A stretch of 51,949 bases of DNA from an uncultured Flavobacteriales bacterium (GTDB lineage Bacteria; Bacteroidota; Bacteroidia; Flavobacteriales; Crocinitomicaceae), in NCBI GenBank assembly GCA_946482515.1, contig CAMLRS010000021.1:1-51949 (forward strand). The letters run 5' to 3'. A model generated the notes under the pieces. The model was given only the letters and a program-made list of their open reading frames with translations. It was not told the origin of the DNA and made no database searches. Shown piece by piece: positions 1-51,949 of the stretch; positions within the stretch are counted from its first letter, which is position 1; every line of letters begins with the position of its first letter. A program made the position numbers and the translations under genes.

Positions 1-8
1 CCTGAAGT

Positions 9-716
9 CTACTTCCGCAAATCCGTCCCATGAAAATCGACCGTCAGCTCAATGTAGGCATCCGAATACGATCCGTCGGTATTTCTTATAATAAAGGTTT
101 GTTGGTCGATTTCGTGCTTGGTCCTGGAAAATGCCACAATGGAACGAACGGCTTTCCCCGGTTTTCCTTCAACGGTGATTTGTATGTGTGGGAAGAATGC
201 CATTTTCCCGGCGATCGAACAAATGCGTTGTGTATGCTCGAAAGGGAAAATCAGCCAGAAAATCCCGTTGTCGCTTAGCAGGCGGGAGACGGCTGCAAAC
301 AATTCTTCAAACGACAGCTCGTGGGTGTGCCGCGCGCGATTGCGTTCAGAGATCGTGCTCAGTGAGCTGTTTTCAAAAAACGGTGGATTGCTGATGATAC
401 CATCGAAGCGGATTTCTGTTTGAAATTCCCGGATGTCGGCTCGAACCAGCTCAATGGTTGTTTCAAATGGTTGCTGACTGAAATTGTAGGCCGCATCTTC
501 CTGTGCGGAGGCGTCAAATTCAACGGCGGTGATGTGTTCGGGCTGGAAACGCTGGGCGAGCATTAGAGCCAATACACCTGTTCCTGTTCCGATATCAAGC
601 AAACGTCCGCCTTTGAGAAAATCGCACAAAGAGCCAAGTAACATGGCATCCGTGCCGACTTTCATAGCCGCGCTGGTTTGCCGGATGGCGAACTGCTTGA
701 AATGAAACGGTTTCAT
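9..716 (-). CDS. trmN6: tRNA1(Val) adenine-37 N6-methyltransferase-like protein
   Basis: This 235-residue Rossmann-fold methyltransferase is predicted to use S-adenosylmethionine to methylate N6 of an adenine, probably A37 of a valine tRNA, as YfiC/TrmN6 does. The SAM-binding loop LLDIGTGTGVLALMLA lies near residues 40-55, and the N6-amino MTase signature NPPF is near residue 110. Its ATG (714-716) overlaps the TGA of rimM, so the two are translationally coupled in the order rpsP-rimM-trmN. The TAG stop is at 9-11. The family call is secure; the exact tRNA target is inferred from family membership. Confidence 0.88.
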   Translation of the reverse strand: MKPFHFKQFAIRQTSAAMKVGTDAMLLGSLCDFLKGGRLLDIGTGTGVLALMLAQRFQPEHITAVEFDASAQEDAAYNFSQQPFETTIELVRADIREFQTEIRFDGIISNPPFFENSSLSTISERNRARHTHELSFEELFAAVSRLLSDNGIFWLIFPFEHTQRICSIAGKMAFFPHIQITVEGKPGKAVRSIVAFSRTKHEIDQQTFIIRNTDGSYSDAYIELTVDFHGTDLRK

Positions 717-1243
717 CAGGAAAGATACAGATCGATCAGTCCTTCGGGTGCAGAAATATAAAGGGTTTTGGTGGCGCGGTCGACTTTCTGTACCAGCCCG
801 TTAATAAACGGCACCAGGATTTCCTTTTCGCCGTTCTGGATCTGCAACAACGGATTGACCGGCAGATCGACTACTTGTTCCAGCGTACCTACCGGACCAA
901 AATTAGTATCAACAACCTGGAAGCCGATGACTTCGTGGTCGTAGAAATGTTTATCGTCGAGCTCGGGCAACACGGTAAGCGGCAGGTAGCAGCTTTTGCG
1001 CAGCAGCACTTTTGCGTCGTTTTCGGTATCAACTCCTTCCAGCTTGACGGCCGCAAAGCCTTTTTGCTTCAGTTGAAACGTTTCGACAAAGAAAGGAGTG
1101 AGGGTACCGTTGATTTCGATGAAAAAAGCATCGAGGGACGCGTAATCTTCGGGATTGGTAACGTCCAAAAACAGCGAAACTTCACCTTTGAATCCGTGAA
1201 GTTTCGCAATGTATCCCAGTTGAAAGCAATCGGATTGCTGCAT
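716..1243 (-). CDS. rimM: Ribosome maturation factor RimM
   Basis: RimM binds ribosomal protein S19 and helps mature the 3' domain of 16S rRNA in the 30S subunit. The N-terminal motif LGYIAKLHGFKGEVSLFLD is the typical RimM beta-barrel start, and the C-terminal half is a PRC-barrel (VIGFQVVD, then the ILVPFI region). The frame is open upstream to two TTG codons, but the ATG at 1241-1243 gives a normal length of about 175 residues and sits about 20 bases after rpsP. Placement directly after rpsP is the classic arrangement. It ends in an ATGA overlap with trmN. Confidence 0.93.
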   Translation of the reverse strand: MQQSDCFQLGYIAKLHGFKGEVSLFLDVTNPEDYASLDAFFIEINGTLTPFFVETFQLKQKGFAAVKLEGVDTENDAKVLLRKSCYLPLTVLPELDDKHFYDHEVIGFQVVDTNFGPVGTLEQVVDLPVNPLLQIQNGEKEILVPFINGLVQKVDRATKTLYISAPEGLIDLYLS

Positions 1244-1262
1244 CAACAATAGATTTTAATAA

Positions 1263-1889
1263 TTAAGCTTCTTCTTCAGTTGAAGGTGCTTCTGCTTCAG
1301 GAGCAGCTTCTTCAGCCGGAGCTTCTGCTACTGGAGCTTCTTCAGTTGCTTCAGCTGCTGGAGCATCTGCTTCTGTTGTTGCCTCTTCAGTTGCAGCTTC
1401 AACTTCTTCAACCGGAGCTTCTTCTACTTCTGGAGTGTTTTTAGCTTCGATTGCTTTAGCTTTTGCAGCGTTTGCTTCTGCTTCTGCTTTCAAACGAGCA
1501 GCTTTGTCAGCTACGCTGTTTTTCGCCAGACCGTCTTTTTTGGAGTCGATCTTAGACGCTTTATCAGCTTCCCAGGCAGCGAACTTCGTCTCAACCTGCT
1601 CAGCAGTCAAAGCACCTTTTTTGATACCATTCAACAAGTGGTTTTTGTACAAAACACCTTTGTAAGAAAGGATCGCACGAGCAGTGTCGGACATTTCTGC
1701 ACCCGTTTGTACCCATCCCAGTGTGCTGTCGAAGTTGATGTCGATCGTTGCTGGATTGGTGTTTGGATTGTAGATACCGAGTTTCTCGATGAATTTACCG
1801 TCACGTTTAGCGCGGGAATCTGCCACTACGAGGTGGAAAACCGGTTTCCCTTTTTTACCGTGGCGCTGTAATCTGATGCGTGTTGCCAT
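1263..1889 (-). CDS. rpsP: 30S ribosomal protein S16 with long Ala/Glu tail
   Basis: S16 is a small-subunit assembly protein. The N-terminal 80 or so residues carry the family signature (MATRIRLQRHGKKGKPVFHL, then VADSRAKRDGKFIEKLGIYNP). At 208 residues the protein is more than twice the bacterial minimum. The extra C-terminal region is a Lys/Ala-rich helix followed by about 60 residues of low-complexity Ala/Glu/Pro/Thr. Tails like this are common on S16 in Bacteroidota and are probably disordered. First gene of the rpsP-rimM-trmN operon, with a clear promoter upstream on the minus strand. Confidence 0.95.
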   Translation of the reverse strand: MATRIRLQRHGKKGKPVFHLVVADSRAKRDGKFIEKLGIYNPNTNPATIDINFDSTLGWVQTGAEMSDTARAILSYKGVLYKNHLLNGIKKGALTAEQVETKFAAWEADKASKIDSKKDGLAKNSVADKAARLKAEAEANAAKAKAIEAKNTPEVEEAPVEEVEAATEEATTEADAPAAEATEEAPVAEAPAEEAAPEAEAPSTEEEA

Positions 1890-1906
1890 TTAGCGTTTTA
1901 TTAGCT

Positions 1907-1921
1907 GGGGTACGAAACCCC
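1907..1921 (-). promoter_or_regulatory. Hairpin in the rpsP 5' leader
   Basis: GGGGT at 1907-1911 pairs with ACCCC at 1917-1921 across a five-base loop, in the roughly 50-base leader between the promoter and the rpsP start. It may affect message stability or provide autoregulation. The pairing is visible; the function is a guess. Confidence 0.35.
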
Positions 1922-1948
1922 GATTAATAATTAATTATTTCAAGGGTG

Positions 1949-1978
1949 CAAAGATACACATTTCCTTCTTACATCCAA
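1949..1978 (-). promoter_or_regulatory. Promoter of rpsP-rimM-trmN
   Basis: On the minus strand TATCTTTG (1949-1956) matches the Bacteroidota -7 consensus TAnnTTTG. A TTG (1976-1978) lies 19 bases upstream, the expected -33 spacing. Transcription would start about 60 bases before the rpsP ATG. Confidence 0.75.
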
Positions 1979-2043
1979 CCAAATGCAAGGCAAAATCAAT
2001 TACAGCGGCATTTTTACCCTAAATTATACATTCTGCATTCTGA

Positions 2044-2061
2044 ATTATGCATTCTGAATTC
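2044..2061. repeat. Intergenic repeat, ATGCATTCTGAATT family, copy 1
   Basis: ATTATGCATTCTGAATTC here is identical to 3184-3201. It lies inside a run of related words (ATTCTGCATTCTGAATTATG) in the gap between rpsP and the small gene at 2065. The run probably belongs to a dispersed AT-rich palindromic family. Confidence 0.6.
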
Positions 2062-2064
2062 CAA

Positions 2065-2343
2065 TCAGGACGCTTCTTTATTTTTATTCAACGGAATGGT
2101 GTCTTTCTCCGGTTTTGGGCTGTCGATCCAGTCGTCCGGAATGTCGGGAACAGTGGCGTATCCGTAAGTTGGGTTGCCTTCGAGCCGGATATCGTTGGAG
2201 TCGAAGTGTTTGAACTGTCCGTCGGCCAGGCGCACGCCCCAGCAGGTGTTGATGCTCATGCCGTAATCGATCACCAGGTAGGCGAGTCCTTTGCCCAGCG
2301 GCGTGTAGACAGGGATCAGCGGAGATAATTGCAAGATATTCAT
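2065..2343 (-). CDS. Small protein of unknown function
   Basis: I do not recognise this 92-residue protein. It has no signal peptide or membrane segment. The first 60 residues alternate hydrophobic and polar residues around a well-structured core (LAYLVIDYGMSINTCWGVRL, then GQFKHFDSNDIRL), suggesting a small beta-rich domain. The C-terminal 25 residues are Pro/Lys/Asp-rich and likely disordered. It is convergent with nothing and stands alone between rpsP and the divergent HD gene. Codon use looks like its neighbours, which supports a real gene. Confidence 0.65.
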   Translation of the reverse strand: MNILQLSPLIPVYTPLGKGLAYLVIDYGMSINTCWGVRLADGQFKHFDSNDIRLEGNPTYGYATVPDIPDDWIDSPKPEKDTIPLNKNKEAS

Positions 2344-2468
2344 AACGAATGTTTTGTAAGCATGAAAGGCAAATTTGAGCTACAGGCCTTCATGAATCGC
2401 TGTTTTAACTGTTAACAAGTTAAGGGAGAACCACCGATCGAAATCTTAAAAGTCCTTAATCCAACCTT

Positions 2469-2476
2469 TATCTTTG
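2469..2476 (+). promoter_or_regulatory. -7 element directly before the HD gene
   Basis: TATCTTTG matches TAnnTTTG exactly and ends only four bases before the ATG at 2481. If used, the transcript would have almost no 5' leader. No convincing -33 TTG is seen at the usual spacing. Confidence 0.5.
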
Positions 2477-2480
2477 TTAA

Positions 2481-3143
2481 ATGAGAACACCAGACATAGC
2501 ACAATTAAAAGAACAGGTAAGGGAAATTTTTTCCAGTCATGCCGTTGACCACGATTTTGATCACATCCTGAGAGTCTATAATATGGCCATGCACCTGCAG
2601 TCGAAAGAGGGCGGTGATCCGGCAGTTGTAGCCTGTGCGGCACTGTTGCACGATATTTCCGACCACAAGCTGAATGGCGGTAAGCTCAACGATGGTGGCC
2701 GTGTAGCGAAAGCCTTATTGCTGGAGCACGGAACATCGGAATCGTTTGCCGATGAAGTCGCCAGGATTGTCGACGGCGTTTCCTTTAAAGGAGCAGGCAT
2801 AGCCGACGATGCGTTCAACATCGAAGTACAGGTGGTGCGTGATGCCGATCGACTCGATGCGATGGGAGCCATCGGAATTGCCCGCGCATTTCATTTCGGT
2901 GGAAGCCGCAACCGTCCGTTCTTTATTGCAAACACAGCTCCCGAAGAGCACACCACATTTGAAGCATACGCATCCGGAAACAGCCATACCATCAACCATT
3001 TTCACGAAAAGCTGTTGTTGCTCCAGGATCGCCTGCATACCAAAACGGCCCGTGAAATAGGAGCAAAGCGCCATCAGCTGATGCAGGATTTCGTAGATGA
3101 TTTTTACAACGATTGGCACTTTAATGAAATGCAGAACGCCTAA
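2481..3143 (+). CDS. HD-domain phosphohydrolase
   Basis: A 220-residue cytosolic protein of the HD metal-dependent phosphohydrolase superfamily. Metal ligands are visible as H in VDHDFDHILRV (near residue 26), the HD pair in AALLHDISDHKLNGG (near residue 57) and a later Asp in VVRDADRLDAMGAIG (near 125). This layout matches YedJ/YpgQ-type hydrolases, some of which act on nucleotides, but the substrate cannot be read from sequence. It has its own -7 element and is followed by an AT-rich inverted repeat. Confidence 0.85.
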   Translation: MRTPDIAQLKEQVREIFSSHAVDHDFDHILRVYNMAMHLQSKEGGDPAVVACAALLHDISDHKLNGGKLNDGGRVAKALLLEHGTSESFADEVARIVDGVSFKGAGIADDAFNIEVQVVRDADRLDAMGAIGIARAFHFGGSRNRPFFIANTAPEEHTTFEAYASGNSHTINHFHEKLLLLQDRLHTKTAREIGAKRHQLMQDFVDDFYNDWHFNEMQNA

Positions 3144-3201
3144 TTCAAAATGCACAATTAAACTTCGCAGAAAACAATTCTGCATTATGCATTCTGAATT
3201 C
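3142..3201. repeat. Intergenic inverted repeat, ATGCATTCTGAATT family, copy 2
   Basis: AATTCAAAATGCA (3142-3154) is largely complementary to TGCATTCTGAATT (3188-3200), so the region can fold into a hairpin just after the HD gene. The segment 3184-3201 repeats 2044-2061 exactly. It could act as a weak terminator. Confidence 0.6.
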
Positions 3202-3277
3202 TGCATTATAGCGGTTTGTCCCGAAATTATCCCCGCCCTCCGGGAACGGTCTTAAAAATTATTCCAATTTTTGCGTT

Positions 3278-4225
3278 ATGAGTGAACACGTTGCTTTAGG
3301 AATTGACATTGGAGGAACCAATACTGCATTCGGACTGGTAAGCCAGGATGGAAACGTGGTGTTTGAAGACACGGTGGCAACGACCTACTACGCCGATCCG
3401 CAGGACCTCGTGCGCCATATTTACCAGTCTGTCCGGCAATCGGATCATTTCGATAACGTGCTCGGAATCGGAATCGGGGCGCCGAATGGAAACGCGTTTA
3501 CCGGCAACATCGAATTTGCACCCAATCTTACGTGGAAAGGCATTGTGCCCATCGCTGCGCTGTTTGAAACGCAATTTCACCGTCCGGCTTTGCTCACCAA
3601 CGATGCCAATGCAGCAGCGCTGGGTGAACACTTGTTCGGCTGTGCGAAAGACCTGAAAGACTTTGTGACGATCACGCTAGGAACCGGTCTCGGAAGCGGC
3701 GTATTCATCAACGGCGAGCTCGTAGTCGGTCACCAGGGAATTGCCGGAGAATACGGACATATCCGCGTCATTCCGGATGGACGTTTGTGCGGTTGCGGTC
3801 GACATGGCTGTTTGGAAACCTACGTTTCAAGCACAGGCGTTGTGCGCAGCATTCATGAGCTCGATCGTGCTTCGCGCTGGCAATCGCCTTTGACCAAGCT
3901 CAATAAGCCTACTGCGATCGATGTATTCAAAGCCAACGAAGCCGGCGACCTGTTTGCGCAGGAAATCATCGAATTCACGGCAGAAACGCTGGGCTCGGCG
4001 CTGGCTGATTTCGCGGCATTCTCCAATCCGCAGGCGTATGTACTCTTCGGAGGCATTGCGCAAAGCGGCGAATCCTTTGCCCGGAAAGTCAAATACTACC
4101 TGGAAAAGCATTGCCTGAAAATCTACCAGGACAACATTGAAATACGCGTATCGCAATTACACGATAAAAATGCGGCAGTACTCGGAACGGCAGCCTCGCT
4201 GTTCTGGAAAGCCATTAAACGATAA
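3278..4225 (+). CDS. ROK-family sugar kinase (glucokinase-like)
   Basis: A 315-residue ROK protein, predicted to phosphorylate a hexose with ATP. The N-terminal phosphate-binding motif LGIDIGGTNTAFGLV, the active-site region LTNDANAAALGE and the ROK zinc motif CGCGRHGCLE (near residues 166-175) are all present. No helix-turn-helix precedes the kinase domain, so this is an enzyme and not a NagC-type repressor. It is followed after two bases by the GH92 mannosidase, suggesting it phosphorylates a hexose released from mannose-rich glycans. Substrate assignment is inference. Confidence 0.88.
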   Translation: MSEHVALGIDIGGTNTAFGLVSQDGNVVFEDTVATTYYADPQDLVRHIYQSVRQSDHFDNVLGIGIGAPNGNAFTGNIEFAPNLTWKGIVPIAALFETQFHRPALLTNDANAAALGEHLFGCAKDLKDFVTITLGTGLGSGVFINGELVVGHQGIAGEYGHIRVIPDGRLCGCGRHGCLETYVSSTGVVRSIHELDRASRWQSPLTKLNKPTAIDVFKANEAGDLFAQEIIEFTAETLGSALADFAAFSNPQAYVLFGGIAQSGESFARKVKYYLEKHCLKIYQDNIEIRVSQLHDKNAAVLGTAASLFWKAIKR

Positions 4226-4227
4226 TC

Positions 4228-7218
4228 ATGCTCAAAATCCTCACAAGCTCGGTATTCGTGCTCACAGCAGTCGCTGCCGGTGCACAGATCGAACAATTGA
4301 AAAAAACGCAGGAAGTACGGAAAACCGTTATGGATCCGGCTGCTGCGAAAACCCTGTTTACCGATCCGCTGGTATACGTGAACCCGTTTGTCGGAACTGG
4401 CGGCCACGGACACACTTTTCCGGGACCTGTAATGCCTTTCGGAATGGTGCAACTGGGACCCGATACGCGCTATGAAGGCTGGGACGGCTGTTCAGGCTAC
4501 CATTATTCCGACTCGATGATCTACGGATTCAGCCACACGCACCTGAGCGGAACCGGCGTTCCGGATTATTCCGATCTGCTCATCGTTCCGCAGGTAGGGA
4601 AGGCTGTTACGACAGGCAAATTCAAAGATCCGAAAGGCGGCTACGGCGCTACATTCTACCACCGGGAAGAAATCGCTTCGCCGGGATTTTACAAAGTGAA
4701 GCTGCACAATCCGAATGTGGATGTGCGACTCACGACAACCAAGCGCTGTGGTATTCACGAATACACCTTTCTCGATAAGAAAGGAAAAAAATACCTCGTG
4801 CTGGATCTTGGCTACCGCGATAAAGTGATCGAAGCTTCGGCTTCAGTGATGGGCAAAAGTGAAGTAAGAGGCCGCCGGATTTCCGAAGCGTGGGCCGTTC
4901 GCCAGCATTTCTATTTCGATCTGCAAACCAGCATTCCGTTTACCAAAGCCACCTGGGTCGAGGATAAGAAAGGAACATACGCCATGGTGCTCGAATTCCC
5001 TGAATCAACGGATAAAGTACTGGTGCGTGTCGGGATTTCCGGAACAGACGAAGAAGGAGCTGCTGCGAATCTTCAAGCTGAAGCATTCGCCTGGGATTTC
5101 GAAGCCTACATGCGCGCTGCACAGGATGCGTGGCGAACTGAGCTGGGGGTAATACAGGCACAGGCTACCGATAAGGAAATCCTGGCCAATCTCTATACCG
5201 GATTGTACCACGCGTATATCCATCCGAGCCTCTGGACGGATGCCGACGGTCGTTACCGCGATTATAACCAGAACATCCGTGTGTGCGGAACCGGCGATAT
5301 GTACTCTGTTTTCTCTATCTGGGATACTTATCGCGGAGCGAATCCATTGTACACCATTCTGCAACCAAACCGTGTGAAGGATTTTGTGGAGTCGTACTAC
5401 CAGCAATACAAAGACATGGGAACGCTGCCGGTATGGACGCTTTCGAACAATGAAACCTATTGTATGATCGGCTACCACGCTGCTTCCGTTATTGCAGATG
5501 CAGCGGCGAAAGGTATTCAGCTCAACCACCCGAACGAGCTGCTCGATGCGATGATCGCCACGGCCAATTACAATCACTTCGGCATTCCGTCGTATGCGAA
5601 AAACGGTTTTATTTCGGCCGGTGAAGAAGCAGAATCGGTTTCGAAAACACTTGAATACGCTTACGACGATTGGTGCATCGCTCAATATGCACGACTCATT
5701 GGAAAAGAAGATATTGCAAAGGAATACTTAAAGCGTTCCGAGAATTGGCGTAACCTGTACAACCCGGAAAGTGGTTTCTTCCAGCCACGTGAGGGTGGAC
5801 GCTGGTTGCCGAAGTTCGTTCCGAATGAAGTAAACCATCATTTTACCGAAGCCAACGCGTGGCAGTATTCATTGGCAGTTCAGCACAACATTCCGGGACT
5901 GATCCGTTTGAAAGGCGGGCCAAAACGTATGGAAGCGTTCCTCGATTCGCTCTTTCTGTCTTCATCGAAAATGTCAGGTCGCGAGCAGGCCGATATCACC
6001 GGACTGATCGGTCAATACGCACACGGAAACGAGCCTTCGCATCACATGGCTTACCTCTACAATTACGTAGGAGCGCCGCACAAAACGCAGCAAATGCTCG
6101 ATCGTATCCAGCGCGAATACTACCACAACGCACCGGACGGCTTGTCGGGCAATGAAGATTGCGGACAGATGTCGGCCTGGTACGTGTTGAGCTCGATGGG
6201 AATTTATCCGGTAACACCGGGCAGCCCGATCTATGCGATTGGTAAGCCGATGGTCGATCGCCTGTCGATGAAAACAGCTGAAGCGATTTTCGCAGTCGAG
6301 GTAAAAAACAATTCGAAGCAGAATATTTACATCCAGTCGCTCGAATGGAACCACGAGCCATACAAAAAACTCTACATCACGCAGGATATGATCGTGAAAG
6401 GTGGTTTATTGACCTTCGTCATGGGCCCTGAACCGAACCCGGAATTAGCTTCCTACGAAACGGGAGCTGCCACGCATAGCGAAACCATTATTCCTGCACC
6501 GTATTTCCAGTCAACGGGCACCGTATTCCCGGATGTGATGCGTGTGGGCATCGAGACGCTTCCCGACGAAACCGGCAAGATCGTTTACACCGTGAACGGA
6601 GATGAGCCAACTGTTTCCTCAGCTGTTTTTGAAAACAACATCGTGTTGTACAATACAACGACCCTGAAAGCGCGCGTTTACCGCGAAGAACAAGGAGGCA
6701 AGATCGTTTACGGTCCGGTGGTGACAACAGAATTCGTCAAATTCGTGCAGGACAAGACCATTGCATTGACACCGCTGTATGCCAACCAGTATTCGGGTGG
6801 TAACGATGACGTGTTGATCGATGGACAGAAAGGCGGTTCCGACTATCGTTCCATTGGCTGGCAAGGCTTCCAGGGACAGGACATCGTGGCGCTTATTACC
6901 CTGAACGAAACCAAAGACATTACCAAAGTGGTCGCTTCCTGCATGCAGGATACCAAGTCGTGGATTTTCCACCCGGAATCCATCGTGGTTGAGATTTCGG
7001 AAGACGGCATTAATTACAAGAAAATCGGCACAGTTGAGAACAAAACCGTGAGTGACCGGACCGAAGGCGTGATCCGTAATAAGCTGGTCATGGACTTCCC
7101 GCCGGTGAAAGCGAAATTCGTGCGTGTAACCGTGAAGAATTACGGGAAATGTCCTGCCTGGCACCTCGGCGCCGGTGGCGACACCTGGATTTTCATGGAC
7201 GAGATTACGGTAGAATGA
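4228..7218 (+). CDS. GH92 alpha-mannosidase with chitobiase-like and F5/8 C domains
   Basis: A secreted or periplasmic glycoside hydrolase family 92 exo-alpha-mannosidase of 996 residues. The start MLKILTSSVFVLTAVAAGAQ is a signal peptide. GH92 hallmarks are VNPFVGTGGHGHTFPGPVMP and GFSHTHLSGTG near the N-terminus, GNEPSHHMAYLYNYVG, and NEDCGQMSAWYVLSSMGIYP near residues 640-660. After about residue 760 there is a chitobiase/Fn3-like segment, then a C-terminal F5/8 type C (discoidin) domain that probably binds carbohydrate. It is in an operon with the ROK kinase two bases upstream. GH92 enzymes need Ca2+ and trim mannans or N-glycans; linkage specificity is not visible. Confidence 0.93.
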   Translation: MLKILTSSVFVLTAVAAGAQIEQLKKTQEVRKTVMDPAAAKTLFTDPLVYVNPFVGTGGHGHTFPGPVMPFGMVQLGPDTRYEGWDGCSGYHYSDSMIYGFSHTHLSGTGVPDYSDLLIVPQVGKAVTTGKFKDPKGGYGATFYHREEIASPGFYKVKLHNPNVDVRLTTTKRCGIHEYTFLDKKGKKYLVLDLGYRDKVIEASASVMGKSEVRGRRISEAWAVRQHFYFDLQTSIPFTKATWVEDKKGTYAMVLEFPESTDKVLVRVGISGTDEEGAAANLQAEAFAWDFEAYMRAAQDAWRTELGVIQAQATDKEILANLYTGLYHAYIHPSLWTDADGRYRDYNQNIRVCGTGDMYSVFSIWDTYRGANPLYTILQPNRVKDFVESYYQQYKDMGTLPVWTLSNNETYCMIGYHAASVIADAAAKGIQLNHPNELLDAMIATANYNHFGIPSYAKNGFISAGEEAESVSKTLEYAYDDWCIAQYARLIGKEDIAKEYLKRSENWRNLYNPESGFFQPREGGRWLPKFVPNEVNHHFTEANAWQYSLAVQHNIPGLIRLKGGPKRMEAFLDSLFLSSSKMSGREQADITGLIGQYAHGNEPSHHMAYLYNYVGAPHKTQQMLDRIQREYYHNAPDGLSGNEDCGQMSAWYVLSSMGIYPVTPGSPIYAIGKPMVDRLSMKTAEAIFAVEVKNNSKQNIYIQSLEWNHEPYKKLYITQDMIVKGGLLTFVMGPEPNPELASYETGAATHSETIIPAPYFQSTGTVFPDVMRVGIETLPDETGKIVYTVNGDEPTVSSAVFENNIVLYNTTTLKARVYREEQGGKIVYGPVVTTEFVKFVQDKTIALTPLYANQYSGGNDDVLIDGQKGGSDYRSIGWQGFQGQDIVALITLNETKDITKVVASCMQDTKSWIFHPESIVVEISEDGINYKKIGTVENKTVSDRTEGVIRNKLVMDFPPVKAKFVRVTVKNYGKCPAWHLGAGGDTWIFMDEITVE

Positions 7219-7223
7219 AACTT

Positions 7224-7251
7224 TCCCCCTTTGGAGGGGGATGAAGGGAGA
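7224..7251. repeat. CCCCCTTTGGAGGGGG short palindrome, copy 1
   Basis: CCCCCTTTGGAGGGGG followed by ATGAAGGG begins six bases after the GH92 stop. A close relative lies after cysH at 50196. The palindrome can form a transcribed hairpin, but no T-run follows. Confidence 0.65.
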
Positions 7252-7346
7252 GGATAAATCCAATTCGAGATAAATAAACGGATTGCTTTTTGCTTCCCAC
7301 GAATACACGAATGACGCACTAAATTGTATTTTTTCGAATCTTCACT

Positions 7347-7376
7347 AGGATTGCATTTTATGCAATCCTTTTTTTT
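7347..7376 (+). terminator. Intrinsic terminator after the GH92 gene
   Basis: AGGATTGCA pairs perfectly with TGCAATCCT across a five-base loop, and eight T residues follow. It lies 130 bases after the stop. The 7219-7532 gap otherwise holds only the short palindrome and the promoter of the next gene. Confidence 0.85.
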
Positions 7377-7478
7377 GAATAATACCAGAGCTCCAAATCT
7401 TACCACCAAATGGGGGAAGCATTAATTCCGTGTTAATAATTATTAAAACAGACAAGCAGCCTGTCGGTCGAAAGTTGT

Positions 7479-7486
7479 TACCTTTA
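7479..7486 (+). promoter_or_regulatory. Probable -7 element of the S46 peptidase gene
   Basis: TACCTTTA is one base from TAnnTTTG and lies 46 bases before the ATG. The -33 element is not obvious. Confidence 0.4.
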
Positions 7487-7532
7487 GCGCGCTCGCTGCC
7501 AATGGCGTGCCTTCAATAACAAATCAAAGAGA

Positions 7533-9662
7533 ATGAAAAAAGTACTTTTAGTGCTTGTTGCCGCCGGCTATATGATCGGTAACGCAGCACGCGCCGATGA
7601 GGGAATGTGGCTCCCGTTCCTGATCGGGAGAAACTATGAGGACATGAAGAAACATGGCCTTAAACTGACACAGGAGCAGATCTATTCGATCAATAAATCT
7701 TCGCTGAAAGACGCGGTTATTTCATTCGGCGGTTTCTGTACGGGTGAGATCATTTCCTCACAAAGCCTCGTGCTCACGAACCACCACTGTGGTTACGACG
7801 CGATTGCAGGAGCTTCCACACCGGAGCATAACTACCTCGATAACGGTTTCTGGGCGAAAAATAACGGCGAAGAAATTCCGGTTCCGGGACTGACAGCTAC
7901 ATTCATGATCCGTATGGAAGACGTTTCTTCTACGATCCTGAAAGAACTGAATCCTTCCATGACAGCCGAGCAACGCGCTGCTAAAATCAAGGAAATTTCA
8001 GCCATTCTCGAAAAAGATGCAGTTGCAGGAACTTCTTACGAAGCATTCGTACGCGATTTTTACGACGGGAACGAATTCTACCTCTTCGTGAAAGAAACGT
8101 TCAAAGACGTTCGTCTGGTAGGAACACCGCCGCAATCGGCGGGTAAATTCGGTGGTGATACCGATAACTGGGAGTGGCCGCGTCACACGGCTGACTTCTC
8201 GATGTTCCGTATCTATTCCGGTACAGACAACAAGCCGGCTGACTTCAACAACGCCAACGTACCTTACAAGCCAAAGCATTCCCTTCCGATTTCCATCAAA
8301 GGCGTTAAGCAAGGCGATTACGCCATGATCATGGGCTTCCCGGGAAGAACCAACCGTTACCTCACTTCTTACGGGGTGGAGCAGGCAATTTCCCTTGAGC
8401 AGCCGAAAATCGTTGATGTGCGTGCAAAGAAGCTTGAGATCATGAAAAAATACATGGACAAGGACGTAGCCGTTCGTTTGAACTACTCTTCCAAATATGC
8501 CAATGTAGCAAACTACTGGAAATACTTCATCGGTCAGACGAAGCAGTTGAAAAACAACAACGTTGCTGACAAAAAGCGCAAGCTGGAAACGGAATTCCTG
8601 AAATACGCTGCCGGTAAAGCGCAATACGACAACATCCTGACGGATATCGAAAAAGCGTACCAGACAACCAACAACATCGTTTACATCCGTGTTTACCAGA
8701 GCGAATTCGTTCGTCAGGTCGATATCAATGCAGTCGTATACACATTGAAAGCTGCTGCCGATCAGGAAGCAAAAGGCAATGCCGAGCGTGCGAAACAACT
8801 GCGCGATGCAGCATTCGAGCAGGGAAAAACACTGTTTGCCGAGCGTTCGATGGATATCGAAATCGAAACACTCGAAGAAGTACTGAAAATGTACATCCGC
8901 GACGTTCCGGTTGCACAGCAGGGCGGTCTTACGAAAAGTCTCGGGCAGGATGGTGTTGCAGCCTTCATGTCGCGTGTGAAAATGTATTCCTTCTTCGCGA
9001 ACAAAGAACGTTTCGAAGCATTCGTGAAAAACTACAGCACCGATGCCTTGAAAAAAGATCCGCTGTACATCCTCATCAAAGACCTCGACGACGCTTACAC
9101 CAAAGCAGTAACCGAGCCAACTGTGAAAGAAGCTACGGAGAAGCTCCAGCGTGCCAACCGTTTGTTCGTAGAAGGAGTCCGTGCCATGCAGCCGAACAAG
9201 AAATTCTACCCGAACGCGAACTCGACTATGCGTCTGACATACGGAAACGTATTGGCTTACGAGCCGCGTGATGCTGTGAAATACGACTTCTACACAACCA
9301 TCGACGGTGTGATGAAAAAAGAAGATCCATCCAACCCGGAATTCAACATTGATCCGCGCATGAAAGAAGTGTGGCAGAAAAAAGATTTCGGTCAGTACGG
9401 AACAGCAGACGGCAAGCTCGTTGTGAACTTCCTGTCCAATAATGACATTACAGGTGGTAACTCCGGTTCGCCGGTGATCAACGGCAGTGGTGAGCTGATC
9501 GGAACCGCATTCGACGGTAACTGGGAAGCCATGTCCGGCGATATTTACTTCGAGCCGAACATCCAGCGTACCATTTCCCTCGACATCCGCTACACCCTGT
9601 GGCTGGTTGATAAAGTGTACGGTGCGAACAACCTGATCAAAGAAATGAAGATCGTGAAGTAA
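7533..9662 (+). CDS. S46 dipeptidyl peptidase, DPP7-like
   Basis: A periplasmic serine exopeptidase that releases dipeptides from oligopeptide N-termini, feeding amino-acid uptake. Length is 709 residues with a signal peptide ending near AARA. Triad regions are visible: His84/85 in LTNHHCGYDA, the Asp in the GGDTDNWEWPRHTADF region, and Ser644 in GGNSGSPV. The S1 position following Phe-Asp is Gly662 (FDGNWEAMSGD). DPP7 has Gly here, whereas DPP11 has Arg, so a preference for hydrophobic P1 residues is likely. Monocistronic, with a strong terminator downstream. Confidence 0.93.
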   Translation: MKKVLLVLVAAGYMIGNAARADEGMWLPFLIGRNYEDMKKHGLKLTQEQIYSINKSSLKDAVISFGGFCTGEIISSQSLVLTNHHCGYDAIAGASTPEHNYLDNGFWAKNNGEEIPVPGLTATFMIRMEDVSSTILKELNPSMTAEQRAAKIKEISAILEKDAVAGTSYEAFVRDFYDGNEFYLFVKETFKDVRLVGTPPQSAGKFGGDTDNWEWPRHTADFSMFRIYSGTDNKPADFNNANVPYKPKHSLPISIKGVKQGDYAMIMGFPGRTNRYLTSYGVEQAISLEQPKIVDVRAKKLEIMKKYMDKDVAVRLNYSSKYANVANYWKYFIGQTKQLKNNNVADKKRKLETEFLKYAAGKAQYDNILTDIEKAYQTTNNIVYIRVYQSEFVRQVDINAVVYTLKAAADQEAKGNAERAKQLRDAAFEQGKTLFAERSMDIEIETLEEVLKMYIRDVPVAQQGGLTKSLGQDGVAAFMSRVKMYSFFANKERFEAFVKNYSTDALKKDPLYILIKDLDDAYTKAVTEPTVKEATEKLQRANRLFVEGVRAMQPNKKFYPNANSTMRLTYGNVLAYEPRDAVKYDFYTTIDGVMKKEDPSNPEFNIDPRMKEVWQKKDFGQYGTADGKLVVNFLSNNDITGGNSGSPVINGSGELIGTAFDGNWEAMSGDIYFEPNIQRTISLDIRYTLWLVDKVYGANNLIKEMKIVK

Positions 9663-9685
9663 TCCACGAAACCGATAAAAATAAA

Positions 9686-9713
9686 AGAGAGTCTTTAGAG
9701 GCTCTCTTTTTTT
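9686..9713 (+). terminator. Intrinsic terminator of the S46 peptidase gene
   Basis: AGAGAG (9686-9691) pairs with CTCTCT (9702-9707), followed by a run of T. It lies 24 bases after the stop. Confidence 0.85.
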
Positions 9714-9857
9714 GTGTTCACATTTTTGTCGGATAACCCTAACGCTTTTAGGTGATGCCAGGGGATTTGGAAGAAAAGCAAGTGATAGCACACGAACGCC
9801 ATACACGTAATATTACCTGAATTTTCATATTGGTATGGTTGATCATCAATTATGTAA

Positions 9858-9865
9858 TAGCTTTG
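9858..9865 (+). promoter_or_regulatory. -7 element of the DUF2341/T9SS gene
   Basis: TAGCTTTG matches TAnnTTTG and lies 21 bases before the ATG at 9887. A TTG at 9839-9841 is somewhat close for a -33 element. Confidence 0.55.
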
Positions 9866-9886
9866 CGGCACTAAAAAAAGCAATAC

Positions 9887-11983
9887 ATGAGAGCACGCCT
9901 ACTATTAACAGGATTATCCTTCATTCTTGCCTGTCATTCTTTTTCTCAGATGACCGGTTGGAGCCACAGCAGCCCGATCACAGTCGCTGAACATTCCGGA
10001 GCGCTGGTGACCAACTACCAGCTCCGTCTCACACTCAATACAGCAGACCTAATAACAGCCGGGGAAATGCTCGCTACCGGTGATGATATCCGCTTTACGT
10101 CTTCCTGTACAGGCGGAACCGAGTTCAACTATTGGATCGAATCCGGTATGAACACGACTTCCACCGTCGTATGGGTGAAGATCGATACGCTGGAAGCGAA
10201 TAGTTACCGCACGATCTACTTCCAGTACGGAAATCCTTCCGCAACAACGATTTCTTCGATTCCATCCACCTTCAATGGCGCGAATTCCGCTACCGATAGT
10301 ATAACGGGTGGTGTTGCCGGCGGTGTAACGAATTCCCAGCGCGGTGTTCGTTTTATGGCGAATGAAGACGTTCTTGTGACCTCTTTCGGTAAAATGGAAC
10401 CAAACGGTACAACGCGTTACATCACACTTTTTGATCAGGCTACACAGGCTATCCTGCGCCAGATGCAGGTGAGCGGTCCGGCTGCGCAATACAGCTACCA
10501 GGATCTCGCTTCGCCGATCTGGCTCAACCAGGGACAAACGTACCTCCTGGAAATGTACCAGAATTCTACCGATGGGTATTACTTCGGGCCAAATACAAAC
10601 CAGATAGGACAACATCTGACGTACCTCGATATGCGTTACTGCAACGGCTGTGATCAGAATACCTTTCCGAACAATTACCTCAATTCGATCCATTACGGAT
10701 ACCCGGATTTGTGGTACTATACGAAGACAAACGTGACACCGGCTCCGACGTATGTGCTCGAATCGTTCCATATCGCTCTCGATGCCGAAATAGCGATCTG
10801 CTACGGTGATACGATTGCCATGCCAATGGCGGTAAACGGGGGAGAAGAACCTTACACGATTGCATGGACAGGAGCGCCCGTCAGCGATCCAACGATCATG
10901 ACGCCTTTGATTTCTCCTTCAGATACATCGGAATACTACATTTCCGTTTCGGACAACTGCGGGTTCTCTGCGGAAGATACGATTACGGTGAATGTAAAGC
11001 CGCTGCCGAGCCTCACGATTACAAGCACTGCGCCGGTGATCTGCAACGGCGAATTTGCTGAGCTGATCGCACCGTCAACGACGGATGACTATCTCTGGCT
11101 TTCTGATGGTTCCACAAGCGATACAGTTGTCGTAATGCCGTCTCACACCACAACCTATGTTCTTGAAGCAACAAATGTGCATGGCTGTAGTGATCTGTTC
11201 TCGTATGAACAGGTTGTGAACGAGCCGGTTCTGGCGACACAGGATGTGGATATCTGCGCCAACACTTCTTACATGATCAACAACCACACGTACATTGTAG
11301 CCGGAACGTATATCGATACGCTGGTTGGCGTGACCAACTGCGACAGCATCATCACGACCAATCTTACTATTTTGCCGCTTCCAACAGCCACACACGATGT
11401 AATGATCTGTTGGGATATGGCCTACGAGATCGGTGGGAACATTTACACCGAGGAAGGAACATATATCGATACCATTCCGGGAATTGGCTGCGACAGCATC
11501 ATTACCACCAACCTGACCATCCAGGAAGAGATCGACTCGGAAATCCAGGTTGTCAATGAGCTGATTCTTGTGGCCGATGTAGGAGCTGATGCTTACGCAT
11601 GGGTAGATTGCAACAACGGAAACACACTGATTCCGGGCGCTAATGGTCCGGTGTTCGAAGCAACGGCCAACGGATCTTACGCAGCATTGCTCACGGTAGG
11701 AAACTGTGTGCAGGTCAGCAACTGTATCGATATCACGACCGTCGGATTGGAAGAATACGATCTCGTCGAGAATATTTCCGTCTTCCCGAACCCGAACAAC
11801 GGAACGTTTACCGTGCAATCGTCCGCTTCACAGGAGATCCTGGTGATCAATGCGCTTGGACAGACAATCGCTGCGATTGACGTAATAGCAGGACAACCGA
11901 AGCAGGTGGAGCTGAACAACCTGGAAGCAGGTATGTATTTTCTGAGTTCACGCACGAAAGTCGTACGCGTGATCGTCGAATAA
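9887..11983 (+). CDS. T9SS-secreted DUF2341/Ig-like surface protein
   Basis: A secreted 698-residue adhesin-like protein. A signal peptide (RARLLLTGLSFILACHSFS) is followed by a DUF2341-type beta-sandwich (about residues 25-130), a central beta-rich region, and Ig/PKD-like repeats. Among these are two near-repeats around Cys-Asp-Ser-Ile-Ile-Thr-Thr-Asn-Leu-Thr-Ile. A T9SS type A sorting domain closes the protein, with the motif VFPNPNNGTFTV, a LNNLEAGMYFL segment and the end VVRVIVE. It is exported by Sec, carried across the outer membrane by T9SS, and probably anchored on the surface. Ligand unknown. Confidence 0.88.
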   Translation: MRARLLLTGLSFILACHSFSQMTGWSHSSPITVAEHSGALVTNYQLRLTLNTADLITAGEMLATGDDIRFTSSCTGGTEFNYWIESGMNTTSTVVWVKIDTLEANSYRTIYFQYGNPSATTISSIPSTFNGANSATDSITGGVAGGVTNSQRGVRFMANEDVLVTSFGKMEPNGTTRYITLFDQATQAILRQMQVSGPAAQYSYQDLASPIWLNQGQTYLLEMYQNSTDGYYFGPNTNQIGQHLTYLDMRYCNGCDQNTFPNNYLNSIHYGYPDLWYYTKTNVTPAPTYVLESFHIALDAEIAICYGDTIAMPMAVNGGEEPYTIAWTGAPVSDPTIMTPLISPSDTSEYYISVSDNCGFSAEDTITVNVKPLPSLTITSTAPVICNGEFAELIAPSTTDDYLWLSDGSTSDTVVVMPSHTTTYVLEATNVHGCSDLFSYEQVVNEPVLATQDVDICANTSYMINNHTYIVAGTYIDTLVGVTNCDSIITTNLTILPLPTATHDVMICWDMAYEIGGNIYTEEGTYIDTIPGIGCDSIITTNLTIQEEIDSEIQVVNELILVADVGADAYAWVDCNNGNTLIPGANGPVFEATANGSYAALLTVGNCVQVSNCIDITTVGLEEYDLVENISVFPNPNNGTFTVQSSASQEILVINALGQTIAAIDVIAGQPKQVELNNLEAGMYFLSSRTKVVRVIVE

Positions 11984-12003
11984 GAACGAATCAATACTGT
12001 ATA

Positions 12004-12035
12004 AAAAAAGCCGCCCTGAGAAGAGCGGCTTTTTT
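12004..12035. terminator. Bidirectional terminator between converging genes
   Basis: AAAAAAGCCGC and GCGGCTTTTTT form a GC-rich stem with an A-run on one side and a T-run on the other. It can end both the T9SS gene (plus) and gcvT (minus), whose stops flank it. Confidence 0.85.
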
Positions 12036-12049
12036 GGTATGAGGTAAAA

Positions 12050-13135
12050 TTATTGTGCTTTGTAGAAAGGCAGTTTCACCACTTTCGCTTTCACGCCTTT
12101 GTCGCGGATATCGATGAAGATCTCTGAATCTACCGGCGCGTGCTCGATGCTTACATAGCCCAATCCGATACCTACTTTCATAGATGGTGACATCGTACCG
12201 GAAGTTACTTTACCGATCACGTTGCCGTTAGCATCCTGGATAGCGTAATCGTGACGTGGAATACCACGATCTACCATTTCGAACGCAATCAGCTTGCGGT
12301 TCACGCCTTCTTCTTTTTCCGCTTTGAGCTGGTCGCAGTCGGTGAATGTTTTGGTGAATTTCGTGATCCAGCCCAATCCTGCTTCAATCGGTGATGTTGT
12401 ATCGTCGATGTCGTTTCCGTAGAGGCAGAAGCCCATTTCGAGGCGCAGCGTATCGCGTGCAGCCAGTCCGATTGGCTTGATACCGTAAGGTTTTCCGGCT
12501 TCAAACACTTTATTCCATACTTGTTCTACTTCGCTGTTTTTGCAGTAGATCTCGAATCCTCCGGAACCGGTGTAACCCGTAGCGGAAATGATCACGTAGT
12601 CGATCCCGGCGAAATCAGCCACTTCGAAGTGGTAGTATTTGATCGCGGAAAGATCCACAGATGTCAGCGATTGCATAGCTTCCACGGCTTTAGGTCCCTG
12701 GATGGCAAGCAGCGAATAATCGTCGGAAAGATTGCGCATTTCAACGCCTTCTGTATTGTGAGAGGAAATCCAGTTCCAGTCTTTTTCGATGTTGGAAGCG
12801 TTCACCACGAGCAGGTATTGCTCTTCCTTGATACGGTAAATGATCAAATCGTCGATGATTCCCCCTTTTCCGTTCGGCATGCAGGAATACTGTGCACGTC
12901 CGATTGTCAGTGTGGAAGCATCGTTGGTAGAAACGCGCTGAATGAGGTCGAGCGCTTTGGGACCTGTAAGCAGGAATTCACCCATGTGTGATACATCGAA
13001 TACACCAACGCCATTGCGTACGGTTTCGTGTTCACTATTCACGCCTTCGTATTGAACGGGCATATTGTATCCTGCAAAAGGGACCATTTTCGCCCCGAGG
13101 CTTTCATGGATATGGGTCAGCGCTGTGTTTTTCAT
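12050..13135 (-). CDS. gcvT: Glycine cleavage system aminomethyltransferase (T protein)
   Basis: GcvT transfers the methylene group from the aminomethyl-lipoyl H protein to tetrahydrofolate and releases ammonia. At 361 residues it is standard length. Recognisable segments are [28 protein letters not shown], the folate-binding stretch [28 protein letters not shown], and the C-terminal barrel with [10 protein letters not shown]. Genes for H and P proteins are not nearby, which is usual in Bacteroidota. A -7 element lies 23 bases upstream. Confidence 0.96.
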
Positions 13136-13157
13136 TGTATCGTTTTGTAATGCACCA

Positions 13158-13165
13158 CAAAAGTA
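13158..13165 (-). promoter_or_regulatory. -7 element of gcvT
   Basis: TACTTTTG on the minus strand matches TAnnTTTG and is 23 bases before the gcvT ATG. The -33 match is weak. Confidence 0.55.
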
Positions 13166-13209
13166 ATGATTTGAAGGAATGAGCGAAACGAAAGCTTCCT
13201 AAATAACAA

Positions 13210-13240
13210 CCCCGAAGACACGTTTCCATGTACTCCGGGG
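13210..13240 (-). terminator. Hairpin after the first T9SS paralogue
   Basis: CCCCG and CGGGG arms enclose an imperfect stem 22 bases after the stop at 13262. The minus strand continues into a short T-rich tail. The hairpin resembles the one after the second paralogue, suggesting both genes were duplicated with their terminator. Confidence 0.6.
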
Positions 13241-13261
13241 TGCATACTGTTATGTGGTCAA

Positions 13262-15643
13262 TCAGTGCTGAATCACGATCTTCTGTACAGAAGCGGTTTC
13301 ATCACCGAGAATGCGAACATAATACACACCATTCGCAAGGTATTGGGTGTCGAGCACCACGGTATCGTCGGATTTAATTTCTTTCACAAGGGAAATGCTT
13401 CGCCCGGCTTCGTCGATGAGCAGGATGTCTTTGTCTGCAATGTCTTCCTGGATCAGCTGGACGAAGTTTCCGGCAGGGTTCGGGAACAGCAGCAGGGTAG
13501 GTGAAGCGTTCAGGGCCACCGAACGTGTTTCGGAGAATTCGAAAACACCGTCGTTATCCACTTGCATCAGGCGGTAGTAATTCACACCTAAGTAAGGCTT
13601 CGGATCGATCGTTGCGTAATGGGTTTTCTGACTGGATTCGCCTTTCGCATCAACAACATCGATCGTTTCCCAAACTTGCTGTTCGTTGAGCTTCTGTACG
13701 TTGAAATAATCTGAATTGTGCTCGGAAAGCGTGCTCCAGGTCAGATCAACTGTGCGCTCATCGTTGAGCTGCGCATCGAATTCGAGCAGTTCTACCGGCA
13801 ACGGCGTAGCGCTATTGATCGAAGCAATCGTGATGAAGCGTGTGGCGTTGTCCGGAATATGCGTGGTACTGATACCGCTGATGGTGATAACCGGGTTCGT
13901 ATAGGAAAAAATGATGCCGGTTCCGTCACCGTTGTAATAGCAGGTTGTACCGCCATTGGAGAAATTGCCGTCATTATCGACAAGCAAACGAAGATGTGCA
14001 ACATTCACGCTTCCCGGCGCTCCGCATCCTGCCAGGCGAACATCCATGTTGTAGTTCTGCGCCATGTTGGTGCGGGTCACTTTCCATTCTTTTTCCAGCT
14101 GGGAGAACAGCGCGCAATTCACGCCAACTGAAGCAGGCATTTCTGCCAGTGAAACAGCTGTTGCACAATGTGCCCCGTTGTTATCGCCCATAACGACATA
14201 GGAGTTGTTGACACTGAATGTACCGGTGTTAGCAGCATTGGTTGCGGCCAGCGTAGACAGGTAAATACGCACCTGGTCGTTATCATAATGCGATTGTTTC
14301 TGGTTCAGTGTTTCAATATCGTCGCGACCTATGCCGATAATGTTGTTATTGTACGGAGCTGTTGTCGTATAAATTGTCGTTCCGGCGGTGTTCAGGTAAT
14401 TCTGTGCAAGCGTGATACCGTATTTGATCGCCAGGTAGGAATGAACACGCTGGCGTTCTGTAGCTGTCAGCGCAGTTCTATAGCCGATTACTTCACCTAC
14501 AGGGCCACGCCAGTCGCGTACATGCCCGGCAAAGGTTGTGGAAAGAGCTTGATCGTTTTGTCCTCCCAACAATACGTTCAGCGTAGTTGTCCCGGCTGTT
14601 TGGGCCACCCCTGAGAGAATGTGCTTGGTGTTGCCGTGGGCAGCGTTGTAAGCAATATTACTTCCGTTGCGCTGCCACGTTCCTGCTGCTGAACCGGAGC
14701 CAAAATCCGTTACATCGTACGGACCAAGATCGATTGCTGCATTGGCTCCGTTCGCCCCGCCATGTAATGTTCCGTTTGCCGGAGCGGCCAGTGTTACCCC
14801 GTTTACGGTTCCGATATGTGTATTCAGGCGACTGAGATCAGTTGTGTGAAATGCAAAAAACAGTGATGCGAAGCTGACACCCGTAAGATCGTTGTAGCCA
14901 TTCAGGCGCACACATTGGCGGCCCGTTGCCAGTCCATTATTCAGCGTTGCCGCTGGTGCAACGAAATCGACATACGGATTGTAGTTATACGTCGTAACCG
15001 TATTTTGCAAATTCGGACTTCCCTGGAGCGTTGTCGTTGTGCCGTAGCCCTGGTTGTTCCAGGCGGTAATCGGCGCTGTGCCTGTAACACCGAGATCAGC
15101 CCGCAGCCAGGTTTCGAGACCGCTGAACACACCACCCGGAGCAGAGCACATGGAAATGGTCCTGCTGCCAGCCGGATTGGTTTGCGTAATCGCCGGATTG
15201 GCACCGTCGATCGTAACCTGTGAAATGATTGCATCTACCGTAGTTGCTAGTGCTCCGGTATTGTTCAGATCGTAGACCAGCCAGAAATAATTCACTCCAT
15301 TAGCCATCAGCTGGCTACCGTTGATGTTATAAGTGGCTACTGTTGGCACAGCGGTACCGAACTGGTTTGCTGTGGTGAATACATTGGTCGTACCTGTATA
15401 ATACACGCGGCTGTTGCTGAATGCACCAATGGCTGCTCCACCACTGAAATTAGTGCGAATCTGTGTGAGGGTATGCGTGGCGGCATTGGTTGTTACCTGT
15501 AGAGTGACAACCAGCTGATTGGTCCCGCAATTGGGAATCGCTGCCGTGCTGGCTTGTACCACTGTCACATTCGTAACAGCAGCAAATGTTATTGATCCAA
15601 AACAGCTAAAGAGACCTAAAAGAAGTAGTTTGATGTTTTTCAT
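13262..15643 (-). CDS. T9SS-secreted BNR_assoc_N/LamG-like surface protein, paralogue A
   Basis: A secreted protein of 793 residues. The frame is open a further 46 codons upstream, but the signal peptide MKNIKLLLLGLFSCFGSITF begins at the ATG at 15643, just after a TAAATTTG -7 element. A BNR_assoc_N-like beta-sandwich (VTVVQAST onward) comes first, then a lectin/LamG-like region with WLRADLGVTG, GHVRDWRGPVGEVIGY and the IIGIGRDD segment, then an Fn3-like module (VDLTWSTLSEHNSDYFNVQ). The T9SS type A signal is LLFPNPAGNFVQL, and the protein ends VQKIVIQH. It is clearly paralogous to the next gene. The function of the head is unknown. Confidence 0.87.
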   Translation of the reverse strand: MKNIKLLLLGLFSCFGSITFAAVTNVTVVQASTAAIPNCGTNQLVVTLQVTTNAATHTLTQIRTNFSGGAAIGAFSNSRVYYTGTTNVFTTANQFGTAVPTVATYNINGSQLMANGVNYFWLVYDLNNTGALATTVDAIISQVTIDGANPAITQTNPAGSRTISMCSAPGGVFSGLETWLRADLGVTGTAPITAWNNQGYGTTTTLQGSPNLQNTVTTYNYNPYVDFVAPAATLNNGLATGRQCVRLNGYNDLTGVSFASLFFAFHTTDLSRLNTHIGTVNGVTLAAPANGTLHGGANGANAAIDLGPYDVTDFGSGSAAGTWQRNGSNIAYNAAHGNTKHILSGVAQTAGTTTLNVLLGGQNDQALSTTFAGHVRDWRGPVGEVIGYRTALTATERQRVHSYLAIKYGITLAQNYLNTAGTTIYTTTAPYNNNIIGIGRDDIETLNQKQSHYDNDQVRIYLSTLAATNAANTGTFSVNNSYVVMGDNNGAHCATAVSLAEMPASVGVNCALFSQLEKEWKVTRTNMAQNYNMDVRLAGCGAPGSVNVAHLRLLVDNDGNFSNGGTTCYYNGDGTGIIFSYTNPVITISGISTTHIPDNATRFITIASINSATPLPVELLEFDAQLNDERTVDLTWSTLSEHNSDYFNVQKLNEQQVWETIDVVDAKGESSQKTHYATIDPKPYLGVNYYRLMQVDNDGVFEFSETRSVALNASPTLLLFPNPAGNFVQLIQEDIADKDILLIDEAGRSISLVKEIKSDDTVVLDTQYLANGVYYVRILGDETASVQKIVIQH
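13437..13783. repeat. 347-bp identical tract shared by the two T9SS genes (copy A)
   Basis: Read base by base, 13437-13783 is identical to 16289-16635 (constant offset 2852). It encodes part of the Fn3-like and T9SS-linker region. Similarity drops sharply on both sides. Confidence 0.93.
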
Positions 15644-15666
15644 AACTATCTGATTTGGAGTTGCTT

Positions 15667-15674
15667 CAAATTTA
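15667..15674 (-). promoter_or_regulatory. -7 element of T9SS paralogue A
   Basis: TAAATTTG on the minus strand matches TAnnTTTG, 23 bases before the ATG at 15643. It lies downstream of the terminator-like hairpin at 15733-15764, so this gene has its own promoter. Confidence 0.5.
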
Positions 15675-15732
15675 TTAAAGTAATTATTAGTTGAACGTAT
15701 TTTTAAGTTAAATTGTATCAGGAACAAAAAAA

Positions 15733-15830
15733 ACTCCGGGATCAATAAAAAGATCTTTCGGAGTCTGATAAATAGCTTCATTCACATAGGTGTTGATTAC
15801 AATCAATGTGAATAGCCAGGCAGTTAAGTC
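15733..15830 (-). ncRNA. Candidate small RNA, about 95 nt
   Basis: In the 470-bp gap between the T9SS genes, the minus strand carries TAGATTTG (15834-15841, a -7 match). An 8-bp perfect stem follows (ATTCACAT 15780-15787 with ATGTGAAT 15806-15813). A terminator hairpin comes next (ACTCCG 15733-15738 with CGGAGT 15759-15764, plus inner GATC pairs), then eight U. No reading frame of note lies inside. The layout fits a short independent transcript; no -33 element is clear and expression is untested. Confidence 0.4.
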
Positions 15831-16054
15831 AGGCAAATCTAAAATGAAAGCGGATCAGTATGAAAGTAATGGACGTTAATAACCGTTAGCCTTATGTTAT
15901 GATTTTAAAATCCAATCGTTAGTTTTAACTATTTAATTAATTGATTTTTATTGTTTTGTATTTTGTAAATCGTTAATAAATCGATAATAAGAGTTAAAAT
16001 TTAACAGTAAGTGTGTTAGTAGTCTTGGATATCCTTTGGTTTATTTCTTAGGAT

Positions 16055-16087
16055 AAAAAACAACCCCGAAGCACGAATGCTCCGGGG
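16055..16087 (-). terminator. Terminator of T9SS paralogue B
   Basis: CCCCG/CGGGG and AGCA/TGCT form a stem with a CGAA loop, followed on the minus strand by TTGTTTTTT. It begins 27 bases after the stop at 16114. Confidence 0.8.
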
Positions 16088-16113
16088 CTATTTTTACCTG
16101 TTTGAACTACAAC

Positions 16114-18822
16114 TTAATGCTGAACGACGATCTTTTGTACAGACCTCGCAGCGTCAGCTTCTATAGATACATAATACACACCATTCGCCAACTGTTGCGT
16201 GTTGATCACAATGGTGTCATCGGATTTAATCTCTTTCACAAAAGCAATGCTTCGGCCGGTTTCATCGATGAGCACGATTTCTTTCTCCGCAATGTCTTCC
16301 TGGATCAGCTGGACGAAGTTTCCGGCAGGGTTCGGGAACAGCAGCAGGGTAGGTGAAGCGTTCAGGGCCACCGAACGTGTTTCGGAGAATTCGAAAACAC
16401 CGTCGTTATCCACTTGCATCAGGCGGTAGTAATTCACACCTAAGTAAGGCTTCGGATCGATCGTTGCGTAATGGGTTTTCTGACTGGATTCGCCTTTCGC
16501 ATCAACAACATCGATCGTTTCCCAAACTTGCTGTTCGTTGAGCTTCTGTACGTTGAAATAATCTGAATTGTGCTCGGAAAGCGTGCTCCAGGTCAGATCA
16601 ACTGTGCGCTCATCGTTGAGCTGCGCATCGAATTCAAGCAATTCTACCGGCAGCGGCGTGGCAATGTTGATGGACGCAATCGTGATGAAGCGTGTGGCGT
16701 TGTCCGGAATGTGTGTAGTATTGATACCACTGATGGTGATGATCGGGTTTGTATAGGAGAATACGATGCCGGTTCCGTCGCCGTTGTAATAACAGGTTGT
16801 TCCTCCGTTAGCGAAGTTGCCGTCGTCATCCACAAGCAAACGAAGATGCGCAACATTCACGCTTCCCGGCGCTCCGCATCCTGCCAGGCGAACATCCATA
16901 TTGTAGTTCTGTGCCATGTTGGTGCGGGTCACTTTCCATTCTTTTTCAATGCGTGAGTAGAGCGTACAGTTTACGCCAATAGGTGCAGGCATTTCAGCCA
17001 GAGCAGCTGCTGTGGCGCAATGTGCACCGTTGTTGTCGCCCATCATAACATAGGAACGATCGACAGTAAAGGAAGAACCGTTGGAAACGTTCATCGCTGC
17101 CAGCGCGCCGAGGTAAATACGCACGTTGTCGTTGTCGTAATGCGACTGTTTCTGTGTCAGGGCTTCACTATCGTCGCGACCAATACCGATGATATTGTTG
17201 ATGTAAGGAGCGCTTACGGTGTAAATAGTCGATCCATTGGTGCTCAGATAGTTATTCGGTAAAGTAATACCGTATTTGACTGCCAGATATGTGTCTACGC
17301 GCTGGCGTTCGGTTACAGTAAGTGCGTTGGTAAACCCAATGATTTCACCCACAGGACCTTTCCAGTCGCGAACGTGTCCCGCAAACGATGTTGCAGGCGT
17401 TTGATCGTTTTGTCCGCCCAGGAAGGCATTCAATGTGGTCGAGCCGCCGGTTTGACAAACCGTTGAAAGAATGTGTTTGGTTGAGCTGTGATTGGAATTG
17501 GACAGGATATTGACCTGGTTACGCTGCCATGTTCCGGCAGGCGAGCCTGTTCCGAAGTCGGTAATATCGTAAGCCTCGAGAAGAATAGATGCGCTGGCAC
17601 CATTGGCATCGCCGTGCCAGGTTCCATTAGCCGGAGTTGACATGGTAACACCTCTAACCGTAGCACAATGCGTATTCAGGCGTGTCAGATCATTGAGCTG
17701 GAACGTGAAGAAAACCGATTTGTAGTCGATACCGGTGATTCCGGAGTAGCCATTCAGAAGAATGCACTGTCGGTTAGCCGCTATTCCGCCATCCAATGTA
17801 CCTGCCGGGCCGGCAAAATCTACCACGTAATTGTAATTATAAGCTGTCGTTGTTGTGTTCAGGGAAGGATTTCCATTCAGGTTGGTAGCGGTACCGGTAG
17901 CCACCTGGTTACTCCAACCCGTCATTGAGGCAACTCCGGTTGTTCCCATATCAGCACGCAGCCAGGTTTCCAATCCGGAATTGACACCGCCTGGTGCAAG
18001 ACACAAGATGATTGGTCTCGAGCCCGCCGGATTCGTTGGAGAAAGGGCTGGTACGCTTCCGGAGTTGAAATTCAGTGCGTTGGCAGTAAATTGAGTGATC
18101 ACGGCGTCTACGGTAGCACCCACAGCTCCTGTATTGTTGAGATCAAGTGTCAGCCAGAAGTAGTTTGTTCCGGCAACAAGCGCCTGGGAGCCGTTCACAG
18201 AATAGGTGGCAACAGTTGGAACCGCACTACCGAACAGTGTACCTGTCGAAAACGTAGCGGATGCTCCGGTATAGTAGATCTTACACGATGAAAAAGCAGT
18301 TGCAGCAGCTGTTCCCGACAAGTTTGCCTGAATTTGTGTCAGGTTGACGGACGAACCGGCGCTCATCGTAACCTGTAAAGCAACAACGATCTGATTGGTC
18401 GCACAGTTTTGAACGTTGGCCGTACTGCTTTGTGTGACAGTGGCACTGGTGACGGTCATTGGGGGGGGACAGCTTCCAACAAAATTGGTTCCTACTGCAC
18501 TTGGGTCGAAAGCCGCTCCCATGGAAGCGCCTGCTCCATTCAGTAGCTCGCAGCGCATTTCAGTATCAAAACCACCTGCGGCCGTTTCAATGATACTGAT
18601 AACATCTCCCGCGTTTGCATTGAAAGTTACATCGACAGGACCAAATCCTGCATTGAATGTTGAGCCCACATTGGTCAAAACATCAACGCCGTTGACGCGG
18701 ATTTTTACCGTTCCACCATTCCAGCCATCACCGAAAGTATCGGTAAGCCGTAAGGTATGTGTACAGGAAATTGCCCAATGTGTGATAAACAAGGTGGTTA
18801 GTAAGCATATTAGCGTTTTCAT
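16114..18822 (-). CDS. T9SS-secreted BNR_assoc_N/LamG-like surface protein, paralogue B
   Basis: A secreted protein of 902 residues with signal peptide MKTLICLLTTLFITHWAISC. It has an extra N-terminal domain absent from paralogue A, with the motif LTDTFGDGWNGGTVKI seen in other Bacteroidota surface proteins. Beyond that the order matches A: BNR_assoc_N-like sandwich, lectin/LamG-like region (WLRADMGTTG, GHVRDWKGPVGEIIGF, IIGIGRDD), Fn3-like module, and T9SS type A end (LLFPNPAGNFVQL ... VQKIVVQH). A run of eight C on the coding strand (18461-18468) encodes the Pro-rich linker after the first domain. Likely surface-anchored; ligand unknown. Confidence 0.87.
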   Translation of the reverse strand: MKTLICLLTTLFITHWAISCTHTLRLTDTFGDGWNGGTVKIRVNGVDVLTNVGSTFNAGFGPVDVTFNANAGDVISIIETAAGGFDTEMRCELLNGAGASMGAAFDPSAVGTNFVGSCPPPMTVTSATVTQSSTANVQNCATNQIVVALQVTMSAGSSVNLTQIQANLSGTAAATAFSSCKIYYTGASATFSTGTLFGSAVPTVATYSVNGSQALVAGTNYFWLTLDLNNTGAVGATVDAVITQFTANALNFNSGSVPALSPTNPAGSRPIILCLAPGGVNSGLETWLRADMGTTGVASMTGWSNQVATGTATNLNGNPSLNTTTTAYNYNYVVDFAGPAGTLDGGIAANRQCILLNGYSGITGIDYKSVFFTFQLNDLTRLNTHCATVRGVTMSTPANGTWHGDANGASASILLEAYDITDFGTGSPAGTWQRNQVNILSNSNHSSTKHILSTVCQTGGSTTLNAFLGGQNDQTPATSFAGHVRDWKGPVGEIIGFTNALTVTERQRVDTYLAVKYGITLPNNYLSTNGSTIYTVSAPYINNIIGIGRDDSEALTQKQSHYDNDNVRIYLGALAAMNVSNGSSFTVDRSYVMMGDNNGAHCATAAALAEMPAPIGVNCTLYSRIEKEWKVTRTNMAQNYNMDVRLAGCGAPGSVNVAHLRLLVDDDGNFANGGTTCYYNGDGTGIVFSYTNPIITISGINTTHIPDNATRFITIASINIATPLPVELLEFDAQLNDERTVDLTWSTLSEHNSDYFNVQKLNEQQVWETIDVVDAKGESSQKTHYATIDPKPYLGVNYYRLMQVDNDGVFEFSETRSVALNASPTLLLFPNPAGNFVQLIQEDIAEKEIVLIDETGRSIAFVKEIKSDDTIVINTQQLANGVYYVSIEADAARSVQKIVVQH
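16289..16635. repeat. 347-bp identical tract shared by the two T9SS genes (copy B)
   Basis: Identical to 13437-13783. Regions just outside still encode almost the same protein but with scattered, mostly silent differences, which suggests recent homogenisation of this block. Confidence 0.93.
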
Positions 18823-18975
18823 TCACAGTAGTTTATAGCGTTGACGTAAAGCTAGGGTGAATGAGAGGAGTTAAAAAAATATGACGACGTTAAATAGTGT
18901 TAGTTAGGTGTTAGCTAAAAGCTTTTAGCTGTTATCTTGTTTTTTATAATAAACTGAAAATGAGGTTATTAAATT

Positions 18976-20736
18976 TTACAATTCGTTATCAGAGTCATTA
19001 ATGCTGACAAGGTAGTCATCCAATAAAATGTCCCGATCTAGTCCCATTTTTTTCTTGATTTTATTCTTGAAAACGCGAACGGAGACATCACTTTGATTGT
19101 TCAGCAAGCCAATTTCTTTTGCTGAAAGGCCGGAAAGAAAATAATTGCAGTAAAGCAATTCATTTTCACTGAGATGAGGATGTAAAAATTTGAGCTTATC
19201 GAGAAAATACTGGTTCTGTTCCAGGACAGGCAGGTCTTCATCGATCATTTTCCGGTCAATATCTATCAGGTTGTTTACACTGATCTGTAACTCATTGATC
19301 AGCTGATCGAAATTGGTGTCTTTCCGGCGTTTGAATTCTTTGATCTTTTTCAGGAAATCGGCCTCGGTTTTTTGCTTGATCTTGATATTGGTCATCAGCA
19401 TGCCCAGGTGTTCGCGCTGTTTGTTGTTCTCGTGCTCTAGGATAACCTGCTGCTTGCGGGCCATTTCTTCTTTCTGTTGCTGGATTACGAGGTTTTGGCG
19501 GGCTTGTTCGGCTCTTTGACGCAGAATCACGATACCGGTTCCCAGCCCGATCAGTGCCAGGATGAACAATATGATATAGCTGATGGTACGGAAACGCTCG
19601 TTGGCCTGCTCCTTTTTGTGTGCTTCCCGTTCGTTGGCAACCGACTGCTGGAGGTCGCGGATCTTTTCCGTATATAAAAGCCGGTTGATTGCATCCTGGG
19701 TAGCAGTGAGGTTTTCGAGGTGACGTTTCAAAATGCTGTTTTGGGCGTTGGTCAGTTCCTGCTGACTGATGCCGATGGGGGAACTCATGGCCAGGTCATT
19801 CAGCTTTTTCATCAGCTCGAGCTGGGCATCTTCGTTTCCCTGCCGTTGAATAGAGTTAAATGTTTCGCGGGCCAAGGCAGGCGTAGAGGCTGTTTGCCCG
19901 GTAAGCTGATTGAGCCGGATCAGTTCCAGTAAAGTGGTTGGAAGGTTGTTGTTAGAAGGATCGTGCTGCCGGTAATAGGTAATCTCTTTCTGAAGGTAAA
20001 TCCGGCTAAGCTCGTATTCGCCCAGGTCCATATAGACAGTACCGGCATTTCCGGTCATCAGGTATTCAACGTCTTTACTGCCTGGCTGGGGATGGCTTTG
20101 CAACAGTAATATGCCGCGCTGGTAATAATTCAGCGCCATCTGGTAGTTTTTCAGGTTATAATAGCAAAGACCGATGTTGTTCAGGTCGGAAGCGAATCCG
20201 GCGGAATGATTGTGATCGGAGTATTGAATGGTTTTATTGTAAACCTTCAGCGCCTCGTGGAATTTTTTCTCCGTAAAAAGAATGCTGGCTTTGGTGCGGT
20301 AGGACTGATGCAGTGCCGCCTGGTTGGAAACGGACTCCGCAATGGAAATAGCAGCATTGGCATAATCGAGCGCCAGTTGGTTGACCTTATAATAGGCCAG
20401 GGTGGAAGCCAGGTGAAAATTGATCCAGGCTGTCTGGTTATTGCGCAGATCGGGATAGGTTTGGAGGATCCAGGCCAGCTGCTCGATGCGTTCCAGCTCG
20501 TTATTCTGACGACCCAGCAAAAAGCTCCGGACAAGCTTTGCGTTGATCAGGTCTTCTTTTTTGTGGGAAAGTTCATATTTCTGATGCCATTCGGCTTCGA
20601 TCGCTTTCAGTTGATTGGTATCGGAAGTGCCTTCAATCTTGCTAAGCCACGCGTTGAATTGTTGTGATAAACCTTTCTCCGGCACCAATAATGCGGAAAA
20701 CAGCAGGAGAATAAGGGGGAGAAAGCGGCTGTTCAT
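18976..20736 (-). CDS. Membrane-bound TPR protein with C-terminal LuxR-like HTH
   Basis: A 586-residue one-component regulator. A signal peptide (MNSRFLPLILLLFSALLVPE) is followed by TPR-type helical repeats (about residues 80-330, such as ALNYYQRGILLLQ), one transmembrane helix near residues 384-405 (ISYIILFILALIGLGTGIVI), a Gln/Glu-rich coiled coil, and a DNA-binding domain at about 520-575 (LSENELLYCNYFLSGLSAKE, then VSVRVFKNKIKKKMGL). The TPR region should sit outside the inner membrane and the HTH in the cytoplasm. It stands divergent from the glutamine synthetase gene and upstream of the T9SS genes, so it may control either; that is inference. Confidence 0.82.
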   Translation of the reverse strand: MNSRFLPLILLLFSALLVPEKGLSQQFNAWLSKIEGTSDTNQLKAIEAEWHQKYELSHKKEDLINAKLVRSFLLGRQNNELERIEQLAWILQTYPDLRNNQTAWINFHLASTLAYYKVNQLALDYANAAISIAESVSNQAALHQSYRTKASILFTEKKFHEALKVYNKTIQYSDHNHSAGFASDLNNIGLCYYNLKNYQMALNYYQRGILLLQSHPQPGSKDVEYLMTGNAGTVYMDLGEYELSRIYLQKEITYYRQHDPSNNNLPTTLLELIRLNQLTGQTASTPALARETFNSIQRQGNEDAQLELMKKLNDLAMSSPIGISQQELTNAQNSILKRHLENLTATQDAINRLLYTEKIRDLQQSVANEREAHKKEQANERFRTISYIILFILALIGLGTGIVILRQRAEQARQNLVIQQQKEEMARKQQVILEHENNKQREHLGMLMTNIKIKQKTEADFLKKIKEFKRRKDTNFDQLINELQISVNNLIDIDRKMIDEDLPVLEQNQYFLDKLKFLHPHLSENELLYCNYFLSGLSAKEIGLLNNQSDVSVRVFKNKIKKKMGLDRDILLDDYLVSINDSDNEL

Positions 20737-20853
20737 GTTTCTGAATAACGGGTTGAAGATAATAAAATATCAATTATGAAGGTTGAATGGTTAAAAATGG
20801 GGGTGTGTTCAAAAAAAGTAATAGAATTTGATATACACCCCCTTTAAAAATGA

Positions 20854-20861
20854 TACCTTTG
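20854..20861 (+). promoter_or_regulatory. -7 element of glutamine synthetase gene
   Basis: TACCTTTG matches TAnnTTTG. It lies just downstream of the first possible ATG (20850), so transcription would begin after that codon. This fixes the true start at the ATG at 20880. A TTG at 20828-20830 is a slightly distant -33 candidate. Confidence 0.7.
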
Positions 20862-20879
20862 CCTCAAATTTTGAATTTT

Positions 20880-23066
20880 ATGGCTACAAAACGGTTAAAA
20901 GCGTACCAGGATGTACTGAATCGTACACCGAAACACATCGATTACGATGGAAAAAACTCTGATCTTTTCGGAAAAAATGTCTTCCACATAGAAATTATGC
21001 GGGAATACCTTCCTTCCGATGCCTACAAATCCATGTTGGAATCCATTCAGAAAGGTACGCGCCTCGATCGCAAAATGGCCGATCAGGTAGCCTCAGCCAT
21101 GAAAGACTGGGCACTTACAAAAGGTGCTACACATTATACACACTGGTTCCAGCCGCTCACAGGAACAACAGCTGAGAAGCATGATGCGTTCTTCAAGCCT
21201 GTAGGACCGGGTCGTGCGATCGAAAAATTCGACGGCGATCTGCTCGTTCAGCAGGAACCGGATGCATCTTCGTTCCCGAACGGTGGAATCCGCAATACAT
21301 TCGAAGCACGCGGTTACACAGCATGGGATCCTTCTTCCCCGGCTTTCGTCATCGGTAAAACATTGTGTATCCCAACGATCTTCATTTCCTATACAGGCGA
21401 ATCACTCGACTACAAAATGCCGCTCATCAAAGCGCTGCATGCGGTAGACGAAGCGGCTGTGGAAGTGTGCCAGTACTTCGACAAAAACGTCGATAAAGTA
21501 AATGCAACTCTCGGTTGGGAGCAGGAATACTTCCTCGTTGACCAGGCGCTGTTCAATGCCCGTCCAGATCTGATGATGACCGGTCGTGCACTGTTCGGAC
21601 ATTCACCTGCGAAAGGCCAGCAGCTCGACGACCACTACTTCGGTTCCATTCCGGAGCGTGTAACGGCGTTCATGCGCGATTACGAAACAGAAGCATTGTT
21701 GCTCGGTATTCCCGTTACAACACGTCACAACGAAGTAGCGCCGAACCAGTACGAGTGCGCGCCGATCTTCGAAGAGTGTAACCTTGCCAACGATCACAAC
21801 CTCCTGCTGATGGACATCATGGAGAAAACAGCACGCAAGCACGACTTCCGCGTACTGCTCCACGAAAAACCATTTGCCGGCGTAAACGGTTCCGGAAAAC
21901 ACAACAACTGGTCATTGAGCACCAATACAGGCGTGAACCTGCTGGCTCCGGGCAAGAACCCGAAATCCAACCTGCAGTTCCTGACCTTCTTCGTGAACAC
22001 GATCAAGGCCATCCACGACAACGCCGATCTGCTCCGTGCGTGCATCGCTTCTGCCAGCAACGACCACCGTCTGGGGGCTAACGAAGCACCGCCGGCGATC
22101 ATTTCCACGTTCATCGGCTCGCAATTGTCTGATGTACTCGATGAGCTCGAGCAAAGCGTGAAAACCGGTAAAATGTCGCCGGAAGACAAAACCGAATTGA
22201 AGCTCAATATCGGTAAGATCCCACAGATCATGCTCGACAATACCGACCGCAACCGTACATCTCCGTTTGCGTTCACCGGTAACAAATTTGAATTCCGTGC
22301 CGTTGGTTCTTCTGCCAACTGTGCTTCCGCGATGATCGTGCTGAACACCATTATGGCCAACCAGCTGCGCCTCTTCAAAAAAGACGTCGACGCCCGCATC
22401 GAAAAAGGCGAAGGCAAAGACGAGGCGATCCTCAAAGTGCTGCAAAAGCTCATCAAGGATTCCAAAAAGATCCGCTTCGAGGGCAACGGTTACGGCGACG
22501 AGTGGGTGAAAGAAGCTGCAAAACGCGGTCTCAGCAACCAGAAAGATACACCACGTGCGTTGAAAGCATGGGGCGATCCGAAAGCGGTGAAATTGTTCAA
22601 CGATATGAACGTACTCACACCGCGCGAGCTCGAAGCACGCCAGGAAATCGAATTCGAAAGCTACATCCTGAAAATGCAGATCGAAGCGCGTGTAATGGGC
22701 GACCTCGTACAAACGCACATCATTCCTGCGGTGATTCAGTACCAGAACCGTTTGCTGACGAACGTTCAGGGCATTCTTGCCACATTGGGCGACAAAGCCG
22801 GAAAAGAAGCTGCAAAAGCGCAGATTGAGCTGGTGACAAAAATCTCCGAGCATCTGAACAAGCTGAAAACCATTTGCGATACGATGCTGCAAGCACGTAA
22901 AGTGGCCAACAAGATCGAACACGCTGAAGAGAAAGCCATCGCTTACTGCGACCAGGTGAAAATCTACTTCGACGATATCCGTTACCACGCAGACAAGCTG
23001 GAATTACTCGTAGACGACGAGCTGTGGCCATTGCCGAAATTCCGCGAAATGCTGTTTACGCGATAA
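20880..23066 (+). CDS. glnN: Glutamine synthetase type III
   Basis: Catalyses glutamate + NH3 + ATP to glutamine, the main ammonia-assimilating step. The length (728 residues) is typical of GSIII, far longer than GSI. Family segments are FPNGGIRNTFEARGYTAWDP, the catalytic NGSGKHNNWSLSTNTGVNL and NDHRLGANEAPPAI, and a helical C-terminal extension characteristic of type III. The start is taken as MATKRLKAYQDVLNR because the promoter lies between it and the earlier ATG. Monocistronic, with a terminator after the gene. Confidence 0.96.
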   Translation: MATKRLKAYQDVLNRTPKHIDYDGKNSDLFGKNVFHIEIMREYLPSDAYKSMLESIQKGTRLDRKMADQVASAMKDWALTKGATHYTHWFQPLTGTTAEKHDAFFKPVGPGRAIEKFDGDLLVQQEPDASSFPNGGIRNTFEARGYTAWDPSSPAFVIGKTLCIPTIFISYTGESLDYKMPLIKALHAVDEAAVEVCQYFDKNVDKVNATLGWEQEYFLVDQALFNARPDLMMTGRALFGHSPAKGQQLDDHYFGSIPERVTAFMRDYETEALLLGIPVTTRHNEVAPNQYECAPIFEECNLANDHNLLLMDIMEKTARKHDFRVLLHEKPFAGVNGSGKHNNWSLSTNTGVNLLAPGKNPKSNLQFLTFFVNTIKAIHDNADLLRACIASASNDHRLGANEAPPAIISTFIGSQLSDVLDELEQSVKTGKMSPEDKTELKLNIGKIPQIMLDNTDRNRTSPFAFTGNKFEFRAVGSSANCASAMIVLNTIMANQLRLFKKDVDARIEKGEGKDEAILKVLQKLIKDSKKIRFEGNGYGDEWVKEAAKRGLSNQKDTPRALKAWGDPKAVKLFNDMNVLTPRELEARQEIEFESYILKMQIEARVMGDLVQTHIIPAVIQYQNRLLTNVQGILATLGDKAGKEAAKAQIELVTKISEHLNKLKTICDTMLQARKVANKIEHAEEKAIAYCDQVKIYFDDIRYHADKLELLVDDELWPLPKFREMLFTR

Positions 23067-23091
23067 GAACAAAAATAAATGTGAAGAAGAA

Positions 23092-23124
23092 AGAGGGATC
23101 GGGAAACTGGTTCCTCTTTTTTTT
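23092..23124 (+). terminator. Terminator of glutamine synthetase gene
   Basis: AGAGGGATC pairs with GGTTCCTCT (two G-U pairs), followed by a run of eight T. Confidence 0.8.
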
Positions 23125-23178
23125 CAGTCTCCGGTCTGTCAGATTATGTTAGTATTTTAGCGCAAATCTCAACCCGAC

Positions 23179-24420
23179 ATGAAACTCAAACACGCTGCTT
23201 TATTCCTGTTGCTTGGCGCTGCCATTGAAGTTTTTACCAATTTCTATCATCACATCAGCACGATCATCATCTACAAAATGTATGATTTGACGTTGATGCA
23301 GTGGCTGTACTTCATTATGACGACGATTGGCGCTGCCGCCCTTGGACTGGTGGGCTTGTCTGTGTACCGGAAAAATGGTTTTTCAGCTGTTCGGCCTTTT
23401 GCGTTGTTCCTGGCGATCGTTTCCGCATGCTGGGTTTTGTTAGGATTTTACAACTTAATGGAAGGTTTTATCAAATCGTGGGATTGGTTTGCCGAGAACA
23501 AATTAAGGGTACTTTCTTTTCTGCTGATGCAAATGGTGCCTGTTTCCATCCTGATCTTTGCGCTTTCCCTTCTTCGTCCGGGGAACATACGCCGCGGATC
23601 CTGGTGGCTCTTTGCGGGGACAACGGCCTGGCTGATCATGTTGTATTTCGATCGGTTTACCATGTTGCTGACATATGGATTTGCCAAAAGCGAGGAAACC
23701 ACGTTGATGATCCGTGATCTGTTGAAATTCGTGTCGCTGGCTTACCCGATTTCCATGATCATTTTTGCGTTGCGATTGCCGGATAACCGAGAAAGAATAA
23801 GAGGTGGCCTCAACAACGACAACCTGCTCGACGAGTTGCCGGAGGAGGAAGAAATAAGTGTGGAAGAAGAAACAAGCGAATTTTCCCTCAAACAATGGAT
23901 GGGAACTTTTTTACTGTCGAGCGTTCCGCTTGTGGGAACCATCATCCTGATTGCCTGGGCAGCCAATCTGAAAAGTCGTGTGCGCGGCAACTGGGCTGCG
24001 GCCATGTTTCTTCTGCAAACCTTGTTATTACTGATCTATACCATTGCTTATGTCGAGCCGATGGCGTATTTGATGGGTATGAGGGACCTGAAATTCTACC
24101 TGGCGCTGATGGTTTTCGTTTTCCTTACAACAGCCATTGGTTTGATCGTTTACCGTCGCAACAATCTCGCGTATGAAGAACAGGAGCAGCAGGTTCCATC
24201 CATCGGCAAGTGGATAGGAGATATTTTCCTGGCCGGATTGCCGTTCATTGGCCTGATCCTGTTGATCGTGTGGGCTAATGAAAAAGCCGATCGCATCCGT
24301 CGCAACTGGGCCGTTGCTCAGCTGATCTGGCTGGCAGTGATGCTCGTTTACTATTTCTATGCCTACATGGCCGTGCTGGACATCAGGGAGTACCAGACGC
24401 GGTCGACGTTTCAATTCTGA
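23179..24420 (+). CDS. Multi-pass membrane protein with a duplicated C-terminal module
   Basis: I do not recognise a named family. The 413-residue protein has about five to six hydrophobic segments in the first 200 residues, an acidic cytosol-type linker (DELPEEEEISVEEE) near residue 220, and then two copies of one module. Copy 1 reads GTFLLSSVPLVGTIILIAWA, then RGNWAAA; copy 2 reads GDIFLAGLPFIGLILLIVWA, then RRNWAVA. Each module has two membrane helices joined by an Arg-rich loop ending in N-W-A. The function is unknown. Monocistronic, followed by an inverted-repeat element. Confidence 0.8.
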   Translation: MKLKHAALFLLLGAAIEVFTNFYHHISTIIIYKMYDLTLMQWLYFIMTTIGAAALGLVGLSVYRKNGFSAVRPFALFLAIVSACWVLLGFYNLMEGFIKSWDWFAENKLRVLSFLLMQMVPVSILIFALSLLRPGNIRRGSWWLFAGTTAWLIMLYFDRFTMLLTYGFAKSEETTLMIRDLLKFVSLAYPISMIIFALRLPDNRERIRGGLNNDNLLDELPEEEEISVEEETSEFSLKQWMGTFLLSSVPLVGTIILIAWAANLKSRVRGNWAAAMFLLQTLLLLIYTIAYVEPMAYLMGMRDLKFYLALMVFVFLTTAIGLIVYRRNNLAYEEQEQQVPSIGKWIGDIFLAGLPFIGLILLIVWANEKADRIRRNWAVAQLIWLAVMLVYYFYAYMAVLDIREYQTRSTFQF

Positions 24421-24426
24421 TTTTTC

Positions 24427-24627
24427 TCACCACAAAGGAGCAAAGATCTGGTGCTTAGCTGTGTTTGTTAAGGCAGCAAAGGTGCTAGGCAGTGCTTTAA
24501 TAGCATATCGCATCAACAACGTCGGTCGGATAATTATTGAAATCCGATTGTTTTCGTTTACAGAATATGCCTTTGCTCCCTTAATTATGGGCAGCACATT
24601 AAAAAAGTCTTTGCTCCTTTGTGGTGA
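24427..24627. repeat. MITE/REP-like inverted-repeat element, copy 1
   Basis: 201 bp bounded by a perfect 19-bp inverted repeat: TCACCACAAAGGAGCAAAG at the left and its complement at 24609-24627. An inner pair, GGCAGCAAAGG and CCTTTGCTCCC, is nested inside. It begins six bases after the membrane-protein stop. No coding capacity beyond short chance frames. Confidence 0.9.
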
Positions 24628-24668
24628 ACCTAATACAGGCACTGCTGTATCGTAGCTGAAACCTGTAT

Positions 24669-25280
24669 ATGAAAACACAATTGATCCTCGCAGCAATAGG
24701 GCTATTCGCCGGAGCAGCATCGGCACAAACCGGCTTGATCGCCCACAAAAGCCACAGCGGAACGGCAACAACCTTTGCAATGGCCGATCCCGGGAATTTC
24801 GGCGGACCTGCTATCATGCCCCGGCTGGAGAGAAAACTGGAAAAGTTTACCTGGATTAACGATACAACCGTCGTTATGAGCGGTAGAATGGGGTACGGCT
24901 ATTTTATGGATACAAATCCGACTCTGGACGACACGGCTACCCTCGATGCTGTATACAGTGACACGATCTACAATCACCCTGTTTTGAGTGATCCGAACAT
25001 TTCATTGGATTCGATGAAGAAAATGTATGGCTTTTACAACGGGCGAGACACACCGGTTGAGTTCGAGAATTTCGAAGAAAAGGTAGTACGGACGCCACCA
25101 AAATCTGAAAAAGCCGTGGATTCGGAAAAAACGAACGTCACCACGCCGAAGAAAAAGAAAGGCAGCGGATTTCTGCTATGGATTATCGGTGGTGGCACGT
25201 TTGGGGGAATTTTGTTGCTTTCGGGCAAACGACAGGAAAAAAAGCACCTTCCGTTGAACCCAATCGGAACACAGTTGTAA
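24669..25280 (+). CDS. Small exported protein with C-terminal membrane anchor, paralogue 1
   Basis: A 203-residue protein of unknown function. A signal peptide (MKTQLILAAIGLFAGAASAQ) is followed by the conserved start TGLIAHKSHSGTA, a middle region with WINDTTVV and VEFENF, a Lys-rich linker, then a single hydrophobic segment LLWIIGGGTFGGILLLSGKR with a basic tail. Most of the protein should lie in the periplasm, held in the inner membrane by the C-terminal helix. It is a tandem duplicate of the next gene; the first 26 coding bases are identical. No promoter match is evident after the repeat element. Confidence 0.78.
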   Translation: MKTQLILAAIGLFAGAASAQTGLIAHKSHSGTATTFAMADPGNFGGPAIMPRLERKLEKFTWINDTTVVMSGRMGYGYFMDTNPTLDDTATLDAVYSDTIYNHPVLSDPNISLDSMKKMYGFYNGRDTPVEFENFEEKVVRTPPKSEKAVDSEKTNVTTPKKKKGSGFLLWIIGGGTFGGILLLSGKRQEKKHLPLNPIGTQL

Positions 25281-25299
25281 TACAGCCTAAACCAGTCGT

Positions 25300-25830
25300 A
25301 TGAAAACACAATTGATCCTCGCAGCCTTATTGTTCACCGGAACAGCAATGGCACAAACCGGGCTGATTGCCCATAAAAGCCATAGTGGAACAGCCGCAAC
25401 CTATTTCGCAGCCGATCCCGGAAACTTCGGAAATCCGCCGCCGCGACTGGTGAAAGTGACCTGGATCAACGATACGACCGTTGTGACCGAAAAAAATGAA
25501 TGGCAAAGCGGCCCGGACAATGAAAAAGATACCATTTACAACCATCCGATTTTCAGCGACCCGAATATGCCGCTCGACACGCTGAAGCAGATGTATTATG
25601 GCGGTGTCGAGTTCGAAAACTTCGATAAGAAAGAAGTGAAAACACCGCCGAAGCAAGAAATAAATACCAAACCATCCAAAACAGCTCCGGCAACGGAGAA
25701 ACAACCTAAAGTCGCCAAATCCAAAAAGAAAAAAAGCAGTTTTATCTGGCTGTGGATTATTGGCGGCGGAACCTTCACCGGGATCTTATTGTTTTCGCGC
25801 AAAACTAAACCCGGTGTAGCCCATGCGTAA
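25300..25830 (+). CDS. Small exported protein with C-terminal membrane anchor, paralogue 2
   Basis: A 176-residue protein with the same plan as its upstream neighbour: signal peptide, TGLIAHKSHSGTA, WINDTTVV, VEFENF, a Lys/Pro-rich linker, and the C-terminal LWIIGGGTFTGILLFSRK helix. The most conserved blocks are the mature N-terminus and the Gly-Gly-Gly-Thr-Phe helix. Its stop overlaps the next gene by eight bases, so it is translationally coupled to the DoxX-like protein. Function unknown. Confidence 0.78.
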   Translation: MKTQLILAALLFTGTAMAQTGLIAHKSHSGTAATYFAADPGNFGNPPPRLVKVTWINDTTVVTEKNEWQSGPDNEKDTIYNHPIFSDPNMPLDTLKQMYYGGVEFENFDKKEVKTPPKQEINTKPSKTAPATEKQPKVAKSKKKKSSFIWLWIIGGGTFTGILLFSRKTKPGVAHA

Positions 25831-26935
25831 CTACCTGAAATGGTGGGGCTTTTTTTCGGTTTCGTGGTGGGTGATGCTGTTTCCTTTGCGTTTCGACGTA
25901 TGGAACGCGCTTATTGATCCCATTCACCAATCAGCTTATTACCTGATCACGCTCATCGCGGGACCGATTCCTTTTCATTCGGACAGCAGCGGCATGTACG
26001 CATTGCTGCTTGCCTGTCCGGTTTTCGGGGCACTGACCGCCCTGGTCGCATTCATTCCTTTTTTCCGTAGGCAACCGGTTGGTGCCTGGACACGGGCCGT
26101 GCTCACGTATTTCCTGGTACTCATTCTATGGAAATACGGCTGGATCAAGCTCATCAAGCTGCAATTTTACCTGCCCGAGCCGAATATCCTTTACCGGGAA
26201 CTCGGGCAATTGTCCAAAGACATTGCTTACTGGTCGCTGATGGGAAGCTCACGTTCCTATGTCGTGTTTATGGGAATTGCCGAGCTCGTAGCCGGTTCAT
26301 TGCTCGTGTTCCGTCGAACGCGTTTTGTGGGCTTGTTGCTGGCGCTGGGCATTTTCATCAACGTTGTGATGGTGAATATTTCCTTCGACATTTCCGTGAA
26401 GCTGTTTTCCATTACCTGCCTGCTGATGATCATCGCTTTGCTGACAGGCTATTCCAACCAGTTGCGGCAGCTCGTACAGCTTCCTGTAAAAAAACGCAAG
26501 CCGCTGAGTGTTACAAATGCGCCGCGCTGGCTGAAAGCACTTGTTCTGAGCTTATGCGTAATGGAAACCATTTACCCGACCGTCTTTACGGGAAGTATGA
26601 ACGACGATACCATTCCACGCATAAAACACCACGGCGCTTATACCATTCGCAATCATTCGCACTGGAAACAGCTGTTCGTTCACCGCGAAGGCTACGTAAT
26701 CCTTGAAAACAAGGCAGGGCAGCAGCTCGACTGGAAAATCGACGCAGCTTCCGAATTGTACTGGAAGCTGAGCGATCCGCGTACAAGCGAAACCAGTTTC
26801 CTGCTATGGAGCGACAACCAAGTAATATGGAAACAACGTGCTGCAACAGACACGTTCCAACTGCACCAGCTTCCATACCGGGAATTGCCGTTACTGCAAA
26901 ATGGGGTGCATCCTTTTTCGGATGAGTTTCATTAA
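25823..26935 (+). CDS. DoxX-like integral membrane protein
   Basis: A 370-residue polytopic protein. About six hydrophobic helices lie in the first 220 residues, including the DoxX-like segments FMGIAELVAGSLLVFRRTR and FDISVKLFSITCLLMIIALL. A soluble C-terminal region of about 130 residues follows (beta-rich, with IKHHGAYTIRNHSHWKQLF). DoxX proteins are membrane partners of redox or sulfur enzymes in some bacteria, but the role here is not visible. Its ATG overlaps the preceding small exported protein, so the three genes likely form one operon. Its TAA is immediately followed by an inverted-repeat element. Confidence 0.75.
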   Translation: MRNYLKWWGFFSVSWWVMLFPLRFDVWNALIDPIHQSAYYLITLIAGPIPFHSDSSGMYALLLACPVFGALTALVAFIPFFRRQPVGAWTRAVLTYFLVLILWKYGWIKLIKLQFYLPEPNILYRELGQLSKDIAYWSLMGSSRSYVVFMGIAELVAGSLLVFRRTRFVGLLLALGIFINVVMVNISFDISVKLFSITCLLMIIALLTGYSNQLRQLVQLPVKKRKPLSVTNAPRWLKALVLSLCVMETIYPTVFTGSMNDDTIPRIKHHGAYTIRNHSHWKQLFVHREGYVILENKAGQQLDWKIDAASELYWKLSDPRTSETSFLLWSDNQVIWKQRAATDTFQLHQLPYRELPLLQNGVHPFSDEFH

Positions 26936-27086
26936 TCACCACAAAGAAGCAAAGATCTTGTGCTTAACTTTGTTTGTTAAGAACCTGCCTGCCACAGGCT
27001 GGAACAAAGGTGATCAGATACTTTCAAACACCTTTGCTGCCTTTTGGGTAGGCACTTCCAGGAAAAACTTTGCTCCTTTGTGGTGA
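26936..27086. repeat. MITE/REP-like inverted-repeat element, copy 2
   Basis: 151 bp. The ends TCACCACAAAGAAGCAAAG and CTTTGCTCCTTTGTGGTGA are complementary with one mismatch. It starts on the base after the DoxX-like stop codon. It has the same orientation as copy 1 (GTTTGTTAAG on the left) and carries a nested GC palindrome at 26984-27002. Confidence 0.9.
26984..27002. repeat. GC-rich palindrome nested in element copy 2
   Basis: CCTGCCTGCCACAGGCTGG interrupts the element where the other copies read straight through from TTAAGG into AGCAAAGG. GAA occurs on both sides. A similar palindrome is at 30794-30811. Confidence 0.55.
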
Positions 27087-27113
27087 AAAGGGTACTAAAT
27101 CCATTCTGTTCCT

Positions 27114-27121
27114 TATATTTG
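27114..27121 (+). promoter_or_regulatory. -7 element of the NarL-type regulator gene
   Basis: TATATTTG matches TAnnTTTG and lies 26 bases before the ATG at 27148. It sits between element copy 2 and the gene, so the earlier in-frame ATG inside the element is not the start. Confidence 0.6.
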
Positions 27122-27147
27122 CCTTGTTCATAATCAGTCTAAATAAG

Positions 27148-27828
27148 ATGCGATTAATTATAGCCGACAGCAATGAGATTGTGCGCATCGGTTTGCGTAC
27201 GGTGCTTACTTCAGAGCCCAACATTGAAATTGTTGGTGAAGCGAAATCGAGCGCCGAGCTGGTCGAGCAGATAAAATCGTTCGGTACAGACATCGTTCTG
27301 ATTGATTATACCTCGAGTATGTTTTCCATCGACGTCATTCCGCAGGTATTGCAGAAATTCCCGGAAACGCAGATCGTGGCCATTACGCCTGAACAATCGG
27401 CGCAAACGCTGGTGAATGCCTTGCGCAGCGGTGTGAAGAGTTACGTAAAAAAAGACTGTGACAGCTCCGAGATCATTTTGTCGGTAAAGGAAACCTGGCG
27501 CGGGAACAAGTTCTTCTGCGGTCAGATCCTTGAAACGATCCGCGATGCATCGATCGACGTAAACGACATCGATTTCGATTCGTTTACCTGCGAGTCGATC
27601 ACACTTTCCGAACGCGAAATGGAGATCATCGTGCTCATCGCCGAAGGCCATACGAATAACCAGATCGCCGAGGATCTGTGTCTGAGCAACCATACAGTCA
27701 ACACCCACCGCAAGAACATCATGGCCAAGCTGGGGGTGAAAAACACGGCCGGGATAGTGATGTATGCGGTGAAAACCAATCTTGTTTCGCCGAATAAATT
27801 CCTGTTTGCTTCCGAGCAGGGGAATTAA
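27148..27828 (+). CDS. NarL/FixJ-type response regulator
   Basis: A 226-residue two-domain transcription factor. The receiver domain (MRLIIADSNEIVRIGLRTVL) has its phosphoacceptor Asp in DIVLIDYTS and the conserved Lys in SYVKKDCDS. The LuxR-type HTH (about residues 155-215) contains LSEREMEIIVLIAEGHTNNQ and LSNHTVNTHRKNIMAKLGV. The longer open frame upstream is translated from the repeat element and is not credible. No histidine kinase is adjacent. Inverted-repeat elements lie on both sides. Confidence 0.9.
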   Translation: MRLIIADSNEIVRIGLRTVLTSEPNIEIVGEAKSSAELVEQIKSFGTDIVLIDYTSSMFSIDVIPQVLQKFPETQIVAITPEQSAQTLVNALRSGVKSYVKKDCDSSEIILSVKETWRGNKFFCGQILETIRDASIDVNDIDFDSFTCESITLSEREMEIIVLIAEGHTNNQIAEDLCLSNHTVNTHRKNIMAKLGVKNTAGIVMYAVKTNLVSPNKFLFASEQGN

Positions 27829-27838
27829 TCCAGATCGT

Positions 27839-27995
27839 TCACCACAAAGAAGCAAAGACAAATGAATGACCTTTCTGCTTAAGGGAGCAAAGGCGTTTAC
27901 CGTTTCTTACCGTAAAAAATACAATTTCACAGCAAATCCCTTTGCTTCCTTTACAAACACAGCACGACAAAGAAATCTTTGCTTCTTTGTGGTGA
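27839..27995. repeat. MITE/REP-like inverted-repeat element, copy 3
   Basis: 157 bp with perfect 19-bp ends TCACCACAAAGAAGCAAAG and CTTTGCTTCTTTGTGGTGA. The variant base is changed on both sides relative to copies 1 and 4. The asymmetric block appears as CCTTTACAAACACAGC on the right, so the orientation is opposite to copies 1 and 2. Confidence 0.9.
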
Positions 27996-28082
27996 ATCAA
28001 GTAGTACTTCAGAAACACCTCCCGCTTTTTTTCATTTCCCGTGAACTTTATTGTACTTTTCCTGTACCGTTCTGAAAATTGA

Positions 28083-29324
28083 ATGATCATGCAACGTTTG
28101 CTCCTTCTTCTGATCCTTTTTTCCAGCCTTCGGGCAGTGGGACAGGAGAATAATACGATCCGCAACAATAACACGAATTCCACCTACGGTAACAGCAATT
28201 CCAATACGATTGCTGTGCCTGATACGGTTACCCTGAAATCGAAAGAGCTGGAAGAACCGGTTATGTTCGACGAGCTGGAAAACGTGAAGCCGGCTGCTTC
28301 CCAAAAAGACCGTGCAAAGAAGATCGAGGAAAACCGGAAAATGGAAGCAGAAGACGTGCCGGCGGCTTCCGGTGATACACAGGCAGCTCCCGAATTGCAG
28401 ATGCAGCAGCTGTTCCAGACCAATCAGCTGAATTCGACCCATCAATACACGCGCCGTTCGGCCTCTCCGATCGAGCAGCTGAACATGGATCAAAGTGTAA
28501 AATATTACCAGGACAATGCGCCGGAATCGTTCGAAAGTCATTTTTATACCTGGCTGGCCGGTCATTACAATGTGGAATTATTTCCTAACCTTCAGGCAGC
28601 TTCTGTGCTTCAACCAGCCAACCCCGATGTGCAAAAACAGCTGGCGGCGTTTTATATCATCACCAACGAAACGGCGCTGGCGCTGACGGCTATCGAACAA
28701 TTGAAAACAAGCGGGCAGCTTTCAGCCGATAAGCTTACGTATGCCCACGATTTGCTGGTTTCTGGTTACGAAGACAGCTATATCATTACGCACGGCTTCG
28801 ACGATATGCTTTCAGCTTATTACGTGCAGCAGCAAGGCGTGAGAAAAGACGTGAAGCTCGTTTCCCTCGATTTCCTTCAAAGCGCTTATTACCGCTCGGA
28901 GATAGAAACTGCCGGGCTCAATTTACCCGAAACGACGACGATGATCGATACGGCATATCTCGCAGCAATTTGTGAGCTGAACACCGAATTGCTACTTCAG
29001 CTGTCGATGACCATTCCGAAAGACTATTTTGCCGGGATGAAAGACAAGCTGTACCCGGTTGGACTCACATTTGCCTGGGAAAACGAAGCCAGCAATCACT
29101 TCGAGAAAAACAAGTCGCTCTGGTTTTCGGAATTCACGGAAGTGAGCAAGCGACAGAAAAGCGATGATCAATGGTCGAAGAACTACCTGCCGATGATGAT
29201 CACGCTGAAAACACAATTGCAGGAAGCAGGTGAAACCAAAGAAGCCGGCGTGCTCCGGAAAGCGATCCTGGAGCTGGGCGAACGCAATGGCATGAAAGAA
29301 ACGGTGAAAAAGTACGCGAACTAA
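28083..29324 (+). CDS. Exported protein encoded upstream of an ECF sigma factor
   Basis: A 413-residue protein without a recognised family. A signal peptide (MIMQRLLLLLILFSSLRAVG; a second ATG at 28089 is equally possible) is followed by an Asn-rich stretch, a Lys/Glu-rich segment, and from about residue 130 an all-helical region (FESHFYTWLAGHYNVELFPN, LQAASVLQPANPDVQKQLAAF) that looks TPR-like. It abuts the sigma-factor ATG with no gap, so the two are coupled. It could be the periplasmic sensor or client of the sigma system. Confidence 0.72.
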   Translation: MIMQRLLLLLILFSSLRAVGQENNTIRNNNTNSTYGNSNSNTIAVPDTVTLKSKELEEPVMFDELENVKPAASQKDRAKKIEENRKMEAEDVPAASGDTQAAPELQMQQLFQTNQLNSTHQYTRRSASPIEQLNMDQSVKYYQDNAPESFESHFYTWLAGHYNVELFPNLQAASVLQPANPDVQKQLAAFYIITNETALALTAIEQLKTSGQLSADKLTYAHDLLVSGYEDSYIITHGFDDMLSAYYVQQQGVRKDVKLVSLDFLQSAYYRSEIETAGLNLPETTTMIDTAYLAAICELNTELLLQLSMTIPKDYFAGMKDKLYPVGLTFAWENEASNHFEKNKSLWFSEFTEVSKRQKSDDQWSKNYLPMMITLKTQLQEAGETKEAGVLRKAILELGERNGMKETVKKYAN

Positions 29325-29915
29325 ATGCGGTTATTCAAAAAGGAATACGGCTCACTTTCCGACGAGCAGCTGGTCATAGCACTGGCTGGCGGCGATCAGC
29401 GCGCGTTCGATCAGCTTTATGGCCGTTATTCCCGTCCGCTGATGGCGTACTTCATGCGGATGCTCTGGAAAGACAGGGAAAAAGCCGAAGACTTCGTTCA
29501 CGACCTGTTCACCAAGCTGATCCATCGTCCCGAATTGTTCGATCCGTCGCGCTCGTTCAAAACGTGGGTCTACTCGGTAGCGAACAATATGTGTAAAAAC
29601 GAGTATAAGAAACAGGAAATACGGAAAAACACGAGCAACGGCCTTGACAGCAGCTATCCGGTTTCCGACGGCTCGCGGAATACGCTTAGCGAAGCGCACA
29701 ATGCGTTGTTCAAGGAAGCCTTCGATGAACAAATGAAGGAGCTGGACGGGCGCCATCGCGAAGTTTTCGAGCTGCGACATTTCGACGGGCTGTCGATGAA
29801 AGAAATAGCCGATGTGCTGGCAATAAGCGAAGGAACCGTGAAATCCCGTTTGTTCTACGCGACAAAATACCTGGCAGAAGGTCTCAAAGCTTTCCACCCG
29901 GTACAAACAGATTAA
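29325..29915 (+). CDS. ECF-type RNA polymerase sigma factor
   Basis: A 196-residue sigma-70 family factor. Region 2 contains ALAGGDQRAFDQLYGRYSRP and KAEDFVHDLFTKLI (about residues 20-70). Region 4 contains LDGRHREVFELRHFDGLSMK and ISEGTVKSRLFYATKYLAEG (about 140-190). The ATG directly follows the stop of the upstream exported protein. The downstream gene encodes a likely anti-sigma membrane protein. The regulon cannot be read from sequence. Confidence 0.92.
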   Translation: MRLFKKEYGSLSDEQLVIALAGGDQRAFDQLYGRYSRPLMAYFMRMLWKDREKAEDFVHDLFTKLIHRPELFDPSRSFKTWVYSVANNMCKNEYKKQEIRKNTSNGLDSSYPVSDGSRNTLSEAHNALFKEAFDEQMKELDGRHREVFELRHFDGLSMKEIADVLAISEGTVKSRLFYATKYLAEGLKAFHPVQTD

Positions 29916-29958
29916 AAGAACCAACAATACAGCATCGAAAGCGGTGCAACAAAAGAAA

Positions 29959-30780
29959 ATGGAAACAAAGGTTGAACAACTGATTAAGGACCGGTCCTTC
30001 GGATCACTGAACAGCGAAGAACGCTTGGCTGTACAGGAATGGTGCGCTTCCGAGCAGGAATTTCAGCAGATGAAGCTCTTGTTGAATGAAACGGCGTTTC
30101 TCGCTTCTGCCATGTCCATCGATCCATCACCGGATATCAAGAAAAGTCTTGACGCGGTTTTTTCCGCTAAGCACCCCGGCGCACATGCAGGCTGGAGTGC
30201 CCAGCAGGCAGTAACTCCGACTCCTGCACCGGTAATTCCGTTGTACCGCAAAACCTGGTTCCGCGTGGCTGCTGTGGCTGTGCTGTTCCTGGGAACGATT
30301 CCGTTCTGGCAGCTCGCCGATAATGACATGAAGCCACAAGAGCGTCCGCAGATCGCGAAGCTTGAAACCCAAAAACCAGCTGAAGAGAAGGAAGTACAAA
30401 CCGCTCAGCCAGCGGCTCCGACTGAAAACTCTGCTGTTGAAACAGGGGAAAGTACCATCCAGGTTAGCGAAGCTTTGGCTGAAGCCGAAATGGCTCCGGT
30501 TGCGGTTGATGACATTGACATGGATGTCGAAGATGTGGCTATCGGAGCGGTGTCGCCGGCGCCTGCAAGTTGGAACGGAACGTATTATACGTCGTCTGGA
30601 GTGGTAAATCTGAAGGCAGATATGCTGACATCCGATAAAGCCGGTTATACTTTCAGCGCAGTCGGACGAAATGCCGACCTGGATCCGTATTCCAACATGG
30701 CTAGCCGTAACGATGGCCGTGCGATCTCATTGGCAGAGCAACCAGACGATCTGCTGGATCTTTTGGTACCAGCTTTTTAA
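29959..30780 (+). CDS. Probable anti-sigma factor, single-pass membrane protein
   Basis: A 273-residue protein. The N-terminal about 90 residues are a helical cytosolic domain (DRSFGSLNSEERLAVQEWCA) of the size of an anti-sigma domain. One transmembrane helix lies at about 100-118 (WFRVAAVAVLFLGTIPFWQL). A long acidic, Pro/Ala-rich periplasmic tail follows, ending QPDDLLDLLVPAF. The ATG at 29959 is preferred over a GTG 15 bases earlier. The position 43 bases after an ECF sigma gene supports the assignment; no zinc-binding HxxxCxxC motif is present, so this is inference. Confidence 0.65.
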   Translation: METKVEQLIKDRSFGSLNSEERLAVQEWCASEQEFQQMKLLLNETAFLASAMSIDPSPDIKKSLDAVFSAKHPGAHAGWSAQQAVTPTPAPVIPLYRKTWFRVAAVAVLFLGTIPFWQLADNDMKPQERPQIAKLETQKPAEEKEVQTAQPAAPTENSAVETGESTIQVSEALAEAEMAPVAVDDIDMDVEDVAIGAVSPAPASWNGTYYTSSGVVNLKADMLTSDKAGYTFSAVGRNADLDPYSNMASRNDGRAISLAEQPDDLLDLLVPAF

Positions 30781-30793
30781 TCGATTTTGGACC

Positions 30794-30893
30794 TTGCCTG
30801 CGGCAGGCAGGTTTTTAATGTTGGATTTTGGATGATGGTGGATTTTGATAAAGAGTTCATTAAACATCAAACATCCAAAATCAACCATCATTC
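30794..30893. repeat. Intergenic palindromes after the anti-sigma gene
   Basis: A GC palindrome (TTGCCTGCGGCAGGCAGG, 30794-30811) is followed by an inverted repeat whose arms read TGATGGTGGATTTTGAT on the left and ATCCAAAATCAACCATCA on the right. It fills the gap between two converging genes and may act as a two-way terminator. Confidence 0.6.
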
Positions 30894-32582
30894 TTGCGCG
30901 ATTTCTTTCAGGCTCGCTCTCAGCTCCACAATACGGTTTTGTTTCCCGCGCTCACGGATGTTGATTGACGTTTGTGTGTAAAAACGGTGCTCGTTTTCGA
31001 GGTAGGCCAGCTGGAATTGTGCCCATTCTTCTTCGCTCATGATCGTTCCGTAGGCTTCCATTTCGACGCGCAGCTTGCGGGCCACCATGAAGTAATCGGC
31101 GCGACCGAGGTAATCGTGATCGGCATCGCAAAGCAATTGTTCCAATAGCGTTACCGGCTCTACACCTTGCGAAGTGGCGAGGATCATAGCACGTATTACC
31201 GCAATTTGTTCGGCATTGAAACCGTATTTCGGTAGCGATTGTTCCATCAGTCGAATACCGTGCAGCTCATTGCGACCGTAAGTGAAGATAAAGCCGGCAT
31301 CGTGGTAGAGTGCGGCTGTTCGCAGCAAGAGCATTTCCTCTTCTTCCAATCCTTCGAGCTTACCCAGTCGGATGGCCGATTTCTCCACATTCAGCGTGTG
31401 CGAAAGATCGTGGTAAACAAGCTCTTCCGGCAAAGCGGATTTGAGACGATTGAGGATATCGTTGCGCATGTGCTCGAAATCGACCGTGGCAATATGACAG
31501 CGTTTGCGGACTTCTACATTGGCCAGTTTGCCGTCGCCGTAGAGACTGAATTCCTTTTTCAGGCTGGTCAACGAGTAGATATCCATCGTTCCGCCGCGTT
31601 TTTTGATCGGTACGTTTCCGAGGTGGACTTTGTCGAAGAAATCGCCACAGTCTTCAATAATCTCTTGTGTTACGGTGATTTCATCCGTTTCGCTCAATTG
31701 CTGTGCACGAGCGGCAATGTTCACGGTATCGCCCCAAACGTCGAAGCTGTAGCGCGATGCACCGATGATCCCGGCAACGAGCGGACCTGCGTGAATCCCA
31801 ATGCGTACTTCCCAGTAATCGCGCTTCAGGGCTTTGGCCACGTCTTTTTCATTGCGAAGGAAATCACGCATTTCGAGCGCAGCCAAACAAGCGCGCAAGA
31901 CGGGTTCGCTGTTGCTTTCCGTTACGCCAGCCAGCGCCATGTAGGCATCACCGATGGTTTTGATCTTTTCCAGCTTGTAGCGGTCGGTGATCTCGTCGAA
32001 ACGGGTGAAATAGTATTCCAGTCGCTTTACCAGCTTGAGTGGCTTAATGGACTTGGCCTTCATGGAGAAATCCACGAAATCGGTGAACAGCACCACGCCT
32101 TTATCGACCCGTTTAGGGGAAAATTTTCCGTGATCGTTCAAATCCTGCAACACCGTTCTTGGGAAAATATTCCCCAACAGCTGTGCGATACGTTTATCTT
32201 TATAATAAAGTGATTTGTAGACTTCTATCTTGGCTTGTATCAAGTGTGGATTGAAGGGCTTGCTGATGAAATCAACCGCTCCGTTGTGCAATCCACGCAG
32301 GAGCTTGGAGCCCGTCCGTGCATTTTCCGTGATGACGATGCAGTAGTGCGTGTGCTGCTGGTATTGGTCGAGCAGCTGTGCGAATTCTTCCATGGAAGTA
32401 AAATTCGGGCTGTCGATATTGACCAGGATAATACCGGCTTCTTTCCGCTGCAAAATAGTGTGGGCCTCGTGAATGGAAGAGCAGGGAAGGATGATATTAC
32501 CGCCACCGCCAAGGATTTCGCGCAGGGCGAGCTTGTCGGTTTCATTGTCGTCGATGACAAGAATATTGATCAGACGTTCCAT
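30888..32582 (-). CDS. Receiver-like/adenylate cyclase/HD three-domain signalling protein
   Basis: A 564-residue cytosolic protein starting at MERLINILVIDDNE. Residues 1-120 form a receiver-like domain, but the usual phosphoacceptor position reads Asn55 (ILVNIDSP), while Asp11-Asp12 and Lys108 remain. Residues 155-340 form a class III cyclase: metal-binding Asp168 and Asp212, Lys208 and Asp281 (FDVWGD) that favour ATP over GTP, and catalytic Asn288 and Arg292. Residues 385-510 are an HD domain (HDLSHT, YHDAGF with His427-Asp428, CDADHD). It likely makes cAMP. The HD part could be a phosphohydrolase or a regulatory domain. Confidence 0.88.
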   Translation of the reverse strand: MERLINILVIDDNETDKLALREILGGGGNIILPCSSIHEAHTILQRKEAGIILVNIDSPNFTSMEEFAQLLDQYQQHTHYCIVITENARTGSKLLRGLHNGAVDFISKPFNPHLIQAKIEVYKSLYYKDKRIAQLLGNIFPRTVLQDLNDHGKFSPKRVDKGVVLFTDFVDFSMKAKSIKPLKLVKRLEYYFTRFDEITDRYKLEKIKTIGDAYMALAGVTESNSEPVLRACLAALEMRDFLRNEKDVAKALKRDYWEVRIGIHAGPLVAGIIGASRYSFDVWGDTVNIAARAQQLSETDEITVTQEIIEDCGDFFDKVHLGNVPIKKRGGTMDIYSLTSLKKEFSLYGDGKLANVEVRKRCHIATVDFEHMRNDILNRLKSALPEELVYHDLSHTLNVEKSAIRLGKLEGLEEEEMLLLRTAALYHDAGFIFTYGRNELHGIRLMEQSLPKYGFNAEQIAVIRAMILATSQGVEPVTLLEQLLCDADHDYLGRADYFMVARKLRVEMEAYGTIMSEEEWAQFQLAYLENEHRFYTQTSINIRERGKQNRIVELRASLKEIAQE

Positions 32583-32734
32583 AGGGCGATGAGCGTTAAT
32601 GGGTTGAAAATACGGAATAGTTTTGAGAAAAATCAGAGAAGATGAGCAGATGGTGCGATTGCTGAACGAACTTTTTAGCACTCGGGTATAGAGAAAATCT
32701 ATAGCTAAAAACAGGGGCGTCTAAATATCCCGAA

Positions 32735-32800
32735 TTCTAGAACTCTAAAATTTTAAAATTCGAGAATTTTAGATTTCGCAATATTTCGGGGCTTAGTAAA
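32735..32800. repeat. AT-rich nested palindromes upstream of the cyclase gene
   Basis: The 277-bp gap between the cyclase start and the ispH stop holds a run of dyads. CTAAAATT pairs with AATTTTAG, AATTCTAGAA is itself palindromic, and CCCGAA/TTTCGGGG flank the set. No reading frame is visible. The run may end ispH transcription. Confidence 0.5.
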
Positions 32801-32859
32801 ACAAGGCTTCCAGAGGAAATTAAAGCATCCCCATTCTGAAATTTCAGGATCGTAAAATC

Positions 32860-34101
32860 TTAGCTATTGCTTAATCCTTCCAATACGCTCTCAACGGACA
32901 TCGTCACGCCGGCCAGTTCCAATACGCGTTGGATCACCGCATCCACCGTAGCATCGGGACAGGAAGCGCCGGAAGTAACAGCTACATTGAGCGGAGCAGC
33001 TTTTGCAGCCATGGCGTTTTGCAGGAAATCAGTAGTGTGAACTAGTGATTTGGAATGAATATCGAAGCTCTGAATGCCGCCTTTTGCGTCAATTTCGGTA
33101 ACGTCTTTAATGAAATAGGTCGGGCAGGTTTGCTCGAGCAATTCCACCAAATGCGTGGTGTTAGAGCTGTTGTAGCCACCTACGACGATCGCCAGGTCGG
33201 GTTGGCTTTCCATAAGACCGAGCGTTGCCGATTGATTATCGTTGGTTGCGTAGCAAAGCGTATCGCGCGTATCGGCGAAATGATCCGACAGGTTTTCGCT
33301 GCCGTATTTTTCTTCCACGACCGATTTCAGGTATTCGGCAATTTCCTGTGTTTCGGTGGCCAGCATGGTGGTTTGGTTCACCACGCCGAGCTTGTTGAAA
33401 TGGAGATCCGGATCGAAACCTTCGGTGTGTTTGTGCTCGAAGAGACGGTAGAAATCGGCTTTAGACAATTCGCCTGTGATCGCCTGGGCCAGCAATTGTG
33501 CTTCCTTCATGTCTTTGACAATCACGGAAGGAGCCGTAGCGGCGCTGTGGGAAAAAGTTGCCCGCGTTTCCTCATGATTGTATTTTCCGTGGATGACGAT
33601 CGTATGCTGCTCCTGTCCGAGCTTTTCGGAACGGTTCCAGACTTTTTCCACGAACGGACAAGTGGTATTGTAGGTTGAAACGTTCACACCTTTGGCCGAA
33701 AGCAATGCTTCAATCTCCAGCGTTGTGCCAAAAGCCGGAATGACGACGATATCTTCGGGGGTGATCTCGTCCCACGGAATGAGCTGTTTGCCACTCGTAT
33801 CCTGGATAAAACGGATGCCGTGATTGATGAGGTCTTCGTTTACGCCAGGATTGTGGATCATCTGGCTAAGCAGGAAAATGCGTTTGCCGGGATTTTCGCT
33901 GATCGCACGGTAAGCAATTTCAATCGCATTTTCGACGCCGTAGCAGAAACCGAAATGCCGTGCAATGGATAGCCGGATGGTTCCGAAATCCAGAACGGTT
34001 GGTGTGAAATCCCGTTTACGCGGATCCTGCAGTTTGCGGAATGCTTTCACCTTGCTGATAATAGGCGAGCGGTAAAATGCCGGGATTTCGAACTGTTTCA
34101 T
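32860..34101 (-). CDS. ispH: 4-hydroxy-3-methylbut-2-enyl diphosphate reductase
   Basis: IspH (LytB) is the last enzyme of the MEP isoprenoid pathway, reducing HMBPP to IPP and DMAPP with a [4Fe-4S] cluster. The three cluster Cys are visible at residues 53 (HFGFCYGVENA), 148 (NTTCPFVEKVW) and 381 (SGASCPDATVD). At 413 residues it is about 100 longer than the E. coli enzyme, with an N-terminal and an internal extension as in the longer cyanobacterial/plant-like forms. The start is the ATG at 34099-34101; an upstream TTG falls inside the -7 element. Confidence 0.94.
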   Translation of the reverse strand: MKQFEIPAFYRSPIISKVKAFRKLQDPRKRDFTPTVLDFGTIRLSIARHFGFCYGVENAIEIAYRAISENPGKRIFLLSQMIHNPGVNEDLINHGIRFIQDTSGKQLIPWDEITPEDIVVIPAFGTTLEIEALLSAKGVNVSTYNTTCPFVEKVWNRSEKLGQEQHTIVIHGKYNHEETRATFSHSAATAPSVIVKDMKEAQLLAQAITGELSKADFYRLFEHKHTEGFDPDLHFNKLGVVNQTTMLATETQEIAEYLKSVVEEKYGSENLSDHFADTRDTLCYATNDNQSATLGLMESQPDLAIVVGGYNSSNTTHLVELLEQTCPTYFIKDVTEIDAKGGIQSFDIHSKSLVHTTDFLQNAMAAKAAPLNVAVTSGASCPDATVDAVIQRVLELAGVTMSVESVLEGLSNS

Positions 34102-34107
34102 GCCTTG

Positions 34108-34115
34108 CAAAGGTA
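34108..34115 (-). promoter_or_regulatory. -7 element of ispH
   Basis: TACCTTTG on the minus strand matches TAnnTTTG and ends six bases before the ATG at 34101. The message would be leaderless or nearly so. Confidence 0.6.
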
Positions 34116-34154
34116 CAAATTCTTAGAGGAAGATAAACGTACACTTTCGGGTAT

Positions 34155-35198
34155 TCAATCATCGCCCATACTTCTCAGCTGTCGCTTCACATAGCGTATC
34201 AAACGCGATTTTTTAGGCATTTTGGCGTATTTCTTTTCAAGTTTCACCAACACGCTCATGGCGTTATCATAGCCTTTTTCGTCAACATAATCATTCAGCC
34301 ATTCAAGCATGTCCTGCTCATCTGTTTCGTTCGTTATCTCAGGATCGTCACTTTTTTTATTGGTGAAAGAGATGTTTCCGGCGTCTACAGCTTCATCCAG
34401 GCGTTTTTTGACAGAAGTGACTTCCTTGCCACCCTTACTGGAGCCATGTTGCCAGTCTTTTGGCGATTTCTCGCTCTTTTTACCACCGCCAAATCCACCT
34501 TTGTCCTTACCGAGATCAGAAACGATCATTTCTTTCTTTTCATCGGAGAATGTTTTGAGCGGGTATTCCACCTGCCATTTGCAAAGGAAGGCCGCCTTTT
34601 TGTAGGAATCATTTTCACCTACATCTACGGAGTAATGGACATATCCTTCGTTCTCGCCCTTGGTTTTTTGATTCAAATTGTACAGCTCCCCTTTGACCTT
34701 TTGCTCCACTTTTGCCGAATGGTCAGCATTCGCTTTCGTGGAAATAGGATAGAGATTTTCTTCGATTCCAAAACCGCCGAGATCGTGATTCAATAAATGA
34801 CCGCGAACGACATTCGCATTGGTATGCTGGCCACGGATCCATTGCATCCAGTAGGAGTTCACTCCGGTGGCACTTCCTTTTACCGGATTGTCCGGATCGA
34901 GCTTCGCCGTCATTCCTTTGCCCACCAGGCGATCGGCACCGTTTGCATGTACAGTGCCGGTTGTATGTTTTATTTCTGTTTTCAGCTGTGCAACCGGTGA
35001 GTTATTCCCGGCAACCTCTTTGAGCTGCGCCAGCTGACTGGCCTGCGGACTGTTATCGGCCATATCCTGTGCGGCTTTCAATTGAAGTGCTGCTTCGGAG
35101 GTGTTTTCACCGAATAGTGAAACCTGCTCGGGATTCCGTTTTTCCCGTGATTCAGCGGTGGAGTCGTTTGTAGTGTTTTTCTGCGTGTGTGTTTGCAT
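34155..35198 (-). CDS. Putative contractile-injection-system effector with His-Me-type nuclease domain
   Basis: A 347-residue protein with two parts. Residues 35-75 carry the ADNSPQ/QLAQL repeat-like segment (QDMADNSPQASQLAQLKEVA) found ahead of eCIS-associated proteins and DUF4157 proteins in Bacteroidota. Residues 80-215 resemble a nonspecific nuclease toxin: VRGHLLNHDLGG then ENLYPISTKANADH, with His134, Asn137, Asn148 and His160 as candidate metal or catalytic residues. The C-terminus is Lys/Gly-rich, then helical. There is no signal peptide. The ATG at 35198 is preferred over an upstream GTG. No injection-system structural genes or immunity gene are adjacent, so it is an orphan. Confidence 0.6.
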   Translation of the reverse strand: MQTHTQKNTTNDSTAESREKRNPEQVSLFGENTSEAALQLKAAQDMADNSPQASQLAQLKEVAGNNSPVAQLKTEIKHTTGTVHANGADRLVGKGMTAKLDPDNPVKGSATGVNSYWMQWIRGQHTNANVVRGHLLNHDLGGFGIEENLYPISTKANADHSAKVEQKVKGELYNLNQKTKGENEGYVHYSVDVGENDSYKKAAFLCKWQVEYPLKTFSDEKKEMIVSDLGKDKGGFGGGKKSEKSPKDWQHGSSKGGKEVTSVKKRLDEAVDAGNISFTNKKSDDPEITNETDEQDMLEWLNDYVDEKGYDNAMSVLVKLEKKYAKMPKKSRLIRYVKRQLRSMGDD

Positions 35199-35335
35199 GT
35201 GGTCCGGTCTGTTTTCGGATATGGTGAAAATAATGTGTTCAGACACAACGATTAACCGTGGAAATACGCAAATGAAAGAACCGGTGGTTTTCCGTAATTC
35301 GTATGCAGGCAGCCGATTTTTCAGTAATTTTCGGC

Positions 35336-36943
35336 ATGCATCATTCTTTACTGTTCATATTGATTTTGCTGCTGGTTGTGTTCATTCTGATCATGCTCGG
35401 GCAGCGATTGGGGATTTCGTACCCGATTTTCCTCGTAGTAGCCGGACTGGCATTGGGTTTTATTCCCGGCGTTCCGCTGATTTCCATCGATCCGGAGCTG
35501 ATCTTCCTGATTTTTCTGCCACCCTTGTTGTATGAATCGGCCTGGAAAACTTCGTGGAATGACTTCTGGAAATGGCGACGGCCGATCTCGCTCCTGGGCT
35601 TCGGGTTGGTGATCTTTACGTCCTATGCGGTGGCCTTGTTTGCCGAAAGCACCATTCCGAATTTTACGCTGGCATTGGGTTTCCTGCTGGGCGGAATTGT
35701 ATCGCCGCCGGATGCCGTTGCCGCTTCTTCTGTGCTGAAAGGCGTGAAAGTGCCGCGTCGCGTGTTGACCATTCTCGAAGGTGAAAGTTTGGTGAACGAC
35801 GCCGCCAGTTTGATCGTTTTCCGGTTCGCATTGGTTGCCGTTGTAAGCGGCACATTCGACTTCGGAACTGCTGCTGCCAGCTTTTTCCTGGTAACCATTC
35901 TCGGAATTCTGATCGGACTGGCCGTAGCGCACGTTTTCTATCTGATCCACCGCTTTTTGCCGACATCGCCGAGCATAGACACCGCATTGACCTTTATGGC
36001 GCCGTATTTCATGTATTTAGCCGCCGAATCGTTCCATTATTCAGGTGTGATGGCTGTCGTTTCCGGTGGTTTGTTCCTGTCGTACCGCTCGCACGAAATT
36101 TTCAATCACCAGTCGCGTATTCAGGCATACGGCGCATGGAACACAGTCGGCTTCGTGCTCAACGGATTGGTATTTATCCTCATTGGACTGCAATTGCCGT
36201 CGATTGTGAATGATCTGGGCGATTATGCGCTTTCGGAAGCGGTTACGTATGCTTTGCTGATCAGCGCGTTGACAATCGTTCTGCGCATCGTCTGGGCCTA
36301 CATTTTTGCTTTTGTTCCACGCATATTGAGCCGGAAAATCCGCGAAACGGAAAGCTCGCCGGGTTGGGAAGGTCCGCTGGTGATAGGCTGGGCCGGAATG
36401 CGGGGTGTTGTTTCGCTGGCTTCGGCGCTTTCCGTACCGGTGATGCTCAGCTCAGGAGAAGCGTTCCCGCAACGCAGCCTGATCCTGTTCATTACGTTTG
36501 GAGTGATTTTCATTACGCTCGTCGTGCAGGGATTGACCTTGCCGGCTGTGATCCGTTTTACCAAAATCCGTGATATGGACGGCGTGATGCCGGAAGAAGA
36601 ACAGGAAACGGGCATTAAGCTGAGACTCATGCAGGCTTCGCTGAGACGACTGAAAGAACATCACCTGAATGCGGTCAACGAAAGTGAGCTGGTGGAATGT
36701 CTGCAGCAGCAGCTGGAAAACGACATTTCTGTTTTTGCCCGCAAGATGGAATCGCTCGAATGTGCGACGTGTGACCGCATGGAGCGCGATCGCTACAAAA
36801 CAGTGCTGCAGGATCTGTTTCATGTTCAGCGGCAGGAATTGGTACAGTTGCGGAAAGAGCGGCTGTTCTCGGACGATGAGCTGCGGAAACAGGAAGCGTT
36901 TCTCGATTTAGACGAAGCACGGATTAGTAAGACAGCTTATTGA
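35336..36943 (+). CDS. Na+/H+ antiporter, CPA1 (NhaP-like) family
   Basis: An inner-membrane cation/proton exchanger of about 535 residues with 12 or so helices, followed by a cytosolic C-terminal region of about 130 residues. The conserved FLPPLLYESAW, LLGGIVSPPDAVAA and the ion-binding ESLVNDAASLI motif mark CPA1. The tail contains Cys pairs in LECATCDRME. An earlier in-frame ATG at 35303 exists; MHHSLLFILILLLVVFILIM at 35336 gives the cleaner first helix and follows a TAATTTTC near-match to a -7 element. Role: pH and sodium homeostasis. Confidence 0.9.
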   Translation: MHHSLLFILILLLVVFILIMLGQRLGISYPIFLVVAGLALGFIPGVPLISIDPELIFLIFLPPLLYESAWKTSWNDFWKWRRPISLLGFGLVIFTSYAVALFAESTIPNFTLALGFLLGGIVSPPDAVAASSVLKGVKVPRRVLTILEGESLVNDAASLIVFRFALVAVVSGTFDFGTAAASFFLVTILGILIGLAVAHVFYLIHRFLPTSPSIDTALTFMAPYFMYLAAESFHYSGVMAVVSGGLFLSYRSHEIFNHQSRIQAYGAWNTVGFVLNGLVFILIGLQLPSIVNDLGDYALSEAVTYALLISALTIVLRIVWAYIFAFVPRILSRKIRETESSPGWEGPLVIGWAGMRGVVSLASALSVPVMLSSGEAFPQRSLILFITFGVIFITLVVQGLTLPAVIRFTKIRDMDGVMPEEEQETGIKLRLMQASLRRLKEHHLNAVNESELVECLQQQLENDISVFARKMESLECATCDRMERDRYKTVLQDLFHVQRQELVQLRKERLFSDDELRKQEAFLDLDEARISKTAY

Positions 36944-36954
36944 AAATTAGCAAT

Positions 36955-37030
36955 GATTAATTATGAATTATCAAGGGCCGAAAAATTGAAACACCCTTAA
37001 TAATTAATCATTTATAATTCATAATTAATC
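36955..37030. repeat. AT-rich inverted repeat between converging genes
   Basis: GATTAATTATGAATTAT (36955-36971) and its exact complement (37014-37030) form a perfect 17-bp stem, with CAAGGG and CCCTT inside. The word AATTATGAATTATCAA recurs at 51206. It may terminate both the antiporter and the CorC-like gene. Confidence 0.8.
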
Positions 37031-38296
37031 TTGAACGCGGACAATCACTTTGTCGATGCGGGCACCGTCCATATCCACGACTTCGATCTCGAAGTTCATC
37101 CATTGAATGATCTGGCCGGTTTTCGGGATGGAGCGCAATTCGTTCATGACCAATCCGCCGACAGTAGTGTATTTGAGATCAGCGCCGGCTTCTTCGAGCC
37201 CAAAGTGACGGAAGAATTCCGCCAGCGGGTATTGACCGTCGATGAGCCAGGAACCGTCTTCCCGCTCGATAAACGAGAATTCTTCGCTGTAGAAATCGGA
37301 GAAATCGCCCACCAGTGCCTGCAGCAGGTCGTTGAGCGTTACGATTCCCTGCGTTTGCCCGAATTCGTCGGTGATGATGCCGTAGTGAACTTTGGATTCC
37401 TTAAAATTGATCAGCGCTTCGTAGGCTGAAATGTGTTCCGAAATAAACGACGGGCTTGTCATATGCTCAGCCACACTGAAGCCAGGCGAGTCGATGTGAC
37501 GGAACAGGTCTTTCAATAAAACAACGCCGACTATGTGTCCTTTATCCTCGGCATAAACCGGGTAAACGGAATGCATTTCCTTGTTGAGCGTAGCGCGTAC
37601 TTGTTCTTCCGTATCGCTCTGGTGAAGGAAGATCACATCGTTACGGTGCGTCATCAGGGAGCTGATGTTGCGATCGCCGAGGTGGAAAACGCGCTCCACG
37701 ATTGACTGCTCGATTTCCTGTACTTCACCGCCTTCGGTTCCTTCCTGGATGATGGCTTTGATCTCTTCCTCCGTGACTTTGCTATCGGTTGAAGGCTTGA
37801 TGCGGAACAGGCGAATGATCAGATCGGTTGTAATCGTGAGCGACCAGACAAACGGCGAAGTGATCGTCGCAATGATCTTCATCGGTCGAGCCATAGCTTT
37901 GGCAATGGCTTCCGGATTTGCCAGTCCGATGCGTTTCGGAACGAGTTCGCCCAATACGAGGGAAAAGAAGGTGAGTAAACCAACCACTACGACTACGCTC
38001 AGCGTATGTGCATAGGGTTTCAGGGAAGCATAGCCTTCAAAAAAGGCCTGGATGTCGTTGGTGACGTTTTCACCACTGAAAATACCCGTCATAATGCCGA
38101 TGAGCGTAATCCCGATCTGTACGGTCGACAGGAAGCGATTCGGCGCGTGGATGGTTTCCAATGCGGTTTTAGCGTTTTTATCGCCACGCTTGGCTGCCGA
38201 TTCGAGACGTGACTTCCGGGCGGAAACCATGGCGATTTCGGCCATGGAAAACACACCGTTGATGAGAATCAGGATTAATATGATGAGTATCTCCAT
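37025..38296 (-). CDS. CNNM/CorC-family membrane protein (DUF21-CBS-CBS-CorC_HlyC)
   Basis: A 423-residue protein. The N-terminal DUF21 membrane domain (ILIILILILINGVFSMAEIA, about residues 1-190) is followed by two CBS domains (about 205-330; ISSLMTHRNDVIFL and YGIITDEFGQTQGIVTLNDL) and a C-terminal transporter-associated domain (WLIDGQYPLAEFFRHF). Homologues move or sense Mg2+/Co2+ or act in cation efflux. It lies seven bases after the aminotransferase and is co-transcribed with it. Confidence 0.92.
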   Translation of the reverse strand: MEILIILILILINGVFSMAEIAMVSARKSRLESAAKRGDKNAKTALETIHAPNRFLSTVQIGITLIGIMTGIFSGENVTNDIQAFFEGYASLKPYAHTLSVVVVVGLLTFFSLVLGELVPKRIGLANPEAIAKAMARPMKIIATITSPFVWSLTITTDLIIRLFRIKPSTDSKVTEEEIKAIIQEGTEGGEVQEIEQSIVERVFHLGDRNISSLMTHRNDVIFLHQSDTEEQVRATLNKEMHSVYPVYAEDKGHIVGVVLLKDLFRHIDSPGFSVAEHMTSPSFISEHISAYEALINFKESKVHYGIITDEFGQTQGIVTLNDLLQALVGDFSDFYSEEFSFIEREDGSWLIDGQYPLAEFFRHFGLEEAGADLKYTTVGGLVMNELRSIPKTGQIIQWMNFEIEVVDMDGARIDKVIVRVQD

Positions 38297-38303
38297 CCGG
38301 TTC

Positions 38304-39500
38304 TTAAGCTTTTCCCGGGTAGACTTTCAGCGCTTCTTCCAGACATTTCACCGCCTTTTTCAGCGACTCTTTGTTTAGAACGTAAGCGATACGTGCTTCC
38401 TGTAATCCGGCGCCCGGAGTGGAATAGAAACCGTTGGCCGGCGCCATCATCACGGTTTGTCCTTCGTATTCGAATTCTTCGAGCAGCCACTGGCAGAATT
38501 TCTCGGCGTTATCTACCGGGAATTTCGCTACACAGTAAAATGCACCGCTAGGTTTCGGACAGAAAACGCCCGGAATGCTGTTCAGGCCATCAACCATGAT
38601 ATTGCGACGCTCCACGTATTCGGAAACGACATCATCGAAATAAGATTGCGGTGTTTCCAAAGCTGCTTCGGAAGCAACCTGGTCAACAGTCGGAGGAGAT
38701 AAGCGTGCCTGGCCGAATTTCAATGCAGCCGCCATGACTTCTTTGTTCTTGGAAACGAGTGCTCCGATTCGCGCGCCGCACATAGAATAACGCTTCGAAA
38801 CGGAATCGATCATGATCACGTTGTTTTCGATGCCTTCCAGGTTCAGAACGGAGAACGGTTGTGCGCCGTCGTAGCAGAACTCGCGGTACACTTCATCCGC
38901 GAAGAGGAACAGGTCGTGCTTTTTCACGATATCGCGCAGCTGCTCGAGCTCCTGCTGTGAATACAGGTAACCAGTCGGGTTGCCCGGGTTGCAGATCACG
39001 ATTGCTTTGGTTTTCGGCGTGATCTTCGCTTCGATCTCTGCTACCGGCGGCAATGCAAAGCCGGATTCGATGGAAGACGTTACCGGAACCACTGTCAAAC
39101 CAGCTGTTACAGCGAAACCATTGTAATTTGCGTAAAACGGCTCGGGAATGATTACTTCATCGCCCGGGTTACAGGTCGTCATGAATCCGAAAACGAGCGC
39201 TTCGGAACCACCTGTGGTGATGATAATATCTTCGGGATTCACAGGCAAACCGCCTTTCTGGTATGTTGCCGCGAGCTTGTTGCGGTACGATTCAAAACCA
39301 GCGGAGTGGCTGTATTCGATCACTTTATGGTCGAAATTGCGGATCGCTGCCAGAGCCACGGCCGGTGTTTCGATATCCGGCTGCCCGATGTTCAGGTGGT
39401 AAACGGTTTTTCCTGCTTTTTTCGCTTTTTCAGCGTAAGGAACTAATTTACGTATCGGTGAAGCTGGCATGTCAATGGCCTTCTGTGAAATCTTTGGCAT
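38304..39500 (-). CDS. PLP-dependent aminotransferase, class I/II (AspB-like)
   Basis: A 398-residue cytosolic aminotransferase. Visible hallmarks are YHLNIGQPDIETPAVALAAI, the PLP-contacting CNPGNPTGYLYS, the Asp-Tyr-type FADEVYREF, and the Schiff-base Lys in DSVSKRYSMCGARIG. The start is the ATG at 39500. The frame continues 24 codons upstream into the inverted-repeat element, but the -7 element at 39524 lies within that stretch. Substrate (aspartate or other amino acid) is not determined. Confidence 0.92.
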   Translation of the reverse strand: MPKISQKAIDMPASPIRKLVPYAEKAKKAGKTVYHLNIGQPDIETPAVALAAIRNFDHKVIEYSHSAGFESYRNKLAATYQKGGLPVNPEDIIITTGGSEALVFGFMTTCNPGDEVIIPEPFYANYNGFAVTAGLTVVPVTSSIESGFALPPVAEIEAKITPKTKAIVICNPGNPTGYLYSQQELEQLRDIVKKHDLFLFADEVYREFCYDGAQPFSVLNLEGIENNVIMIDSVSKRYSMCGARIGALVSKNKEVMAAALKFGQARLSPPTVDQVASEAALETPQSYFDDVVSEYVERRNIMVDGLNSIPGVFCPKPSGAFYCVAKFPVDNAEKFCQWLLEEFEYEGQTVMMAPANGFYSTPGAGLQEARIAYVLNKESLKKAVKCLEEALKVYPGKA

Positions 39501-39523
39501 AATCCTGTTTGTTTTTAGGATAG

Positions 39524-39531
39524 CAAAAGTA
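39524..39531 (-). promoter_or_regulatory. -7 element of the aminotransferase-CorC operon
   Basis: TACTTTTG matches TAnnTTTG, 23 bases before the ATG. The inverted-repeat element starts only six bases further upstream, so the -33 contact region lies inside the element. Confidence 0.6.
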
Positions 39532-39537
39532 CCTATT

Positions 39538-39732
39538 TCACCACAAAGGAGCAAAGGTCTTTTTTGACGCACTTACTCAGAAAGGGAGCAAAGGCGCTTT
39601 GTTGTTGGGTAGAAAATCGAAATACAAGCCCCAATTGAATGCATTGAATTTGGATTATGACTTAAACCGGTATTCCTTTGCTTCCTTAACAAACACAGCA
39701 AAGCAATTATCTCTTTGCTCCTTTGTGGTGAG
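39538..39732. repeat. MITE/REP-like inverted-repeat element, copy 4
   Basis: 195 bp with perfect 19-bp ends TCACCACAAAGGAGCAAAG and its complement, and inner GGGAGCAAAGG/CCTTTGCTTCC. Orientation is the same as copy 3. It separates two divergent genes and abuts both promoters. Confidence 0.9.
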
Positions 39733-39759
39733 AAGCATGAATTTTCAGACCTTTGCGCT

Positions 39760-40506
39760 ATGAAACACTATGCGATTTTTCTTGTTCTTGCATCGATTTT
39801 CCTGGCTGGCTGTGAGTCGGCGCCAAAGTCTATGAAGAACGAACGGCCGGTAGCTCATGAGACTGAAGAGCCTGTGCAGAAACACGATCCGGAACAGCTC
39901 ATCAATGGAAAAGATACGCTGGTGAAAGTGGATGCTTACAACCCGGACATTTACTGGGACCTGAAATATGCCACCGCCGATAATTTCATGAAGCGGGTAT
40001 TGTACGATACGCTGAAAGCCGTTTACATTCAGAAAGACATTGCTATGCGTTTAGCTGAATGCCAAACCATGCTTTCCAAAACCGATCCAAACCTGCATTT
40101 GCTGGTCTACGATGGTGTTCGTCCGCTTTCCGTGCAGTGGGAAATGTGGAACGCGCTCGATTCTATTCCACCGGCCGAACGCGGGAAATTTGTGAGCAAT
40201 CCGCAAAATGGCAGCGTACACAATTACGGTGCGGCTGTCGACATTACCATTTGCAACGCCAAACGTCAGCCGCTCGATATGGGAGCCGGCTACGACGATA
40301 TCCGCAAGATCGCTTACCCGAGCCTGGAGGCGCAATTTCTTGCTTCCGGTGAATTGACACGCCAACAGGTTGCCAACAGGGCTTTACTAAGAAGAATCAT
40401 GCGCTCGCAGCGTTTCAGCAATATTCCGACTGAGTGGTGGCATTTCAATGCCTATCCGAGAGCGGTGGCGAAAGGGCGGTATGAGGTGATGACGAAGGAG
40501 ATGTAG
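39760..40506 (+). CDS. D-Ala-D-Ala dipeptidase-like lipoprotein (VanX/DdpX, M15D)
   Basis: A 248-residue zinc dipeptidase predicted to cleave D-Ala-D-Ala from peptidoglycan turnover. A lipoprotein signal (FLVLASIFLAGC) places it in the periplasm on a membrane. Zinc and catalytic motifs are VHNYGAAVDITI (His and Asp of SxHxxGxAxD) and EWWHFN (Glu and the third zinc His); LVYDGVRPLSVQWEMW holds the substrate-binding Arg. The start is the ATG at 39760, after GACCTTTG, rather than a codon inside the repeat element. No van genes are near, so a recycling role is more likely than resistance. Confidence 0.9.
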   Translation: MKHYAIFLVLASIFLAGCESAPKSMKNERPVAHETEEPVQKHDPEQLINGKDTLVKVDAYNPDIYWDLKYATADNFMKRVLYDTLKAVYIQKDIAMRLAECQTMLSKTDPNLHLLVYDGVRPLSVQWEMWNALDSIPPAERGKFVSNPQNGSVHNYGAAVDITICNAKRQPLDMGAGYDDIRKIAYPSLEAQFLASGELTRQQVANRALLRRIMRSQRFSNIPTEWWHFNAYPRAVAKGRYEVMTKEM

Positions 40507-40550
40507 ATTAAACTGCAGAGAATGCAGTGTTTTACGCGGTAAAATTTTAT

Positions 40551-40576
40551 TTCCTATTATTGCAGTAGTACTTCTG
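40551..40576 (+). promoter_or_regulatory. Promoter and putative operator of the Rrf2 gene
   Basis: TACTTCTG (40569-40576) is one base from TAnnTTTG. The word TTCCTATTATT (40551-40561) lies between the expected -33 and -7 regions, where a bound regulator would block transcription. The same word occurs before the sulfur operon at 41064. Confidence 0.5.
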
Positions 40577-40588
40577 TTTTTCATTTAT

Positions 40589-41044
40589 ATGATCCCTAAA
40601 CGCTCCAAATATGCTATCAAAGCTTTAACTGCCCTGGCGAAAGTATATCGCGACAAGCAGCATTTGTCCATTGCAACCATTGCCGAGCAGGAGCGCATTC
40701 CCCGGAAATTCCTCGAAGCGATCCTGCTTCAGTTGCGCAATGAAGGTCTGGTGGGCAGTAAAATGGGGGCAAACGGCGGCTATTTCCTGGTCAAACATCC
40801 CGATGAGATCATGCTGAGCGCGATCATTCGTTCTACCGGAGGACCGATTGCTTTGTTGCCTTGTGTGAGCTTAAATTTCTACGAAGAATGTATCGAATGT
40901 CCGCATGAAGAGCTCTGCGGATTACACGAAGTGATGCTCGAAGTACGCGAAGCCAGCATCCATATTTTATCCAAGACCAGCCTGGCTGATATAATTTTGC
41001 GTGAAAAAAAGCTCTTCCGAAAATTTGAAAACACCCGTAAATAG
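40589..41044 (+). CDS. Rrf2-family transcriptional regulator
   Basis: A 151-residue winged-helix regulator. The HTH and wing occupy about residues 1-80 (SKYAIKALTALAKVY, IPRKFLEAILLQLRNEGLVG, MGANGGYFL). A Cys cluster lies at about 92-112 (LPCVSLNFYEECIECPHEEL, then CGL), as in Fe-S or redox-sensing Rrf2 members. It sits directly before the sulfate-assimilation operon, so control of cysteine biosynthesis (as CymR does in Firmicutes) is likely. Whether it binds a cluster or responds to a cysteine-biosynthetic complex is unknown. Confidence 0.88.
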   Translation: MIPKRSKYAIKALTALAKVYRDKQHLSIATIAEQERIPRKFLEAILLQLRNEGLVGSKMGANGGYFLVKHPDEIMLSAIIRSTGGPIALLPCVSLNFYEECIECPHEELCGLHEVMLEVREASIHILSKTSLADIILREKKLFRKFENTRK

Positions 41045-41063
41045 GGTTTTTATTTGATTTTAA

Positions 41064-41090
41064 TTCCTATTATTCCGATAGGAGTAGTGG
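41064..41090 (+). promoter_or_regulatory. Putative Rrf2 operator before the sulfur operon
   Basis: TTCCTATTATT (41064-41074) repeats the word in the Rrf2 promoter. CCTAT and ATAGG form a short dyad around TATTCCG. It lies upstream of the -33 element, a position more typical of an activator. Confidence 0.45.
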
Positions 41091-41109
41091 AAAATAATTA
41101 GCGATTTCC

Positions 41110-41140
41110 TTGCAGGAACAAAATCGGGCATCTTACTTTG
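41110..41140 (+). promoter_or_regulatory. Promoter of the sulfate-assimilation operon
   Basis: TTG (41110-41112), a 20-base spacer, then TTACTTTG (41133-41140, one base from TAnnTTTG). Transcription would begin about 20 bases before the leader reading frame. Confidence 0.7.
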
Positions 41141-41167
41141 CATCGTCAAAACAGGATAACTAACAAG

Positions 41168-41239
41168 ATGAATACACAGAGATTTCATAACACCATGTGT
41201 AGCTGGATGATGTACGCAAAAGCGAACGCGGGAGGGTAA
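41168..41239 (+). CDS. Leader peptide of the sulfur operon (23 codons)
   Basis: A short reading frame from ATG 41168 to TAA 41237-41239. It reads MNTQRFHNT, then MCSWMMYAK, then ANAGG. Four of 23 codons are Met, and one Cys and one Trp lie in the same cluster. It begins just after the promoter and ends 26 bases before a strong terminator. Its last codons (CGGGAGGGT) can pair with the 5' arm of that terminator. This is the form of a translated attenuator responding to charged Cys or Met tRNA. The stop overlaps ATG in TAATG, opening a four-codon frame M-C-R-H. Function is inferred. Confidence 0.6.
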   Translation: MNTQRFHNTMCSWMMYAKANAGG

Positions 41240-41278
41240 TGTGTAGACATTGAGGAAATGAGTTGAACCCTTCTCCCG
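41229..41278 (+). promoter_or_regulatory. Predicted antiterminator pairing
   Basis: AGGGT (41233-41237) can pair with ACCCT (41267-41271), and CGGG (41229-41232) with CCCG (41275-41278), leaving TCT bulged. This nine-pair structure uses the 5' arm of the terminator at 41266, so the two folds exclude each other. Confidence 0.5.
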
Positions 41279-41296
41279 AACGAGAAGGGTTTTTTT
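41266..41296 (+). terminator. Intrinsic terminator at the head of the sulfur operon
   Basis: AACCCTTCTC and GAGAAGGGTT form a perfect ten-pair stem with loop CCGAAC, followed by TTTTT. It ends exactly at the first in-frame ATG (41297) of the next gene. A full terminator between promoter and operon implies regulated read-through. Confidence 0.88.
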
Positions 41297-41320
41297 ATGC
41301 CAAAACGAAACAGAAAGACA

Positions 41321-42199
41321 ATGAAACAAATCTATATCAACGAATCAGGACCGGAAGTATCGGCAGCGATCTACGGATTCTGGAGATGGGCGGCAGAAGA
41401 TTTCACCGCCGGCAATTACTTCTCCGAAGTAGTGGCTTTTACCCGCGAGCTGGGCATTACAACCTACGACCTCAGTCCGCGGTATGCGTATGGCGAAGTG
41501 GAACGCCAATTTGGACTGCTGCTGAAAGACGGCACGTTGAAGCGCGACGAGCTGGTGTTGTCGACGAAAGCAGGAATCCGCGAATTTTCAGGAAGTCACG
41601 GCTCCGGATTTTTCTACGATCTGAGTCCACAGCACCTTACCAAAAGTCTCGAAGAGTCGCTGAAACGCCTGCAAACGGATGTGATCGATATTTTCATTCT
41701 CGAACACCACGATCATCTTTACAACTTCGAGCAAACGGCTTCCACCTTGCTGAAGCTCCAGCGTGCGGGCCGGATCCGCCACATCGGAGTGTCGAACTTC
41801 AATGTGTTCCAGCAGCGTTTGCTGTCGACCTACCTGCAACAACCGATCATTACCAATCACCTCGAGCTGAACCTGCTGGAAACGGCAGCGCTGAACGATG
41901 GTCGACTGGATTTCATCCGTGAACAGCACAGCAAGCCAATGGCATTTTCGCCACTCGCAGATGGTCGCATTTTGCTGGGCGAAGACGAGCAGGCTTACAA
42001 AACGCGTCAGGCGTTGGCTGCAGTGGGCAAAAAATACGAAGCCAATGTGGAACAGACAGCTGTAGCCTGGCTCCATCGTCTCGGCGCGCTTCCGATCATT
42101 GGTAGCAAGGAAAAACGCCGCATCCAGAATGCCGCTACAGCCCATACAATCGAATTATCACACGAGGACTGGTATTTCCTCTACAACACCACAAAATAA
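41321..42199 (+). CDS. Aldo/keto reductase, first gene of the sulfur operon
   Basis: A 292-residue NAD(P)H-dependent oxidoreductase of the AKR superfamily (YdhF-like). The tetrad residues can be placed: Asp in TTYDLSPRYAYG with the following Tyr, Lys in VLSTKAGI, and His in FILEHHDHLY. The strand RIRHIGVSNFN and IIGSKEKRRI near the end are cofactor-site segments. The ATG at 41321 (MKQIYINESG) is preferred because the one at 41297 touches the terminator T-run. The position suggests a role in sulfur metabolism, but the substrate is unknown. It is followed after five bases by the sulfite reductase. Confidence 0.85.
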   Translation: MKQIYINESGPEVSAAIYGFWRWAAEDFTAGNYFSEVVAFTRELGITTYDLSPRYAYGEVERQFGLLLKDGTLKRDELVLSTKAGIREFSGSHGSGFFYDLSPQHLTKSLEESLKRLQTDVIDIFILEHHDHLYNFEQTASTLLKLQRAGRIRHIGVSNFNVFQQRLLSTYLQQPIITNHLELNLLETAALNDGRLDFIREQHSKPMAFSPLADGRILLGEDEQAYKTRQALAAVGKKYEANVEQTAVAWLHRLGALPIIGSKEKRRIQNAATAHTIELSHEDWYFLYNTTK

Positions 42200-42204
42200 T
42201 TGCC

Positions 42205-44325
42205 ATGCAGAGCTTTCGAACAGAATTGGAACAAGCCGTTTCGCTGAAAAAAGCCATCGTTGAGAAAGACGTCCTTGAATTGGGGCAGAAGATCGCAGCG
42301 TTTAAAAACGGCTCGTTGAATGAAGATAAATTCCGTGCACTGCGCCTCGCTCGTGGTGTTTACGGCCAGCGCCAGCAGGGTGTGCAAATGATCCGTATCA
42401 AATTACCTTTCGGAAAGGTCACGATAGCCCAGCTGCGCCGTATCTGCTCCGTGAGCGACGAATACAGTACCGGCCATTTGCACATCACGACCCGCCAGGA
42501 CATTCAGATTCACTATGTGAGCCTTGATCGCACGCCGCAATTGTGGGCCGATCTAGAAAAAGACGATGTCACACTGCGCGAAGCCTGCGGAAATACGGTT
42601 CGGAACGTTACGGCCGGCGCAACAGCAGGTATCGACCCGAAGGAAGTGTTCGACGTGGCACCTTATGCAGATCTGACTTACCGTTACTTTTTGCGCAAGC
42701 CGTTCGGTCAGGAGCTGGGACGAAAGATCAAGATCGCGTTCAGCTCGGGCGAATCAGATGATGCCTATGCGTTTATCCACGACTTCGGCTTCATTCCGAA
42801 GATCAAAGACGGCGTGAAAGGTTTTAAAGTGCTGGTTGGTGGCGGCCTGGGAGCACAGCCTTTCCTGGCACAGGTCGCTCACGAATTTTTGCCTGCCGAA
42901 GCACTGATTCCGTTCGTGGAAGCTTCGATCCGTGTGTTTGACCGTCACGGAGAGCGCAACAGCCGCAACAAGGCGCGCATGAAGTACCTCATTTCGAAAA
43001 TCGGGCTTGAAGCGTTCCTGCAATTCGTAGCAGAAGAGCAGAAAGCCGTTCAGTACGATGCTGAAAGCGACTTTCAATTGGTTGAACAGCTCACAGATAC
43101 AGAAGTCCTGGCATCCGGACGTTCGCTGGAAGATGTGATCAGCAGCTCCACCGATCAGCAGTTTACCGAGTGGCTGAAAACGAATGTGATTGCTCAGAAA
43201 CAATCCGGTTTTGTAGCAGCTTACGTGAAAGTGCTGCTGGGGAATTTTACGACAGCTCAGGCGCGTTCACTGGCGGAACTGGTTGAACACTACGCTGCAA
43301 ACGACATACGTTTCACGATCGACCAAAGCATTTTGCTGAAGTTCATTCGCCCGGAGAATCTCGAAGCGCTTTACCTGGGATTGAAAGCGATCAATCTGGC
43401 CGACAGCGGCTATGACAGCCTGGCAGATGTAACAGCCTGCCCTGGAACGGATACCTGCAACCTCGGGATCTCCAATAGTACGGAAGTAGCCCGCGTGCTC
43501 GAAAACTTTATCCGCGAAGAATACCCGGAGCTGATCTACAACAACGATATCAAAATCAAGATCAGCGGCTGTATGAACTCCTGTGGTCAGCATGGACTGG
43601 CGCACATCGGTTTCCACGGCAGCTCGATGAAAGTCGACAAAGCAACGGTTCCTGCCTTGCAAGTACTGCTGGGCGGAGGAAGAACAGGCGATGGTTTTGG
43701 TCGGATTGCGGAGAAAGTGATCAAGCTGCCAAGCAAACGCGTGCTGGATATCATCCGCTACCTGCTGAACGATTACCTCGAATTGCGCAACGACGATGAG
43801 CTGTTCAACGAGTACTACGATCGCCAGGGCAATAAATACTTCTACGATCTGCTGAAGCCGCTGGCCGATACGACAGCACTCACAGAAGCGGATTTCATCG
43901 ACTGGGGACAGGACGAAGCGTTCAAAACCGCAATCGGAGTGGGCGAGTGTGCCGGCGTGATCATCGACTTAGTAGCAACGCTGCTTTTCGATGCCGATGA
44001 AAAGCTCGATGCGGCGCAGACATCCTTCGCTCAAAACAGCTTTGCAGATGCCGTTTACCACGGCTACGCTGCCGGGATTCACACGGCGAAAGCCCTGTTG
44101 CTCGATCAGAAAGTGCACTGTAACACGCACAACGGCATTATGGCGGATTTCGACAAGCACCTCGGCGAAACCTTCCGGTTCAATGGTCATGGAACCTTCA
44201 GTGGTTTCCTGCTTCAGATCCGCGAACAGCAAGCCGATGCAGCATTCACAACGCGCTACCTGGAAAGCATAGCGCAGTTTGTGAACGAAGCAAAAACCTA
44301 CCGCGAACAACGGGCGGCGGTTTAA
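42205..44325 (+). CDS. Siroheme sulfite (nitrite) reductase with C-terminal HEPN-like domain
   Basis: A 706-residue assimilatory reductase that converts sulfite to sulfide (nitrite is also possible for the fold). Ferredoxin-like and catalytic halves are seen in LHITTRQDIQIHYV, CGNTVRNVTAGATAGID and the cluster/siroheme ligands Cys412-Cys418 (ACPGTDTC) and Cys456-Cys460 (SGCMNSCGQHG). Beyond about residue 550 comes a helical extension (SFADAVYHGYAAGIHTAKAL) of the HEPN type, unusual for CysI. No CysJ flavoprotein is present, so a ferredoxin or other donor is likely. The sulfur operon context argues for sulfite. Confidence 0.9.
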   Translation: MQSFRTELEQAVSLKKAIVEKDVLELGQKIAAFKNGSLNEDKFRALRLARGVYGQRQQGVQMIRIKLPFGKVTIAQLRRICSVSDEYSTGHLHITTRQDIQIHYVSLDRTPQLWADLEKDDVTLREACGNTVRNVTAGATAGIDPKEVFDVAPYADLTYRYFLRKPFGQELGRKIKIAFSSGESDDAYAFIHDFGFIPKIKDGVKGFKVLVGGGLGAQPFLAQVAHEFLPAEALIPFVEASIRVFDRHGERNSRNKARMKYLISKIGLEAFLQFVAEEQKAVQYDAESDFQLVEQLTDTEVLASGRSLEDVISSSTDQQFTEWLKTNVIAQKQSGFVAAYVKVLLGNFTTAQARSLAELVEHYAANDIRFTIDQSILLKFIRPENLEALYLGLKAINLADSGYDSLADVTACPGTDTCNLGISNSTEVARVLENFIREEYPELIYNNDIKIKISGCMNSCGQHGLAHIGFHGSSMKVDKATVPALQVLLGGGRTGDGFGRIAEKVIKLPSKRVLDIIRYLLNDYLELRNDDELFNEYYDRQGNKYFYDLLKPLADTTALTEADFIDWGQDEAFKTAIGVGECAGVIIDLVATLLFDADEKLDAAQTSFAQNSFADAVYHGYAAGIHTAKALLLDQKVHCNTHNGIMADFDKHLGETFRFNGHGTFSGFLLQIREQQADAAFTTRYLESIAQFVNEAKTYREQRAAV

Positions 44326-44345
44326 ACAAATTAAAACGAACAAAG

Positions 44346-45107
44346 ATGAAAATTCAGACACCCAAAATAACATTGATAGGAGCAGGACCGGGCGATCCGG
44401 AGCTGATCTCCGTAAAAGGACTGCGTACGCTTGGCGAAGCGGATGTGATCCTCTACGATGCACTGGTGAGCGAAGATCTGCTTGATTTTGCTCCCAAAGC
44501 GAAAAAGATCTTCGTGGGCAAACGCAAAGGCATCAAGGCTTATTCACAGGACGAAATCAATCGCCTGCTTGTTGCCGAAGCTTTGCAACACGGACATGCC
44601 GTCCGGCTCAAAGGCGGCGATTCCTTTGTATTCGGACGCGGTTACGAGGAAATCGAATATGCGCAGTTCTTCGGTGTGGAAACGCAGGTAATCCCTGGAA
44701 TTTCCAGCTCTATTTCCGTTCCGGCACTGGCCGGGGTTCCGGTTACACACCGCGGAGTGAGCAATGGATTTACGGTTATTACGGCGGTACTTTCCGACGG
44801 CGAACTGAATCCTGAGCTGTACAAGCTCGCGCAGCTCGGCACAACGACAGTCATCCTCATGGGCTTGTCGAAGCTGTCCGAAATAGCAGCGATCTACCGC
44901 GCAAACGGCAAAGCCAACGAAGCAGTAGCTGTGATCAGCAACGGTTCGCTCCCCAATCAGCGAACAGTAACGGGTACGATTCAGAACATCGCAGCCCGTG
45001 TGCAGCAGGAAGGCATTCCCGCACCAGCGGTGATCGTTGTCGGCGAAGTGGTACGGCTTAAAGTACCGGAAAAACAGAACAATTATTTCTCCAACTTTTT
45101 AAACTGA
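44346..45107 (+). CDS. cobA: Uroporphyrinogen-III C-methyltransferase
   Basis: A 253-residue SUMT that makes precorrin-2, the precursor of siroheme, from uroporphyrinogen III and two SAM. Signatures are LIGAGPGDPELISVKGLRTL, VRLKGGDSFVFGRGYEE and VIPGISSSISVPALAGVPVT. It directly follows the siroheme reductase. The next steps (oxidation and iron insertion) can be done by the Met8-like domain encoded at 47979. Confidence 0.95.
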   Translation: MKIQTPKITLIGAGPGDPELISVKGLRTLGEADVILYDALVSEDLLDFAPKAKKIFVGKRKGIKAYSQDEINRLLVAEALQHGHAVRLKGGDSFVFGRGYEEIEYAQFFGVETQVIPGISSSISVPALAGVPVTHRGVSNGFTVITAVLSDGELNPELYKLAQLGTTTVILMGLSKLSEIAAIYRANGKANEAVAVISNGSLPNQRTVTGTIQNIAARVQQEGIPAPAVIVVGEVVRLKVPEKQNNYFSNFLN

Positions 45108-45136
45108 TGTTGAATTAATTAAGCACAACTGTTGAA

Positions 45137-48001
45137 ATGAAAACTACCCTAAAATTGCTGGTATTCCTGCTGCTGTCGTCATCGGCGCTGGCACAGAATA
45201 CTTTACTACAGCTCTCCGGAACGCTGATTGACAAATTTTCCGGTGAGCCCATTTTCGGCGGAACGGTCCGGATCAAAGAGTCCGACGTAGCCGCCGTAAC
45301 AAATGAGGACGGCCGTTTCGAGCTGAAAACACCTAACAAATTCCCGTTCACTATCGAAATTTCAGTGAGCGGCTACAACACTGCGGAATTCATCGTGGAA
45401 AACGAGAAAACATCGTTGCAATTACAGCTCGAGCCACAAGTGATCGTAGTCGATGAGGTCGTTGTTTCCGCCTCACGTGTTTCCGAAAGTGTGATCAAAT
45501 CACCGGTGGCGATCGATAAGCTCGATATCCAAACCATTCGGGAGACGCCGTCGCCGACTTTTTACGACGCGATGGAAAATGTGAAAGGCGTACAGATGAC
45601 GACATCCAGTCTCAACTTCAAAGTACCGAATACGCGTGGATTCAACTCACCGAACAACTTCCGCTTTATGCAGCTGGTAGACGGTGTGGACCTGCAGGCG
45701 CCCACACTCGGTGTTTCCATTGGAAATGCGATGGGTCCGAACGAGCTCGACATTCAGAGCGTGGAAATTATTCCCGGTTCGTCTTCGGCGCTTTACGGGA
45801 TCAATTCCATCAACGGACTGGCCAACCTGCAAACGAAAGATCCGTTCAAAAAACAGGGCGTGAGCGTGTACCAGCGCATCGGTGTGAACCACGTTGATGG
45901 CAAAGACCACGATCTCAGTTTCCTGAGTGAAACAGCGTTCCGCATTGCCGGTTCGTTCGATTCGTCGAGTCGTTTTGCCTACAAGTTCAACGCGTCTTAT
46001 TTCAAAGGAACCGACTGGGTTTCGTCGAATACAACCGATCAAAACCCGTTCCAACTGAAATCGAGCAACCCGAAATTCCCGCAGTTCGATTCACCGGCCA
46101 ACAATCCGGCCTACGATGCCTGGAACCGTTACGGCGATGAGCGCAACAACAACGTTTCCGTTCAGGTAACCGATCTGGAGGGCAAAACGCAAACTTTCAA
46201 TGTGCGTCGTACCGGCTACTGGGAGAAAGATCTTGTCAATCCGGAGATCGAGAACATCAAGCTCGACGTCGGTTTGTACTACAAGCTCGGGAAATCGTCG
46301 TTGATTTCCTACAACTATCGCCTGGGGCAAATGGATGGTGTTTTCCAGCGCGGAAACAAAATCCAGCTCAACGATGTGTTGCTGCAAAGTCATGCTCTCG
46401 GACTCACAGCCGGCAAACTGACGGTAAAAGCGTATTTCAATTCCGAAAATACCGGGAATTCCTACAATCTTAAGCCACTGGCGGATAACCTCGATCTGAC
46501 GTTCCGTTCCAACAGCTCGTGGAAATCGGCTTACCAGAACGCTTTGCAAACGGCCATTACCAACGGACAGGATTGGGTGAGTGCGCACAATTCTGCACGT
46601 GCAGCCGCAGATGCTGGTCGTCCGCAGCCCGGTTCAACCGATTTCGAACGCAATCGCAATACTATCATCGGTATCAACAACTGGGATCACAAGACACTTG
46701 TAAATGGTGCGCCTGAAACCGGTGGTGCTGCTCTGATCCAGCAAAGCCGCATGTATCATGGCGAAGCGCAGTACGACTTTTCGGAGCTAACGGGCAATGC
46801 AGTAAACATCCTGGCCGGAGTCGATGGTCGTGTGTACGAAGTCATTCCGGACGGAAACAACTTTGTGGACTTCAGTCGCCCGATTGCCGAGCGCGCACAG
46901 CCTGGAGGCAACAACGTACACTACACGAAATTCGGCGGATTCGTACAGGCCAGCAAAGAAGTATTCGACAACAAATTGAAATTCGTAGCGTCGCTGCGAT
47001 ACGATAAAAACCTCGATTTCGAGGGCAAGTGGAACCCGCGCGTGGCCGTAGTGTTCAGCCCGACAAAAACTTCCGCTTTCCGGTTGTCGGCACAAAACGG
47101 CTTCCGTTTCCCGTCGCTGTTCGAAGCGCTTTCCTATGTGAACAACGGAAACGTGCGTCGGGTAGGAGGATTGTCCAAAGTGAACGAAGGACTCGGATAC
47201 CTGGAGAATTCCTACACGCTAACATCCGTGGATGCTTTTACGGCTGCCATCAACGCCGATGTAGCAGGCGGATTGACAAAAGACGAAGCCATCAACAAGA
47301 ATAAAAACCTGCTGGTGGTTGCCAATCTCCCAACGCTGCAGCCGGAGCAGGTAAAAGCCTTCGATTTTGGTTACAAAAACGTATTCCTGAACAACAAAGC
47401 GGTCATCGACTGGGATGTGTATTTCAACATCTTCACCAGCTTCCTCGGACAGGTCGAAGTAGCCGTTCCGACAACCGATGTGGTGGGAACCGATAGCTCG
47501 GCTTACGATATGACCGATCGTGCGAAACAGGTGCGCTACCGCGTGTACACCAATGCCCGTAACACGTACTTCAGCTACGGCTCATCGCTGCGCCTGAGCT
47601 ACAACTTCTACAAGCTGTACTCGATCTCGACGAATATCAACTTCAACGACTTCGAAGCGAAAGAAGCAAACGACATTTTCATCACTGGCTTTAACACGCC
47701 GCGCTGGTCAGCCAATATCCAGTTCGGAAACCGCGAGATCGTGAAAAACTTCGGGTTCAACATCGTGTGGAAATGGCAGAATGCATATACCGGGGAAAGT
47801 CCGCTGGCAAATGGTCGCGTGAGCGCCTACCAGACCTTCGATGCGCAGATCTCTTACAAGATCCCACAGATCAACTCGGTGTTCAAACTCGGAGGAACAA
47901 ACATCTTCAACAAGCGCTACATCCAGTACGCAGCCGGCCCGACAATCGGCGCTTTGTATTACTTAAGTATCACGTTTGATGCAGGATTTAAACGAAAATA
48001 A
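45137..48001 (+). CDS. TonB-dependent outer-membrane receptor in the sulfur operon
   Basis: A 954-residue outer-membrane transporter. A signal peptide (KTTLKLLVFLLLSSSALA) is followed by a CarboxypepD_reg-like beta-sandwich (about residues 25-105), a plug domain (VVVSASRVSESVIKSPVAID, VKGVQMTTSSLNF, IIPGSSSALYGINSINGLAN) and a 22-strand-size barrel ending in YYLSITFDAGFKRK. It is not a SusC type with a SusD partner. Its place between cobA and the siroheme/permease fusion suggests uptake of a sulfur source too large for porins, such as a sulfonate or sulfate ester. The substrate is not readable. The last 23 bases overlap the next gene. Confidence 0.9.
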   Translation: MKTTLKLLVFLLLSSSALAQNTLLQLSGTLIDKFSGEPIFGGTVRIKESDVAAVTNEDGRFELKTPNKFPFTIEISVSGYNTAEFIVENEKTSLQLQLEPQVIVVDEVVVSASRVSESVIKSPVAIDKLDIQTIRETPSPTFYDAMENVKGVQMTTSSLNFKVPNTRGFNSPNNFRFMQLVDGVDLQAPTLGVSIGNAMGPNELDIQSVEIIPGSSSALYGINSINGLANLQTKDPFKKQGVSVYQRIGVNHVDGKDHDLSFLSETAFRIAGSFDSSSRFAYKFNASYFKGTDWVSSNTTDQNPFQLKSSNPKFPQFDSPANNPAYDAWNRYGDERNNNVSVQVTDLEGKTQTFNVRRTGYWEKDLVNPEIENIKLDVGLYYKLGKSSLISYNYRLGQMDGVFQRGNKIQLNDVLLQSHALGLTAGKLTVKAYFNSENTGNSYNLKPLADNLDLTFRSNSSWKSAYQNALQTAITNGQDWVSAHNSARAAADAGRPQPGSTDFERNRNTIIGINNWDHKTLVNGAPETGGAALIQQSRMYHGEAQYDFSELTGNAVNILAGVDGRVYEVIPDGNNFVDFSRPIAERAQPGGNNVHYTKFGGFVQASKEVFDNKLKFVASLRYDKNLDFEGKWNPRVAVVFSPTKTSAFRLSAQNGFRFPSLFEALSYVNNGNVRRVGGLSKVNEGLGYLENSYTLTSVDAFTAAINADVAGGLTKDEAINKNKNLLVVANLPTLQPEQVKAFDFGYKNVFLNNKAVIDWDVYFNIFTSFLGQVEVAVPTTDVVGTDSSAYDMTDRAKQVRYRVYTNARNTYFSYGSSLRLSYNFYKLYSISTNINFNDFEAKEANDIFITGFNTPRWSANIQFGNREIVKNFGFNIVWKWQNAYTGESPLANGRVSAYQTFDAQISYKIPQINSVFKLGGTNIFNKRYIQYAAGPTIGALYYLSITFDAGFKRK

Positions 48002-49499
48002 CAGCGAAGTAGCAGTGATCGCTGAAAGCAGCGCCGGGAACGAATTGTTCCCGGTGTTTCTGAAAGCCAATCAGCTTTCCGTTCTGTTGATCGGTGGTGG
48101 CAATGTGGCCCTGGAAAAGCTTCAGGCGCTGCTGTTTAATTCGCCCGGTTCGCAGGTAACGGTGGTTGCCGATCGTTTTTCAGAGGAATTTGTTGCTTTT
48201 GCTGAGCAGCGACCTGGTGTCGAGTTGGTCGAAGACCGTTTTCACGAACGTTACCTCGACGGACAGCAGCTGGTCATTTCAGCCGTCAACAGCCTCGAAA
48301 CCTCTGCAGAAATTCGCGAGAAAACAGCTGATAAAGGCATTTTGTACAATGCAGCCGATAAGCCCGAATTGTGCGATTTCTACCTCGGATCTGTCGTTTC
48401 CAGGGGCAACCTGAAGATCGGGATCTCGACCAACGGGAAATCACCAACGATGGCCAAACGCCTGAAAGAAGTGTTGCAGGAAGAGCTGCCACACGAGCTC
48501 GATCAATCGCTGGAAAACCTTCACCGTCTGCGTTCCCACCTGAAAGGCGATTTTCGGGAGAAAGTGCAGGAGTTGAACAAAGTAACAGCCGTTCTGAACC
48601 GGAAGAAAAACCAGCCATGGTACCAGTTCTCCTTTCGCAGAGTGCTGGGCTACGCCGGAGGCGTTCTGGCGATCATGCTGGCCGGACATTTATTGTTCAC
48701 GCTCGTTCCGTTGTCGTCGATCTGGAGTACCGCTTCGGAAATGGTCGGCTCGCTCGATGTGACGTTTCTGTATTTCATGCTCGGTGGCTTCATCGCTCAG
48801 ATGATCGATGGCGCATTGGGAATGGCATATGGCGTGAGTGCTTCGACCTTTCTGCTGTCGTGTGGGATTTCGCCGGCCGTGGCCAGTATGAGCGTCCATA
48901 CGTCGGAGATTTTCACCAGTGGCGTTTCCGGATTCCTGCACCTGCGCTTTGGGAACGTGAACAACAAATTGTTTCGCACGATCCTGATTCCGGGTGTAGT
49001 AGGAGCGATTGTAGGGGCCTATATCCTGACTGAATTTGAAAACTACAACGACTACATCAGGCCGGCAGTCGGGTTGTACACGCTCATCCTCGGCGTTATC
49101 ATCGTGTGGAAAGTGGTGCGCAAACGCGTCAACCGGAAAAAAGTGAAACATGTAGGCTGGCTGGCAACGGCCGGCGGTTTCCTCGATGCCATTGGCGGTG
49201 GCGGCTGGGGACCTGTGGTTTCATCTACGCTGATCGCCCGCGGTAAAAATCCACGGATCATCATCGGCTCGGTGAACCTGGCGGAATTTTTCGTTTCGCT
49301 GGCGAGTTCGTTCACGTTTTTCACGCTCATCGGCGGACAGCACTGGCAGGTATACACCGGTCTGATTCTCGGTGGCGTTTGTGCCGCACCTATTGCTGCT
49401 TATTTATCGAGCAGGCTCAATGTCAAAGCCATGATGCTGATGGTCGGCATTATCGTGATCATCGTCAGCCTGCGTATTATCATCATGACATTTATCTGA
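47979..49499 (+). CDS. Fusion: Met8-like siroheme synthase domain plus TauE/SafE permease
   Basis: A 506-residue fusion. Residues 25-210 match precorrin-2 dehydrogenase/ferrochelatase (Rossmann loop VLLIGGGNVALEKLQAL, catalytic-Asp region YNAADKPELCDF with Asp127, GISTNGKSPTMAKRLKE). Residues 220-506 are a TSUP (TauE/SafE) transporter with about eight helices (FIAQMIDGALGMAYGVSAST and GGFLDAIGGGGWGPVVSSTL are the paired family motifs). The N-part completes siroheme; the C-part may import sulfate or export sulfite. The ATG at 47979 is chosen over TTG 47976. It overlaps the receptor gene. Confidence 0.92.
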   Translation: MQDLNENNSEVAVIAESSAGNELFPVFLKANQLSVLLIGGGNVALEKLQALLFNSPGSQVTVVADRFSEEFVAFAEQRPGVELVEDRFHERYLDGQQLVISAVNSLETSAEIREKTADKGILYNAADKPELCDFYLGSVVSRGNLKIGISTNGKSPTMAKRLKEVLQEELPHELDQSLENLHRLRSHLKGDFREKVQELNKVTAVLNRKKNQPWYQFSFRRVLGYAGGVLAIMLAGHLLFTLVPLSSIWSTASEMVGSLDVTFLYFMLGGFIAQMIDGALGMAYGVSASTFLLSCGISPAVASMSVHTSEIFTSGVSGFLHLRFGNVNNKLFRTILIPGVVGAIVGAYILTEFENYNDYIRPAVGLYTLILGVIIVWKVVRKRVNRKKVKHVGWLATAGGFLDAIGGGGWGPVVSSTLIARGKNPRIIIGSVNLAEFFVSLASSFTFFTLIGGQHWQVYTGLILGGVCAAPIAAYLSSRLNVKAMMLMVGIIVIIVSLRIIIMTFI

Positions 49500-49502
49500 A
49501 AA

Positions 49503-50195
49503 ATGAACAAGTACGAATACATCCGAACGTATGAATGGTCAGGGCTCCAGGAGCTGCTGGGAGGGATTGCTGCGGTGTTTGGCGACCGTGCGGCCTTTTC
49601 GACCAGCCTCAGTTGGGAAGACCAGGTGATTACGCACCATATTTTTTCGAATAAGCTCCCGATTCGCGTATTCACACTGGATACCGGGCGGCTCTTTCCA
49701 GAAACGTATAGCGTATTGAACAGCACGCGTGAACGCTACAAGAAAAACATCGAGGTCTATTTTCCCCAGGCTAATGCTGTAGAGCAGCTGGTTACCGAAA
49801 AAGGACCGATCAGCTTCTACGAAAGCCTCGAAAACCGCAAGGAATGCTGCTTCATCCGAAAAGTTGAGCCGTTGAACCGAGCGTTGGAGAATGTCGACTG
49901 CTGGATCACAGGCCTACGCGCCGAACATTCCGAAAACCGCCAGGGATTGCCTGTGGTGGAATGGGATGAACAACGCCAATTAGTGAAAGTCAATCCGCTT
50001 TCCAATTGGACACTCGATGAAGTAAAAACGGAAATTGCCCGCTACCGCATTCCTTACAACAGCCTGCACGACCGCGGCTTTGTGAGCATAGGCTGCCAGC
50101 CGTGTACACGTGCTGTTCGCGAAGGCGAAAACTTCCGAGCCGGACGCTGGTGGTGGGAAGACAATTCCAAAAAAGAATGCGGCCTCCACGCATAA
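49503..50195 (+). CDS. cysH: Assimilatory APS reductase (CysH family)
   Basis: A 230-residue thioredoxin-dependent reductase of activated sulfate. It has the four Cys of a [4Fe-4S] cluster, Cys115-Cys116 (KECCFIRK) and Cys198/Cys201 (GCQPCTR), plus the catalytic C-terminal Cys226 (ECGLH). Enzymes with this cluster prefer APS over PAPS. No APS kinase gene is seen in the window. The start is three bases after the permease stop, so they are coupled. Confidence 0.94.
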   Translation: MNKYEYIRTYEWSGLQELLGGIAAVFGDRAAFSTSLSWEDQVITHHIFSNKLPIRVFTLDTGRLFPETYSVLNSTRERYKKNIEVYFPQANAVEQLVTEKGPISFYESLENRKECCFIRKVEPLNRALENVDCWITGLRAEHSENRQGLPVVEWDEQRQLVKVNPLSNWTLDEVKTEIARYRIPYNSLHDRGFVSIGCQPCTRAVREGENFRAGRWWWEDNSKKECGLHA

Positions 50196-50227
50196 TTCCC
50201 CCTTTGAAGGGGGACAAAGGGGGATGG
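50196..50227. repeat. CCCCCTTTGAAGGGGG short palindrome, copy 2
   Basis: CCCCCTTTGAAGGGGG, followed by ACAAAGGGGG, starts just after the cysH stop, as copy 1 does after the GH92 gene. It lies inside the sulfur operon, where it may mark an RNA processing or partial termination point. Confidence 0.65.
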
Positions 50228-50298
50228 AAAACCCAATCAAAAATTGAAACAACAACTCCGGAATCTCATTCCGATACACTCTAAAAACAGAACAAAAA

Positions 50299-51198
50299 AT
50301 GAACAATTATCTTGACAAGCTCGAAGCAGAAGCGATTTACATCCTGCGGGAAGTTGCCGGTCAGTTCGATCGTCCGGCGCTGCTGTTTTCGGGCGGTAAA
50401 GACAGCATCTGCCTTGTGCATCTTGCATTGAAGGCCTTTCGCCCGGGCAAATTCCCGTTTCCGCTGGTTCACGTAGACACCGGGCACAATTTCCCCGAAG
50501 CACTGGAATTCCGCGATAAACTGGCTGCAGAGCTGGGCGAACAGCTCATCGTACGAAAAGTAGAAGACACCATCCGCGAGCGCAAATTGCCGGATGGACG
50601 CGGTAAATTCCCAAGCCGGAATGCGCTGCAAACCTACACGCTGCTCGAAGTGATCGAAGAATTCGGTTTTGATGCCTGCATCGGTGGTGCGCGCCGCGAT
50701 GAGGAAAAAGCCCGCGCCAAAGAGCGTATTTTCTCTGTCCGCGACGAATTTGGCCAGTGGGACCCGAAGCTGCAGCGCCCTGAATTGTGGAATATCTACA
50801 ACGGTCGTATTCACAAAGGTGAAAACGTGCGCGTATTCCCGATCAGCAACTGGACAGAGCTCGACGTCTGGAATTACATTCAGCGTGAGCAGATTGCATT
50901 GCCATCGATTTACTTCACCCACGAGCGCGAATGTGTGCTCACCGAACACGGACAGCTGATGGCCAATAACGAATTCCTTCAGCTCGACGAAAGCGACGTG
51001 ATCGTGAAACGCAACGTGCGTTACCGGACAGTAGGCGATATGACCTGTACGGCGGCTGTTGAAAGCGAAGCTTACGGAGTCGATGACATCATTGCCGAGA
51101 TCCGCGAAGCGAAAATTTCCGAGCGTGGTGCCACCCGCATGGACGATCGCATCAGCGAAGCCGCAATGGAAGACCGGAAGAAGGGCGGCTATTTTTAA
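50299..51198 (+). CDS. cysD: Sulfate adenylyltransferase subunit 2
   Basis: CysD is the catalytic half of ATP sulfurylase, forming APS from sulfate and ATP while CysN hydrolyses GTP. Length is 299 residues. Family signatures are the PP-loop ALLFSGGKDSICLVHLALKA, FPLVHVDTGHNFPEALEFRD, IGGARRDEEKARAKERIFS, and the C-terminal RISEAAMEDRKKGGYF. It is separated from cysH by 103 bases carrying the short palindrome and from cysN by an AT-rich repeat. Confidence 0.97.
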   Translation: MNNYLDKLEAEAIYILREVAGQFDRPALLFSGGKDSICLVHLALKAFRPGKFPFPLVHVDTGHNFPEALEFRDKLAAELGEQLIVRKVEDTIRERKLPDGRGKFPSRNALQTYTLLEVIEEFGFDACIGGARRDEEKARAKERIFSVRDEFGQWDPKLQRPELWNIYNGRIHKGENVRVFPISNWTELDVWNYIQREQIALPSIYFTHERECVLTEHGQLMANNEFLQLDESDVIVKRNVRYRTVGDMTCTAAVESEAYGVDDIIAEIREAKISERGATRMDDRISEAAMEDRKKGGYF

Positions 51199-51205
51199 CA
51201 TGTTG

Positions 51206-51280
51206 AATTATGAATTATCAATTATCAAGGTTTTTCAAAAATGAGAGCCTCTTGATGATTGATAATTAACCAATTAATAA
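51206..51280. repeat. AT-rich repeat between cysD and cysN
   Basis: AATTATGAATTATCAA (51206-51221) repeats the word at 36959. TTGATGATTGATAATTAAC on the right is roughly complementary to the ATTATCAA blocks on the left. It may form a weak hairpin within the operon. Confidence 0.6.
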
Positions 51281-51287
51281 TTGTATA

Positions 51288-51949
51288 ATGGAGTTATTAC
51301 GATTTTTCACAGCAGGTAACGTCGACGACGGAAAAAGCACGCTCATCGGGCGTTTGCTCTACGACAGCCGTTCCATCTCGACAGATATCATCGAAACACT
51401 GACACGTCAGAGCAAAACCACCGGTACCGATACGGAAATCGATCTCGCATTGCTGACCGACGGTCTGCGGGCTGAACGCGAGCAGGGTATTACCATCGAC
51501 GTGGCGTATAAATACTTTACTACGGATAAGCGGAAATTCATCATTGCCGATACGCCGGGACACATCCAGTACACGCGCAATATGTTCACCGGTGCTTCCA
51601 ATACCGATGTGGCGATTATCCTGGTCGATGCGCGCAACGGGATTACCGATCAAACCAAGCGACACAGCATCATTGCTTCCGTTTTGGAGATTCCGCATGT
51701 ATTGGTCTGCGTCAACAAAATGGACCTGGTCGATTACAGCGAAACCATTTTCAACGAGATCGCGCAGGCTTATAAGGAATTTGCTCAGCCTTTGAAATTG
51801 AAAGCGATTTCTTTCCTTCCGGCCAGTGCGCTTGCAGGTGATAATGTGGTTCACGCTTCCGAAAAGCTGGCGTGGTTCAACGGACCGTCGTTGCTGCAAT
51901 TCCTCGAAGAAGTTACCATTACTGAAGAAAGTAAGCCGGAAGCCCCGCG
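51288..51949 (+). CDS. cysN: Sulfate adenylyltransferase subunit 1, truncated by the window edge
   Basis: The GTPase partner of CysD. The first 220 residues are visible: the P-loop [19 protein letters not shown], switch [14 protein letters not shown]3 [13 protein letters not shown], and G4 CVNKMDLVD. The frame is open to the last base, so the C-terminal barrels, and any fused APS kinase (CysC), lie outside the window. Confidence 0.96.

Follow-up and report, generated by a model that had tools for sequence, protein, structure and literature searches.

A probable ribosome-mediated attenuator with cysteine and methionine codons ahead of a sulfate-assimilation operon in Bacteroidota

In the trp and his leader-peptide attenuators of Proteobacteria, a short reading frame rich in codons for the product of the pathway precedes an intrinsic terminator, and the antiterminator competing with it is masked when the ribosome stands at the stop codon. 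In Bacteroidetes, the Bacteroid-trp RNA (RF01692) is presumably an attenuator of trp genes. It is listed in the available part of PMC2864571. For Flavobacterium psychrophilum, the available text of PMC9723704 speaks of 'strong clues' for leader-peptide attenuation upstream of amino-acid biosynthesis operons and describes conserved 5' elements before pheA and hisG; its main text does not contain the word 'sulfate', and 'cysteine' occurs there only for a protease. Short open reading frames (ORFs) reminiscent of leader peptides appear in the available text on B. thetaiotaomicron (PMC7366714). As to cysteine, the accessible part of PMC1262725 describes leaders in Actinobacteria that carry Cys codons without a conserved terminator hairpin, and Cys-responsive ORFs of mycobacteria are attributed to Canestrari 2020 in the available portions of PMC9031893 and PMC13236596. 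The main text of PMC2965389, as available, does not name Bacteroidetes, and the available portions of PMC4833913, PMC10272879 and PMC6429828 contain nothing on a Cys/Met leader element. No Cys or Met attenuator of Bacteroidota, and no account of attenuation control of sulfate assimilation in this phylum, was found in the literature searched, which consisted of main texts, largely of open-access papers.

The element described here lies in a window of 51,949 nucleotides, the whole stretch of DNA analysed, from an uncultured Flavobacteriales bacterium. Like the Proteobacterial trp and his attenuators, it combines a short leader ORF carrying product codons with a predicted terminator and a candidate antiterminator competing with it; unlike them, it carries Cys together with Met codons, it belongs to Bacteroidota, and a Shine-Dalgarno-like motif just before the leader is found in only 4 of 69 leaders of its kind. 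In comparison with the trp and his systems, a separate pause hairpin is only suggested here. With the Cys leaders of Actinobacteria and mycobacteria, as far as the accessible texts describe them, leaders of its kind share a short ORF with Cys runs before cysteine genes, Cys-responsive attenuation being reported there and proposed here; they differ from the actinobacterial ones in their strong terminators and predicted antiterminators and in their Met codons. Bacteroid-trp is likewise a cis-regulatory element of Bacteroidetes, for another pathway, and the elements described in part for F. psychrophilum come from the same phylum as ours. The features of the leader region are as follows.

40589 to 41044, forward strand: gene for an Rrf2-family transcription regulator (Pfam PF02082, 113 bits)
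41066 to 41082, no strand assigned: palindrome CCTA...TAGG, a possible operator, upstream of the promoter
41110 to 41140, forward strand: predicted Bacteroidota-type promoter, TTG at 41110-41112 and TTACTTTG at 41133-41140
41168 to 41239, forward strand: predicted leader ORF, ATG at 41168 and TAA at 41237-41239, 23 codons plus stop
41195 to 41212, forward strand: codon cluster Met-Cys-Ser-Trp-Met-Met, putatively regulatory, read from the sequence, with Cys/Met clusters at the same place in relatives
41212 to 41227, forward strand: small hairpin between cluster and antiterminator, predicted by folding, a candidate pause hairpin
41229 to 41235, forward strand: predicted left arm of the antiterminator, formed by the last leader codons (fold of 41212-41278 and duplex)
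41237 to 41255, forward strand: predicted hairpin 41237-41252 inside the antiterminator, and AGG at 41253-41255 pairing with 41269-41271 (fold)
41265 to 41296, forward strand: predicted intrinsic terminator (stem 41265-41292) and T-run (41290-41296), its 5' arm being the right arm of the antiterminator

The initial annotation had proposed a 23-codon frame with a Met/Cys cluster, and both are present where it placed them; the peptide read from the frame is MNTQRFHNTMCSWMMYAKANAGG. With one Cys and three clustered Met codons it is atypical among the leaders; the cluster of the best relative (L001, a Flavobacteriales assembly with 79% identity over the reductase) has the same make-up. The terminator stem, GAACCCTTCTC-CCGAAC-GAGAAGGGTTT, consists of ten Watson-Crick pairs and one G-U pair and has a folding energy of −16.1 kcal/mol, or −16.6 kcal/mol when folded with the ribosome at the stop. 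The ten-pair stem with its T-run stands as annotated, but not its contact with the next gene: the genes of relatives start at the position aligned to the ATG at 41321, so the aldo/keto reductase most likely begins there and is not touched by the terminator, which ends about 25 nt before that ATG. With its 11 pairs, the stem is the longest of 14 terminator-like sites in 35000-51949 (the others have at most 7), and shuffles of that region contain 22 such sites on average as against the 14 of the real sequence.

The nine-pair alternative fold with the terminator 5' arm was also recovered, with a 3-nt bulge. In it, CGGGAGGGT (41229-41237), that is, the last leader codons and the first base of the stop, pairs with ACCC-ttc-TCCCG (41267-41278) at a duplex energy of −14.2 kcal/mol. 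When a stalled ribosome is assumed, the predicted fold of 41212-41278 is the antiterminator (−17.3 kcal/mol). Placing the ribosome at the stop leaves 41251-41278 with only −2.1 kcal/mol, and the terminator is then predicted to form. The entire leader is equalled or surpassed in folding by only 8 of 200 shuffles. Taken alone, the antiterminator is no better than many of its shuffles, being equalled by 13 of 20 and 31 of 100 of them and, as a longer piece, by 17 of 200. If the whole RNA is folded to equilibrium and a ribosome occupies the last Cys codon, the terminator retains a probability of 0.97.

The run of sulfate-assimilation genes in the window starts at 41321, and its members are listed below.

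41321 to 42199, forward strand: aldo/keto reductase, first gene of the operon, start placed by alignment with relatives
42205 to 44325, forward strand: sulfite/nitrite reductase-type protein with NIR_SIR domains, NirA-family models being below cut-off
44346 to 45107, forward strand: tetrapyrrole methylase (PF00590), assigned to the siroheme branch by context
45137 to 48001, forward strand: TonB-dependent receptor, within the sulfur operon
47976 to 49499, forward strand: precorrin-2 dehydrogenase fused to a TauE/SafE exporter, one frame
49503 to 50195, forward strand: CysH, (P)APS reductase, above NCBIfam cut-offs
50299 to 51198, forward strand: CysD, sulfate adenylyltransferase small subunit, above NCBIfam cut-offs

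Three peculiarities of these genes may be recorded. The precorrin-2 dehydrogenase, an enzyme of siroheme synthesis, and the TauE/SafE-type exporter are apparently fused, the position of the TonB-dependent receptor amid sulfate-assimilation genes suggests uptake of a sulfur compound or cofactor, and the C-terminal part of the reductase (43981-44145) has a weak match to a HEPN domain (20.2 bits against a Pfam cut-off of 22).

Relatives were collected by a reductase search, from which the best 80 loci of 572 confirmed were taken, and by drawing 150 genomes from the family of one relative and 395 from its phylum, with a reductase match in 50 genomes of the family draw and 59 of the phylum draw (E <= 1e-100). 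Of the resulting 182 loci 179 were usable (two had no gene start, one no upstream sequence), and 155 upstream regions were left once near-identical leaders had been removed. As the relatives were gathered by reductase match, the set is weighted to reductase relatives and samples the phylum unevenly. The detector called frames with an ATG start, 8-45 codons and at least three Cys plus Met codons, one of them Cys, within 8 codons, the stop lying at most 70 nt ahead of a hairpin that folds at −6 kcal/mol or better and carries a T-run. This T-run and fold detector with its wider Cys+Met rule supersedes an earlier terminator detector that admitted loops of at most 9 only and had called 34 of the 155.

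Short frames that carry a Cys/Met cluster and end shortly ahead of a terminator were found in 68 of the 155 non-redundant upstream regions. On shuffled regions the detector called one of 155 in the fourth of ten rounds and none in the other nine, and it called none on the reversed strand. Terminators of any kind occur in 88 of the 155 regions; shuffles have 9-22, and the reversed strand has 30. In 87 of the 155 relatives' regions the detector had no match; some of these loci show a leader that fails a threshold, such as L024 (...INCC...) and L034, which has a GTG start. As a control, 181 regions ahead of other genes were taken from the first 80 loci; they gave 37 terminators and three matches, all three at one homologous site. 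Peptides of the leaders end, for example, in ...MMYCCMQGDN or ...MCMCCWEHSTD or contain ...MMCCCCCMM....

The choice of amino acids was assessed with doublets of all 20, using the 76 of 155 loci that have a terminator of −9 kcal/mol or lower no further than 160 nt from the first gene. Of these 76 leaders, 58 contain a Cys doublet where 1.8 are expected, and 34 a Met doublet where 0.8 are expected; Asn (26 of 76, 7.2 expected) and Thr (15 of 76, 4.9 expected) come next, and the remaining amino acids have z below 4. The in-frame Met codons may be hungry codons or spare start codons. Loci that begin with the aldo/keto reductase number 11 distinct ones including the window, and all 11 carry a leader with a Met/Cys cluster and a terminator. 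Nine of these clade leaders contain CC or CCC, and the window and L001 have a single Cys. Since CC or CCC stands in place of the window's single Cys in most relatives, the general signal appears to be Cys with Met rather than either alone. The same design is seen elsewhere in the phylum in leaders of unrelated sequence. Leader-codon conservation, which the initial annotation had left to be looked for in relatives, is therefore present, and it argues for the reading of the region as a translated attenuator of the sulfate-assimilation operon. In a codon-position comparison of six close pairs, 14, 21 and 20 changes fell on positions 1, 2 and 3; without an excess at the third position, this lends no support to purifying selection on the peptide outside the cluster. 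Short frames ending in runs of 5-6 Cys codons, unlike the usual leaders, were also noticed some 250-470 nt ahead of the reductase in L062 (…QKCCCCCC), L017 (…ACCCCCCSC) and L013 (MCCCCCSC).

The switch was modeled for 69 leaders (the 68 and the window) with a ribosome assumed to cover 14 nt from the A-site codon. The terminator 5' arm was paired upstream with a probability of 0.66 for a ribosome on the last Cys codon and of 0.16 for one at the stop, a contrast that is partly an effect of length, so that the shuffles, at 0.49, are the fair control. Against same-length shuffled segments, arm pairing in the stalled state gave a Wilcoxon value of 1.7e-10, the sequences not being independent of one another. 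Pairing exceeded one half in 63 of 69 leaders at the last Cys codon versus 1 of 69 at the stop. At whole-RNA equilibrium, again for a ribosome on the last Cys codon, terminator probability is above 0.5 in 60 of the 69 leaders; as the terminator is still favoured there, the switch would have to be kinetic, with the antiterminator forming first.

When terminator arms were swapped among 44 leader families, the segments behind the Cys codons paired with their own arms at a mean of −8.84 kcal/mol versus −6.65 kcal/mol for permuted pairs, and 0 of 3000 permutations reached the own-pair mean. The own segment was better than over half of the foreign ones in 37 of the 44 families and not in the other 7, and the own arm was stronger than the reversed arm in 38 of 44, with L010 and L110 as exceptions in which the reversed form was as good or better. 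Against shuffled segments the own pairing prevailed in 36 of the 44. An earlier clustering, which had put 58 of the 69 arms in one of 7 clusters, was superseded by the 44 families; in the 7-cluster version own pairing was still the better, with 0.6% of permutations as low.

Within the clade of aldo/keto-reductase-first loci, the end of the leader is predicted to pair with the terminator 5' arm, with an inner stem present, in all 11 folds including the window. The inner stem joins bases after the stop with bases before the terminator in 9 of the 11, whereas that of the window and L001 is a small hairpin. Four of the 11 antiterminators (L090, L110, L113 and L114) beat at least 97 of 100 shuffles, while in the same comparison that of L115 was equalled by 44, the window standing at the 31 given above. 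Double compensatory changes were seen in none of the six pairs of the outer stem (RNAalifold; covariation term 0.03), so the support for the pairing comes from the comparison between families. Of the pairing proposed for relatives, its prediction throughout the clade and the own-arm preference across families hold up, but covarying double changes within the clade do not appear. Predicted hairpins at the place of the candidate pause hairpin range from −2.4 to −11.0 kcal/mol in the 11 loci. A pattern search with the terminator region in the 11 clade genomes returned 56 matches versus 24 for the reversed pattern; among the matches lying just upstream of the reductase operon were all five with at most one mismatch and three with two mismatches.

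From these features we infer the following sequence of events. RNA polymerase would start shortly after 41140, and a ribosome would translate the 23-codon leader. With Cys-tRNA, and here probably Met-tRNA too, charged, the ribosome would reach the stop at 41237 and cover the last codons, and the terminator at 41265-41292 would form ahead of the first gene. A shortage of charged tRNA would stall the ribosome at 41195-41212 and leave 41229-41235 free to pair with 41272-41278 before the 3' arm of the terminator is made, and the operon would be transcribed; pairing of 41253-41255 with 41269-41271 and the nested hairpin 41237-41252 would help the antiterminator. The leader would thus read Cys-tRNA and probably Met-tRNA as well, and the switch probably activates the use of sulfate once sulfur amino acids become scarce. 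Judged from the DNA and its relatives, the element is likely to be a sensor of sulfur amino acids that works as a transcription attenuator through the ribosome, in the manner of trp and his.

The same arrangement could arise in other ways. The nascent peptide, rather than tRNA charging, could be the sensor: ahead of the same terminator, a Cys/Met-rich arrest peptide would stall the ribosome in response to a metal, to sulfide or some other ligand, or to the redox state. Runs of Cys and Met could bind metals or react with thiols, and Met is indeed enriched together with Cys; however, the families share little outside the cluster and vary in the number and order of Cys and Met, whereas the arrest peptides known to us have fixed sequences, which makes this reading improbable. 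A metabolite-binding riboswitch or a T-box, which control sulfur genes in other bacteria, is the most remote of the explanations considered: neither in the window nor in the loci of 15 relatives did any Rfam family attain its gathering score, Bacteroid-trp (RF01692) with 0 covariance-model matches included. Five sub-threshold Rfam matches were recorded at the leader.

The terminator might also simply end the transcript of the upstream regulator, with the short frame untranslated. Consistent with such a coincidence, the upstream gene of the window is on the same strand, the leaders show no excess of third-position changes, and translation of the frame is inferred. However, shuffling reduces the 68 of 155 real arrangements to 0-1 of 155, Cys and Met stand out among 20 amino acids, and the arrangement is also found where the upstream gene lies on the opposite strand (e.g., L007, L011 and L035), and we consider a coincidence very unlikely. 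An equally small chance is given to translational or Rho-dependent attenuation with the hairpin playing a minor part, for which the terminator-less Cys leaders of Actinobacteria, as described in the available part of PMC1262725, offer a precedent; against it, strong T-run terminators are several times as frequent as in shuffled regions (the 88 versus 9-22 of 155), and the alternative pairing targets the terminator arm.

Upstream of the proposed attenuator, the promoter was assigned by the consensus of Bacteroidota promoters. The promoter claimed in the initial annotation fits this type, but a sigma-70-type promoter was searched for at the leader and none was found. Of the 69 leaders, 56 have a T[AT]NNTTTG box in the 150 nt upstream, versus 15.9 in shuffles. 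The palindrome CCTA-N5-11-TAGG occurs in the upstream regions of 11 of 69 leaders (0.6 in shuffles); its carriers are exactly the 11 aldo/keto-reductase-type loci, and it is absent from the other 58. The Rrf2-family gene exceeds the cut-off of NCBIfam rrf2_super and is far below those of the CymR and IscR models. It is our guess that the Rrf2 protein forms a second regulatory layer by binding this palindrome.

Other sulfur genes were covered by searching 24 leader-bearing genomes for CysD, CysKM, MetX and CysE and scanning 89 + 30 loci, taken from no more than 30 places per search. Leaders of the same kind stand before cysC-cysD-cysN in at least one genome (L210, MKSRTLRQSVIYSICCMMCCN) and before cysE-cysM in at least two (L232/L326 and L236/L324; MNALKLNTCCLCFCSPRTEAK[HR]CI). 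The rest of the matches in the scan were three known reductase leaders and five weak ones (four + one) with no gene start behind; among the loci scanned, the upstream regions of metX gave just two weak detector matches, also with no gene start behind. In L023, two Cys/Met leaders with terminators stand in tandem before the reductase, and this genome (G004) has a third leader, the one before cysC-cysD-cysN (L210). In 20 genomes where another gene lies closely ahead of the reductase, CysD was recognised in 18 and an Rrf2 relative in all 20, and about 7 kb upstream of the reductase contained no leader except for one match inside a gene. The element is widespread and not universal. In L166 and L172-L174, a gene of about 415 codons on the same strand ends 127-214 nt ahead of leader and terminator, and the attenuator may thus act inside an operon.

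For much of Bacteroidota, the data suggest, tentatively and at somewhat less than an even chance, an attenuator of sulfate and cysteine assimilation that has been rebuilt repeatedly, reads Cys- and Met-tRNA in one leader, has Rrf2 as a second layer and integrates the sulfur amino-acid pool. The mechanism is a known one, and the input and the lineage are apparently new: if the reading is true, Cys/Met codons would here be combined with an intrinsic terminator in an attenuator of the classical kind, of which we found no description in the literature searched. A codon-level sensor that recurs in unrelated sequences before sulfite reductase, cysCDN and cysEM genes would allow both a regulon and its signal to be predicted from DNA. 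The element, though unmatched in Rfam, would be testable in culturable Pedobacter, Mucilaginibacter, Chitinophaga and Fluviicola.
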